Positions 1 to 64,000 of a stretch of 64,000 nt of DNA are shown here, in pieces (position 1 is the stretch's first letter; each line of letters begins with the position of its first letter). Source of the DNA: Malania oleifera (Eukaryota > Streptophyta > Magnoliopsida > Santalales > Ximeniaceae). The DNA lies in NCBI RefSeq assembly GCF_029873635.1, contig NC_080417.1, positions 28,673,682 to 28,737,681 on the forward strand. Reading direction: 5' to 3'. The notes under the pieces are model-generated. The model did not search any database. It had not been told where the DNA came from and saw nothing but the letters and a program-made list of their open reading frames with translations. A program made the position numbers and the translations under genes.

Positions 1-400
1 TCAATACTGAATAGCTTTCTCTCTCTGTGGTAGCAGAAAAAACTGAGGCTATTGTGCATGGGCTGAAAACTGATACCAAATGCTCAAAATCCAATCTCCA
101 CCGTTCACAATTAATTTTCACGTGTCATAAACATCCTTATAAATTTTTAGTCCAATCAAACCACGAATGCTCATTGATCGGAGTAGTTGATCAAAACTGG
201 ACAACTTTCTCTCTCTGTGGCGGTGAAAAAAACTGAGGTTACTGTTCATGCGCTGAAAACTGACACCAAATGCTCAAAATCCAATCTCCACCGTTCATAA
301 TGAATTTTCACACGTCATGAACATCCTTGTAAATTTTCAGCTCAATTCGGACCACAAATGCTCATTGATCGGGGCAGTTGATCAAGACTGGATAGTTGTC
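1..400. repeat. 190-bp tandem repeat, partial array at the left edge
   Basis: Two diverged copies of one unit lie head to tail. The shared block TGCTCAAAATCCAATCTCCA begins at 81 and again at 271, giving a period of 190 bp. Both copies carry a CTCTCTGTGG stretch, an AAACTGAGG block and a TGCTCATTGATCGG block. The first copy is cut by the window edge, so the array may be longer. No coding potential is visible; the short open frame across it is a by-product. Confidence 0.75.
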
Positions 401-429
401 TCTCTCTCTCTCTCTCTGTGGTGGCCGCA

Positions 430-1369
430 ACTCTATCTCTTTTTTCTTTCTTATTTCCTGATTGTGCACTACTCTTTGCAGCAGTAAAGGATAGGGTTTA
501 ACCCTATTCTACCAAATGGGCCTCTCCACACATGGGCCCATATTGGATAAGTTTGGGTCATCCTCACCTCTTTAAGCATTCTACTTAAGGACATGCTCTT
601 CTTGTTGTATTTTATCTTCAACTCATCAAGTTTCTCATTTGTGGTGTACGCACACTGGCTAGGTTAGCCACAACATTATTTCTATCCTATTTTTCTTATT
701 GGACAATATCCGCGACTATTCTTTTTTGTCCACTTCGACGAAGATAGTCTTCTACTAGCTCATATGAATTGTAATCATCTTCACAAGCAACCTACCCATG
801 CATAGATATTTGAACCAGGTTTTTTTTTCGTGCATCCCATTCCTTTTTAGTATAGTGATAATGAACAACTTCAAAAGATTTATCAAACTCTATTGCATTT
901 AAAAAATCAGTCTAATAATTGCAAAACTTCACCACAACTTCCCTGGTCTATACACGGTTATTCTAAAGGTATCAACTTCAAAATGTTTATCTCAATTCAA
1001 TTGCTTAGTATTTTTCTTTAAATTCCCCCTTTGCCTAAATTGTATTTCAATTTTTTACACAGGGAATTATTAATATATGATCATAAGATTTAGGAGATCA
1101 ACTAGGCATAAACCTTATAGAATAATATTGTATAGGTAAATTTACTTGTGACATGTTTGTTGATATCTGTTTAGAAGTTTGATGTTGTTTTACCATTTGC
1201 TACATGCTCCTTGGACATGAATTTGTTATGTTCTTTGCTTACTGAATTTTTTGGTTCTTAAGCCAGTGGGGCTTGGGTGATGTAGTTATTGTTAAGGCTA
1301 CATTGTGGTAGTATTTTTTTTGCAAGACTGGTCATTGGTACAACACTTTTATGTTCGATTTTAAATGGC
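430..1369. other. Intergenic stretch without recognised features
   Basis: AT-rich sequence with short homopolymers. I see no open frame of useful length, no LTR ends and no repeat structure. It may be decayed transposon DNA. Confidence 0.4.
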
Positions 1370-1700
1370 AGAATATTAGTGGCGGTTTGAAAAAAAATCA
1401 TCACTAATAGTCTATTATTAGTGACGGTTTAGAAAAACCATCACTAATAGTAAAAAAAAAACAATCACTAATAGTCTGTTATTAGTAATGGTTTAGAAAA
1501 ACCGTTACTACTTTTAAATGGTAGAGTATTAGTGACGGTTTTATAAACCGTCACTAATAGTTTGTTTTTAGTGATGGTTTTTCCAAACCGTCATTAATAT
1601 TATTTTTTATTTAAACAATATAAAAACTATTTATTTAACTATTAGTGACAATTTTTAAAAGTATTAGTGATGGTTTTAAAACCGTCACTAATACTTTAGT
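1370..1700. mobile_element. CACTA-type subterminal repeat remnant
   Basis: A dense cluster of the motif TTAGTGACGG and its complement (CCGTCACTAA) in alternating orientation, with variants ending in TTTT or AAAACC. The same motif fills both subterminal regions of the CACTA element at 5848-10754, so this is probably an end of a related element. No CACTA terminus (CACTACAAGAAAA) is found next to it, so the element is truncated or eroded here. Confidence 0.6.
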
Positions 1701-1907
1701 TAAGTAAAACCCTTGCATCCGCGTGGATTTCCCCTTTTTTCCAATCTCCCGCCTCAATCCCCCCTCATTTCCCTGCTCCCTCCTTTCTTCTTTCTAGCCA
1801 GTGCACGTCCTCTCCTGCCATGCTCGCCGCTACCATTGCTCACGTGAGCTCCTGCTATCGCCCTCGCTCGCCTGCGGTCATTCCACAATCATTGCCACTG
1901 TTGCTCC

Positions 1908-2038
1908 CAAGTTCTTCTTCTTCTTCTTCTTTTGTAAACTGTGGGTTCAACGTGTGTGCGTGTCTTCGTGTGTGTGTGTGTGTCTGCATGGGTGTGTGAT
2001 TGTGTGTGAGTGTGAGTGTGTGTGTTCGCGCGCACGCA

Positions 2039-2094
<56 letters not shown>

Positions 2095-2127
2095 CGTGTG
2101 ATTGTGTGTGTGTGCGTATTGAATACT
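1908..2127. repeat. (TG)n-rich block, copy A
   Basis: The block starts with CAAGTTCTTCTTC, continues through a long imperfect TG/TGCG run and ends TATTGAATACT. A second copy with the same start, same end and the same internal AACTGTGGG segment lies at 5267-5468. Long open frames on both strands are low-complexity translations and were not called. Confidence 0.75.
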
Positions 2128-2647
2128 GCAAGGAGGAAGATTGATGGTTTATGGTTGTGTAAGTTGTAAGGGAGGCAGATCCTATGTGTGTGGAGGCAGA
2201 TCTATCGATCCGCAATACTTTTTCCTCTTTTTGTTTGTTGAAATCAATAGGAAAAAACATTTTTTATTTGTTTTATTTTTATATATTGTGAGATTAAAAG
2301 CATAAAAAATCATTTTCATGGATTTTCTATATATTACAAAATTAAAAGGATAAAATGAAAAAAAATTATTTGAATTTTTTAAATATTGTGAAATTCTTAA
2401 AAAATCATTTTTGATTGTTAGATTTTTGTGCATATTACAAAAGTAAGGAATAAAAAAGAAAATAGGGAGAGGGGAGATAAAGTGGGGGTCTATAACACAT
2501 GACACTTTCTTGTGGCGATGCAAAATGACGTTGGTAGCTTAGGATATTATGGCATGCTGGTTGGCCTTGTGACCACCCAAAGAATAATAGTATTATAATA
2601 ATAAAGTGGGAGGAAAATGGAAACAGAAATAGAAGGAGGCAGTAGGC

Positions 2648-2885
2648 TTCGTCGACGACATTGCACTTTAGAGGTAATAATAAGTTCAAGAATTTCCAGG
2701 CTTCGTCGACGAATATAGGGATTCGTCGACGAAGGTCTTCAGGACCTCGTCGACGAGAAAATATCGAGATAAGGATTTGGGCTACTCTGAATTTCATCAA
2801 CGAAGGGTAAGAATCGTCGACGAATTTATTGAATGACTTGTCAATGAGGTGACGTGTCTCGTCGACGAATCTGGCCTTATAAATA
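2648..2885 (+). promoter_or_regulatory. LTR promoter: array of TTCGTCGACGAA palindromes and TATA box
   Basis: Eight copies of a 12-bp palindrome (consensus TTCGTCGACGAA, some diverged) start at 2648, 2702, 2722, 2746, 2793, 2813, 2837 and 2858. Within each group the start-to-start spacing is 20, 24, 20, 24 and 21 bp. A TGACGTG motif sits between the last two. TATAAATA follows at 2878-2885, about 8 bp after the last palindrome, and a CT-rich leader starts around 2920. The same arrangement recurs in the other Gypsy LTRs. A regulatory role is inferred from position. Confidence 0.7.
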
Positions 2886-3429
2886 GTGCAAACTTGGATT
2901 TTTATTCAATTTCAGTGCTTTTCTCTCTCTCCTCTCTCTTTCCTACGGTCTCTCTCCCTTCTCTCTTTGATTTTGGCCCCACCAATCACTGGATTGACGA
3001 TCTGAAGCCACCACGACGTTCCTAACGAAGTTCTCTTCAAGTTTTCTAGGGCAAATCATCGATGGGATCGAGTTGGATTTCATCCCAAATTCAAGGTAAG
3101 GTCTTTTAGTCAATTTTTTACCTTCTGATAATTATAGGAAATGATGTAGGTAAAGAAATATTGGTATTCTGTTCTGGCAAATGTTATTTTCAAGATGTTG
3201 TGTATGAGGCCCTGCGAGTGTTAGGCCAATATACCATAGGGGCTTTTTAGTAATCAAGTAAGGAAAATATGCTATGTTAGGCAATTTTACTATATTTCAG
3301 TATAAACTACATGTATTTAATAGATTATTATACACGATAGAAATTTATATAGTTTATCATTTATATATAATATGTTTAAAATTCCTGTGTGGCTTGAGAA
3401 TATGAAATAGTACGAAAGTATGTTTTACA

Positions 3430-3535
3430 GTTTTCAGTACCATGATTATACGAATTTCAGTACCATGATTATACAGTTTTCAGTGTTATGATTATACAGT
3501 TCTCAGTACCATGATGTACGGATTACAGTTCAGTT
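3430..3535. repeat. About 24-bp tandem repeat inside the solo LTR
   Basis: Four imperfect copies of TTTCAGTACCATGATTATAC follow one another. The block lies in the part of the LTR where related copies carry GGCGCAAGGCC-type repeats instead (see 11920, 38205 and 54950). Confidence 0.7.
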
Positions 3536-4525
3536 CAAAAATATGGTTGATACAGTTATAGTTTATTCAGTGTCATGGTTTATGCAGTTATTTCAAAATC
3601 ATGATAAATCAGATAGTTGTATATAGAGATATATTATATAGTATCAGACCCTGTTGGACCATATAGTTATAGAGCACGGTACCGTAGTTACAGATATTTC
3701 AGTTATGAGTGCAACCACCTATTTAGATAATACGTGGTAGTAGGTCGATCGTATAGTGCCCTAGACATGGACAGGCTCCCCATCAAATATGGGTTGAGGA
3801 GGGCAGATCAGACCGAGGGAGTATAGTGATTTACTCAGGTCGGCTAGCCAGTGTAGATCCCGCCTACGGGCCGCACAACCCTGTTATGAGGGGTTAAATC
3901 ATGACACACAGTTATCCACAGGGAAAGTTTTTAGTTACTATTGCGTATATACAGATTTACAGAAACAGGGAATATGCTTATGTACATTAGAAGTATTTTG
4001 AATAGTAATCTACAATACTGTTATGTTAAGTAATATGGAAAGGGTGGTGGATTTTTTTTCTTGTACTGCATTTATATATCCAGTTATACATGATAATATA
4101 GAAACAAATTTTCATAATATTGTAGCTTAATTGCCACACACTAGTAATAGCATATTTCGTCTTACTGAGCATTGGTTTATCCCAATTACTTTAACATTTT
4201 TCAGGTGATCCAGGTAGGCGAGTAGACCAGGCTCGTAGATAAAGGGGTCATAGTACTGCCCTGTCAATAGAGAGTGAGTATATTTTTGGGAGTATTTTTG
4301 TATGACCCTCACTAGTTGAGGATATTTTGGGAACAGTCATATATGTAAATTTTGGGAACCTGTTAGCACTCTGGTATTATATATAATTATATCTGGATAT
4401 GTTTATTTGATTTCCGCTTCTTGCTGCTTAGGTTAATGATTAGATTTACCCCAGTATGGTATCAGAGCATGTTAAATGTCATATATAAAAAAAAATCCAG
4501 TTAAATAGCAGGTCGTTACAGGCCT

Positions 4526-5266
4526 TCTATCATTTTTTTAACAGGTTATCAGTTCTAAATTTTTCAAAAATAACTAAAAAAATCAAAAAATCAAAAAATA
4601 TTTTCCTTTTATATAAAACTTTGGACCTATCATACTTTTGTTTCCTCTTTCAGAAACTAGAATCCTTGCTCGTTGGAAATTAGTTTTGTGTAATTGTTGG
4701 TAATTCATTTTGGGTTCTTTCCTTAAATTAGAATATTTTGCTTGCCCTATTAATGCATGATTCTTTTGTTAAGTTTATGATATAATTTGTAAATATTTAA
4801 ATCTTGATCAAGTAGGTTTTAGGGTTAAGAATCACTTATAAAGCTTGAATAATAATTTCCCTTCTCTCTCAAGGTTTCATTTTTATGTATTGTTAAAATG
4901 AAAATGTAGCTAAGTTGGCACTAACTAATTTTTTCGGTATTTAACATTCCTTGAACACAAACAAGCTATTATTGTATGTATTGTATTGTGACATTTTACA
5001 TTGGGATTTGAAAATTCTTTTGTGATTCATTAAGAAGCTCATTACTATGGAAATACAAAATAGAGTCAGTCAATTTCCCACTTCAAAGTTCTAATTAAAG
5101 CTATAGATTGAGCATATCTATTTTATTGTCCAACTAGAACCATATCATTGTACTAGTCATAATCAATGCAACATCCATAGAACAAAATTACACGCACCTA
5201 TTTAGACAAAAATGTTAAAAATTAAACTTCCACTACATTATAATGTCATAGATCAAATCTCCTTTA
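4526..5266. other. Intergenic stretch without recognised features
   Basis: AT-rich sequence directly continuous, after removal of the solo LTR, with the DNA before 2563. No gene, LTR end or repeat unit is seen. Confidence 0.4.
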
Positions 5267-5391
5267 CAAGTTCTTCTTCTTTTTCTTATTGTTCTTCTGC
5301 GAACTGTGGGCTCAGCGCATGTGTGTGTCTGTGTCTGTGTGTGTATCTGCGTGGGTGTGTGACTGAGTGTGGGTGTGAGTGTGTGTGTGCG

Positions 5392-5424
<33 letters not shown>

Positions 5425-5468
5425 TTGTGTGTGTTTGTGTGCATGCGCGTGTGTGTGTATTGAATACT
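5267..5468. repeat. (TG)n-rich block, copy B
   Basis: Second copy of the block at 1908-2127, in the same orientation, with matching ends CAAGTTCTTCTTC and TATTGAATACT and a similar order of TCTG, GGGTGTGTGA and TG-run segments. Confidence 0.75.
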
Positions 5469-5869
5469 CCCTAAAGACCCAAGGGGTTAAATGCCCTATC
5501 AAAATATTCCTATTTGATACCCAAAAAAAAAAATCTATAATCTCCCTTAATTAATATCCTTCGAGCCATGTGCATCTTAAGATATTCAACTATATTAAAA
5601 TAAAAAATATATGTTAAGGAAAAGAAAGGAAAATATAAATGAATTTACTTTTTCATATTTGGCTATTAAGGAAAGTAAGAAAGAGAATAAAAAATAAGTT
5701 AATTAATAAACAAAACTTTTTGATTTTTCTTTAGTTTTAAGCATACTAAAGCAAAATGAATTTTAATAGTTTTTAAAATAAAAATAAAATGTACATGAAA
5801 ACTAATTTTCTTCTTAATTATTTTATTTTTGTTTCATTTTCTCATACCACTACAAGAAAACTGGTTTTT

Positions 5870-6160
5870 AGTGACGGATGTATTAGTGACGGTTTGAAAT
5901 TCGTCACTAAAAGTGTAGTATTAGTAATGGTTTTTAAAAACCAACTATTAGTGACGAGTATCAAAACCATCACTAATACTGTACTTTTAGTGATAAATTT
6001 CAAACTGTCACTAATACATCCGTCACTAAAAACTAGTTTTTTTTTGTCAAACCATTACGAGAAACTACTTTTTGTGCGAAAACTATCCCAAAAAAATATT
6101 AGTGACGATTATTGGGGTATTTGTGACGGTTTTATTGCATCACTAAAAGATACTTATTAG
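5870..6160. repeat. Left subterminal repeats of the CACTA element
   Basis: Multiple TTAGTGACGG-type motifs in both orientations. In the En/Spm family such subterminal motifs are binding sites for the transposase DNA-binding protein, which is the likely role here. Confidence 0.7.
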
Positions 6161-6392
6161 TCGTATACGAATCCATATTCAAAAAGTCTTAATAAACGTA
6201 TAAAACTTAAATAAGGTTGAACTCAACTTCTCTAAACTTGTTTTAGAGCAAATCGTTCAACTTATTTATATTTGTTTGTTGGTTACTCTCTAATCTTGTT
6301 TATAATTTGGTGGGCATATAACATTTTCTATTTTTTTCTCTTTTATTTTTTTTAAATGTCAAAAACTTAAATGTGCACTTGGCTAATAAGAG

Positions 6393-6393
<1 letters not shown>

Positions 6394-6430
<37 letters not shown>
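6394..6430. repeat. (TA)n microsatellite
   Basis: About 18 TA units within the CACTA element. Confidence 0.9.
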
Positions 6431-6432
<2 letters not shown>

Positions 6433-6556
6433 GAGTTAATTTTAAAGCTAATCAAGTAAATGAGATAGGCTTGAATAAGCACGAGCTTACTTCATCCTAA
6501 ACCTTTTTAACAAACAAGCTAAATTTGGAAAAGAGTGAACTTGACTTCTACAACTA

Positions 6557-6716
6557 AGCATCTGCGTGCTTGATGCAGAAATTAAGAATTGCATACTGGA
6601 TAGATGACTAGGATATTACTTGCCGGTTGAGTTGAAAGCATTTGCATGCTTGATGCAGAAATTGTAAAATGCATGCTGCTTAGTTGACTAGCATGTTGTA
6701 TGTCGGTTAATTGAGC
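6557..6716. repeat. 80-bp tandem duplication
   Basis: Two diverged copies of a unit beginning GCATCTGCGTGCTTGATGCAG; the shared GCTTGATGCAGAAATT starts at 6568 and 6648. It lies between the left subterminal region and the main array. Confidence 0.7.
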
Positions 6717-6759
6717 AAATTGAGAACTATATACTGATTAGTTAACATTGAACTTCACG

Positions 6760-9700
6760 TGCTGGAGCTAACGGTGCCCAAAAATTTTATCCAATTGAAA
6801 ATAATGTACTTAGAGGCGAACTTAGTAAACTTAGTTGAATTTAACCACCTAAGTGTCCAATTTAGGCATACGAGGTACAAACTAAGTTGGATAAGTCTCG
6901 ACACATCCATCACATCGAATTGGATGTGCCGAATCTGACAGTGCCCAAAAATTCCTCCCCGAGAGCTTTTTTCCCACGTAGAAGTAAAGTTAGAATACAA
7001 ACAAACTTAGTAAACTTGGTTCATTTTAAGCACTCAAGTGTTCAAGTTAGGCATACGAGGTCCAAACCGAGTGCGGTCGATCTTGACACGTCCATCACAT
7101 TGACCTAGATGTGCCGGAGCTAACGGTGCCCAAAAACTCCTTCCCGAGAGCTTTTTTCCTGTTTAGAAGTATAGTTAGAATACAAACATAGTTATTAAAC
7201 TTAGCTCATTTTAAGCACCTAAGTGTCCAATTCGGGCAAACGAGGTTCAAACTAAATTGCGTCAATCCTGAAACATTCATCACATCAAACTGGATGTGTC
7301 AAATCTGACGGTGCCCAAAAGCTCCTCCCTTGGAGCTTTTTCCCCACTTAGAAGTAAAATTAGAATACAAACAAACTTAATAAACTTAGTTGATTTTAAG
7401 CACTCAGGTGTCCAAGTTGAGTATAAGAGGTCCAAATTGAGTGCGGTTAGTACCAACACATCTCTTACACTAACCTAGACGTACCAGAGCTAACGGTGCC
7501 CAAAAATTTCATGCCAATTGAAAATTATGCGCTTAGACACAAACTTAGTAAACTTAATTGAATTTAACCATCCAAGTGTCCAATTCGGGCATATGAGGTC
7601 CAAACTGAGTTGGTTAGTCCTGACATGTCCATCACATTGAACTGGACTTGCCGGATCTGATGGTGACTAAAAACTCTTCCCCAGTAGCTTTTTCCCCACT
7701 TAGAAGTGGAGTTAGAATAAAAACAAAGTTAGTAAACTTAGTTCATTTTAAGCACTCAGGTGTCCAAGTTAGGCATATGAGGTCCAAACCGAGTGTGGTC
7801 AGTCTCGACACATCCATCACATTGACCTGGATGTGTCGGAGCTAACGGTGACCAAAATGTCATCCTCGTGAGCTTTTTCCCTACTTAGAAGTAAACTTAG
7901 AATACAAACATAGTAATTAAATTTAGTTCATTTTAAGCACCCAGGTGTCCAATTCGGGCATACAAGGTTCAAGTTGAATTGCGTCAGTCCCTACAAGTCT
8001 GCCACATTGAATTGGACATGCCGGATCTAATGGTGCCCAAAAACTCCTCCTCGAGAGCTTTTTCCCCACCTAGAAATAAAGGTAGAAAGCAAACAAACGT
8101 AGTAAACTTAGTTCATTTTAAGAACTCAGGTGTCCAAATTGGGCATACGAGGTCCAAACCAAGTGTGCTCAGTCTTGACAATTCAGTCACATTAAGCTCA
8201 ACATGCCAGAGCTAAAGGTGCTCAAAAATTTCATGCCAATTGAAAATTACATGTTCTTAGAGATGAACTTAGTAAACTTAGTTGAATTTAACCATCCAAG
8301 TGTACAATTCGGGCATACGAGATCCAAAATGAGTTGGGTCAGTCCCAACATGTCCGTCACATCAAAATGGACATGCTAGATCTGATGGTGCCTAAAAGCT
8401 CCTCCCCGGGAGCTTTTTCGCCACTAAGAAGTAAAGTTAGAATACAAACAAATTTAGTAAACTTAGTTCATTTTAAGCACTCAGGTGTCCAAGTTGGGTA
8501 TACGAGGTCCAAACTGAGTGCAGTTAGTCCCAATACATCTGTCACATTAACCTGGACGTGCTAGAGCTAAAGGTGCCCAAAAACTTCTCCCCGGGAGCTT
8601 TTTCCTCACTTAGAAGTAAAGTTAGAATACAAACATAGTAATTAAACTTAGTTCATTTTAAGCACCCAGGTGTCAAATTCAGGCATATGAGGTACAAATT
8701 GAATTGCGTTAGTCTCGACAAGTCCGTCACATCCAATTGGACATGCCAGATCTGACGGTGCACAAAAACTCCTCCTTGGGAGTTTTTTCCCCATTTTGAA
8801 GCAAATTTAGAATGCAAATAAACTTAGTAAAGTTTGTTCATTTTAAGCACTCAAGTGTCCAAGTCAAGCATACAAGGACCAAACCGAGTGTGGTCAGTAT
8901 TGACATGTCTGTGACATTGAGCTCGATGTGCCAGAGCTGACGGTGCTAAAAAATTCTATGTCAATTAAAAATTATGTACTTAGAGATGAACTTAGTAAAA
9001 TTAGTTGAATTTAACCATCCAAGTGTCCAATTCGGGCATAAGAAGTCCAAACTGAGTTGGATCACTCCCTACATGTCTGTCACATTGAACTAGACATACC
9101 GGATTTGATGGTACCCAAAAACTCTTCCTCGGTAGTTATTTCCCCATGTAGAAGTAAAGTTAGAATACAAACAAACTTAGTAAACTTTGTTCATTTTAAG
9201 CACCTAGGTGTCCAAGTCAAGCATATGAGGTCCAAATCGAGTGCGGTCAGTCTTGACACGTCCGTCATGTTGACCTGGATGTGCCGGAGCTAACGGTGCC
9301 TAAAAGCTCCTTCTTGGAAGCTTTTTCCCACTTAAAAGTAAAGTTAGAATACAAACATAGTAATTAAACTTAGTTCATTTTAAGCACCTAGACATCCAAT
9401 TAAGGCATAAGAGGTCCAAACTGAATTGCGTCAGTCCTTACATGTCTGTCACTTCGAACTGGATGTGCCGGATCTGGCGGTGCCCAAAAATCCTCCTCGG
9501 GAGCTTTTTCCCCTTTTACAAGCAAAGTTAGAATACAAACATAGTGAACTTAGTTATTTTTAAACACTTAGGTATCTAAGTAGAGCATATGAGATCCAAA
9601 CCGAGTAGGGTCAGTCCTAACACGTCCGTGACATTGACTGGATGTGCCAGAGTTGACAGTGCCTGAAAACTCCTCCTTGAGAGCGTTTTGCGTACTTAGA

Positions 9701-9805
9701 AGTAAAGTAAAAATATAAACAAACTTAGCAAACTTATTTAGTCGATTACAGCACTCAGGTGTCTAAGTCAGGCATACGAGGTCGAACCCGAGTATGGTGA
9801 ATTCC
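6760..9805. repeat. Satellite-like array, ~182-bp monomers in a 4-monomer higher-order repeat
   Basis: About 16-17 monomers of 170-186 bp share GAGCTTTTTCCCC, TTAGAATACAAAC, TAAACTTAGTTCATTTTAAG and GTCC-AAACCGAGT segments. Four monomer types recur in the order A-B-C-D. Type A lacks the GAGCTTTTTCCCC box and carries CCAATTGAAAATTA instead. Type C carries CATAGTAATTAAACTTAG. Monomer ends alternate between GGATCTGA (A, C) and GGAGCTAA (B, D). The A-type CAATTGAAAA marker occurs at 6792, 7515, 8237 and 8962, giving higher-order periods of 723, 722 and 725 bp. Open frames of about 60-80 codons recur because of the repeat and are not genes. Confidence 0.9.
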
Positions 9806-10139
9806 AATTAATAAAACTTAACTATTTAAAATTGTATCATTTGTTTTTAACTATGTTCGAATGTTCGATCATTTTGCTATCAAATCATTTATACTTATAG
9901 TACATATACATATATGTTCAAAAATCGTATACTAATTTTTTTTTTTAATTAATTTGTAGGGTTTGTGATTCTCACAACATCAGGACGATGTCAGGCACTA
10001 CATTCAGATGCAGCTTTTGACTTTTTCTGTACTTTTTGTTATCTAAATTGAATGAATTTTTTTATTTTAATTTGAATTAGTATAATGTATTTGTATTTGT
10101 ATTTGTATTTGAATGATTTATGAATTATTAATTTTAAAT
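9806..10139. other. CACTA interior between array and right subterminal repeats
   Basis: AT-rich sequence with a short (TTGTAT)n run around 10090. No transposase motif is visible. Confidence 0.45.
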
Positions 10140-10740
10140 TATTAGTGACGGTTTTAAAATTGTCACTAATAGTCAATATTTTAAAGTATTAGCGACAGTT
10201 TTAAAATCATCACTAATAGTCAATTATTAGTGACAATTAGAGAACTGTCACTAATAATGGAGTTAACTGTCACTAATAATGGAGTACTAGTAACGGTTTT
10301 ATTTTGTCACTAAAATCCTAAGACCGTCACTATAAATTATACATTTACTCGACTCAATATCGTCACTAATAGTCTATTATTAGTGACGGTTCTCAAACCA
10401 TCACCAATAGTCTATTATTAGCGATGGTTCAAAAACCATCACATATAGTTGATCCAGTGAGCATTAGTTACGGTTTTAAACTGTCACCAATAATTGACTA
10501 TTAGTAACGATTTTGAGCCAAGAAAATGTAGAATTTTTAGTGACTGTCTTAGGATTTTAGTGACGGAATAAAATTGTCACTAATACTCTATTATTAGTGA
10601 CGGTTTTAAAATTCGTCACTAATAAGTAGTAGTAACCGCAGATATAGTGACAAATTTAAAACAGTCACTAATACTGATAGAACTATGACTAAACAGTTTT
10701 TTGATTATTAGTGATGGTTTTAAATCGTCACTAATAACCT
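10140..10740. repeat. Right subterminal repeats of the CACTA element
   Basis: A longer cluster than on the left, with many TTAGTGACGG motifs and complements, some with G-to-A changes (for example TTAGTGACAA, TAGCGATGG). It ends about 15 bp from the right terminus. Confidence 0.75.
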
Positions 10741-10756
10741 TATTTTTTGTAGTGTT

Positions 10757-10884
10757 TGGTCTAACGTCAAGACAGTACATATTTTTGGGGTATAAGAAAG
10801 GTAGATTCAAATTGTGTAATCCAATGGTAAACAAAGTCGTGATTACTGAAGACATGGTTTTTGGTGACAAAGCAATGGTGCAAC
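10757..10884 (+). pseudogene. Copia pol remnant, segment after integrase (left part)
   Basis: The frame reads a Copia-type stretch containing YIFLGYKKGRFKLCNP and VVITEDMVFGD, which corresponds to the region after the integrase core. It begins directly at the right end of the CACTA element, so the upstream part of this Copia copy is missing. It continues in frame after removal of the solo LTR 10885-12987, joining at 12993. Confidence 0.75.
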
Positions 10885-12987
10885 TGTAGAGACCTGAAGA
10901 GATTATAATAATTAGATAATAGGAGGAGGAGAGGAAAAAAACTAAATTTGGAATTTAAACAAGGTCTCGTCGACAAACGTAGAACGTTCATTGACGAACA
11001 CACTTGAAGGAATCGTAGACAGGGACACGGGTCTCGTCGATGAGAAGTTACCAAGAGGCTAATTTCAGCCCTGAATTTCTTCGATGAGGAATAGACATTC
11101 GTCGACAAACTTCCTTTGTGGCCTTGTCAACGAAGTGACGTGGCTCGTTGACAAGTGCAGGTGTATAAATAACTTAAACTTGATTTTTCTCTCAGAAATC
11201 ATGCGAAAACCTCTCTCTCTCTCTCTCTCTCCTATTCGTCCCCTCCCCATTCTCTCTAAAATTTTGGGCCGGTTTCTTGTCGGTTTGAAGATCCAAGGCC
11301 ACCACGACACTCTTGGGAAAGTTCTCTTCAAGTCTGCTAGAGTGGATCGTTAGTGGGGCTAACTTGAACTTCATCCCAAATTCAGGGTACGACTTTTTAT
11401 TTAGTATTTGACTTTCCCACAGTTGTATAAAATGTAGTACTCGAAGAAATACTGAATTTTTGTTCAACGAGATGTTGTTTTTAGGGTGTTAAAGGGGGAA
11501 CTCTGCGGGTGTAGAAGTAGACACTGTAGGGGCTTTTTAGTAGTCAGGTAAAAGAGTAAACTAAAGCAGTAATTTTCCTTAAAAATCATTATTATTTAAT
11601 AGCAGATTAATTTTCTGGAAACATGTATTATATATAAGTATATTTGTGAAAATGTATATTTGAGAAAATACTGCTGTTACACTAGAATATGTATTTTTAA
11701 GTATGAAATGTCAGGAAATGTGATTTCAGAACAGAATTCATGATTTTATTCAATATTGTGTGGAATGAATATTATTTTACACATATTGTATTATGTTAAG
11801 CCAATTTTACAGAAAAAGCATGTTTTAGTTATTTTCAAGAATAACATGTATGATTTCAAAATATATGATAAACATAACATTTATTTAGATTAGTATGTAT
11901 GATATGTTTGGTGCAAGGCCGCGATTGATAGTCGGTGCAAGGCCGTAGTTATGCATGTTTTCGGCGTAAGGCTACAGTTATAATTATAATCAGCGCAAGA
12001 CCGTAATTACTTATGTTATTACAGAATCCAAAAATGCTATCAATCTATTTATGTTAAAACAATATATTATCATGTACTATATGTTATCAGAACCCGGATG
12101 ATAGTTCAGATAAGTTATTAGGAGCACGGTACCGTAGCTATATAGTTTAGTTTAGTTCAAACTTGTGCTAACTACCCCTACTAGTAGAGGGGGTGAGAGA
12201 TGAATAGTTGATGTGACTTTCAGTGTAGAGTTGTAGACGTCCACCTGGCAATCCAGGCCATGGTGCAGCGGGCCCATCGTACTTACAGACATTTTTTGAC
12301 TCGGCAATGGTCGGTCAGCCATTGTCGGGTCCTGCCTTCAGGTTGCACAACCTGTCATGGGGGGTACTACATGACATCAGTTAACTATTCATCCTGGGTA
12401 AATTTCAGAATAATTAGTTATATTAGATGATCTTATGAACATTGAAATATAGTATGATTTAGTAAAACCATGAAATTGTATGTTTACTCAGTTATGATAT
12501 GATCAGTGTTTTCAAGCATGTGACATGTACAGTATATTTATTATAGCACTAAATATTCATGTTACCACACAACTGTATTTAGTTTATTTCCCTTACTAAG
12601 AGGTGTCTCACCCCAACTTAAACCATTTCAGGGAACCCATAAAAACCGGCGGACTGAGGCCGCCATTAAGGTAGTGTTTACTACCCCACTAGGAGAGTGA
12701 GTTTTTGAACTAGGGTCAATAGGTTTTTGTGTAAGACCCTAGTTATAACTTTTGATGTTTTGAGAATTGTATATTTAAACAGTATATGGTGGAATGTAGG
12801 TAACTCTAGTATAATGTATCTTATGGTGTGGTGAATGAAATCTATATTTATTGCTGCTTAGGTTTCCGCTGTGTATGACAGGTGTGTCCCCACCCACGAG
12901 TTCGAGTTGACTTTATTATATAATTAGTTAGTGGTATCAGGGTGTTTAATGTGATTAATTATGTGGTAAGTTAAGTAGGTTGTTATA
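10885..12987 (+). mobile_element. Solo LTR of a Gypsy (Tekay/Del-like) element, inside Copia pol
   Basis: This LTR begins TGTAGAGACC and ends GGTTGTTATA, where the usual terminal CA has become TA. A perfect 5-bp target duplication GCAAC flanks it (10880-10884, 12988-12992), and removing it restores the Copia reading frame. It has diverged TTCGTCGACGAA palindromes at about 10970-11150, TATAAATA at 11164-11171, a (CT)n leader from about 11212, and GGCGCAAGGCCG-type repeats at 11920-12010. Confidence 0.92.
11920..12010. repeat. Short tandem repeat GGTGCAAGGCCG inside the LTR
   Basis: Four imperfect copies of a GGYGCAAGGCC core spaced about 25-30 bp. The LTR at 37162 has four copies and the LTR at 53957 has seven of the related GGCGCGAGGCC form. 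Confidence 0.75.
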
Positions 12988-12992
12988 GCAAC

Positions 12993-13625
12993 ATACTCAG
13001 TTAGATGAAGAGAAACAGGTGCTAGAAAAATAGCAGCAGCAATGGACATGTGATGCAGGTGGAGTTATAGACTTAGGGGAAAGATGACATTGTTCATGAT
13101 GCAAAGAGTTTTAACTTGGGATACCAGCAGGATCATAATGGATTTAGATGCACTATCAGGCCACTACTCAGGTATAAATTTAATGATATGGTGTTTTATG
13201 CATTCATTATTACCAGCAATGTTCCTACTATTTTTCAAGATGTGGTGCATAGCAAAGGGAAAAATAGATGAATGAGTGTTATGATAGAGGAAGTGAAGTT
13301 ATTACATAAGAAGATGTGGAAGTTGGTGGAGCTTCTAGAAGGGAAGAAGGTGATAAGATGCAAGTGGGTGATTTTTTTGCTATTTGTGGATAACATGTTA
13401 TTTGCTGGGAAGGCTTTGACCGAGGCTAATCAGTCAATAACTCTATTGATAAAAGGTTTCTACATGAAGGTTTTGCATATAGCCAAGAAGATTTTTGGTA
13501 TGGAGATTCAAAAAGACATAGCTGCAGGAAGATTGGGGTTATCTAAGGGTGGCTTTATGGACAGAATTGTAGTGAAATTGTGGTTGTCTCAAGGTGGTTT
13601 TGTAGAGAATTAATGTAAATTGGCT
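12993..13625 (+). pseudogene. Copia pol remnant, linker and internally deleted reverse transcriptase
   Basis: Continuation of the fragment at 10757-10884. The linker leads into a reverse transcriptase start with EEVKLLHKKMWKLVELLEGK and CKWV. The sequence then jumps straight to LLFVDNMLFAG, the region of the catalytic YVDD box, so roughly 100 or more codons of the catalytic core are deleted, and the box itself reads FVDN. The following AKKIFGMEIQKD and LGLSKGGF segments match the thumb side of Copia reverse transcriptase. There is an in-frame stop before MSVMIEEV. It is non-functional. Confidence 0.8.
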
Positions 13626-13649
13626 ACCGCTCACCAAGAGACAAGTCTT

Positions 13650-15444
13650 TGTTCACCTTTTGAGTCCTATCTCGTTTTGATTATGACAAATACAAAGTAT
13701 CTAACATGTGCCCTGAGTTTGTGTGCAGGTTCATATTAGCAAAATCGTATGATGGCATGAGGTGACTTGAAGAATAAAGACCCAGAATAGTCATTTATTG
13801 TAATTTATATTATGTTTAATTTGGGTCTGTAATAGTAAATTAGGAATGGTCTGTATTAATTGATGCATGTCATGAATGGTAGGAACTATAAGCTGAAGAC
13901 CATAAAGAACCACAGGACCTTAGGGATCACCCGACCTTCGGTCAACTGACACCGAATTTTTTTGGTCAGCTCTCAAAGACCTTAGACTGACCATAGGTTC
14001 CAAAATATTACATGAAAAGTCCCCCATAATCTTAGAATTAATTATCATATGAATAGGGGTGACTTCATAAGAAGAATAGGACTGAATTGGACAAAGTTGG
14101 TGTGTTCAGTAGACCGAACCCCAACACACAGAAACACTTCGGTTGACCGAATATCTCCTGGGTCAAAAAGTTGACCAGTTGGTTGACCATCTTTAAAATG
14201 AACTGCAACGCCCTGATTGACTGAACTAGCACGTGGGGATATCCCAACGCTCTGGTCAACTGAACTTGAAGAAGTAGAATGACCTGGTCGATTGAACATG
14301 CAAGTTCGGTCAATTAAACTTAGACCGGTTGACTAAACCTTAAAGGCTCAAAAATTGCCTCAAGTCTGGTCGATCATTTCCTCAGTTCAAAAACACCCTA
14401 GTCGACCGAACTGAGTAACCCAGTCGACCAAACCCTAAAAATGGTCGACCGAACCTTTCGGGTTGCTCAATTCTTACCGAGGTTAAACTGGGTTATTTTT
14501 AATAAAACTCAATTAATCTTTTTTCAAAATACCCAACGGTTATAATTTTTCTCATCTCTATATATAGGTCCTCATTTGCAAAAATTAAGTAGACATTAGA
14601 GATTAGATTAAATTCATTTTTCTCTCTAAAATTCCTTGAGCATACAAGCCTATATACTCCTCCTTTTTTATTCCTTTTAAAAATCAACCTTGGTGAGAGT
14701 ATCTTGAGTTATTCCATATAGTTCCTACGTACTTATACTCTCACATAAGTGTATTGATTTTTTTATTTTAGTGAGAGTAAGCTTAGAGGTCTTCCCTAGT
14801 GATTTAATTCATAAATTCATTTGTGGGGAAACCTTCTTAAGCTTGTGAGTCTTTGCACTCTCATTGTAAGACTCAAAAGCTTGTCTTGTATTGTGAAGAA
14901 AAATATTTTTGACAAACTTGTTTTTACAAATATCTCTTATGCTCAATATTTTCAAAAAAAAAAATTTGAGATATTTGATCATTCTATTAGAAATTTTTGA
15001 AACCCTATTTGTGATTGAGATATATTTATATATATTGTTTCAAAGATCGATTGATAATACACTCTTGCACTTGATTACTTAATGACATTAACTTGAGTGT
15101 TATTACACACGTATATGCACGAAGCTTATTGTTCTTATATTGTTAATGTGCATTAGTTGTTGCTTGTGCGTATTGGTACATATCTGCTTGTGTAGGAGCA
15201 TTTTATTTGTACACCAAATTTGAGTTGATTGATTGTATTCCAAGCGTGGGCCTGAAGAGGGAGACTTGCCCTAGTAAAAGTCTCGAATTAGTTTTGACCC
15301 AGTTATGAAAGTTAGGTGCGCATTTAGAATTGCATAAATAGACCCTAGTTTGTGTATATACTGCTGCTGAATAGTTTAACCTAAGAGATAAATTTTTAAA
15401 ATACCAATTCACCCCTCCCTCTTGGGAATACACCAATTTCAACA
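13650..15444 (+). mobile_element. Solo LTR of a Copia element
   Basis: This 1795-bp LTR begins TGTTCACCTTTTGAG and ends CACCAATTTCAACA. A perfect 5-bp target duplication GTCTT flanks it (13645-13649, 15445-15449). The start matches the LTR start read on the minus strand at 26259 and 31972 (TGTTGACC), and the end carries the CCAATTCACCCC-CTTGGGAAT block also seen at 59850 and, inverted, at 24190 and 30430. It lies in the decayed Copia pol. Confidence 0.92.
14100..14567 (+). promoter_or_regulatory. Copia LTR promoter: GGTCGACCGAAC-type repeats and TATA box
   Basis: About ten to twelve degenerate copies of a GGTCGACCGAAC / GGTTGACCGAAC motif are spread over 14108-14465. TATATATAG follows at 14559-14567. 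Related Copia LTRs in this window have a comparable set (GGGCGCCCGAACC type) in the same relative place. The promoter role is inferred from position. Confidence 0.6.
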
Positions 15445-15488
15445 GTCTTTCTATCATCCTAATTAACAAACCTATAAAGAGGTGCATC

Positions 15489-17130
15489 TGTAGACACCTC
15501 ATTTTGTAAGAGGCTTATATAACACAAATTGGATAATATTTATTAATGCAATAAAGTGAGAAAAAATACAAGAAAAATAAAAATACATGGAAAATTGAAT
15601 TTTTGCATTAAAAAAAAGCAGAAAGGAAAAATTAAAAATTAAAAAATGGGTCGGACTCTCCATACTTGCCCTTGCACACACACAATAGAATTTCAGTTAG
15701 GAAATCAAAATTAAAAATTAATTGGTTACTTAAGTTTGGTTGAACAATTTAAATTGATTAATTAACAAATTAGTCTTAAATTTGATTGATCGATTTAAAC
15801 TTAATTGGTCAATCAAATTTAAGTTAGACTTCAGAAACAGACCTATAAATAGAAGATTTTAGAAAGGTAGAAGGATACAAACACACAGAATCAGAAACTG
15901 AGATCCAGAAAGAGTAAAGAAAAGAATTGTTCATTGAGAATGAATTGAGAAGATCAAAAAGAAGATTTAGAGAGATTGAGGTTCAAAGGAGAGAATTAGA
16001 AAAGTTAAAGGAAATGTGATTTAGAGAGCAGAAGCAGTAGGGAAAGAGTTCAAGGCTCGGATTATAAGAATTGTAGAGTCAAGAATTTAAAACAGGTCAG
16101 TAGTTAATTTTGCATTATTTTCTTTAAAATTCTTTTAGCAAATGCTGATTTTTAAATTCTATAGTTAGTGTTTTAATAGAATAGCAAATAATTTCTTTTC
16201 TCAAAATATATCAAATAAAATTCAGGTATTTGACCTTAATTTAGAATGCCTAGATCCAAATGTTGACTCTGATCCAAATACTCATATCTAAATCCAATAA
16301 CTTGGATTTGAACCATGTTCTGCCAATTGGCGGGTGATGTCAACATGATGTTAAACTGATTGGACTGGTTTGACTTTTTCGAATCGTCGGTTCATTTATT
16401 TAATTTTAAATTTAATTTTTATTTATAAAAATTATAAAAATACTAAAAAAATCAAAAAAAAATTTAAATCAAAAAAAGTAAATAAAATTTATTTGATCTA
16501 TTTTGACTCGAATAACTAAAAAATTGGAAAAATATTTATCAAAAATGAAAGAAAAAAGTCTTTAAAAATCTATAAAAAAAAAATGTTGAAAAATTTTCAA
16601 AAAAATTTTAAAAAATTTTGGAAAAACTTGGGGAATGTTTTAAAGACTCTTTTATATCAAATTATTTAATTTTTATTAGTATATATATATGTATTCTATT
16701 TTTTCAGTGTGTGCGTCTCAATGATTAAACAAAAGGTAAAAAGAAATTTCAAACTTCATCTATATTAGTTTTGAGGGGGGGTTATCCAATAAGACTCCCC
16801 TTCTTTGAAGGTATTATTAGACAATATTCTTAAATCACACCATATTTATTTTAAACTTTAAATATTTATTTTTTTTAAGGAGTTAATTAAAAACAATTAG
16901 ATTCAATTTAGGAATAATTCATGATTAATTAGATAAAACGAGTGTGTAAGGGGTAGTAATATCTTCCCCTCGCATAATTGAACTCCCGATCACAATTCTA
17001 GTAAAAACAAATTAAAACTATTAATTTTTTGGCTTAAGATTAGAGACCGATCAACAAATAGTAATTAGGTAAATTAATCGCACCTTGCTTTTTGAACCTA
17101 AATATTTATATACAATCTTGTGATTGATAG
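15489..17130 (+). mobile_element. Possible Tat-type Gypsy LTR remnant
   Basis: The stretch starts TGTAGACACCTCATTTTG. It has TATAAATAG near 15845, an A-rich middle, and a segment around 16950-16995 (GTAGTAATATCTTCCC, then GAACTCCCGATC) that resembles the end region of Tat/Retand-type LTRs. No clear 3' end, target duplication or coding sequence is seen, so this is tentative. Confidence 0.35.
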
Positions 17131-19754
17131 GTTTTAAATCATGTGAAGAGGAACCATTTTCTTACAAGTCTTTCTCTCATAAAACATTATTGTATTAGGT
17201 GTCCAAAAATAGCCTTTCAATTTATAGCCATCAAACCCTTTAATAATTGTCAAAAAAGAAAAAAAAAAAAACTTTTGCAAACAATAAAAGAAGAAAAACG
17301 CTTTAACATGTTGAATCTCTGTTCATCTAATCGCGCAGTACAAATTAAATAAAAAATTCATACATTATGCATACGCCATGTAGCCTGTACGAGAGTCCCA
17401 TCTAACAATCAAAGCCGAGTTGTGGGTGGAAACGCGAGAGAGAGAGAGAGAGAGACAGTGGGATGGCGGCTGCCGTTAAGGGCATGGGTTAGCATGTGGG
17501 AATGAGCCCTCATTGGCGGACAGCGTCGAAACTGTCTACATCTGCCGGAAAATCGTACACGTGGACGGATAGAATCAGTGGTCCTTTTTTCGAGCGCTAA
17601 TAGGGCAGGGGACGCGTGTAACAAAGTTTAAGCTCAGTTGGCTTCCCCCACCATGTGCATGATGGACGCAGTGGCTGCCCCACCTACACCCTCATGCCTC
17701 AGCTTCCTTTTTAATTTCTCCCCGTCCTGCCGCGGAACCTGTCTTCCTCACCATCTTTCTTTCTTTCTTTCTTTGCTTTTTAATATTCAACTTCCTGTAC
17801 GTACCCCACGAGATGCCTTCCTGCTTTGCGGCTCCATTGGCTTCATCTTCATTCTTCAGTTCCATCAAATTAACTTCGCTCGTCCTCCTTTCAAACCCTA
17901 ATTGCTTTATTATTGTAATCTCTCTAACCATCTAGAAAATTGTTTGAACTTAATTTAAAGCCTAAACCAGCTCTCTAGTTTTAACTGCTTGTAAGGTTTT
18001 AAATTGACAGGGTGACTGTTAAATAAAGCATTAGAATCATAATTATAATACTCGAAAAGTCTGTAGTTTTAATTTTTATTGTTGATATTTATCATCCTCA
18101 GACTCAGTTTTGTTAAATCGTCCCATCAATATTATATCTTTAATGGTCCTGAATTCAGGTACGACGATCGTATTCTAAGTGCTTCCAGGTACCAAACATT
18201 TCGTATTAATCTGCACCGAAAGAAAATAGACTGCCAGCCATGCATTTTCCATCATACCTTTTTTCGTGGTGGGGACATGGCGAAGGTGTCCTCATACCCC
18301 ATTCGCGTATTTTGACAAACACTTTGTACGTGGACCCAATTCTGAATTTACAGCGAGCTCAGGTTGTTAAGCAATTAGGCTAGGGATTCGTCCCCTTTGG
18401 TTGACTAAGCTAGCAGCTGGCCGAGACCCAGCACAGGGATGATGAAGGATTCCCGGTGGTGATTGGATGCCGAGAAATAATTATCTTTGTAACTTTCGGG
18501 GGTTCCAAGAAGTTGAAAATTTATTTCTAGCAATTAAGAAAGACCCCAGTATTCTGCGCATTTAAAAATTTTGCATGCCCTCATTGGTCGGCCGTCCACA
18601 CTCAGAGAAGCAAGACGCTGGAAGGAAAGACAAAGTGGGCGTCCCTTTCTTGTCCATGCTTTAGAATTCCCAGAAAGTTGGTCGCGTCGGGCCACGCATT
18701 TTCCATTCAGACCACCTTGTTTCAATTGGTTCCAAAAACAGGGGTTAGAAAGGTGATGGATGAGAAAGCGATCCACATGATGGACTTCCCTAGCTACTTA
18801 TCTGTTTGGTTGCGCAGAAATTTAGCACAAAACATTAAAAAAAAATTTAAAAAAATAACAGAATATATATATGTTAAATATCACAAGTTTTTTTGAAGAA
18901 AAATAATTTAAACAATATTTTGAATTATAAGTCATGCTGGAAAATGATTTAAATAATTTTTTAATCTGCAAACTTCCAGTAAAATAATAAATTAAGAATA
19001 AAAATTTGACCATTTGTACCTTCTTTTGGAAAGTTGTATATGCATAAGTTGTTTGATGTGTAAGAATAAAATGTAATGAAATTGATTTTTCTATTTGACA
19101 TGCCTACTAAAAGTAAAATTTAGCGTAATGATAGGTCCACATCATCCCCCAGTCAATTTGAGATGTGCAGTCCATGCATGAATTGCAAAAAATTATTTTC
19201 CTTATAAACAATTCAATGTATGTTGAGAGACTTATAGATAAAAGCCAAGAAGCCATTTATATGGTAACAGATAGATAGAAGGATATATTGAATATTTTGG
19301 GTAATTAAAGTGATTACACGTCTCTCGAGCCACGCATGCAAAGGCAAGTGGTTAAAGCCAGAGATTTATAGAGATGGCACCTAATTGCATAGCAGACGTA
19401 GAAAGAGGGGATAGTACGACCCAATTGAAGAGCAGAAGTGACAGCATGTCCAAATCCAGAGGCCAACTTGTACCCTCTGTTTAATCCCTTCGAGGTCGAG
19501 GTGGCAGTGCCCAAATCCCAATCCCATCCCCCTTATTCTAATTTTATAAATTTTTTTATTTAATAGCAAGTTGGGAAAGAAACAAAAATGAAATTTAAAT
19601 GGAGGATAAAATAAAATTCAAGTGATAAATTTAATTTCGTCTCCTTTTAAAAGATCCACATTCACTTAATGGAAGGCACTCGCCTTCAATGAAATTTTCA
19701 ATATTAAAAGGGGTTTTTGGTAAACTATTTTACCCCCACTCATTAAAGTAAAGT
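17131..19754. other. Low-copy stretch without a supported gene
   Basis: Base composition is more balanced here, especially 17400-18800, unlike the surrounding transposon DNA. It contains a (GA)n run at 17437-17453 and a (TTTC)n run near 17756-17775. A 87-codon frame at 17638-17901 and a 71-codon frame at 17409-17624 (minus) overlap but show no recognisable domain. This may be an old promoter or an untranslated region of a lost gene, but nothing supports a call. Confidence 0.4.
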
Positions 19755-19763
19755 GTAGGAAAA

Positions 19764-20075
19764 GATACTCCATGGGCATGGCGCAGTCGAAAAGAGTCGG
19801 GCAATCAAATAGAAACATTGGGGGTTCGAATCTTGGTTGATGCATTGGGTGTAAACTTAATTGTGTCATGAATTGTATCTTGGGAGGTGAGTTGGCCGAA
19901 CGTTTAACCTGGGTTGTGATTACCTGTGACCGCATTCAATCGCATCCAATTTACATGGGTGACGAATTAGGGGGGAAGGTCACCGCCCTATGGGTTTGGC
20001 ACCGTACCAGGAGGGGTTCGAAGGACTCATTGGTAGAAGGAGTCCCCATGATAATAATAAAAAAAAAAAAAAAAG
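19764..20075 (+). mobile_element. tRNA-derived SINE
   Basis: A 312-bp element with an RNA polymerase III A box (TGGCGCAGTCG, 19779-19789) and B box (GGTTCGAATC, 19823-19832), ending in an A-rich tail. A target duplication GTAGGAAAA flanks it (19755-19763 and 20076-20084). The tRNA-like head is followed by an unrelated body, as in plant SINEs. It is not a functional tRNA gene. Confidence 0.85.
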
Positions 20076-20084
20076 GTAGGAAAA

Positions 20085-20397
20085 TATTTAGAATTTTATG
20101 CAAAATAGGAAAATTAATTGTGACAAAATGTGAGGACGTATTTCTTTTGAAAGTCTTTTTAATTAAGTGAATGTTATTTGAAATAATTATTACTTGTGTA
20201 TATAAATTGAATGTATGTACATTTTAATCATACGTTTTCAAAAATATATAAAAAAAAATTATTTATATTTTATGAATTATATACTTATTTGGCTCCATTG
20301 AAGAGAATATAAAAATATTTGCAAGAGGTATTTACTACACGTTTAAATCCATAAATCATAATTAACTAGTTATATTAATATTTGAACCCACAAAAGT
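20085..20397. other. AT-rich flank of the truncated Gypsy element
   Basis: No recognised feature. The boundary to Gypsy sequence at about 20398 is set by where similarity to the second element (from about 35500) starts. Confidence 0.4.
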
Positions 20398-23300
20398 GAT
20401 GCAATGCTTACATTTTTATCAGTGGCTACACCGTTAGGGTCAGTAGTTGTTTGTAATAAGGTGATTCGGGATTTCCCAGTGGAGATTCAAGGGAGAGTTT
20501 TGCAGGTCAACTTAATTGTGTTTGAGATGCACGACTTCGACATTATTCTAGGAATGGATTGACTAGCAGCTAGTTACACCAGCCAGCATCGATTGTTGAA
20601 GGAGAGAGGTGATATTCAGGCCTCCTGGAGAGCAGGAATTCAAATTCGTAGGGTCGTGTGTGCGTTTTGCACCACATATCTTTTCAGCTATTCAGGCTAG
20701 AAGGTTACTCTAGAAGGGATGCCCAGGGTACTTGGCGTTTGTGAAAGAAACACCGAAAGAAGAACTTAAGCTGGAGGAGATTCTCGTAGTAAGTGAGTTC
20801 CCCGATGTATTTCCAGAGGACTTATTAGGATTGCCTTCTGATCGTGAGGTGAAGTTCGCTATAGAGTTGGCTCCACGCGCAATACTAATATCGAAAGCTC
20901 CATATCATATGGCTCCAACAGAACTGAGGGAATTGAAGGATCAGCTACAGGAGTTACTACATACGGGCTACATCCGACCAAGAGTTTCACCCTAGCTAGG
21001 GAGCACCGATACTATTTGTGAAGAAGAAGGATGGTCGATGAAGATGTGCATCGACTATAGAGAGATTAATAATGTAATTGTGAAGAATAAATGCATGTTA
21101 CCCATAATTGATGATCTATTAAACTAGCTATAGGGCACATAAGTTTTATCTAAGATCGATCTGCGATCCGAGTGTCATCAACTGAAGGTGAGATCGGAGG
21201 ATGTGCCGAAGACTACATTCTAGACTAGGTATGACACCTATGAATTTCTGGTTATGCCTTTCAAGTTGACCAATGCTCCTAGAACATTTATGGTCTTGAT
21301 GAACAGGGTGTTCCACGAGTATCTAGATTAATTCGTGGTCGTGTTCATTAACGACATCCTGGTGTATTCGAGGAGTCCTGAGGAGCATGCAGTTCATTTG
21401 AGATTGGTACTTCAGGTGCTCGAGGAGAAGAAGTTTTTTGCTAACTTCAGGAAATGGGAGTTCTAGTTAGAGTAAGTGGCATTTATGGGGCATGTAGTGT
21501 CCAAAGAAGGGGTATCAGTGGACCTAAGCAAAATAGGAGTGGTAGTAGACTGGGCGAGACCGAAGAATGTTCAGGAGGTCAGGAGTTTTCTAGGCCTTGT
21601 AGGATACTACCAACGGTTCGTATAAAGGTTCTCCAGCTTATTAGGTCCATTGACATGACTCACAAGGAAGAACGTGAAGTATGATTGGACTAATAAGTGC
21701 GAGCAAAGTTTTCAGGAACTAAAGCAGTGTCTAGTTACTGCACTAGTTCTGACCATTCCATTAGGGGATGGTGGGTTTGTTATTTTTCAGTGACGCCTCA
21801 AAGAAGGGTCTTAAGTGTGTTTTTATACAGCATGGTAAGGTAATTGCTTATGCTTCTCGTCATCTCAAGGAGTACAAGAAGAACTACCCAACACATGATA
21901 TAAAATTAACAGCAGTAGTGTATGCATTGAAGATCTGGAGGCACTACTTGTATAGTGAAAGGTGCGAGATTTTTACCGATTATAAAAGTCTTAAGTACAT
22001 TTTCACCCAGAAAGAGCTAAATATGAGGTACCGTAGATGGCCTGAACTGATAAAGGACTACGAATGTACTATTAGCTATCACCCAGGAAAAGTTAATGTG
22101 GTAGTTGATGCTTTGAGTTGGAAGTCAGTTGATGCATCAATCTTAGTAGTGGGAGTTCAGCTTCAGATCTGTATGGACCTGGAAAGGTTAGGCTTGGAGG
22201 TAGTGGAAGGAAATCATCAGGGCTTCATTTCTAGTTTGGTGGTAGAATCGACCTTATAGGAGAGGATTAGAGCAGCTCAGACAACAGATGAAGAGCTGGT
22301 AGAGGTTATAGAGGGAGTTCGAGATGGATTGAAGCTAGATTTCAACATTTTAGGTAATGGGGTGTTAAGATTCCATACCAAGATTTGCGTACCAAATGAC
22401 GTCCAAATTAAACTTGTTATTCTAGAGGAAGCACGTCGCTCTCTATACATAGTACATCCAGGGAGTACAAAGATGTACAAGGATTTATAGGAATCTTTTT
22501 GGTGGTCTAACATGAAAAGAGAGATCCCCTATTTCATAGAGCAATGTCTGACATGTAAGCAGATGAAGGCCGAGCACCAGAGGCCAGCGGGACTGTTGTA
22601 ACCACTTCTTATTCCTAAATGGAAGTGGGAGCACATCTTCTTGGATTTTGTTATGGGATTGCCATTAGCACTTCACGAGCAGAATGCAATTTTGGTTGTG
22701 GTTTATAGATTGAAAAAGACAACCCATTTCATCCCAGTGAAGGCAATTATTTCACGGATAAGCTGCCAGAACTTTATATACAGACGATAGTCAGGTTGCA
22801 TGGAGTGCCGGTGTCAATTGTCTCAAATAGGGATCCCAGATTTACTTTTCGGTTCTGGAAGAGTCTTTAGAAAGCATTGAGATCTCAGCTTACGTTCAGT
22901 ACAACCTTTCACCCACAGAAAGATAGTCAGTCTAAGAGGACCATCCAGATTTTAGAGGATATGTTAAGGGCATGTGTACTAGATTTCAGTGGCAGTTGGA
23001 TTAGACATCTGCCATTAGTTGAGTTCGCCTACAACAACAGTTATTAGTCTAGTATCGGGATAGCATCGTATGAGGCATTGTATGGTCAGAGATGTCGATC
23101 TTCGTTGTTCTAGGATGAGGTTGGTGAGTGAAAGATTTTGGGACCAGAGCTGGTTAAGTAGGCTTTAGAGAAGGTAAAGCTCATCAGAGAACGGATTAAA
23201 GTAGCTCAGAGTCGACAGAAGAGCTATGTAGGTACACGTCGACTGAAGCTAGAATTCAAGGTAGGTGATGCTACATTTATAAGGATTCCTCCGATGAAAG

Positions 23301-23689
23301 AAGTGATGAGGTTTGGTAAGAAGGGTAAGTTGAGCCCTAGGTATACTGAACCATTTGAAATTTTGGAGAAAGTTGGTTCGGTGCGTATAGGATAGCATTA
23401 CCTCCCACCTTGTCTAGGATTCATGATGTGTTTCACGTGTCCATGCTTAGGAGGTATGTTCTAGATCCTTCGCATATGATTAGTTAGGAGTTGTTGGAGC
23501 TCGAGGATGTTAGCATATAAGAAGATACCAGTTCAGATCCTACATCATAGAAAGCAAAAGCTACATACGAAGAGGATTCCTCTAGTAAAGTAACTGTGGT
23601 GTAATCACGTAGTAGAAGAAGCTTCATTGGAGTTAGAGTCAAAGATACATCAAAATTATCCTCACCTTTTCAGAGACGCCCAGAGCTAG
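20398..23689 (+). pseudogene. Gypsy (Tekay/Del) pol pseudogene, 5'-truncated
   Basis: This segment begins inside the protease-reverse transcriptase linker and runs through reverse transcriptase, RNase H and integrase to the terminal chromodomain-like region, with a stop at 23687-23689. Visible marks are FPDVFPEDL and HMAPTELRELK at the reverse transcriptase start, a catalytic box reading FINDI instead of FIDDI, and RNase H at 21768-22130 ([18 protein letters not shown]). The integrase zinc finger lies near 22450-22570, and a terminal PLVKVLW segment follows. It has several stops and frameshifts (for example TAG for TGG near 21226). Everything upstream, including gag and the 5' LTR, is gone. 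It shares the LTR starting at 23970 with the next element. Confidence 0.88.
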
Positions 23690-23969
23690 TTAGGTAAGTA
23701 AATCAATAGGTAAGTGGTTTTCATGTATGTATAGTGGTTAGAATAAGTATGGTCTCTGGGAGAGTTTTGTATAGATATTGTAATCTCCTGAGATATTGTG
23801 TGAAACCATGGTATTCCTCTGCCATAAGTGAGGGTAGGTAATAAATTTGGGATGGGGCTGCTATGTCGGTGGTCGTCGGTTCTTCCTAGAGTCAGAGCAG
23901 TGATAGTTAAGATATATGTTAGAAACCAATAGCAAATTTTGATGACAAAATTTTACAATGAGGGGATAT

Positions 23970-24170
23970 TGTAGAGACCCAAAATCGGGAATTTAATAAG
24001 AAATAAAGAAAGGAAAGTTTCAACATGGAACAGCAGACTTCGTTGATGAAGCCAATGTTCTCGTCAACGAAGGCCCTTATGTGGTTCGTCAACAAAATTC
24101 AGTGCCTTGTTGACGAAGAGATCCAGAACGCCTGAAAATATTAAGTTTAGGGTTCGTCGATGAAGCCCTT
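23970..24170 (+). mobile_element. Gypsy LTR shared by two elements, left part
   Basis: The LTR starts TGTAGAGACCC at 23970, just after a purine-rich tract (AGGGGATA). It is interrupted after CCCTT (24166-24170) by the minus-strand element 24171-31972 and resumes at 31973. It is at once the 3' LTR of the pol at 20398-23689 and the 5' LTR of the internal region at 33871-41126. Confidence 0.88.
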
Positions 24171-26259
24171 TGATAGCCTTAGTGTATTCCCAAGAGGGGG
24201 GTGAATTGGGTATTTAAAAATTTATCTCCTAGGTCAAATTAATCAGCAGCAATATTACACAAACCTAGGGTCTTTCTATATAATCATAAACTCAAAAAAC
24301 ACATGTACAACATATAATGAATTAAACATAAAACATACATGTGCTGAAAATGAAAGTGTAGAAAATAAATTACGGAAATATAAAGCACACGCACAATATG
24401 TTATCAGGGTTCAGCCAACTGTGCCTACGTCCTCACCTTAGCTACACCAGCACAAGGATTCCACTAATGCTCACTTAATAGGTGGAGCGACACCGGTTAC
24501 AACCAGGTCAATTCAAAAGGCTGACCTCAACCAACACGCCTTACCAGGATGGCGCACCTAGCTTTCCTAACCGAGTTTAAGTCAGTCCAGGACTATTTAT
24601 CAGGGTTAGTCTCCCTCTTCAGGCCCGTGCCTGGAATACAACAAAGGTATATAAAATTTGCGTACACGGAAATATGCTTCTCACACTAAGTAGATATGTA
24701 CTACAATATGCACAAGTAATAATCAATCTACACCAAACATGTAAGAATTATAAGCTCAGTGCCCTACATATGCAATAACCACTTAGTATAGTGATTATTT
24801 CAAGTCAAGCACATAAGTGTTTATACAAGCTAATCTTTGAAACTAGGCAATGATAAACTCTCAATATTAGTTTAGGGTTTTAAACATTCAAACTAATAGA
24901 AATCTAGAATATCTCCAAAATAATTTTCTCAATAACAATGCACAATGAGATATTCAAATATGAGTTTGTAAAATATTTTTGCACACAAAAAATTATAGGC
25001 TAAGGTAACTTGCAATGACAATGCAAGAACCACAAGCCACTAAGTCTTCCCACACAAGATTTATCAAATAAAATTGATGGGAGAACTTAAAACTTTACTT
25101 TCAACAAAAATCAAACAATCAATATAGAAAATAAGAGTATGAGCAAGTTATAATGATGCACAAGCACACCAAATATACTCACAACACTTGAATGATCAAG
25201 GAAAATGAAGTTTTGAAGTGTATGGGAGTATTATAGGCTAAAGAAGGATTTTTGAATTTGAGAGAGTTTGGCCCTAATCAATATTTGCTAATCCTTACTG
25301 ATTATGATAAATGAACATGTATTTATAGGCAAGGAGGATTTTTTGACCGTTGGGGACTAAATGGGGATTCTTAAAATTATTTTAAAACGATTTAGGAAAA
25401 TTAACCCATTTTACCCCTTTATAAAAAATCAGTAAAAATATTTAAATTCGTGAGGTTCGGGTGCCCGGCCTGAGGTTTAGGTGACCGAACAGACTTAGTC
25501 AAAAATCTAATTTTTAATGGTTTGGGTGCCCAAATTGAGGACCAATTGGCTGAACCAAACTCAGTAGCCAAATGCCTGAGGTTCGGGTGCCCAAGGCTAC
25601 ATTCGATTAACCGAACCAAGCAATTCGGTTGCCTGAGCCCATTTTGAACATGATCGTTCAGGCGTTTGAGTAGATGAAAAGGAACTTGACGTAGGTTTGG
25701 GTGCTAGAGGGAGATACGCTCAAAAGTGGTTCGGGTGCCCGAAACATGAAGTCAACATGTTGACTTGTTCGGTCGCCTGAGCCGTTTTACACGGCTTGGG
25801 TTTGGTCGCCCGAACCCTCTCAGGATTTCAATTTAAAGTTCATTTTAGCCTTGATTTGATTCCCCTTATATAAAAAGTGATGTTGGGAACTTACTTAAGT
25901 GATTGTGCAAGACCTAGGGTCTTTTCTAAGGCCGTTTTGAGATAGTCTCAAAAATCCAGCGTCGGTCGGTCGACCGAAGGGTGCTCCCTAAGGTCTTTCT
26001 AAGGTCTTAAGCTTGTAGTTCCTACATGCATGATATGCATTAAATATTACAGACATTTTTCCTATTTACTATTACAGACTCGAATTGAATGATAATATAA
26101 ATTACAACATCAACTAATCTTCATGGTCTTCAGGCTTCAAACTTTCACGTGCCATCAAATATGAACTTGCCAATAAGAACCTACACACAAACTTGAAAGC
26201 TATCAAATACAAAGAGTATTTGTAATTCTCAAAACCGGGAACGACTTATAAGGTCAACA
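24171..26259 (-). repeat. 3' LTR of the nested Copia-type element
   Basis: A 2089-bp LTR. On the minus strand it starts TGTTGACCTTATAAG and ends with the CCCAATTCACCCCC block. Degenerate GGGCACCCGAACC repeats lie at 25440-25820 and a TATAAATA box (minus strand) near 25320. Confidence 0.88.
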
Positions 26260-26931
26260 ATCTCCCCATTTTTTATGATGACAAATACTTACCTACTTCT
26301 ACCCCTTTTGGTAACAACAAAAAGGGCTTAGATAAAACATTTAAGTATATAGGCAAAAAAAAAACATTCATATACAAGATATGGTTTGGAAAAAAATTTT
26401 AGAAAATTCGGCAGCATGCCGTTTGAAAATAGAACATTTTCCCAAAAATAACTATATACAAGTGACCTGATTGAATAATATATTGACAGTATATCCACAA
26501 CTACTTACTCAAATAGTCCAGTATTCTCAAAACATAAAATAGAGGTATAACTTTCAGTCATTCAAAAAGTATAATAGTCATACGATATAAAAAGAATGAT
26601 AAAGATAAACTCAACAATTAAGCACACAAACAATATAACTGGTCGTTATGATTTAAATGACATGAAAACAAGGTTAGACCATAAGCATACACAAACCATT
26701 TGCAATTGAAACATATCATAAGACCCGTGGAAAATTTGAGTTAAAAACACACGGCATATGATACCAAAAAGAGGGTTTGAGCATAAACATAGTCTAACTA
26801 GTTCACATGTATTTCTATGTGAAGTTATTGAACCAGTTATGCAATTATGTATATATGCATAATGATGATAAGGCAAGAAATAAAGAGTTTAGTTTTGAAA
26901 GTTGATCTTGCCAAAAAGTATATGTAAATAG

Positions 26932-26994
<63 letters not shown>

Positions 26995-28161
26995 TATATA
27001 TCCCCCTTGATATTTGCAAAAAGTGTTGGGGGTGCTTGCTGAAAAAGAAACTTTAATTTTAAAACAAGCAAGTAACATTTTCTGGTTTGTCAATTAAGCA
27101 CGTACAAGAATATAACCATAAAAATCAACCATAAAATCCTAAAGATATCAGACAATTCAAAACAAGGATCATATGGCTACACAACTAACTGTGGCAAAAC
27201 AACATATTTCAACTTAAAAATTTTCAATATAACCATTTTATTCAAGCATATGCCACATTTGATTCAACAACATATCTAAGCTAAAAATTTTGTGAGCATA
27301 ATATGATAGGAATTTTAATTTTAGATGCTTCCCTTATCAATTTGAGTACGTGCTTAGATTATTTAACTACTTATACTAACCAAAGATTAATTTCATTTTG
27401 CTCAGTAGTATAAGCCATCAATCCAAATCTTTAAAATCAACTATACTAAGTATTTGTCAATTACATACTATCACTTGATTAGTATAGTTGTCCCTATAGA
27501 CCATGGATGCATCAGAAAATATATATTAAGGCATGCAATAATTTTCATGACCCAAGAACATTCCATATCAAACCATAAAACTTCAAGCACATGATATAAT
27601 GTTTAAGGGTTTCATAAGAGCCTCAATAATTTAGTAGACGAAAGTGATGCATATGGATCATTTATGTGCTTCCTATAGGGATGGATCTGAGCCTTTCTAA
27701 ATGTTTAATGATTATGCTAGGATGAAGTTTAATTATCTATTAGTTTTCACTCATCCTTTCAAAAAAATATTTTAACGTTAATTTTATCATAATCATCTTT
27801 AACACGAGGTTTGGCTTTGGAAAAATTCCTGTCGAAATTTCGGTAGCATGCCGCCTGTAAATCGGACATTTCCCAAATTTTCATGCACCAAAACCTGATA
27901 GATTCAAGCAATCTGTATATATAGTTCAATTTGAGCATGCAAGAACCTATAATCCACTACTAGCATGCAATTCACATCAACTGCATCCGCCATGCAAAAG
28001 GCATTCTAAACTAAGCATGCAATCAGGTAGCAATCAACAAATGATATATAAGATAAACCATCCATTAGAAAATATAATCATTTAACGCATAATGAATAGT
28101 AGGAATTTAGTGCTTTTCTTATGATGGCATATGGGCATAAAAGATAAAAATCATGAGAGCA

Positions 28162-28198
<37 letters not shown>

Positions 28199-29229
28199 TG
28201 AAGAGAAATGCTCCCCCTGAGTTATCCACTTATTCAATTTATGCCTCTTCTTAATTATCTACTTTCTTTAGCCAAGGTTATAAGATTTTCAATAATTTTA
28301 GTTTGGCTTTGAATGCTTAGGCTTAGAGGACCAAAAAGTCACAGACAATATTTTTCAAGATCATAAGCCAACCTTACCTCTTTTCTTATGAATCTCAATA
28401 CGTGTGATTGCATAAGATTAAATACTCACAAGGATTAAAATTTATGTTAAGTTCGAAGAGTACTCATTATGAGTGGACATTTTCAAAAATCTTTTTGTGC
28501 TAGTTAATATGTCCACACCTTTTTAACAAAGAGCAGCTAGGAGTATATAAATTTTCTTGAACAATGCTCTTCGGGGAATGGAAAGTATCCTATAGATATG
28601 ATCATGATTTGTAGCAAGGATACAAACCGATGGAAAGGTATAATCTTTACCAGATATGATCGTGATTTGGGAATTAGTCCTATGGATGAGATGGTGAACC
28701 AAAGTAGAGCATTTTTATATTTTAAGCTTAAAGGGAATATTTTGATTTAACTAATAAAATTTGAATCCCTTAGTGGTTGCCTCTAATCTTGATTATAGCA
28801 AGATGTCTTATGAAAAGCATACTTAATATATATATTAATCATTTAAGATCAATAGTACTTTAAGCTTAGAGTTATGACTCGATTTTGATTTAGGCATTTC
28901 ATATTCAAAGATGAGTTTAGGACAAGATGTATAAAATGGAAGGATTTATTTTCTAAAACTCAAACTTATGTAATGGATAGAGCATGCTTAACTTTAGATA
29001 TCCATATTTAAGTGAGAGTTAAGCAATTTGAATTGTTTACCAAGCAAAAGTGCTTTGTCCATTTTGAAAGTGGATTTTAATCTTAGTATAACAAAATAGT
29101 ATTTAGAGAATGCAACACTAAGTTTTGGAATTTTAAGCATAAACCACTTCCTAGTCTTTTAATCATTACTACCCCCTAAATCTAGTCCTAGGGTCTAAGG
29201 AGAAAAATAATTAATTTGATGATTTTAAT
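26260..29229 (-). other. Non-coding interior of the nested element
   Basis: No pol domain is detectable in any frame. The stretch contains (TA)n runs at 26935-26992 and 28168-28195. It also holds two diverged copies of a segment with CGGCAGCATGCCG (26385-26455 and 27815-27885). Confidence 0.6.
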
Positions 29230-30360
29230 TTAAATCCATTTTTCCTTAGGTCCTACGGGATTTGCCTTACTGATTATCCATTTCATTTCCTTTTCTAAGC
29301 CTCTTGCACTTATAAATAAACAGTTAAACCATACGTGCCCTTTTCTTTCATGAGGTAAGCATATTTTGTATATGGGTGAAGAAATATGCTTATTTAAACT
29401 GTTTTTACTCAATGAGGCATGACAATGGGATTCGCAAAATGAACCATTTCCAAAAGATTTATTTCTTTCAGCTCCTAAAGGTTTATTTGAACTGTATTTC
29501 TTAGATTTGAAAATCATTATGGAATAATTGTCAATTTTTCTTTCTAAGTAGATGATTTTCAAGACCTTCTTAATCTTTTTCTTCTCAAGGATAGCATGAT
29601 ATTCCTTCTATTTTTCTAATTGTTGAACTATCATTTCATTTTCATTTTAGAAAGATACCTTCTTCTTGTTCACCCTAACTAGAATTTTGTTCATTTTCAA
29701 TTTCATTTATCAATTCAACACATGATTCATCAAAATAATTAATACAATAATTTTCACATGAATCATTGCATGCAACAACAACAGTATTTTCACAAGGAAT
29801 ACCAAATGATTCATCATACAATATATTGCAATATTTTTCACAAGAATCATCACGTGCATCAATAACAAATTATCACAATATTCAATAGATGATTCAACAC
29901 ATGTAGCAACACAGCATTCAACCCTTAAAACGAGCTAAAGTGAGAATCATATACCACATGTTCTGTTGATGCACTATCCCTCTCACTTACCACTCCCTGA
30001 TCATCTGAACATGACATCTCTGGAGTGATGGTTTCCTTTTCCTGAATCTCTCCATATCTCTTTTCCAGCTCAGCCCAGATTTCCCTTGCATTTGTACATA
30101 CCACAATCTCAAGTAAAATATTAGCGTCTAAAGCACAATATAGCATGTCCATGGCATGTGAATTTGCATGCAAAAAATTAATATCATTTTCTACTGGCAT
30201 ACAAATTCCCTTATCAATCACCTGCTAGGCCCTCCAATTTATAGTTTTTTACAAATATGCATATTCTAATTTTCCAGGCGGTGTAATCAACACCACAAAA
30301 TAACGGAGGACTGGAAGGTGACTGTCCCTCTCCGAATGGGGATACACCAAATTGAGCCAT
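29230..30360 (-). pseudogene. Copia gag pseudogene of the nested element
   Basis: The frame starts at 30360 with MAQFGVSPFGEG, an N-terminus typical of Copia gag. A frameshift and a TAG in place of TGG then precede the conserved stretch CTNAREIWAELEKRYGE (30221-30000). A Lys/Glu-rich middle follows, and a zinc-knuckle region near 29340 reads CLPHERKGHVWFNC, where the second Cys has become His. The last part, KANPVGPKEKWI, resembles the end of gag in this group. Gag packages element RNA; this copy cannot make an intact protein. Confidence 0.72.
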
Positions 30361-30397
30361 TGCAATTTTTTGCGAAAACATTTAAGTCTAGTGCAAC

Positions 30398-30414
30398 GAG
30401 ACTCTGATACTAAT
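30398..30414 (-). other. Primer-binding site of the nested element
   Basis: Next to the 5' LTR, read on the minus strand as TTAGTATCAGAGTC. It matches the 3' end complement of initiator tRNA-Met (TGGTATCAGAGC) with a few changes. Confidence 0.7.
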
Positions 30415-31972
30415 TGTTAGTCTTGGTGTATTCCCAAAAGGGGGTGAATTGGGTATTTAAAAATTTATCTCCTAGGTCAAATTAATCAGCAGCAGTATTA
30501 CACAAACCTAGTGTCTTTCTATATAATCATAAACCCAATCAACACATGTACAACATATAATTAATTAAACGTAAAACATATATGTGCTAAGAATTAAAGT
30601 GCGAAAAATAAATTGTAGAAATATAAAGCATACGCATGATATGTTATCGAGGTTCGGCCAACTGTGCCTACGTCCCCGCCTTGGCTATACCAGCACAAGG
30701 ATTCCACTAATGCTCACTTAACGGGTGGAGCGGCACCGGTTACAACCAGGTCAATTCAAGGGACTGACCTCAACCAACACGTCTTACCAAGATGGCGCAC
30801 CTAACTTTCCTAACCAGGTTTAAGCCAGTCCGGGACTATTTACTGGGGCTAGTCTCTCTTTTCAAGCCCGTGCCTGGAATACAACAAAGGTATGTAAAAT
30901 TTGCGTACACAGAAATATGCTTCTCACACTAAGCAAATATGTACTACAATATGCACAAGTAATAATCAATCCACACCAATTTTGTTAATCCTTGCTAATT
31001 ATGACAAATGAACAGGTATTTATAGGCAAGTAGGATTTTTTTACCGTTGGGGACTAAATGGGGATTCTTAAAATTGTTTTAAAACGGTTTAGGAAAATTA
31101 GCCCATTTTATCCCTTTTAAAAAAATCAGTAAAAATATTTTAATCCGTGAGGTTCGGGTGCCCGGACTGAGGTTCAGGTGCCCGGACTAAGATTCGAGTG
31201 ACCGAACAAACTTAGTCAAAAATCCAATTTTTAATGGTTCGGGTGCACAAATTGAGAACCGGTTGGCTGAACCAAAGTCAGTAGTCAAATGCCTGAGGTT
31301 AAGGTGCCCGAGGCTACATTCGGTTAACCGAACCAAGCAATTCAGTCGCTCGAGCCCATTTTAAAAGTGATCGTTCGAGCGCCCGAGTAGTTGAAAAGGA
31401 ACCTGACATAGATTTGGGTGCCCAAGGGAGATACGCTCAAAAGTGGTTCGGGTGCCCGAAACATGAAGTCAACATGTTGACTTGTTCACTTGCCCGAGCC
31501 GTTTTACACGGCTTGGGTTCGATCGCCCGAACCCTCTCAGAATTTCAATTTAAAGTTCATTTTAGCCTTGATTTGATTTCCCTTATATGAAAAGTGATGT
31601 TGGGGACTTACTTAAGTGATTGTGCAAGACCTAGGTTCTTTTCTAAGGCCGTTTTGAGATAGTCTCGAAAATCCAGCGTCGATCAACTGAAGGGTACTCC
31701 CTAAGGTCTTTCTAAGGTCTTGAGCTTATAGTCCCTACATGCATGATATGCATTAAATACTATAGACCTTTTTCCTATTTACTATTACAGACCCGAATTG
31801 AATGATAATATAAATTACAACATCAACTAATCTTCAGGGACTTCAAGCTTCAAGCTTTCACGTGCCATCAAATATGAACTTGCCAATAAGAACCTGCACA
31901 TAAACTTGAAAGTCATCAAATACAAAGAGTACTTGTCATTATTAAAACCTATAATGGCCTATAAGGTCAACA
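30415..31972 (-). repeat. 5' LTR of the nested Copia-type element, internally deleted
   Basis: This LTR is 1558 bp, about 530 bp shorter than its partner. The difference is mainly one deletion matching 24737-25279 of the 3' LTR, placed at about 30979. The TATAAATA box (minus strand) is at 31017-31024, so the deletion begins about 40 bp downstream of it and removes the expected start region and leader. Confidence 0.85.
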
Positions 31973-32095
31973 CCCTTCTTTCGTTGATGAACAACCTTCT
32001 GTGGTTCGTCGACGAAGGCGTCATTTCATCGATGAATTTGACCGGGTCAAGGGGCTATAAATAGAATTTTTGTTTGCTTCTTCATTAAGAAATCT

Positions 32096-32127
<32 letters not shown>

Positions 32128-33870
32128 TTGATTGTTCACCGTCTGTCGCCCGTTTCGACGATCGGAAGATACCAAGAGGATCAGGGGACAAATCATTACT
32201 AGTTTAGTGGAGTAGATTCTAGAACTCGGAGGAAAGTTTGGGGTTGATTTTCGAGCATCTTGGGTCGTTTATAGGAACTAGGTAAGGAGATTATATTATG
32301 TCAACTATATTTAAGAGTTTTAACCATATGGAATGTTAAAATGATTTTTATATATTTAGTTACAGCTTTTCTAAGGTTTCCGAGCCTCAGGTTTTGTTAA
32401 CCGACTTTATTTTCGAAACCAGCTGTTTAAATTTAAGTATGATATTTTTAAAGTGTAGTATTGGTCTTTAGGGACATTTTCACCTATTAGGATATTGTTA
32501 TTTCAAACCATAAGCTTATTTTAAAATTAACCAAAGAAAACAGGGCTAATTTTCTCGTTTTTCCCCACATTTAGCTATATATCTATATTTAATAAAATAA
32601 CAACTCGGAGATATTCATACCCCAGTTTTAGTAGCAAAAATTACTTTATCATGCAGATGATATATTTATGAATTAACTAATGAAAATTGTGTGGCATGAG
32701 AATAGTTTTTAATTGGCATTAAATGAGTAGGTTTTGTAAAATACTGAAATGGAACGGCTATATGCTGAGATATGAGATATGAGATATGACATATGATATG
32801 CTTTGATATGCCAATTTTTACCGAGTCATTATCGAGCAGATATGTAGCAGTGATATGTACGGTTTTATGAAATGAATTATAATTACGATTTTATACATGT
32901 AAATTGCCATATATGATAGAAGAGCCCCGTTATTATGTTCTCATGTTGAAGCTCAGTACCGTAGCTAAATGTATGTAGAGGTGCAATCCACACACCGAGA
33001 GTGTGGATGGGAAAGGTGATTGGTGACCGGGGTAAAGTACCCCCCAAAGGTTTTATAGGGCTCCATCCGATGTAGTAATTCTGAATGACTCAGCCTTCGG
33101 GCGGCTTTTGGGTACAGATTGAGTAGGCATGATCATACTACTTTATGTTTGACTTAGCATTAATTGGTTAGCTATTTGTTAGGTTTAGCCTTCGGGCCGC
33201 ACAACCTATTATGATGGGAAGCATGTCGCACATATATGTGATGGCATGACGACGCTAGTCCTACAGACCAGACTGTATCTTTAAGGCATATATGGGCACA
33301 TTTACTATAGAAAGGGCTATATTGAGCCAATAGTATGTTATTATGAAACCATGTATTTTCAGATATATGTTTTAGTACAGTTTTAAATGCCAATTAAATG
33401 ATTAATGTTAACAGTATTATGTAACCACGAAATCTTATGTTAACCACACACTGATGATAATGTAATTCATCTTACTAAGAAGTGTCTAACCCCAATATAC
33501 AAATCTTATTTCAGGTCCTGCAGGAAATTGGTCCTAGACTGCTAGAGGGATTCTGGGTATAGTGTTTTAATAGTTTATGTAAGTTCCTGTATATGTACTG
33601 GGCTTTGGCCAGGTTACCCTTTTAGGTTTGTAATAGCAGATTATGTTTTAGTATGTATGGATGTATGTGAGGAAACAATTAGAAATTTTGGTTAGTTTTA
33701 TTAGAAAATGTATATATGTTTATGTTTTCCGTTGTGCATGAATATGAAGATCCATATGAAACACTCAATTTCCCTTATTTAGGCGGGTAGTATATGTATG
33801 GTATTAGAAATATGTATGATACGTATGTATAGTAGCACTCCGGGCCCACCTAGAGGGTCGGGGCATTACA
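31973..33870 (+). mobile_element. Gypsy LTR shared by two elements, right part
   Basis: Continuation of the LTR begun at 23970. It carries TTCGTCGACGAA-type palindromes near 31980-32040, TATAAATA at 32056-32063, a (TC)n leader at 32101-32127, and ends GGGCATTACA. It matches the 3' LTR at 41127-43216 along its length. Confidence 0.88.
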
Positions 33871-33886
33871 AATGGTATTAGAGTCA
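33871..33886 (+). other. Primer-binding site of Gypsy element 2
   Basis: AATGGTATTAGAGTC directly after the LTR end, a diverged match to the initiator tRNA-Met site TGGTATCAGAGC. Confidence 0.7.
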
Positions 33887-34316
33887 TTACCCAGCCGAAA
33901 ATGTGATGAGATTTACATCGCTTAGGTTTGGTAATGTTCAGAGTACTAGGTTTACCAGGTTCTACAGAGTAAATTAGAAAGTCTTACCAGAGTTTAGGTG
34001 TCAGAGCAGAACAAGGATAGGAATGGGTATGATAGGACTTTTGAGTTTGGCTTTGTAAGCTTGGAGATGGAAATCCATTGGTAGACTTATGTGTTTTCTA
34101 TATCAGTCGATGGGTTTAGAAAATCACGGCAATCCATGGACAGTTTTGTTTCCAAGTGGAGGGGTGGAACTTGAGTTAGAATTGGAGTATTAAGTTAGCA
34201 GATTATGTTGTCATTAGGGACGCTAATTCATTAATATAAATTTCATAAGTATTGTAGTGATAGAATATGTGTAAGGTACCAAGATTCTGAATAACTTTCT
34301 TGATTGTCTTTTTAGG

Positions 34317-35294
34317 ATTGAGTCCAGGGATAATACTGCTAATGCAGGAGGTAGTAGTAGTGAGGGAGCCGACCATGAAACTGGTAGTGACTCCACAGTG
34401 GTACTGCGGGACTTTGCCCAACAGCTTATGGCTGAGGTGGTGTGAACATCCAAAGGGCAGGATCGACCCACAACTGAGTTGGGTGATTATATCAAGAGGT
34501 TCACTCGACTAAAGCCCCCTAGCTTTGCAAGGAATGCCGACCCGATCGAAGCAAAGAACTGGATTCGGGAGATTGAGAAGATCTTGGTTGTTCTACATTG
34601 CACTAATGAGCAGAAGGTGCTCAACTTGACATATAAGCTCATGGGTGAAGCCGATAGATGGTGGGAATCAATAAGGATGTTGGAGGAATAGAGGTCGGTA
34701 CAGGTAGCGATGACATGGGGCTATTTCAGAACGGTATTCTTTGAGCGGTACTTTCCAGCCACTTTCATGAATGCAAAGATGGAGGATTTCATGGTTCTAA
34801 CACAGGGGCAGCTGTCAGTTCAATAGTATGCTGCCAGATTCATGGAGTTATCGCACTTTGCTCCGTTTATGGTACCGAATGAGGCTAGAAAAGCCTGGAA
34901 GTTTGAGAGAGGTCTGAAGAAGGAGATTCATAAGTAGGCAGCGATACTGCAGCTTTAGGACTTTGCTACGTTAGTGGATAAAGCCACTGTGGCAGAGGAG
35001 AGCCTGTAGGATGATATAGAGGTCCATAACCCGAAGAAGAGGCCAGCGTCTCCTAGTTCTTATTCTGGTGTGAGGCAGGGCACTTGGAAGAAATATAGCA
35101 GTGGCGAAGGCCAGCGGTGGTACATCTCAGGGTACCACATCTTCCTCAGCTTGTCCTACTTGCGGCAAACAGCATGTAGGGTAAGTGTCTGATGGGTTCA
35201 GATGTGTGCTTCCAATGTAGTAAACCAAGGCATCTGATGCGTGATTGTGACATGCCGAGGAGTAATGTACCCCCACAGCAGCCATATCAATGAA
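34317..35294 (+). pseudogene. Gypsy gag pseudogene (element 2)
   Basis: It aligns with the gag at 56329, but the start codon is ATT in place of ATG at 34317-34319. The retrotransposon gag domain is recognisable from [15 protein letters not shown] and [16 protein letters not shown] zinc knuckle CFQCSKPRHLMRDC (CX2CX4HX4C) follows at about 35206-35250. Several in-frame TAG codons replace CAG (for example near 34690 and 34824), and there is at least one frameshift. Gag forms the particle around element RNA; no intact product is possible. Confidence 0.85.
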
Positions 35295-35302
35295 GAGTTC
35301 AG

Positions 35303-38300
35303 GTGCCACGTGGTGGTTATAACAGGGGTACGATCCAGGCGAGGGTGTATTCCTTTACTCCTAGCGACGTCGAGAATGCGAGTGACGTGGTGATAGGTAA
35401 TATTTATATGCTTTCAAATAAAGCAGTGATATTATTTGATTCAGGAGTGATGCATTCCTTTGTTTCCTGGGGATTCGTTAGGTTATGTGGGTTAGAGGTA
35501 CAGCTATTAGATGCTATCTTATTAGTGGTTACACTGTCAGAGTTAGTAGTTGTGTGTAATAGGATGATTTGGGATTTCCTAGTGGAGATTCAAGGGAGAG
35601 CTTTGCCAGTCAGCTTAATTATGTTTGAGATGCACGACTTCGAAATTATTCTGAGGATGGATTGGCTAGCAGCCAATTACACCAGCATCGATTGCCAAAG
35701 GAGAGAGGTGAGATCCAAGCCTCTTGGGGAGCAAGAATTCAAGTTTGTAGGGCCATGTGTGCGTTCTACACCACGTATCCTTTCAGCTATTCAGGCTAGA
35801 AGGTTACTCCAAGAGGGATGCCCAGGGTACTTGGCATTTGTGAAAGAAACACCGAAATAACAACTTAAGGTGGAGGAGATTTTTGTAGTAAGTGAGTTCC
35901 TTGATGTATTTCCAGAGGACTTACCGAAATTGCCTCCTAATTGTGAGGTGGAGTTCGCTATAGAGTTGGCTGTAGGAGCGGCATCGATATCAAAAACCCA
36001 TATCGTATGGCTCCAGTAGAACTGAGGGAATTAAAGGAGCAGCTACAGGAGTTACTAGATAAGGGCTACATTCGACCAAGTGTTTCACCCTAGGGAGCAC
36101 CAGTGTTCTTTGTGAAGAAAAATGATGGGTTAATAAGGATGTGCATTGACTACATAGTGACTGTGAAGAATAAATACCCATTACCTAGAATAGATGATCT
36201 GTTTGGCCAGCTACGGGGCACACAGGCTTTCTCTAAGATCGATCTGCGATCTGAGTATCATCAGGATTTACCAAAGATGGCATTCTGGACTAGGTATGGC
36301 CACTAAGAATTTCTGGTTATGCCTTTCGGGTTTACCAATGTTCCTGTAGCATTCATGGACTTGATGAACAGCGTGTTCCACGAGTATCTAGATCAATTCG
36401 TGGTCATGTTCATTGACGACATCCATGTGTATTTAAGGAGTCTTGAGGAGCATGCTATTCATTTGAGATTGGTACTTCAGGTGCTCAAGGAGAAGAAGAT
36501 TTTTTCTAAGTTTAAGAAATGCGACTTTTGGTTAGAGCAAGTGGCATTTCTGGGCTTGTAGTGTTAAAAGAAGGGGTATCAGTGGACCTGAGCAAAATAG
36601 GAGTGGTAATGGACTGGGTGAGACCAAAGAATGTTAAGGAGGTTAAGAGTTTTATAGGTGTCGCAAGATACTACTAACAGTTCGTAGAAGGGTTCTCCAG
36701 CTTATCATGTACATTGAGATGACTAATGAGGAAGAACGTGAAGTATGATTGGACTGATTAGTGTGAGCAAAGTTTCCAAGAACTGAAGCAATGACTAGTT
36801 ACTGCACCAGTTCTGACCATTCAGTTAAGGGATGGTGGGTTTGTTATTTTTAGTGACACCTCAAAGAAGGGTCTCGGGTGTGTTTTAATGCAGTAGGATA
36901 AGGTAATTGCTTATGCTTCTCATCAACTCCAGGAGTACAAGAAGAACTACCCAACACATGATAAGGAATTAGCAGGGGTAGTGTATGCATTGAAGATCTA
37001 GAGGCACTACCTGTATGGTGAAAGGTGCGAGATTTTTACCAATCATAAAAGTCTTAAGTACATTTTCACCCAGAAGAAGCTAAATATGAGGCAGCGTAGA
37101 TGACTTAAGCTGATAAAGGACTATGACTGTACCATAGCTATCACCCAAGAAAAGCTAATATTATAATGACTCGAAGAATAATGGTATTTAAATAATAGAG
37201 TAAGGGGAAAATGGAAACAGCAATAGAAGGAGGCAGCAGGCTTCACGTTCGTCGATGAAGTGACGGTATAGGCTCATCGATGAAGGTGTGCCTCATCGAC
37301 GAGAAGATACCGAGAGGGGGTTTTGGGCCACTCTGAATTTTGTCCATGAAGGGAAGAGTTCATCGACGAATTACCTCTTGACCTCGTTGATGAGGTGACG
37401 TGGCTCGTCGACGAATCTCATAGTATAAATAGTGCAAAACTCATTTTTTATGCAAAAAAATCAGGAAACCTCACTCTCTCTCTCTCTCTCTCTCCTCCCT
37501 ATGGTTTCTCTCTCCTCTTTCTTCGATTTTGGCTCCGCTGTTCGCCGGATCGACGATCTGAGGCCACCACGATGCTCATGGGAAAGTTCTCTCCAAAGCT
37601 ACTGGAGTGGATCGTTGGTGGGGTAGAGTTGGAATTCATCCCTAGTTTAAGGTAAGACTTTTTATTCAAAATTTAGTCTTACTATAGTTATAGGAAATGA
37701 TATTCACGCAAAAATACTAAAGTTTAGTTCTTAAAGTTGTTGAATTCAGGGTGTTGAATGGGGAACCCTGCGAGTGAGGGACGAGTGGATTTTTAGGGGG
37801 TTTTTCTCAGTGTCAGATAAGAGAATAAACTAAAGTAGTTATTTTTATGCAAATTATATTATTATTATTATTATTATTTATTAGCAAATTTTTTTTCTAG
37901 AAGCATGTATAATATATATGAAAAGATTGGTAATAATGCATGTTTGGAAAAATACTGCTATTATGTTGAAATATACATATATTAGAATGATATGCCAAGA
38001 AATATGATTTTTAGAATGGAATATACAGTTTATTTAGCATTGTGCGGCATGAATATTATTTTACCTGAAAAGTATTATGTTATGGAAATTTTACGAATAA
38101 AGCATGTTTTTACAGATTATAAGATAATGCAGTATATTATGGTTTCAAAATACATGATAAATGAATTATTTATTCATAACAATATTCATGAAATATTCGG
38201 TACAAGGCCGTGTATGATATATGATTTCGGCGCAAGGCCATATGTATGATTTTGGTGCAAGGCCACAGATATGAAAGTAAACGGCGCAAGGCCATATGTT

Positions 38301-40849
38301 TTATGTTATTACAAAACATGCTATCAAGCTATTTACGTTAAACTGTATATTATCATGTATTATGTATTATCAGAACCCGAATGATAGTTCAGTTCAGTTA
38401 CAGGAGTACAGTACCATTGCTATACAGATCAGATATCTATGTTCATACTTGTGCTAATCACCCCACAAGGGGGTGGGTGGGAGATGGATAGTCGATGTGA
38501 CTTTTAGTGTAGAGTTGTAGGCGTCCACCTAGCAGTTCGAACCAGGATGTGGCGGGCCCATTATACTTACAGACATTTTTGACTCGGTAGTGATCGGCCA
38601 GCCATTGTCGGGTCCCGCCTTCGGGCTGCACAACCCGTCATGGGGGTTAATACATGACATCAACTAGTTATACATCTAGAGTGAATTTTCAGTATTATTA
38701 GTTATATCAGACATTTTATGAACTATATGATTTATTAGAAAATACGAAAGTATATGATTATTCAGTATGATATGATGAATGTTTTCAGGTATATAAAATA
38801 TACTGTATATGTATAATTGCATCAAATATTCATGTTGTCACACAACTGTATTTAGTTTATTTTCCCTTACTAAGAAGTGTCTCACCCCCGAACGTAAATC
38901 ATTTTCAGGAAACCCAAAAAGGCCGGCGGATCAAGGCCACCTTTGAGATAGTGTGGTACTACCCTGCTAGGAGGGTAAGTTTGAACTAGGATTATGAAAT
39001 TTTGATGTGGGGTCCTAGAGATACTTTTTTTTATATATTTTTGGGGGATTGTATATAAACGCCATGTTTTTGGATTATATTTGACTCTGGTATTATGTAT
39101 TTTGTGGTTATGAGAATGTGATTTACATTTAGTGCTGCTTAGGTTTCCGTTGTGAGCTATGAATGTCAAATGTGTCCCCGTTACCCACGGGTTCGAATTG
39201 ACCTTATTATTAGATGTGTATTAGTATATGATTAGATTAGCAAGTCGTTACAAATATGGTAGCTGATGCTCTGAGTCGGAAGTCAGTTGATGCGTCAGTC
39301 TCAGTAGTGGGAGTTTAGCATCAGATATGTATGGACTTGGAAAGGTTGGGCTTAGAGGTAGTGGAAGGAAATCACCAGGCCCTCGTTGCTAGCTTGGTGA
39401 TACAACCGACCTTACAGGAAAGGATCAGAGAAGCTCAGACGACAAATGTAGAGCTGGTAGAGGTTGTGGAGGGAGTTCAGGAGGGATTGAAGCCGGATTT
39501 CAACATTTTAGGTAATGGGGTGTTGAGATTCCATACCAGGATTTGCGTACCAAATGACACCAAGATTAAACGGTTCAATTTAAGGGAGGCACATCGCTCA
39601 CTCTACACAGTACATCCAGGGAGTACAAAGATATATAAGGATTTACGGGAATCTTTTTAGTGGTCTAACATAAAAAGTGAGATTGCCCATTTCGTAAAAC
39701 AGTGTCTGACATGTCAACAGGGGAAGGTTGAGCACCAGAGGCCGGTGGGACCTTTGCAACCACTTCTTATTCCTAAATGGAAGTGGGAGGAAATCTCCAT
39801 GGATTTTGTTACGGGGTTGCCATCAGCACTACACGAGTAGAATGCGATTTGGGTTGTGGTTGTTAGATTGACGAAGACAACCCACTTCATCCCGGTGAAA
39901 GGTAGTTATTCCATGGATAAGTTGGTAGAGCTTTGTGTACATGAGATAGTCAGGTTGTATGGAGTGTCAGTGTCGATTGTCTCAGATAGGGATCCATGAT
40001 TTACTTCCCGATTCTGGAAAAGTCTTCAGGAAGCATTGGGATCTTAGCTTACGTTCAATACAATGTTTCACTCTCAAATAGATGATCAGTCTGAGAGGAC
40101 CATCCATATTTTAGAGGATATGTTAAGGGCGTGTGTACTGGATTTTGGTGGCAGTTGAATTAGACATCTGTCATTGGTTGAGTTTGCCTACAACAACAGT
40201 TATCAGTCCAGTATCGGGGTAGCACCGTATGAGGCACTGTATGGTCGAAGATGTCAATCTCTATTGTTTAGGGATGAGGTTGGTGAGCAATAGTTTGGGA
40301 CCAGAGTTGGTTCAACAAGCTTTAAGGAAGGTAAAGCTCATCAGGGAACGAATTAAAGCAGCTTAAAGTCGGTAGAAGAGTTACATAGATACATGCCAAC
40401 GAAAGCTAGAATCTGAGGTAGGTGATGCTACATTTTTTAGGATTGCTCTGATAAAAAAAGTGATGAGGTTTGGTAAGAAAGGCAAGTTGAGCCCTAGGTA
40501 CGTTGAACTGTTCAAAATTTTGGAGAAAGTTGGTTCGGTGGCGTACATGATAGCATTACCTCCCGCCTTGTCTAGGATTCATGACATGTTCCACATGTAC
40601 ATGCTTAAAAGGTATGTTCCAGATCCTTCGCATGTGATTAGTTACGAGTCGTTGGAGCTCCAGGATATGTCAGCATATGAGGAGATACTAGTTCAGATCC
40701 TAGATCATAGAGAGCAAAAGCAACGTACGAAGAGGATTCCTCTAGTAAAGGTATTATGGCATAATCACGCAGTTGAAGAAATTTCATGGGAGTTAGAGTC
40801 AGAGATACATAAGAAGTATCCTCACCTTTTCAAAGACACCCAGAGCTAG
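35303..40849 (+). pseudogene. Gypsy (Tekay/Del) pol pseudogene (element 2), split by a solo LTR
   Basis: Order of domains: aspartic protease (LFDSGVMHSF, 35440-35475), linker, reverse transcriptase (start FPEDL near 35905; catalytic FIDDI near 36412-36426, intact), RNase H (from about 36840), a solo LTR at 37162-39252, the RNase H end (VADALSRKSV, from 39262), integrase (zinc finger near 39600-39720; catalytic part 39780-40200) and a terminal chromodomain-like region (VLWHNHAVEEISWE, 40755-40796). The stop is at 40847-40849. The chromodomain and layout place it among chromoviruses, probably Tekay/Del. Many stops and frameshifts (36069 TAG, 36304 TAA, 36558 TAG) break it. It is collinear with the pol at 20398. 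Confidence 0.88.
37162..39252 (+). mobile_element. Solo LTR of a Gypsy element inside RNase H of element 2
   Basis: A 2091-bp LTR beginning TATAATGACTC (usual TG altered to TA) and ending AGTCGTTACA. A perfect target duplication AATAT flanks it (37157-37161, 39253-39257), and removing it restores the RNase H frame. It has palindromes up to 37415, TATAAATA at 37424-37431, a (TC)n leader from 37474, and four GGCGCAAGGCC repeats at 38205-38300. Confidence 0.93.
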
Positions 40850-41126
40850 TCAGTAAGTAGATCAGTAGGTAAGTGGTTTTCATGTATGTATAGTGGTTAG
40901 AATAGGTATGGTCTCTGGGAGAGTTTTGTATAAATATTGTACTCTCCTAGGATATTATGTGTAACCACGATATTCCTCCGCCACAAATGAGGGTAGGTAA
41001 TAAATTTGGGATGGAGCTGCTATGTGGGTGGCTGTCAGCTCTTCCTAGAGTCAGAGCAGTGATAGTTCAGATGATATGTTAGAAACCAGTAGCAAATTTT
41101 GAGGATGAGATTTTACAAGAGGAGAT
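40850..41126 (+). other. 3' untranslated part and polypurine tract of Gypsy element 2
   Basis: Non-coding sequence between the pol stop and the 3' LTR, also present at 23690-23969 in element 1. It ends with a purine-rich tract (AAGAGGAGAT) just before the LTR, the primer site for plus-strand synthesis. Confidence 0.7.
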
Positions 41127-41448
41127 TGTAGAGACCCAAAACTAGGAATTTAATAACAAATATAGAAAGGAAAATTTCAACATGGAATAGCAGGCTTCGT
41201 CGATGAAGCCAATGTTGTCGTCGACGAAGGCCCTTCTATGCTTCGTCATCGAAATTCAACGCCTCATTGGCGAAGAGATCCAGAATTTCTAAAAATATAA
41301 AGTTTAGGGTTCATCAATGAAGCCCTTTCTTTCGTCAACGAATAGTCTTTTGTGGTTCATGGATGAAGGCGCCATTTCATCGACGAATTTGATCGGGTTA
41401 AGGAGCTATAAATAGGATTTTTGTTTGCTTCTACATTAAGAAATCTAA

Positions 41449-41505
<57 letters not shown>

Positions 41506-43216
41506 ATTGTTCGTCATTCGTCTCCCATTTCGATAATCGAAAGATACCACGAGGATTAGGGGACAAATCTCTACTAATCTAGTGGAGTAGATTCTAGAAC
41601 TCGGGAAAAAGTTCAGGTCGTTTATAGGAATCAGGTAAGGGGATTATATTTTGTTAGCTATATTTAAGAGCTTTAAACGAATGGAATGTTAAAATGATTT
41701 TTATATATTTAGTTTTGGCTTTTCTAAGGTTTCCGGGCCTAGGGTTCGGTTAACCGACTTTATTTTCGAAACTAATCGTTTAAATTTAAGTATGATATTT
41801 TTAAAGTGTAGTATTGGTCTTTAGGGACGTTTTCACCAGTTGGGAAATTGTTATTTCAAACCATAAGCTTATTTTAAAATTAACCAAAGACGATAGGGTT
41901 GATTTTCTCTATTTTTCCCACATTTAGTTATATATCTATATTTAATGAAATAACAACTTGGAGATATTCATACCCTAATTTTAGAAGCAGAAATTACTTT
42001 ATCAAGCAAATGATTTATTTATGAATTAACTTATGTAAATTGTGTGGCATGAATATAGTTTTTAATTTGTATTAAATGAGCAGGTTTTGTGGAATACTAA
42101 AATGTAATGGCTATATGCCGAGATATGAGATAAGAAATATGACATGCTATGATATGCTGATTTTTACTGAGTCATTATCAAGCAGATATGTAGCAGAGAT
42201 ATGTACGGTTTTATGAAATGATTTATAATTACGATTTTATACAATGTAAATTGTCATATATGATAGTAAAGCCCTGTTATTATGTTCTCATGTTGAAGCT
42301 CGGTATCATAGCTAAATTTATGTAGAGGTGCAATCCACACACCAAGAGTGTGTATGGGAAAGGCGATTGGTGACTTGGTTAAAGTACTCCCCAAAGGTTT
42401 TCTGGGGTTCCATTCGATGTAGTAATTCCGGATGACTCGGCCTTCGAGCGGCCTTCAGGTACAGATTGAGTAGACACCATCATACTACTTTATGTTTAAC
42501 TTAGCAATAGTCGGCCGACTATTTGCTAGGTTCAGCCTTCGGACTGCACAATCCGTTATAAGGAAAAGCATGTCGCATGTGTATGTGATGGCATGACGAC
42601 ATTAGTCCTACAGACCAGGCTGTATCATCTAGGCATATATGGGCACATTTACTATAAAAATGGCTATATTGAGCCAACAATATGTTATTATGAAAGCATG
42701 TATTTTCAGATATACATTTTAGTATAGTTTTAAATGTCAGTTAAATGATTAATGTTAACAGTATTATGTAACCACAAAATCTCATGTTAACCACACACTA
42801 ATGATAATGTAATCCGTCTTACTAAGAAGTGTCTCACCCCAATATACAAATCTTATTTTAGGTTCTGCAAGAAACCGACCCTAAACTGCAAGAGGGATTT
42901 TGGGTATAGTGTTTTAATAGTTTATGTAAGTTCTTGTATATGTACTAGGCTCTAACCAAGTTACCTTTTTAGGTTTGTAATAGCAGATTATGTTTTAGTA
43001 TGTATGGATGTATATGAGGAAACAGTTAGAAACTCTGATAAGTTTTATTCGAAAATGTACTTATGTTTATGTTTTTCGCTATGCATGAATATGAAGATCA
43101 GTATGAAACACCGATTTCCCTTATTTGGGCAAATAGTATATGTATGGTATCAGAAATATGTATGATACGTAGGTATAGTAATAGTTCGGGCCCACCTAGA
43201 GGGTCGGAGCGTTACA
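41127..43216 (+). mobile_element. 3' LTR of Gypsy element 2
   Basis: A 2090-bp LTR, TGTAGAGACCC to GAGCGTTACA. Palindromes lie at about 41199-41386, TATAAATA at 41407-41414, and a long (TC)25 leader at 41452-41502. It matches the split LTR 23970-24170 plus 31973-33870. Confidence 0.9.
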
Positions 43217-44235
43217 TATGAATACACCACTAACAATCATCATGACAAACAATCAGTATGTTAGTCTTAAACTAAGTTTCTTGATTATCGATCTTGATTG
43301 GAAGGATCTAGCTAACCCTAACAAGCTTTAAAAAGAAAATCTTTGCCCGCTAAGATACAAATTAATCTATAAAAATTTCAAATACACGAAAAGGTACTAT
43401 GTTTATGGAAGCATGCCACAATATTTAATCCAAGGGAATCATAGATGAACTAGCTAGTTGTCAAATGTCAACAGTGGTAAAAATATTTTAAGCATTAGAC
43501 TTACAAATAAGCCCTTGGATTCTTTACATTAAATAAACATTGTCATTGTCATGTTCCGTGCGCAGTTATAACTCATATACATATATTTTTTAAAAGAATG
43601 AATAGGCAAATAAAACTATAGGCATCCCTAAATGTACATAGGTAGTAGACTATGGGAAAGCCAAACCCAACTGCAATTGCACTTGCGCGGGGTGAGGATT
43701 GGATCAACATCAAACTCCCTCTTGACTCAAAAGTTGTTGCACCAATCCTTTGCCTCCCCAGAGCATTACGACTTTATATTTGAATATGTTTTTACCGAGG
43801 TAGCCGTCAACTGGTAGTGTTGTAACGTGAAATTACCTTACTGACCTTATTATTTAACTAGTTTTGGGTCCCTTATTTTTAATTTTTTACTTTTAAAGGA
43901 ATGATGGGAGGGGAGAAGATAATGAGAAATTTAAAATTTTTTATTTAAGTTCTTTTAAAAAATTAAAGTTATTTTGTTAGTATACTCATATACACATGAT
44001 TTCTACATCTCATAATTGAAAGATAACTTGTAAGATGAGGATACTTTTGAGAAGAATAATATATTTATAACTTGAAAATTATTATGATCTTTTCCTATCT
44101 TGTATTTGGGATAATGTTTATTCCATATTTAGAGAAGTCTTAAATTTGGAGTTACATTTGATTCGGATAAAATATAATATAAAACTATATTAAAATTTAT
44201 CTAAATCTATTCAAATTTATGCTCTCAAATGCTAG

Positions 44236-44312
44236 CTTAAATTTAAAGTTATGTGAATTTAGATAAAATGTAATACAGAGTTTTATCTAAATTCACACGA
44301 TCTAAATTTAAG
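44236..44312. repeat. Inverted repeat / hairpin, possible MITE core
   Basis: A perfect 17-bp stem TGTGAATTTAGATAAAA (44252-44268) pairs with 44281-44297 across a 12-bp loop. After a short mismatch the pairing extends through CTTAAATTTA (44236) and TAAATTTAAG (to 44312). Without clear target duplications it cannot be assigned to a MITE family. Confidence 0.7.
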
Positions 44313-44644
44313 ATTTGAAATTTATATTGCAAAATAATACATAAATTAAAATATAAAAAAAACAATACTTGTAAATGTTATAGTTACTCCACTCATTCAC
44401 TTAAAAGAACATAATTTTATTTTTCTATAACAACATCTAAGTTAAATATAAACATAGTAAAGTATCCATTTTTAAATATAATGTATTTTGAATTTGTGAA
44501 CCAGATTTAAAATTTTAATTTGAATTGTATCTAAACCTAAAAACTTAATTTTCATAGTTATTTAGATTTAGGAACTAAGTAATGAATATAATGGATATAT
44601 ATACATATATATACACAAACTTTAAAAATGTAAATTTTCAATAT

Positions 44645-44651
<7 letters not shown>

Positions 44652-44696
<45 letters not shown>
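44652..44696. repeat. (GA)n microsatellite
   Basis: About 22 GA units. Confidence 0.95.
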
Positions 44697-44700
<4 letters not shown>

Positions 44701-45489
44701 CATGAAGTATTGTAAATTTTATAATTTTATATAAAAAAAATGTCCCATCGAGCCTCTGAATAGCTAGGTCTCTTATTGAATCAATAATAGAAAGATTTCT
44801 AATTTGGTTAATGTTAATTTAATAATAATTAAATAGTTTATAAAAAATGATTAGTTCATTCAATTTTAAGCCATTGAGAGCGCAACCTTTATCAAATAAT
44901 TGTTAAGTGTAAAAAAATTAGGTTTAAAAGGGCCTAATCCCAACTTAATTAGTCATTTCGAAAGATTGTAGTCTTAAAAACATTATTATTTTTTCTATGA
45001 TGATAATATTTTTCTCTTTAGTTCTTACCATGTAGCGGTCTGTATATCATTTTGATAAATTTAAACAATGTATTCCTTAGTGAATATGTTAAAAGTGTTT
45101 GTTATTATTAGTCATGACTAATCAATCTTTAACATGTGAAAGTGTGTATTGCACATGCACCCTTCAAATCAATACATCAAATATGGACATTAAGTATTTC
45201 ATGTTTATCTCTATTGCAAGCCCTTCTCAAGTATTATCACATAATTAATTATTTAAAGTAAAGAAGTAGTCAAACTTTAAAACTACGGTATTCATATTTG
45301 ACGGCTAATAATTAGTAAAACTCATTTCGTCTTGATCTCTATCATACATTGCTATGAAAATAATATACTTTTTCAAAAGAGTAAGTCGATATACAAATTG
45401 AAATTATTTATTAATATAATAAACAATTTAATTAAAATATCTTATAAATATGAAGTTTCCTAGCTTGTGTAGTATTATATATTTCATTG

Positions 45490-45708
45490 CTTTTTTTTTT
45501 TTTCCTTTGATAACCCCAGGACTCTAACCACCATCGCGTCACATTGGACACTATGGTGCGCCATCAAACCCGAGGGGTGAAAGCTATCCGGCCATTGACA
45601 CCCCTGGTAATTCACCAGCGTGATGCCTCAAAGAGGAATCAAACCCGTGAACTTGGAGTCTCCAAAATCACAAGTTCGCCCTTATCACTTGAGCTGACCT
45701 GACTGGGC
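45490..45708 (-). mobile_element. tRNA-derived SINE, minus strand
   Basis: On the minus strand it has an A-box-like GTCAGCTCAAGTGATAAGG, a B-box-like GGTTTGATTCC (consensus GGTTCGANNCC with one change) and a terminal A run (T run at 45491-45503). Flanks ATATATTTCATTG (45477-45489) and ATATATTTAATTG (45709-45721) form a 13-bp target duplication with one mismatch. The sequence differs from the SINE at 19764, so it is a second family. Confidence 0.8.
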
Positions 45709-46141
45709 ATATATTTAATTGTTATACCCAATTAATCCTACCTTTCTCCAAATATATATATAAACATAAACCTTATCTGGCGTCCAAAGTCACAAACTTA
45801 CTTTTTAGTAATTTTAAATTAAAAGTAAAAATTAATTTAGACAAATGAAACACCAATCATCGTTAATTTTTAAAAATAATTCTTTTGGTTAAAGAAGTCT
45901 ACTTAGCTTACCAATTATACATTATTATTTTAATTTTTAAAAATTTGTGAAAAATAAAAAAAGTAAAATACTTGTGTGCAGCATTGAATGATCGTACTAT
46001 TTGACGATATATTATATTTGAAAGTTTGAAATTTAAAGTTTAAATATAAATTTATGTGAGTTTAAATAAAATAAAATTTAAAACTATGATAAATATTGTA
46101 AATTCAATTTATCTATGAATTGGGCAAAAATTAAACATCAC

Positions 46142-46142
<1 letters not shown>

Positions 46143-46183
<41 letters not shown>
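46143..46183. repeat. (ATT)n microsatellite
   Basis: About 13 ATT units in the upstream region of the HD-Zip gene. Confidence 0.95.
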
Positions 46184-46186
<3 letters not shown>

Positions 46187-46520
46187 TTTAATCCTAGGTA
46201 GCAGCGCCTAGCTAAGACGGTCGTTGACTACGCTACAAAGAAGGGTTGGGTGAGGATAAGTAGGAACCCATAGGATCTTCAAAAATACCTTTTATTATTT
46301 AAGGTGGTCATGTGAACATGTGATTGGGGTCTGTTTTCCCAACCCCAGCCACTCACAACTCACCCCCATCCATCCATTTCCATCTTCCGCTCGTCCTGCC
46401 AAATTAACTTAGTCACGTCTCACCGAATCGGGCAGCCTTTTCCCAATCCAACGGCTCACGTTCTCCCATGGCCTTCCTGCTATTTACTCCACACCCAGGG
46501 GCTATTCCGTAACCCGCCCT

Positions 46521-46527
46521 TATATAG
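46521..46527 (+). promoter_or_regulatory. TATA box of the HD-Zip gene
   Basis: TATATAG lies 138 bp upstream of the chosen start codon, in GC-richer sequence. A CACGTC (ACGT-core, ABRE-like) motif lies further upstream near 46414. Transcription would begin around 46550, giving a leader of about 115 bases that ends in a GA-rich tract. Confidence 0.6.
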
Positions 46528-46664
46528 TTAGTCTTCGCAGCCCCAGAGTCAAGGTCACACTGGAGTGAGTACCAAGCCACCTCCCCCATCCCATCTCCAA
46601 GACTTTCCTTTCCCACGAAAACAGAGAAAGAGAGAGAATGAGAGAGAGAGAGAATGAAGATCAA

Positions 46665-47227
46665 ATGGTGCTCATCTCTCAGCTCTACTCTGGCTTATAC
46701 AGTGGTACTCAAGTGGTACCTGCCGCAGCGGAACAGGGTAATTATATAATAACTTCAATTCCTTCTAACGGTATGTGTGCATGTATATATCAGTAATATG
46801 TAAATGATTCCGTACGTGTACAGGAGGGGCGGCGGAGGTGAAGCCGCGGCGGAGGAGGAAGAAGAGAAATTGTAGAGGAGGAGGAGGAGGAGGAGGAGGA
46901 GAAGAAGGCAGCGGAGGAGGTGGAGGTGGAGGGGGTGGTGTGAGGAAGAGGAAACTGAGCGAGGAACAGGTGAGTATGCTGGAGATGAATTTCGGGAATG
47001 AGCATAAGCTGGAGTCAGAGAGGAAGGATCGGCTTGCCTCCCAACTGGGGATGGACCCTCGCCAAGTCTCCGTCTGGTTTCAGAACCGGCGAGCCCGCTG
47101 GAAGAGCAAGAAGCTGGAAGAGGAGTACAACAAGTTGAAGTCCCTCCATGAATCTGTCCTCCTCGACAAATGCTGCCTCGAAGCCGAGGTACTACTCTAC
47201 TCCTCAGTCTCATTTCTCAATTAAATT

Positions 47228-47271
<44 letters not shown>

Positions 47272-48337
47272 ACACACACACACACACACACACGCACGCA
47301 CGCACTCTCTGACATCTCTCTCTCAGCTCTGTTTTTTCTTTTTTTCTTTTTTGAGTATACGCTAATTAACTATGATCACTTGAACACATAGCATTTGATA
47401 TCTTTTTCATTATTTAATATAGCTAGCTTTAGTTCTAGTTTTATATTATTATTTTTGAGTAAAGAAGTTGCGAATGCGGGAAACTATATATAAGGCCGGT
47501 CCAGTAATTTTCTCATCCCAACAAACTTAACTGGTAAATTTTGGTGGGCGTTTGGTGTTGAGAATTGATGGTATATGTTTAGTGTACGTATATATTAATA
47601 TGTTATATATTTTGTGGTTTTGTTTGTGTATGTGCATATATTTTTAGGAATTATTCTTCTAATTTATATGCGTTTATTTTGATATTTTATTGGCCTTGAA
47701 AATATAAACATTTTAAGTAGAACCAAAGCTTCTTATCCACCCGTAAAGCAGGTCACCGTACCATCATTTCTGAACAGACAGGTGCATGATGGAAAGCTAA
47801 GCTATCTATTTAATCTACTGGGCACCTTAAATATTAAAAAAAAAAAAAATGCTAAGTGAAAAAAGTAAAAAAAAGAAGAACATATGTAGCTGGAAACCAA
47901 CTTTTGACAGGGGACTGCGTGCCATCTCTATATTTATACATTACTTCCAATGCAACGTATAATCCCATTTGCGGTAGCGAATTTGTGATGATGATGATCT
48001 CAATCTGAGGGCTCTAATTAAATGGGTGTTGCAGGTACTGAAGCTGAAGGAAAAGCTGGGCGAAGCTGAGAAGGAAATAGGGCGGCTATCGACGTGGATG
48101 CAGCAGGAGAGGAGCACCACTGGGGGCAGCGATGGCGGCGGAATTTCAGTAAGCAACGACAGCCCCATCAGCACTTCGTCGCTCTCGGTGGACGCTGCGG
48201 TGGGGGTCGCCGGAGTGGACCCGCTACACTTTCTTATTGGGGAGCTTGGGGTGGAGGGGATGGAGAGTATTTTTTACGTGCCGGAGAATAATAATTACAT
48301 TCACGGCATGGAATGGGTTAATCTATATGATATGTAA
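46665..48337 (+). CDS. HB40-like: Class I homeodomain-leucine zipper transcription factor (ATHB-21/40/53 clade)
   Basis: Three exons, 46665-46737, 46824-47188 and 48035-48337, with GT-AG introns of 86 and 846 bp, encode 246 residues. The start [10 protein letters not shown] matches the LISQLYP-type N-terminus of ATHB-21/40/53. An upstream ATG at 46654 is in another frame and was rejected. A basic RRRRKKR segment (33-39) and two poly-Gly runs precede the homeodomain (about 65-121). The homeodomain has [20 protein letters not shown] and the recognition-helix motif [10 protein letters not shown] (109-118). The zipper heptads are L122, L129, V136, L143, L150, A157 and L164, crossing the exon 2/3 junction. 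The C-terminus [10 protein letters not shown] carries the conserved Trp. Such proteins act in the nucleus as dimers on pseudopalindromic CAATNATTG sites; in Arabidopsis this clade links BRANCHED1 and abscisic acid to bud dormancy. Function here is inferred. The gene appears intact. Confidence 0.95.
47229..47308. repeat. (CT)n-(CA)n compound microsatellite in intron 2
   Basis: About 20 CT units followed by CA and CGCA units, starting 40 bp after the donor site of intron 2 of the HD-Zip gene. Confidence 0.9.
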
Positions 48338-48613
48338 TTATTTAATCATATTATATTATATATTAAGTATTGTTAATTATTTTAAATTAGTTAGCTTGCA
48401 TATATGTAGATGGTGATCATCCGATGTAAATTTTTGTCGCTTTGCTGTTTAATCAGTGTGTAGTTTACTTTTTTTTTTAATGTATATAATGCATTAATCA
48501 GTGTGTAGTTTTATTGACTTTAACATGGAATTACTAATCAACTTATTATTGCTTTCCTTTTTGTCTGCAGGCTAACAAAATTGCGTCTATATAGAGAAGT
48601 TGTAAAATTGTGA

Positions 48614-48669
<56 letters not shown>

Positions 48670-49831
48670 CTGAGTTTGAAGGCTTGCAATCCCCCCAAAA
48701 AAAAATTAAAAAATTAAAAATAATCTTTTGGGTGCATGCAAAATTCTGCCTTATGTTGGATTGTCTGAGAATTTTTATACTTGGGAGACTGCATGTGAAC
48801 CAAGGAAGTTGATGAAACTTGAGAAATTTCATCTTGATTACCCTTGTTTGGTCTTAAAATGTGAGATCCGAGCAAGGTTAAACAAAAGATAAAATTTTCT
48901 ATAAAGATAGATGAATGATTTCGTCTCTTTATTTTAATTTTCATCATTCCTTTAGTAAGGTACTTGAAAAGCATCCTGATAATATGATGGATCAGGTGTT
49001 CTCCTTGAGAGTTTATCCCGTTGAGAATTATCAAGAGGTGGTTTTTATCTCTCAAATTTAGTGTCGCGCCATAGTGTTTAAAGTGGCGTGATGGTGATTG
49101 AAATTTCCGACTTATAAAATAAAATAATATAAAATAAAATGATAAAAGTTCTCAGCATACTTACCTATACCCATACCTAATCCTATATTTTATTAAGACA
49201 TCTCTCAAGACCCAAATAGTAAAATTGACTAATGCAATTAAAAAATATAAAAAATTGTACTCTAAAATGATTCATATTATTTACTTCATATTAATATGAT
49301 AATAGTATACATAAAATTATGTGCAAGAACATAGCCAAAGATTGAAAAATCTTGCTTAATTTAAGAAAAAAAAAATGAAACAAAATGCATCTATCTTCGG
49401 AAGTTAGTAAATATATATATTTTTTTGGTGTAGGATATATTTATGAATGAAAAGAATCTAGACATTGTCCAAGTGTACAATTTATATACCATGCAACTAA
49501 AGATAATTTATAACCACGGAATTATATATTCATATTTTTTTTCCCCTGACAATGTTGACCATGTCACAGGTCGAAGCCTCAGCTTTAACCCTTAGTGTCA
49601 AATATATAGATGCCACCTAACAATGGTCACTAATGAGGCCTACCCTACTTGCTTTTTAACTCACTCACTCCTCGCCGGATGGATCATCTATATATATGAG
49701 TACTGGGGAGTTTGGACTGCTTTAAATTGTTACTGCTAGCCGAGGGTAACTGATGAATCAATGATGATATATATTTTTGGCTTAGTTTTCCTCTGTGTTT
49801 TTTGGTTTTCTATTTCATAGGAGAAGGATTT
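48338..49831. other. 3' flank of the HD-Zip gene and intergenic DNA
   Basis: The likely 3' untranslated region is AT-rich. A (TA)n microsatellite lies at 48617-48667. The rest shows no recognisable gene or element; the open frames on the minus strand near 48600-49050 have no family resemblance. Confidence 0.45.
48617..48667. repeat. (TA)n microsatellite
   Basis: About 25 TA units, 280 bp after the HD-Zip stop codon. Confidence 0.95.
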
Positions 49832-50482
49832 GGGGGGGGGGGGGGGGGGGGGGGGGAAAGCGCATTTTCCCCTATGCGTACGACAGGAACTAAGATACAT
49901 AATACTATTTCAAATGAATTTCTTCTTTGCATGTCTCAATCAGTGGAGATCAGCCCCGATGCCTAAGATTTGTCGTGGAATGTTTTTATTGGAGATTTAC
50001 ACGTGCCTAAGTAATTTTATTTTGCTCATTTTGTTTTATAGTATATGAAAACAAGAGATCAAGTATAAGCCTAACTTGTTATGAAGTAAAATTAGATAAC
50101 ATCTTTGATTATATTCTTGGATAAATTTAGTTACATAATTTCTTTTATTATTTTTCACATTAGATGCTCGAAAGATGAAACATGAAATAATTAATCGTAG
50201 AGGTAGAAAAGGAAGGGGGGGGGGGGAGTGGGTAATAGTATGTATTCATCATTTTTTTGTTGTGAGTTCAACTAACTACGGTTACATGCACAAATGAAAC
50301 CATGACCCTATCAACATTCCTAAATGTTAGACACGTTGCTTCAATAAGAATGTTAAAGTGTATTTTTATTATTAAGTAGTGACTTATATTCCAAAGAGTT
50401 ATCCAGTTGAAAATTGTTACGAGTGGAAGACTCAAAAACCAAGCCTAGTACGGGTGCACTTTGGGGGGGGGGGGGGGGGGGG
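49832..50482 (+). repeat. Three poly-G tracts within 650 bp
   Basis: G25 at 49832-49856, G12 at 50215-50226 and G20 at 50463-50482, all on the plus strand in otherwise AT-rich DNA. Runs this long are rare in plant DNA, can fold as G-quadruplexes, and are prone to sequencing error in their length. Confidence 0.85.
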
Positions 50483-50736
50483 CTACTTGAAGTATTGAGG
50501 ATATTTTGGGAGTTTTAACTGAACTATATTTACATATTATAGCCAAGGGTTGAAATTCTGAGACAAATTTTGTTTTATGATATAGTGAAAACTACGTAGG
50601 GGTTTTGTGGATATAGACACACTGTCGAGCTACATTAATTCATTTTATTTTCCCCTCTTTTGATTTTATCTATTTCGCATTTGTAGTGTGTACGTGTGCG
50701 CGCGCGTGCAAAACCTTAGGGTGCAATTTCACAACA

Positions 50737-50753
50737 ATTGGTATCAAAACACC
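50737..50753 (+). other. Primer-binding site of a Copia remnant
   Basis: ATTGGTATCAAAACACC follows an LTR-like end (TTTCACAACA, to 50736) and resembles the initiator tRNA-Met site. The LTR upstream is not otherwise delimited. Confidence 0.6.
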
Positions 50754-50797
50754 AAGTTTGTGCTAGGGTTTCTATTGTTTACATCTTGATCACAAGG

Positions 50798-51470
50798 ATG
50801 AATAGGGTGAAGTCTAAATTCGAAAAATTCAATGGTAAAGCAAACACCAACCTATGACAAATGCAGCTAACCAATCTATTAGTTGAATAGAAGGTTACAG
50901 GGCTCTGATAGGAGAGAAATTGGATCAAGAAGATGGACAAAGATGATTGGATGGAATTTGAATAGTTGGTTCCAATACTATCTGATCTTATTTGAAAATT
51001 TTTGTCATATTTGATGTTTTGGAGGAGAAAATTGCTAAGGATTTATGAACAAAATTAGAGAGTCTATATATGTTGAAGAGTAATACTAACAAATTGCTCT
51101 TGAATAAGTCATTGATGTTTCTTCACATGCACAAGGTTGGGGGATCTAAATCAACATATGAATGAATTCAATTAGATTCTTAGTGATTTTTTCAATGTGG
51201 ATGTGAGGATTAAAGACGAAGATGAAGAGTGTTGATGTTGTTATCTTCTCTAGGGGAAATTCACTCTAAGTTATGAAGAAGTTTCTAAAGTTCTTAGGAT
51301 AAGTGAGGCTAGAAGGAGACTCAACAAAGAGGACTATAAACCAAAGGGATTGGTTACCAAGGTCGAGCATAGCAAAGAGGGAGATTTAAGGAGAAGTATA
51401 AGAAAAGAAGTGGTCAAGTTGAAGAGTAGCTCAAGGGCCAAGAACACTAGTCATTCAACTGAGCATACTA
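50798..51470 (+). pseudogene. Copia gag pseudogene (Tnt1-like group)
   Basis: The ATG at 50798 lies 45 bases after the primer-binding site. The frame begins MNRVKSKFEKFNGK and continues, with stops and shifts, through segments typical of Copia gag (QMQLTNLLVE, EEKIAKDL, LHMHKVGG). It ends in a Lys/Ser-rich stretch near 51450. The first stops replace Trp (TGG to TGA, near 50857) and Gln (to TAG, near 50887). No zinc knuckle or pol follows before the unrelated sequence at 51490. The family differs from the Copia elements at 24171 and 58158. Confidence 0.75.
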
Positions 51471-51576
51471 AATATATTATTAATATTTTATGTACTTGCA
51501 CCAAATTTCAACCCCATCCTTCATGCTGCTATTTATTGCTCCTAATTCATATTAAAAACGAACACTTTTTTGGGCC

Positions 51577-51927
51577 ATGGCGAGGGGAAAATGGAGAGGT
51601 ATACTACTTATGTTCTTAGTAGTTGCCGGCATAGCCACAAGTGGTGCGGCGACGACCAGGGTGGTGGGTGGCGGCGGAAGCAGCTTCTGCTTGAGCTGGA
51701 GGTTGGCGGTGGAGACCAACAACGTACGGTGCCAGCGCAGTGCATTGGGTGCGTGGGGGACTACATGCTCGGAGGCCAATACGGAAGCGATCTCCATTCC
51801 TTATGCACCAATTACATGGCTATGTCGCAGACGGCAGAGTCGTCGTCTCCGGCGACGGCATGGATGCTTGGACTCTCGACGTCAATGAAATTTGCCTCTC
51901 CTATCTCCCCTGCTACACCTTCAAATG
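51577..51927 (+). pseudogene. Fragment of a HAD class IIIB acid phosphatase / vegetative storage protein-like gene
   Basis: The first frame gives a signal-peptide-like start (MARGKWRGILLMFLVVAGIA) followed by CLSWRLAVETNNVR. A frameshift leads to TVPAQCIGCVGDYMLGGQYGSD, and a second shift to SGDGMDAWTLDVNEI and LSYLPCYTFK. These three blocks, in this order, match plant HAD class IIIB acid phosphatases, whose catalytic motif is DVDET; here it reads DVNEI, so the second Asp is replaced. The sequence stops after CYTFK with TGA, where active relatives continue with KRYG and the rest of the domain. It could be a decayed first exon; no downstream exon was recognised. Related proteins are secreted or vacuolar phosphatases or storage proteins. 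Confidence 0.75.
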
Positions 51928-51959
51928 ATATGGTTATGCAGTACTAATTGCTTGCGTTT

Positions 51960-52279
51960 TGAGAATTTAATTAATTCGTATTAATTCTTAAGATATTAAT
52001 ATATATATATATATATATATATGAATAATTTTATTTTTTTTTGTTTAAAAAATTAAAATATGTTCATTTTATTTGAGAGCTATTTTAAATTTATTGGTAC
52101 AATTTGATTCGTAGTTTTTGAAAATCATGTCTTAATTTCTTGTACTTCAAATACATCTTCTTCTTCTTTTTTTTAAATTATCGAATTATGACTGAAATTT
52201 TTAAATCATATATGTGGCATGCCATTTTAATTTAAATAATTACTAAATATCTTAAACATTGTGTAAAAATATATAATTT
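51960..52279. other. AT-rich stretch without recognised features
   Basis: Contains a (TA)n run at 51999-52022; nothing else is recognised. Confidence 0.45.
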
Positions 52280-53227
52280 ATTTTGACCGAATAGAGAATT
52301 TGGTCGCCCGAATTCCCTAGAGATTTTTTCATTAAAATCTTGGGTTTCCTAAGGTCAATGTTTGAGCTTCAATATATATCAGTTGAAATGCATGCACAAT
52401 TAAAACCTAATTACTATTAAAACTGAAAAATGTAAAATCCTCAAACTTCTGCTCTTTAATAGTCCATGGAATACGCCAATTGATGTGAACGTGTAAGTGC
52501 TTCATGGCTTCCATTTTGCATCTTTCATTTGTACTTATGGGAATATAAACATGTTCAAACATTCAACGGACAAATGCGATGTTGTGTTTTGTCATAATTA
52601 AAACGAGATAAAACTCAAAAAGTAAATAATCTCTCTTTTTGATGATGAAAAACATAGGAGCAAAATGAGGTCTGCTTGGCAAAACTCCCTCTAACAATGT
52701 GCATACATCAAAATAATAGACAATATAATTCAAGAATATTTAAAATGAAGATTTTAAGATTTTCAAGTTTAGAATTTAAGTTCAGTTTGGTTCAATGTGC
52801 ATTTTGTATTTGAAATTGACTTTGAAAAGATTATCCAGTTAAAAAGGCAAAGTGAAATGATACAAAGGCCATTATTATTTTCTCATTCTACATTAACACA
52901 ATGAGTACCCATTTTGTTTATGCAATCTCTTATTAATTTCAAGAACTACTGCCGATGATTATTTACTATTCTGCCTCCTCAAGATCGAGGTTAGAGGATA
53001 CAAGTTATAGAGAATAAAAAGAATTTTGCTCCAAAAACCTTTTCCCCCTTTTTTTCATCAACAAAATGGCTATAAAAAAATTCTCCTTTGATAAGAAGAT
53101 TATTGAAACAACATAGCCCTTAAGTTTTAGAAATTTCATGACAGAAATTGAATTTTAGATACCAAATATGTCATGAATGCCTTTAAGCAATAAGCAAGAT
53201 ATAAGATTTTATCTTTTACCGGTTCTA
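52280..53227 (-). mobile_element. Decayed minus-strand Copia LTR end with polypurine tract and short interior
   Basis: Read on the minus strand, the sequence from about 52630 down to 52280 resembles the beginning of the Copia LTRs here: TTTGAGTTTTATCTCG, then TTTTAATTATGACAAA, as in the solo LTR at 13658. It is preceded near 52640-52660 by a purine-rich CATCAAAAAGAGAG, like the polypurine region at 26260. No coding sequence is recognised in the remaining interior. Confidence 0.5.
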
Positions 53228-53849
53228 AGAAGTAAGGTGTACTTCCAAGAGGGGAGTGAATTGAGTTTTTAAAAAACTTCTTTACAAATCTTTTTATTAA
53301 ATCTTTCCCAACTTAATCACACAAGTATAAGTCGAACCTTGTAAAAATCTCGATGTTCTTCTTTCCCTACTCTTTATTTTCAGCACCTTTATATATTGTA
53401 TTGTGTTGTATGCTAAGTGCAGGCTGCAGAGTACTAAATCGAAATTAAAAGAAGACTCTTAATAAAAAAAAAGTATGTTATGATTAACACTTTGCAGAAT
53501 CTCAAAAGGGAGTACGTTGGTTAATCGTTTGCGAAAATCTTAATTAAGAGAGAGCAAATAATTTCATTCAAATTTAGGGCTTGCAATTATTTATAGGGCT
53601 GCTAAAGCAAAAAATTTTAAAAGCTTGAATTCCACAAGTGCTGCAAATTGTGATTAATTGAGTATTTTTGATTGGTTATTTTGAGTTATTGATTGGTTAA
53701 GTTTTTCTTAATTTGTGGTGTGTTTAGTATTGGTTTGTAAATTGATTGAATTAATAAAGCTGATAAAACAAGTAATTCAAGAATCCATAAAAGGAACTAA
53801 AATTTTTAATAACCGAATTCACCCCCCCCCCTCTTGGGATAACTACTTC
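53228..53849. mobile_element. Segment bounded by opposing Copia LTR-end sequences
   Basis: The left end contains CCAAGAGGGGAGTGAATTG, the minus-strand form of the LTR end block. The right end contains GAATTCACCCCCCCCCTC and CTTGGGATAAC, the plus-strand form. The two ends therefore form an inverted repeat about 600 bp apart. This may be the junction of two LTRs in opposite orientation or a small foldback element. Confidence 0.5.
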
Positions 53850-53956
53850 ACTTTCAGAAATGATATTTCATGCAAAATAATTGATATTAGAAATGTCAAA
53901 ATCAAAATGTATGGTGGGGTTTTAAGAATGATATGTGATGTAAGGCATGTACCGAG
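53850..53956 (+). pseudogene. Copia pol fragment, protease to integrase junction
   Basis: The frame reads IIDIRNVKIKMYGG and CDVRHVPS, matching the stretch between protease and integrase in Copia pol. It ends abruptly at the Gypsy LTR beginning at 53957; no continuation was found downstream. Confidence 0.65.
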
Positions 53957-56009
53957 TGTAACAACCCGAATTTTTAAATGAAATTTAACTAATAAAGAAA
54001 GGGGAATGGAAACAAAAATAAAGAAGGAAGCTGCCAAGCTTCGTCGACGAACACAGGGTTTCGTCAACGAAGGCTTAAAGGATTTCGTCGACGAATACAG
54101 GGCTTCGTCGACGAAGAATTACTGAGAGAGGTTCTGGAGCCGACTGAATTTCGTCGATGAAGACTGGATTTCATCGACGAATTTCGCCGCCTATAAATAT
54201 GAAAAATCCGATTGTTTATTCATTTTTCACGCTCCTCTCTCTCTCCTCTCTCTTCTCTTCGGCCCTCTCACTCTCTCTCTTCGATTTTGGGTTAGTTTTA
54301 CGCCGGATCGAAGATCTGAGGCTACCGCAACGCTTCTGGAGAAATTCCCTACAAGTTTTCCGGAGTAGATCATTGGGGAAACGAAGTTGGAAATCATCCC
54401 AAAATTGAGGTAAGGCTTTTTAAGCCAAATTAGACTTCATGGTAGTTATAGAAATTGACGTACACATGAAAATACTGATGATTAATACTGGGAGTTTTGA
54501 GTTTCAGGATATTAAGTAGGAAATCCTACGAGGGTCAGGCTAAGATTTTAGGGGGCTTTCTCAGTAGCCAGGTAAGGGAGTAAACTAAAGCAGTTCTTTT
54601 CCATGCAAACTATTATTGATTATGAGTAGTTTTATTTTCAGAAGAACATATGATATATTCGTTTATTATGAATGAAATGTACGATTGAGAAAATACTGCT
54701 ATGATGCTTAAAAAGTATATGTATGTATGAGATGTCAGAAAATTATGATTTAAAAATATGAAGTATGACTTTTAATAGAGCATGTGTGGCATGAATATTA
54801 TTTTACATGAAATGAGATAAAATATGAATACTTTTACGAGTAAAACACATTTTCAGGTATTTTGGAAAGATGGGTTACGTTATATTAAGTTGACGAATAT
54901 ATGATAAATGAGTCATTTTCAAATGTAAATACCTGAAATGTGTTTGGCGCGAGGCCATATTTATGTTATCGGCACGAGGCCGTATTTATATGATTTTGGC
55001 ACGAGGCCATGTATTTATGCTATCAGCATGAGGCCGTATTGATATTATTGGCGCGAGGCCATATTTACTAAAATTTTGGCACGAGGCCATACGTATGATT
55101 TCAGCGCGAGGCTGTAATGATGTTATGTATGATCATGTATTTTATGTTATCACAACCAGGATGTTAGTTTAGTTCAGACCAGAAGCTCGGTATCGTAGCT
55201 ATGGGTAGATCAGATTTTGGCACGAGGCAGTATTAGTGCTAACCATCCCACGAGGGGATGGGAGATGGATGGTCGATGTGGCTTTCAGTAGAGTGTGGAC
55301 GTCCACCTGGCAGTCCGAACCAGGGTATGGCGGGTCCATCGTACTTACAGACATATTTGATTCGGCAGTGGTCGGCCAGCCATTGTCGGGTCCCTCCTTC
55401 GGGCTGCACAACCCGTCATAGGGGGTAATACATGACATTAGCTAGCTATTCATCCTGGGTATATTTTCAGTATTATGAGTTATAACAGATGTTTATGTAT
55501 GTTATGATTTATTAAGGAATATGAAAATACATGATTATCCAGCATGATATTATGATTATTTCCAGAGTTATGAAATGTACTGTATACGTATAAGCACTTT
55601 AAATATTCATGTTGCCACACAGCTATATTTAGTTTACTTTCCCTTACTGAGAAGTGTCTCACCCCCAACATTAACATATTTTTCAGGAAACCCAGAGAGA
55701 CCGGCGGGTCAGGGCCGCCGTTGAGTGATTGGTGCTTCCCTACTAGAAGGGTAAGCGTCGAACTAGGACTAGGAGATTTTGTTGTATGGTCCTAGGTTTT
55801 GACTTTTTGGAGATCATACATATAAACAGTACATTGATGTTAATAGAAAGCTCTGGTATTATATTTTATGATTGGATGTTTGAGATTTTACGTTTACTGC
55901 TGCTAGGTTTTCCGCTGTGTTTGACAGGTGTCCCCGCTATCCACGAGTTCGGGTTGACCATTTTACCTATTATGTGACATTATATGTTTATAAATTGAGG
56001 GACGTTACA
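53957..56009 (+). mobile_element. 5' LTR of Gypsy element 3
   Basis: A 2053-bp LTR, TGTAACAACCC to GACGTTACA, directly followed by the primer-binding site TTTGGTATCAGAGCC (56010-56024). Six palindromes lie at 54040-54181 with starts 54040, 54060, 54084, 54104, 54150 and 54170. TATAAATA is at 54192-54199, a CT-rich leader follows from 54236, and seven GGCGCGAGGCC-type repeats lie at 54950-55110. It is the least decayed Gypsy LTR in the window by its intact palindromes. Confidence 0.9.
54950..55115. repeat. Short tandem repeat GGCGCGAGGCCATATTTATG, seven copies
   Basis: Imperfect units about 25-28 bp long inside the LTR. Partial copies recur inverted at 57481-57620, and related four-copy versions occur at 11920 and 38205. 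Confidence 0.8.
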
Positions 56010-56328
56010 TTTGGTATCAGAGCCTAGGATACTAGGTTCTATAGACTCTAGAATGCAGCAGTAATAATACCAGAGTATAGGATAAGAGGATTTGAGGTCT
56101 AGTTTTGTAGTCTAGATGCAAGACTTCCGTGGTGGTTTGTATGATTTTCCTGGGGTGACGATTTCAGGAAATTCATTGTAAACTATCGTCGGGTTGGGTA
56201 TCTAGGTTGCAGGATTGAACCTTGAATTAAGATCAGGAGTGATAAGTTAATTAGGTAAATATACTATATGAGTTGGGAGATACACGTAGGAAAAGAGGTT
56301 TTGAGATTAAGTTATTTCTTCTTTCAGG

Positions 56329-57480
56329 ATGGATCTCGGTGGAAATAGTGCCCACGCTAGTGGGAGTGAGGGTGCTGGACCCTCAGGCGCTGCGGGTAGT
56401 GATTCAGATGCCGTCTTACGCAGCGTAGCACAGCAGGTTATGGAAGAAATTGCTAGGAGTTCGAGAGAACAAGGTGGTCCATCTGTAGGCCACGGTTATA
56501 CGATTGAGAAATTTATTAAGATGAGTCCTCCAGTTTTCTCAGGAGGGATGGATCGTGCAGTCGCTGAGAATTGGGTGCATGAGATGGAAAAGATATTTGC
56601 AGTACTGCAGTGCTCAGAGGAGCAGAAGGTGTTGTTTTCCACCTATAGATTGACTGGGGAGGCCGAGAGATGGTGGTCGGCGATGAGATTGTTAGAGCAA
56701 CAGAGGACTGTTCCTGTGGAAATGACATGGGAGCGGTTCAAGGAGATTTTCTTTGACAGATATTTTCCAGCCTCTTCCAGGGAGGCTAAGATTGTAGAGT
56801 TCCTGAATTTGAAGCAGGGACAGCTGTCAGTACAGCAGTACGCGGCGAGGTTCATTGAGCTATCTCGCTTCGCCCCGTACATTATTCTAGATGAGGCGAA
56901 GAAGGTACGACAGTTTGAGAGAGGTTTGAGAAGGGAGATATATAAGCAGGTATCGATTCTGAAGTTGTAGGATTTTGCTGAGCTAGTGGACCGGGCAACT
57001 ATAGCTGAGATTGGTGATCAGTTGGAGGCTAAGGAACAGAGACAGCAGAAGAGGTCTACACCTTCTGGTTCCCAGCAGGGGGGTGGACGTGGTACATGGA
57101 AGAGAGGTGGCTATTATAGAGATCGAAGACAGGAGACTGGGCATTGCGGTTTCCAGGGTGCGTAGCCTTCTCCAGCTTGCCCATATTGTGGGAAGAGACA
57201 CCTAGGGGAGTGTCGTGCCGGGCAAGGTGTCTGCTATAGGTGCGGGGAGTTAGGGCATATGATGAGAGAGTGTCCGACACAGACTGGTGCGACTCCAGCT
57301 CCTAGACCTGCACGAGGAGGTTACCAGGCACCACGAGGAGGCCAACAAAGGAATATGGCCGCAGCCAGAGTTTTTGCTTTGACGCCAGGTGACACTGAGG
57401 CGGCCGGCAATGTGGTGACAGGTACTGTTAGTATGTTTTCATTTAAAGTTATTGCACTTTTCGATTCTGGTGCCACACAT
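56329..57480 (+). pseudogene. Gypsy gag and start of protease (element 3), truncated
   Basis: The ATG at 56329 follows a TTTCAG tract. The retrotransposon gag domain includes [29 protein letters not shown] and [14 protein letters not shown], in an open frame to the TAG at 56968. After a stop and shifts, a zinc knuckle CYRCGELGHMMREC lies near 57235-57280, and the protease begins with ALFDSGATHS (57447-57480). Sequence identity with Gypsy pol stops there: the next base starts an inverted LTR fragment. This is the best-preserved gag here (213 codons uninterrupted). Confidence 0.85.
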
Positions 57481-58157
57481 TCGTGCCAAAATCATAGTAA
57501 ATATGGCCTCGCGCCAATAATATCAATACGGCCTCGTGCTGATAGCATAAATACATGGCCTCGTGTCAAAATCATATAAATACGGCCTCGTGCCGATAAC
57601 ATAAATATGGCCTCGCGCCAAATACATTTCAGGTATTTACATTTGAAAATGTCTCATTTATCATATATTCGTCAACTCAATATAACGTAACCCATCTTTC
57701 CAAAATACCTGAAAATGTGTTTTACTCGTAAAAGCATTCATATTTTATCTCATTTCACGTAAAATAATATTCATGCCACACATGCTCTATTAAAAGTCAT
57801 ACTTCATATTTTTAAATCATAATTTTCTGACATCTCATACATACATATACTTTTTAAGCATCATAACAGTATTTTCCCAATCGTACATTTCATTCATAAT
57901 AAACGAATATATCATATGTTCTTCTGAAAATAAAACTACTCATAATCAATAATAGTTTGCATGGAAAAGAACTGTTTTAGTTTACTCCCTTACCTGGCTA
58001 CTAAGAAAGCCCGTTAAAATCTTAGCCTAACCCTAGTAGGATTTCCTACTCAATATCCTGAAACTCAAAACTCCCAGTATTAATCATCAGTATTTTCATG
58101 CGTACGTCAATTTCTATAACTATCATGAAGTCTAATTTGCCTTAAAAAGCCTTACCT
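57481..58157 (-). mobile_element. Inverted fragment of the Gypsy LTR
   Basis: This 677-bp segment is the reverse complement of 54408-55084 in the LTR of the same element, the same length and with few differences. It starts inside the protease codons with a shared TCG at the junction and ends at CTTACCT, where Copia LTR sequence begins. Together with the parent LTR it forms an inverted repeat with a 2.4-kb spacer holding the gag region. Confidence 0.9.
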
Positions 58158-59893
58158 GGGTCTGTAATAGTAACTTAGGGTGTGGTCTGTATTTATCTTA
58201 CCTGCACATCATGCATATAAGATATATAGTAAGCTCAATAAGACCATAGCACCACTTTAGGTACCAACACTCACACATATCATCTAATATATAGGAGTGT
58301 TAAATTTGTGCCTTAAAATTGAACAAATATCAAGATTTTTAGAGAGCTCGGGCAACTGAACCCCTGGTGTTCAAAACTCTTCGAGCGCCCAAACTGTTGA
58401 AAAGTCAATAGTTGACCAGGGCTCTCGGGCGACCGATCAATAATATGCATACCTTCCACAGGCGCCCGAACCCCTCGAAAGGGACAGTCCACCAACTCAG
58501 GTGACCGATAGTTTTAGTTCAAAAAGGACCTCGTGCAACCGAACATATGGATTCGGGCCACTAAATATAGGATCGGGCACCCAAAGTCACGAAACAATGC
58601 TACTGACTTTGATTCAGGTCTCTGAACGTAAAATCGGGCGATCAAACTAAATTAAATGAATTTTATTACTGAGTCTTGTCGAGTGACCGAACCTCAGTTC
58701 AGACACCCGAACCTTGGCCGATTAAAATTAATTTAACCACGGTAAAATAGGGTTAATTTGGGAAAATTGCATTTTAACCATTTGGAACTTTTTTTAATTA
58801 TTCCCAACATGTCCCAACCAGTTATAATTTTACCCCTGGCTATAAGTTCATTTGCAAGATTAGACAATAATTAGCAAATAGATTAGTCAAAATATCCTCT
58901 CTTTTGAAAATACAGCTTTTGGCCAAATACTCTCAAATTTCCATTCCTTTGATATATTCTAAGATTGTGAGAGCTCTCTTTTTGTGATTGTGATTACTAA
59001 ATCTTGCTAAATACTCCTATTGTTTCTGTGATTGAGATATTTTTATTAGGGAGTTTAGTTTAGGTTTATTCGATAAACCAAGGAAGCTTAGGATACTTGC
59101 ATCTTGTTGCAAGTGTCCAATAGCTTGGTTTTTGTTGTGTAAAGATTTTTCAAACAAACAAATATTTTCAAACTAGTATTGTGCATTATATTGAAGAAAA
59201 CTTTTTTGAACTAATTTGATTATCTAATTCGTATCCTTGGCATATTGATTTACTATTGAAGTACTTTGTTTAGATTCTAAGATATTGCTTGTGTTGAACA
59301 CTCTTGAGCATCATACTGATTATATTATATTGGGTGTTGATTGCACAAAAACTCGCATCACTGAGCTTACACTATATCCATATCATTGATGTGTATGTGA
59401 ATGTGTTCATTTGGGTACATATATGCTTTACATGAAAGCATAATCATTGTACCGTCTGTTTGAGAGAATATTGTTGTATTTCCAAGTGTGGCCTGAGGGG
59501 GCAGTAATCCAACCCGGTAAGGATTGGTTGTAAAGGTTGAGGTCAATTCTGTGCTAATTGACCTGGTTTGTTTAGGTGCCACTTCACCCGTTTAAGTGAG
59601 CAATTATAGTGGTAATCCTTGTGCTTGTTAGCCAAGGAGGGGACGTAGGCAATTGGCCGAACCTCGATAACATTTCTACGTGTCACTCTTACCTTACTGC
59701 TTTCTAGTGCTTATATTGATAATTAGATTGTTTTATTTAATTACTGGTACATATTACAATTGATTTACATTACTTGTACTAGATTATCCATAGGATTGTG
59801 AATATACTACTGTTAGGAGATTTACCTAGGACTTAAATTTTAAAAATGCCAATTCACCCCCCCCCCCTTCTTGGGATTACCGTAAAGTTAACA
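58158..59893 (+). mobile_element. 5' LTR of Copia element, first ~173 bp missing
   Basis: It begins at GGGTCTGTAATAG, which corresponds to position 13823 in the solo LTR at 13650, and ends CGTAAAGTTAACA. About ten GGGCGACCGAACC-type repeats lie at 58370-58720. The end carries the AATTCACCCCCCCCCC and CTTGGGATTA block. The missing start is replaced by the inverted Gypsy fragment. Confidence 0.85.
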
Positions 59894-59910
59894 ATTGGTA
59901 TCAGAGCCAC
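59894..59910 (+). other. Primer-binding site of the Copia element
   Basis: ATTGGTATCAGAGCCAC right after the LTR, an exact TGGTATCAGAGC match to initiator tRNA-Met. Confidence 0.85.
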
Positions 59911-59948
59911 GTAGCATAGACTAGCTATTATTTTGCAAAAGATCACAT

Positions 59949-62900
59949 ATGGCTCATAGCTCCGTGACCCATTTCCCCGAGGGACCATCTTCCACATAAC
60001 CTCCTATTTTCAATGGTGTTAATTACACCTTTTGGAAACAGAGGATGAGCATCTACCTTCAAAATACTGATTGGAAGGTGCGGAGGATTGTCTCTAAGGG
60101 AAATTATGTCCCTATGAAACTGAGGGTCAACTTGAATTCCTAAGACTGAGAATGAATATGATGATGATGATGATGATGATATGAAAGTTGTTAGTCTAAA
60201 TGCCACTGTTTAGAATATTTTGTACTGCAGTCTTGATGTAAATAAATTTAATAGAATTATGGCATGTTCTACTGCAAAAGAAATATGGGATAAGTTAGAG
60301 GTCACATATGAGGGTACTAGAGATGTGAAAGATAGTAGAATAGATATGTTGACTAGTGAGTATGAGAACTTTAGGATGAATGTAGGTGAGTCCATTCAGA
60401 GCATGTACACTTGATTCACACACATCATAAACTCACTGCATGCATTAGGAAAGACCTATCCCACATATGAGATGATTAGGAAGACCCTTAGAGGCTTACC
60501 TCCTATTTGGGAAGCCAAGGCTACGGCCATTGCTGAGGGTAGAGACTTTAAGGCTATGGTTCTAGATGAATTTATAGGTTCCCTAATCACTTATGAATTA
60601 GCCATAAATGAGAGACTCAATGAACATAATGGGGCTAAGAAAGTAACTGCATTAAAAACTTCCACTAACACATCTAGTGAATGTAGTGAATCTGACATTG
60701 ATGATGATATGGTCATGCTAATCAGAAAATTTAGCAGATTCTTCAAAAAGAACAAAAAGCCATATAAAAAATATAGGAAGTCTACTATCGAGAAGGGAGA
60801 GTCCAGCAAAAGAAAAGAAAAATCAAATGCTCTCACGTGTTATAACTGCAACAAGGTCGGCCACATCAAACTAAACTACCCACTGCTGAAAAAGGAGGCT
60901 AAGAAAAAGACGAAAGTCATGAAAGCTGGGACATCATGGGATAAACTTAGTAGCAGTGACTCAGAATCAAACCACAGCGACTCAGAGATCACTAATCTAT
61001 GCTTGACGGCACACGATGATGAGGTATGCCTAAGATCGTCCTCCTCCAAGGACCAATGGTACTTGGATAGCGGGTGCTCACAGCACATGACCAGTGACAA
61101 GGGAAAATTCACTTCAATCATTCCCAAGGATGGAGGCTATGTGACATTTGGTGATAATGCAAAAGGACACATCATCGGGGTAGGTAAGGTTGGTAAGGAT
61201 TCCTCTCTTACTATTGATAATGTTTTATTGATTGGTGGGCTGAAGCATAATTTACTAAGCATAAGTCAATTTTGTGACATAGGATATAAAGTATCATTTG
61301 AAAATGATAAATGCATTGTAGAAAATAAATCAGATCACAAAGTGCTTTTTACTGCCGATCGCCATGAAAATGTTTATACTACTTCTCTTGATAACTTAAC
61401 TTCACAACAAGTCACTTGTTTTTCTACTGTAAATGAAGCTAGTTGGTTATAGCATAGGCGCTTAGGACACACAAGCGTGGATTTATTGTCAAAAGTTGTT
61501 AGAAAAGATTTAGTAAAAGGCTTACCTAAAATGTCATTTGTAAAAAATAAAATTTGTGATGCATGTTAAATGGGTAAGCAAACGAAATCTAGTTTTAAGA
61601 ATAAGAAATTCATATCTACTATTAGACCACTTGAGATGCTTCATTTAGATTTGTTTGGTCCTAATTCTGTGCAAAGTTTTGGTGGTAAATCATATGCTTT
61701 TGTAATTGTGGATGATTTTTCTAGGTTCTCATAGGTATTGTTCCTTGCACATAAAAATGAATCATATGAACAGTTTACCAAACTCTGTAGGAGAATTCAT
61801 AATAAAAAGGGATATAAGATAAATCATATAAGAAGTGAAAAAGGCATGAAATTTAAAAATGAAGCCATAGAAAATTATTATGACTTAGAGGACATATCAC
61901 ATAACTTCTCTGCACCTAGGACACCTTAACAAAACGGTATGGTAGAAAGAAAGAATAGGTCACTACAAGAAATGAGTAGAACTATGCTAAATGAATATAA
62001 CTTACCTAAATATTTTTGGGCCAAGACCATAAATACTACATGTTATGTTATGAATAGGGTGTTGATTAGACCGTCAATAAATAAAACCCCTTATGAATTG
62101 TGGAACAACCATAAACCTAATATTTCCTATTTTCATGTGTTTGGTTGTAAATGCTTTGTATTTAGGGATAATGAACACTTAGGAAAATTTGACTATAAAT
62201 CTGATGAAAGAATTTTCCTAAATTATGCGCTTAATAGTAAAGCATATATGATTTTCAACAAAAGAACATTGACTGTCATTGAATCTATTCATGTTGTGTT
62301 TAATGAATCTAATCCATTTTCTAAGAAAGATGATGAAGATGATATTGATATTAGAAAATGCTTGGATAAACTATATAGTGAAAACAATGCAAGTGAAAAC
62401 CCTGAAGTAAAAGAAAAATCATCTGAAGATAATGAAAATCAGGAGTTGCCTAGAGATTGGAAATACATTAGAAGTCATCCTATAGATCAAATCATAGGTG
62501 AACCATCCCGTGGTGTAGCCACAAGATCCTCCTTGAGAAATCTAGTGAATCATTCTTCTTTCTTATCCCAAGAAGAACCTAAGAATATTAAAGAAGCAAT
62601 AGAGGATGAGTCTTGGGTGATGTCTATGCAAGAAGAACTTAATCAATTTGATAGAAGTAAAGTGTAGACTCTAGTTCTTAGGCCTAACAATCACACAATT
62701 ATTGAAACTAAATGGGTATATAGAAATAAGAAAGATGAAAATGGGGTAGTAATTAGGAATAAGGCTAAGCTAGTTACCCAAGGGTATAATCAGGAGGAGG
62801 GAATTGACTTTGATGAAACATATGCTCCTGTTACAAGGTTAGAAGCCATTCGTATGCTACTTGCTTATGCCATTTTTAAAAATTTTAAATTGTTTCAAAT

Positions 62901-63218
62901 GGATGTTAAAAGCGTTTTTCTAAATGGCTATATCAATGAAGAAGTATACGTGGAACAACCACCCAATTTTGAAAATCATAAATATCCAAATCATGTTTAC
63001 CGGTTGTCTAAAGTCTTGTATGGATTGAAACACGCTCCTAGAACTTAGTATGAGAGGCTTAACGGTTTTCTACTAGAAAATGGGTTTACCCGTGGCAAAA
63101 TTGACACTACACTCTTCATCAAATCCAAAAATGATGATATGTTCCTTGTTCAAATTTATGTGAACGATATCATTTTTGGAGCAACTAATGATGAGCTGTG
63201 TAATGAGTTTGCCAAGTG
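59949..63218 (+). pseudogene. Copia gag-pol pseudogene (probably SIRE/Maximus lineage), truncated in reverse transcriptase
   Basis: The start is MAHSSVTHFPEG. Gag includes STAKEIWDKLEVTYEG (60265-60315) and a zinc knuckle CYNCNKVGHIKLNY (60838-60879) whose last Cys has become Tyr. Protease: YLDSGCSQHMT (about 61062-61095). Integrase: HRRLGH and CDAC near 61453 and 61557, and a core with LDLFGP and QNGMVERKN. Reverse transcriptase: ETKWVYRNK, FQMDVKSVFLNG, LYGLKHAPRT and a catalytic box YVND in place of YVDD near 63160. At least seven in-frame stops replace Trp, Gln or Arg. The sequence ends at 63219, where a Gypsy LTR begins. The order protease-integrase-reverse transcriptase is that of Copia. 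Lineage assignment is tentative. Confidence 0.88.
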
Positions 63219-64000
63219 TGTAACGACCCAAAGATTAATGGTATTTAAATAATAAAAGAAAGAGAAATGGAAATAGGAACAGAAGGAGACAGTCAACTTC
63301 GTCGACAAACGCATTGCATTTTGAATGGCATAATTCCAAGGAATTTTTCAGCTCCTCATCGACGAATACAAGGGACTCGTCAATGAGGGTCTAACAGGAG
63401 CTCGTCGACGAGAAGATACCGAGAGAGAATTTTTGGAAACCTAAAATTCGTCGACGAGGGTTGAAGTTCGTCGACGAATTTTCTACAGGACTCGTTGACA
63501 AGGTGATGTGGCTCGTCAACGAATCCCGCAGTATAAATAGGGTTAAACGTGATTTTCAGTCCATTTTCCTACACAGAAACCCTCTCTCTCTCATCCTTTG
63601 GTCCTTCCCCCTTCTTTCTTCGATTTCGGGCCGAATTTCTGTTGGTTTGAGGATCTGAAACAACCACGACACTCTTGAGAAAGTTTTCTGCAAGTCTACT
63701 GGAGTGGATCGTCGGTGGGGCTAAGTTAGAAACCATCCCAAATCCAGGGTAAGGGTTTCTACTCAGTATTTGGTTATTTGACAGCTGTAGAAATTGTTAT
63801 ACTCGTAGAAATACTGAACTTTAGTTCTAGGGAATGCTGTTTCCAGGGTGTTGAGTTAGGAACCCTGTAGGTGCAGGACAGATTTTTTTTAGGGGCTTTT
63901 CAAAAATCAGGTAAGGGGATAAACTAAACTAGTTCTTTTAAGAAAATGTATGTATATATAGCATTTGATTTCAGGAAAGTAAATATGTCTATATATATGT
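63219..64000 (+). mobile_element. Gypsy LTR, cut by the window edge
   Basis: It starts TGTAACGACCC and follows the layout of the other Tekay/Del-like LTRs. Palindrome starts are at 63298, 63355, 63376, 63401, 63447, 63467, 63491 and 63512, with TATAAATA at 63532-63539 and a CT-rich leader near 63583. Whether it is a solo LTR or part of a full element cannot be told from this window. Confidence 0.88.

Follow-up and report, generated by a model that had tools for sequence, protein, structure and literature searches.

A conserved CpG-rich site array upstream of the TATA box in a plant Ty3/Gypsy LTR family

Comparison of the LTRs in a 64,000-nucleotide stretch of plant DNA rich in LTR retrotransposons (the window) revealed a putative promoter array that is conserved within a Ty3/Gypsy family. 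Fifty-three 12-bp sites resembling TTCGTCGACGAA are distributed over seven LTRs, six to eight in each, and lie directly upstream of the TATA word TATAAATA. The array probably forms the upstream activating region of the U3 promoter, with its 6-8 putative sites serving one host DNA-binding protein or protein family. Such a protein would bind the sites in DNA and activate transcription from the adjacent TATA box. This reading is based on the position of the sites, their repetition, the conservation of sites and not of spacers, and a background-like decay in the most similar array-bearing pair. A first-pass annotation had described the array as helically phased, a claim that fails; a covariation between neighbouring sites, suggestive of inverted pairs, merits following.

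Layout and composition of the arrays

All seven LTRs belong to one family, lie on the plus strand and measure about 2 kb where complete, as delimited by self-comparison with ends read by eye. BLAST identity between them is 67-73%, except for LTRs C/D and F, which are about 85% identical. The LTRs, their arrays and associated features are as follows.

2568..3263, plus strand: 5' part of LTR A, recognised by similarity to the other LTRs; TGTGACCACCC start read by eye
2648..2869, plus strand: array A, eight sites starting at 2648, 2702, 2722, 2746, 2793, 2813, 2837 and 2858
2850..2857, plus strand: TGACGTGT box of LTR A, between the last two sites
2878..2885, plus strand: TATA word TATAAATA of LTR A
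10885..12929, plus strand: LTR B, from self-comparison with ends by eye; 3' end approximate
10966..11155, plus strand: array B, eight slots starting at 10966, 10987, 11012, 11033, 11077, 11098, 11123 and 11144; TATA word at 11164
From 23970, plus strand: LTR C/D, split by the insertion at 24172-31972
24039..24164, plus strand: first five sites of array C/D, starting at 24039, 24060, 24085, 24106 and 24153
24172..31972, unstranded: insertion in LTR C/D, from self-comparison, between the fifth and sixth sites
31980..32036, plus strand: last three sites of array C/D, starting at 31980, 32005 and 32025; TATA word at 32056
37162..39252, plus strand: LTR E, a solo LTR with boundaries by eye and a 5-bp target duplication, AATAT
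37248..37415, plus strand: array E, seven sites starting at 37248, 37273, 37292, 37339, 37359, 37383 and 37404; TATA word at 37424
41127..43216, plus strand: LTR F, TGTAGAGACCC..GCGTTACA, from self-comparison and by eye
41196..41387, plus strand: array F, eight sites starting at 41196, 41217, 41242, 41263, 41310, 41331, 41356 and 41376; TATA word at 41407
53957..56009, plus strand: LTR G, TGTAACAACCC..ACGTTACA, 3' end by eye
54040..54181, plus strand: array G, six sites starting at 54040, 54060, 54084, 54104, 54150 and 54170; TATA word at 54192
63219..64000, plus strand: LTR H, TGTAACGACCC start, 3' side cut by the window end
63298..63523, plus strand: array H, eight sites starting at 63298, 63355, 63376, 63401, 63447, 63467, 63491 and 63512; TATA word at 63532

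A chance origin of these sites is excluded, since the window contains 62 matches to TTCGTCGACGAA with up to three mismatches, compared with 12.9 (sd 3.2) in shuffled sequence, and this number was reached in 0 of 100 shuffles. The eight sites that the first-pass annotation reported before the TATA word of LTR A are all present, and its site starts for the LTRs at 53957 and 63219 are correct, with one additional site at 63298; arrays B, C/D, E and F extend its description. The total of 53 includes slot 11012 of array B, a degraded copy placed by spacing, which raises the count from 52 and is part of the phase test and later analyses, while an earlier 52-site table was compiled without it.

Typically, two pairs are followed by a gap, two further pairs and the TATA word; sites lie 19-21 bp apart in a pair, 24-25 bp apart from one pair to the next and 44-47 bp apart across the gap. 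The first cluster is one site short in LTRs A, E and H, and A and H contain an extra site 54-57 bp upstream; array G is without the last pair. Among the short steps of six arrays (split C/D excluded), 20 of 31 measure 19-21 bp and 11 measure 24-25 bp, a correction to the 20/24/20-bp rhythm noted earlier; eight long steps measure 44-57 bp. In all seven arrays, 8-19 bp separate the end of the last site from TATAAATA: the distance is 8, 8, 8, 8 and 10 bp in five of them, as had been stated for every copy, and 19 bp in the other two.

The sites had been called palindromes, a description that applies strictly to three of the eight in LTR A and to 10 of 53 overall; seven of the 53 equal the consensus, and site 2837 of array A is five transitions away from it. 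The non-CpG core letters agree with the consensus in 209 of 212 cases. Of the 159 CpG places, 97 are intact and 58 now read TG or CA. The CpG richness attributed to the array is borne out in the six of the seven arrays compared, which contain 7.3-11.3 CpG per 100 bp versus 1.7-3.2 in the LTR 3' of them, with observed/expected ratios of 1.37-2.08 versus 0.46-0.87 (only part of the downstream LTR being available for A and H). CpG-built sites can be methylated in plants, and activator sites and silencing targets may therefore share the same letters, which would constitute a trade-off for the element.

Within the sites, decay is uneven. Counts of G-to-A or C-to-T changes over 52 sites from all seven arrays gave 28 at the ACG cytosines (G4/C9), 10 at the outer TCG (C3/G10) and 19 at the central CpG, of 104 each. 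Outside the sites, in the comparison of C/D with F and of the internal regions, 28 of 121 ACG and 32 of 183 TCG were changed. The unevenness within sites may be mutational. On the minus strand, a 156-aa stop-to-stop frame (2435-2905) runs antisense across the whole array of LTR A; it is probably due to chance, because repeated CG-rich palindromes hold few stops.

Two further short words recur near the arrays. Between the last two sites, LTRs A, B, E and H contain a box of the form GTGACGTGG or close to it, with the variants TGACGTGG in B and E and TGATGTGG in H, and the pattern also matches at 35383 and 39003, outside the arrays. The TGACGTGT/GTGACGTGG box resembles an ACGT-type bZIP site and may represent a second promoter element. 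About 215 bp after the TATA word, LTR A contains the splice-donor-like word AAGGTAAG (3093-3100); the aligned position reads GGTAAG in five of six LTRs (A, B, E, F, G, H) and GGTACG in B, and adjoins a block that is free of indels among LTRs A, B, E and H.

Conservation, decay and spacing

An alignment of six LTRs over slots 4-8 (five sites each, three in G; split LTR excluded) revealed that the sites are far better conserved than the DNA around them. Sites are 78.2% identical, compared with 49.2% for spacers, 60.4% downstream of TATA and 65.1% upstream of the array, which is the outcome that the first-pass annotation had proposed looking for. When transversions alone are counted, identity is 97.6% in sites, 71.6% in spacers and 82.7% downstream, and the non-CpG site positions 2, 5, 8 and 11 are 98.1% identical. 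The site identity was reached in 0 of 20000 bootstraps drawn from spacer columns. Sliding the site mask along the alignment placed the non-CpG mask at rank 1 of 633 and the all-position mask at rank 2 of 631, outranked by its own one-base shift. Wherever they are present, the five slots occupy the same columns of the alignment. These figures describe copies from one window that represent about four lineages (A/E/H, B, C-D/F and G), collected by their resemblance to the consensus, a procedure biased towards conserved copies (11012 having been added by position), and aligned with MAFFT, which may preferentially align sites. They point to a multi-site array, putatively for binding, that has been conserved just upstream of the TATA box, as suggested by the annotation.

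The two most similar array-bearing LTRs, C/D and F, have decayed in a different manner. Their sites are 82.3% identical, compared with 86.5% for all other DNA compared, which comprises LTR and internal regions; the LTR share of the non-site DNA is about 88% identical (236 differences in 1978). Transversions amount to 3.1% in sites and 3.2% elsewhere, and CpGs are intact in both copies in 7 of 17 cases within sites and 52 of 176 elsewhere. All three comparisons fall short of significance (p 0.23, 1.0 and 0.41), with low power given only 96 site bases. Equal decay in young copies, which the annotation had counted against its own proposal, is therefore seen in this pair, yet the sites are constrained between lineages; taken together, this indicates neutral decay after insertion and not absence of function. 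The sequences indicate that selection acted on the sites while the family was active and that they drift in dead copies, a behaviour to be expected from a promoter element.

The first-pass annotation further proposed that the sites occupy one face of the DNA helix, presumably as the platform of one cooperative complex. Paired sites are in phase, being 20-21 bp or about two turns apart, and the start of the last site lies 20 bp upstream of the TATA word in four of the seven arrays. Phase coherence R at 10.5 bp per turn was nevertheless 0.08-0.53 (p 0.11-0.95), and in none of the six arrays tested, the split one being excluded, did it exceed that of random spacing. Because of the steps of 24-25 and 44-47 bp, sites are rotated against each other, and so are the pairs; the higher R at 10.9-11.3 bp accompanies a mean step near 22 bp. 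Helical phasing of the whole array is thus very improbable. The spacing varies by no more than a few bases, in line with the annotation, but its special protection is not supported by indel rates among LTRs A, B, E and H: the array has 1.33 indels per 100 bp, the region upstream 1.91 and that just downstream 2.05, and two blocks further downstream have 0.00.

With respect to the protein that might bind the array, the GTCGAC core may fit (G/a)(C/t)CGAC, the site recognised by AP2 factors of the CBF/DREB type. A literature search for such factors binding GTCGAC found no support, listing a paper on ABA receptors.

Covariation of neighbouring sites

The 20-21-bp neighbours carry complementary changes more often than expected. 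In 23 such pairs (excluding 24153/31980, which the insertion separates), 19 changes are compensated and 51 uncompensated; sites 11123/11144 match at three places and 24085/24106 at two. The expected number of compensated changes is 11.4 under a shuffle of sites inside each LTR (p 0.0014) and 13.6 under one that exchanges partners only (p 0.0072). When partners were exchanged across LTRs but within a slot type, p was 0.00025, under a null that has no control for the degree of decay of each LTR, and a plain complementarity score for 20/21-bp neighbours gave p 0.010. In alignment A1, built from the same 23 pairs, the share paired, the both-side-changed cells and the covariation score were each reached by 0 of 500 shuffles. 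Alignment A2 holds 13 pairs. Pairs at 20/21 bp changed on both sides were matched by 3 of 500 shuffles, and further pair types were not raised (136 of 500).

No comparable excess occurs at other distances, where compensated changes numbered 5 against 6.7 expected at 24-25 bp, 17 against 14.7 at 44-47 bp and 8 against 11.0 at 64-72 bp. The two halves of one site gave 13 compensated changes against 13.0 expected, and in pair counting for 24/25-bp pairs and site halves no measure stands out. A covariation within the site dyad was considered for positions 1/12 (Fisher p 0.0015) and rejected, as a within-LTR shuffle of right halves raises p to 0.048 and the overall count is 13 versus 13.0.

Leaving out one LTR at a time kept p at or below 0.008 under site shuffling, and the partner shuffle without C/D gave 0.023. 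With four lineages kept, using one representative each of A/E/H and C-D/F, p ranged from 0.0035 to 0.12, and no LTR is significant alone (p 0.07-0.68). The two shuffles gave p 0.0036 and 0.13 for the loop-side half of the stem and 0.32 and 0.037 for the outer half. As the test is post hoc, with several distance classes examined and pairs that are related, we regard the sequence evidence for a real signal as suggestive. In the same suggestive sense, where a site is an asymmetric variant, its neighbour often carries that variant in the reverse orientation, which creates an inverted repeat of 12 + 8/9 + 12 bp. Possible causes are hairpin formation, recognition by a symmetric protein complex and templated repair from one arm to the other.

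Within the promoter reading, two sites at a distance of 20-21 bp may, in the light of the covariation, be used jointly as one inverted pair, with three or four pairs in series. A more specific version, which we put forward tentatively as possible though not probable, holds that the functional unit is the inverted site pair (12 bp, 8-9 bp, 12 bp), kept by compensatory change, and not the palindrome. It would be read either as two oppositely oriented asymmetric variants by a symmetric complex or as a hairpin. On this view, the inverted-repeat promoter code would tolerate C-to-T decay as long as the two arms change together, and the palindromic consensus would only be the form that it takes with all CpGs intact.

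The array might instead act as a nucleic-acid structure, with sites 20-21 bp apart pairing as hairpins (12-bp stems, 8-9-nt loops) in the U3 of genomic RNA, in antisense RNA or in single-stranded cDNA. The hairpins could serve the RNA life cycle of the element, or they could harm it by supplying host silencing with small RNAs. The compensated changes are those expected of such stems and are not in excess at 24-25 bp or within sites. Four array segments have strong predicted RNA folds (z -3.7 to -5.8), although repeated palindromes fold strongly anyway, and palindrome clusters of Sireviruses have been linked to small RNAs (PMC10760457). Plus-strand RNA should tolerate G-U, yet the mismatches remaining in the 20/21 pairs comprise 16 G-T, 27 A-C and 8 others. 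A symmetric protein complex on an inverted pair predicts the same covariation, and this signal is post hoc, uneven between stem halves, sensitive to reduction to four lineages or omission of C/D, and not raised in further pair types. On balance, we consider a structural role unlikely.

Templated repair within inverted repeats would, we reason, generate compensated changes in the absence of selection, and the array could on this account be a minisatellite-like repeat without bound function, spread by duplication and made uniform by repair between inverted copies. Its copy number varies, and TRF, run on arrays A, F and G, reported array G as a tandem repeat of period 20 (54040-54115) and no repeat in A and F. 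Copying would carry spacers too, yet spacers are 49% identical and sites 78%. Homogenisation of spacers within an LTR was likewise rejected: spacers 2-3 and 6-7 of an LTR match each other best in only two of the five LTRs compared. A repeat of this kind is improbable as an explanation of the array. If the covariation with neighbours were found genome-wide, it could separate DNA-binding from hairpin models by sequence data alone.

The Gypsy family, similar arrays and surroundings

The elements have TG..CA LTR ends, a 5-bp target duplication and a primer site after the 5' LTR. Domains above the cut-off (Retrotrans_gag, Ty3_capsid, RVP_2, RT_RNaseH and SH3_Tf2-1) assign them to Ty3/Gypsy; the pieces with these domains were found 5' of LTR C/D, between it and LTR F, and 3' of LTR G, and the remaining LTRs are assigned by LTR similarity alone. 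A Chromo match at the integrase end falls just below the cut-off (E 1.1e-4, 22.5 versus 25.1 bits); the family may be a chromovirus. The termini, read by eye, are TGTA..TTACA in LTRs F and G, with the first base pair changed in E. Also by eye, words resembling a primer binding site, TGGTATCA or TGGTATTAG, occur 3' of LTRs B (TGGTATCA at 12932) and C/D. An empty site (AATGT) that matches the insertion of LTR E is found in a related internal region at about 22095. Among gag relatives with E up to 1e-20, 27 of 30 come from Malania oleifera, the best being 63% identical, and the host is accordingly probably this tree or a relative of it; in viral contigs, none of eight pattern matches was confirmed.

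The VANC motif arrays of VANDAL transposons offer a further model, in which the array would be the target of an anti-silencing factor encoded by the element itself. Like the targets of VANC21 (PMC5735166), it consists of short non-coding motif clusters that vary in repeat number, and it is CpG-dense. A shallow search revealed no such protein: it covered six of the eight stop-to-stop ORFs of at least 150 aa, and all six matched retrotransposon domains, four of Gypsy type and two of another element. VANDALs, for their part, are DNA transposons of the MULE type, and we consider this model extremely improbable.

Repeated binding sites upstream of TATA in U3 are a feature of the HTLV-1 21-bp repeats and the Tnt1 BII boxes, which are unrelated to the Gypsy array in sequence and differ from it in copy number and arrangement. 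The closest parallel is the repeated motif (RM) of Sireviruses, a Ty1/Copia lineage. According to PMC2829016, it comprises 10-20-bp palindromic units in 3-14 copies in the 3' LTR and at least eight per element, clustered in the upper LTR half shortly before a conserved TATA, associated with CpG islands and proposed to be regulatory; a CGG-CCG core occurs in all listed elements but one, and the motif is called Sirevirus-specific against the classic Copia elements of that data set. The Gypsy array resembles it in its clustered, CpG-dense palindromic copies before TATA, here in 6-8 slots per LTR, and the listed Vitis Sirevirus motif CGGTCGACCG shares GTCGAC with it (PMC2829016). Differences from the same description are the regular 20/24-bp steps and the covariation of neighbours. 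Because of its Gypsy domains and a consensus TTCGTCGACGAA (core CGTCGACG) without the CGG-CCG signature, the array is an analogue of the Sirevirus RM and not a member. A Gypsy family that uses this design with a different core would suggest that unrelated LTR families converge on palindrome arrays before TATA.

PMC10760457 describes repeat arrays, some of them palindromic, in the cis-regions of several TE families, which makes the general kind a known one, and cites Bousios et al. 2016 for a link between palindrome clusters of maize Sirevirus LTRs and small RNAs. The Gypsy array resembles these clusters, as outlined there, in the location of its palindromes in the LTR cis-region and in strong predicted RNA structure; unlike the small-RNA work, the evidence presented here is comparative. 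In ONSEN, the LTR heat response element copies the host site nTTCnnGAAn, bound by HSFA2 (PMC3907296). The ONSEN LTR is without CG sites (PMC3907296), whereas an intact Gypsy site has three, and the TTC-N6-GAA spacing of the Gypsy site differs from nTTCnnGAAn; a heat shock element was accordingly rejected by eye.

A survey of the literature on LTR palindromes, covering the titles and abstract openings of the papers listed and few subscription papers, contained no report of the Gypsy array. Among the papers searched, the 12-mer was found in two, both unrelated by title, and TCGTCGACGA together with 'retrotransposon' in none. Two exact TCGTCGACGA sites 9-15 bp apart occur in 22 viral and at least 119 prokaryote genome stretches. 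Blastn (E up to 1e-3) with the 5' parts of six LTRs gave no match among the 141 stretches listed, in which GC is 0.62-0.72 (10%-90% quantiles; lowest 0.40) and the spacing is 21 or 24 in 136 of 141, as fits repeated codons. The pairs were taken as coincidence.

The surroundings of the LTRs display additional rearrangements. An apparent LTR-int-LTR-int-LTR tandem spans 20416-43216, with LTR C/D in the middle and LTR F at the end; its two internal regions, one on each side of C/D, are 83-85% similar, and LTR C/D is followed by a primer-site-like word and then by the second internal region running to LTR F. The promoter array of this middle LTR is interrupted by the 7.8-kb insertion, which contains direct repeats within 24170-26259 and 30414-31972. 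Tandem units of about 185 bp, with recurring steps of 352-355 bp, fill 6709-9739 and could be a satellite. Just upstream of LTR H, 60415-62664 holds polyprotein pieces with Pol_BBD and SH3_retrovirus, presumably of Copia type, and LTR H seems to be inserted into the element that bears them. Finally, a 677-bp inverted repeat (54408-55084 and 57481-58157, 97% complementary, 2.4 kb apart) has one arm in LTR G and, if transcribed through, would yield a long hairpin RNA, a possible source of small RNAs.
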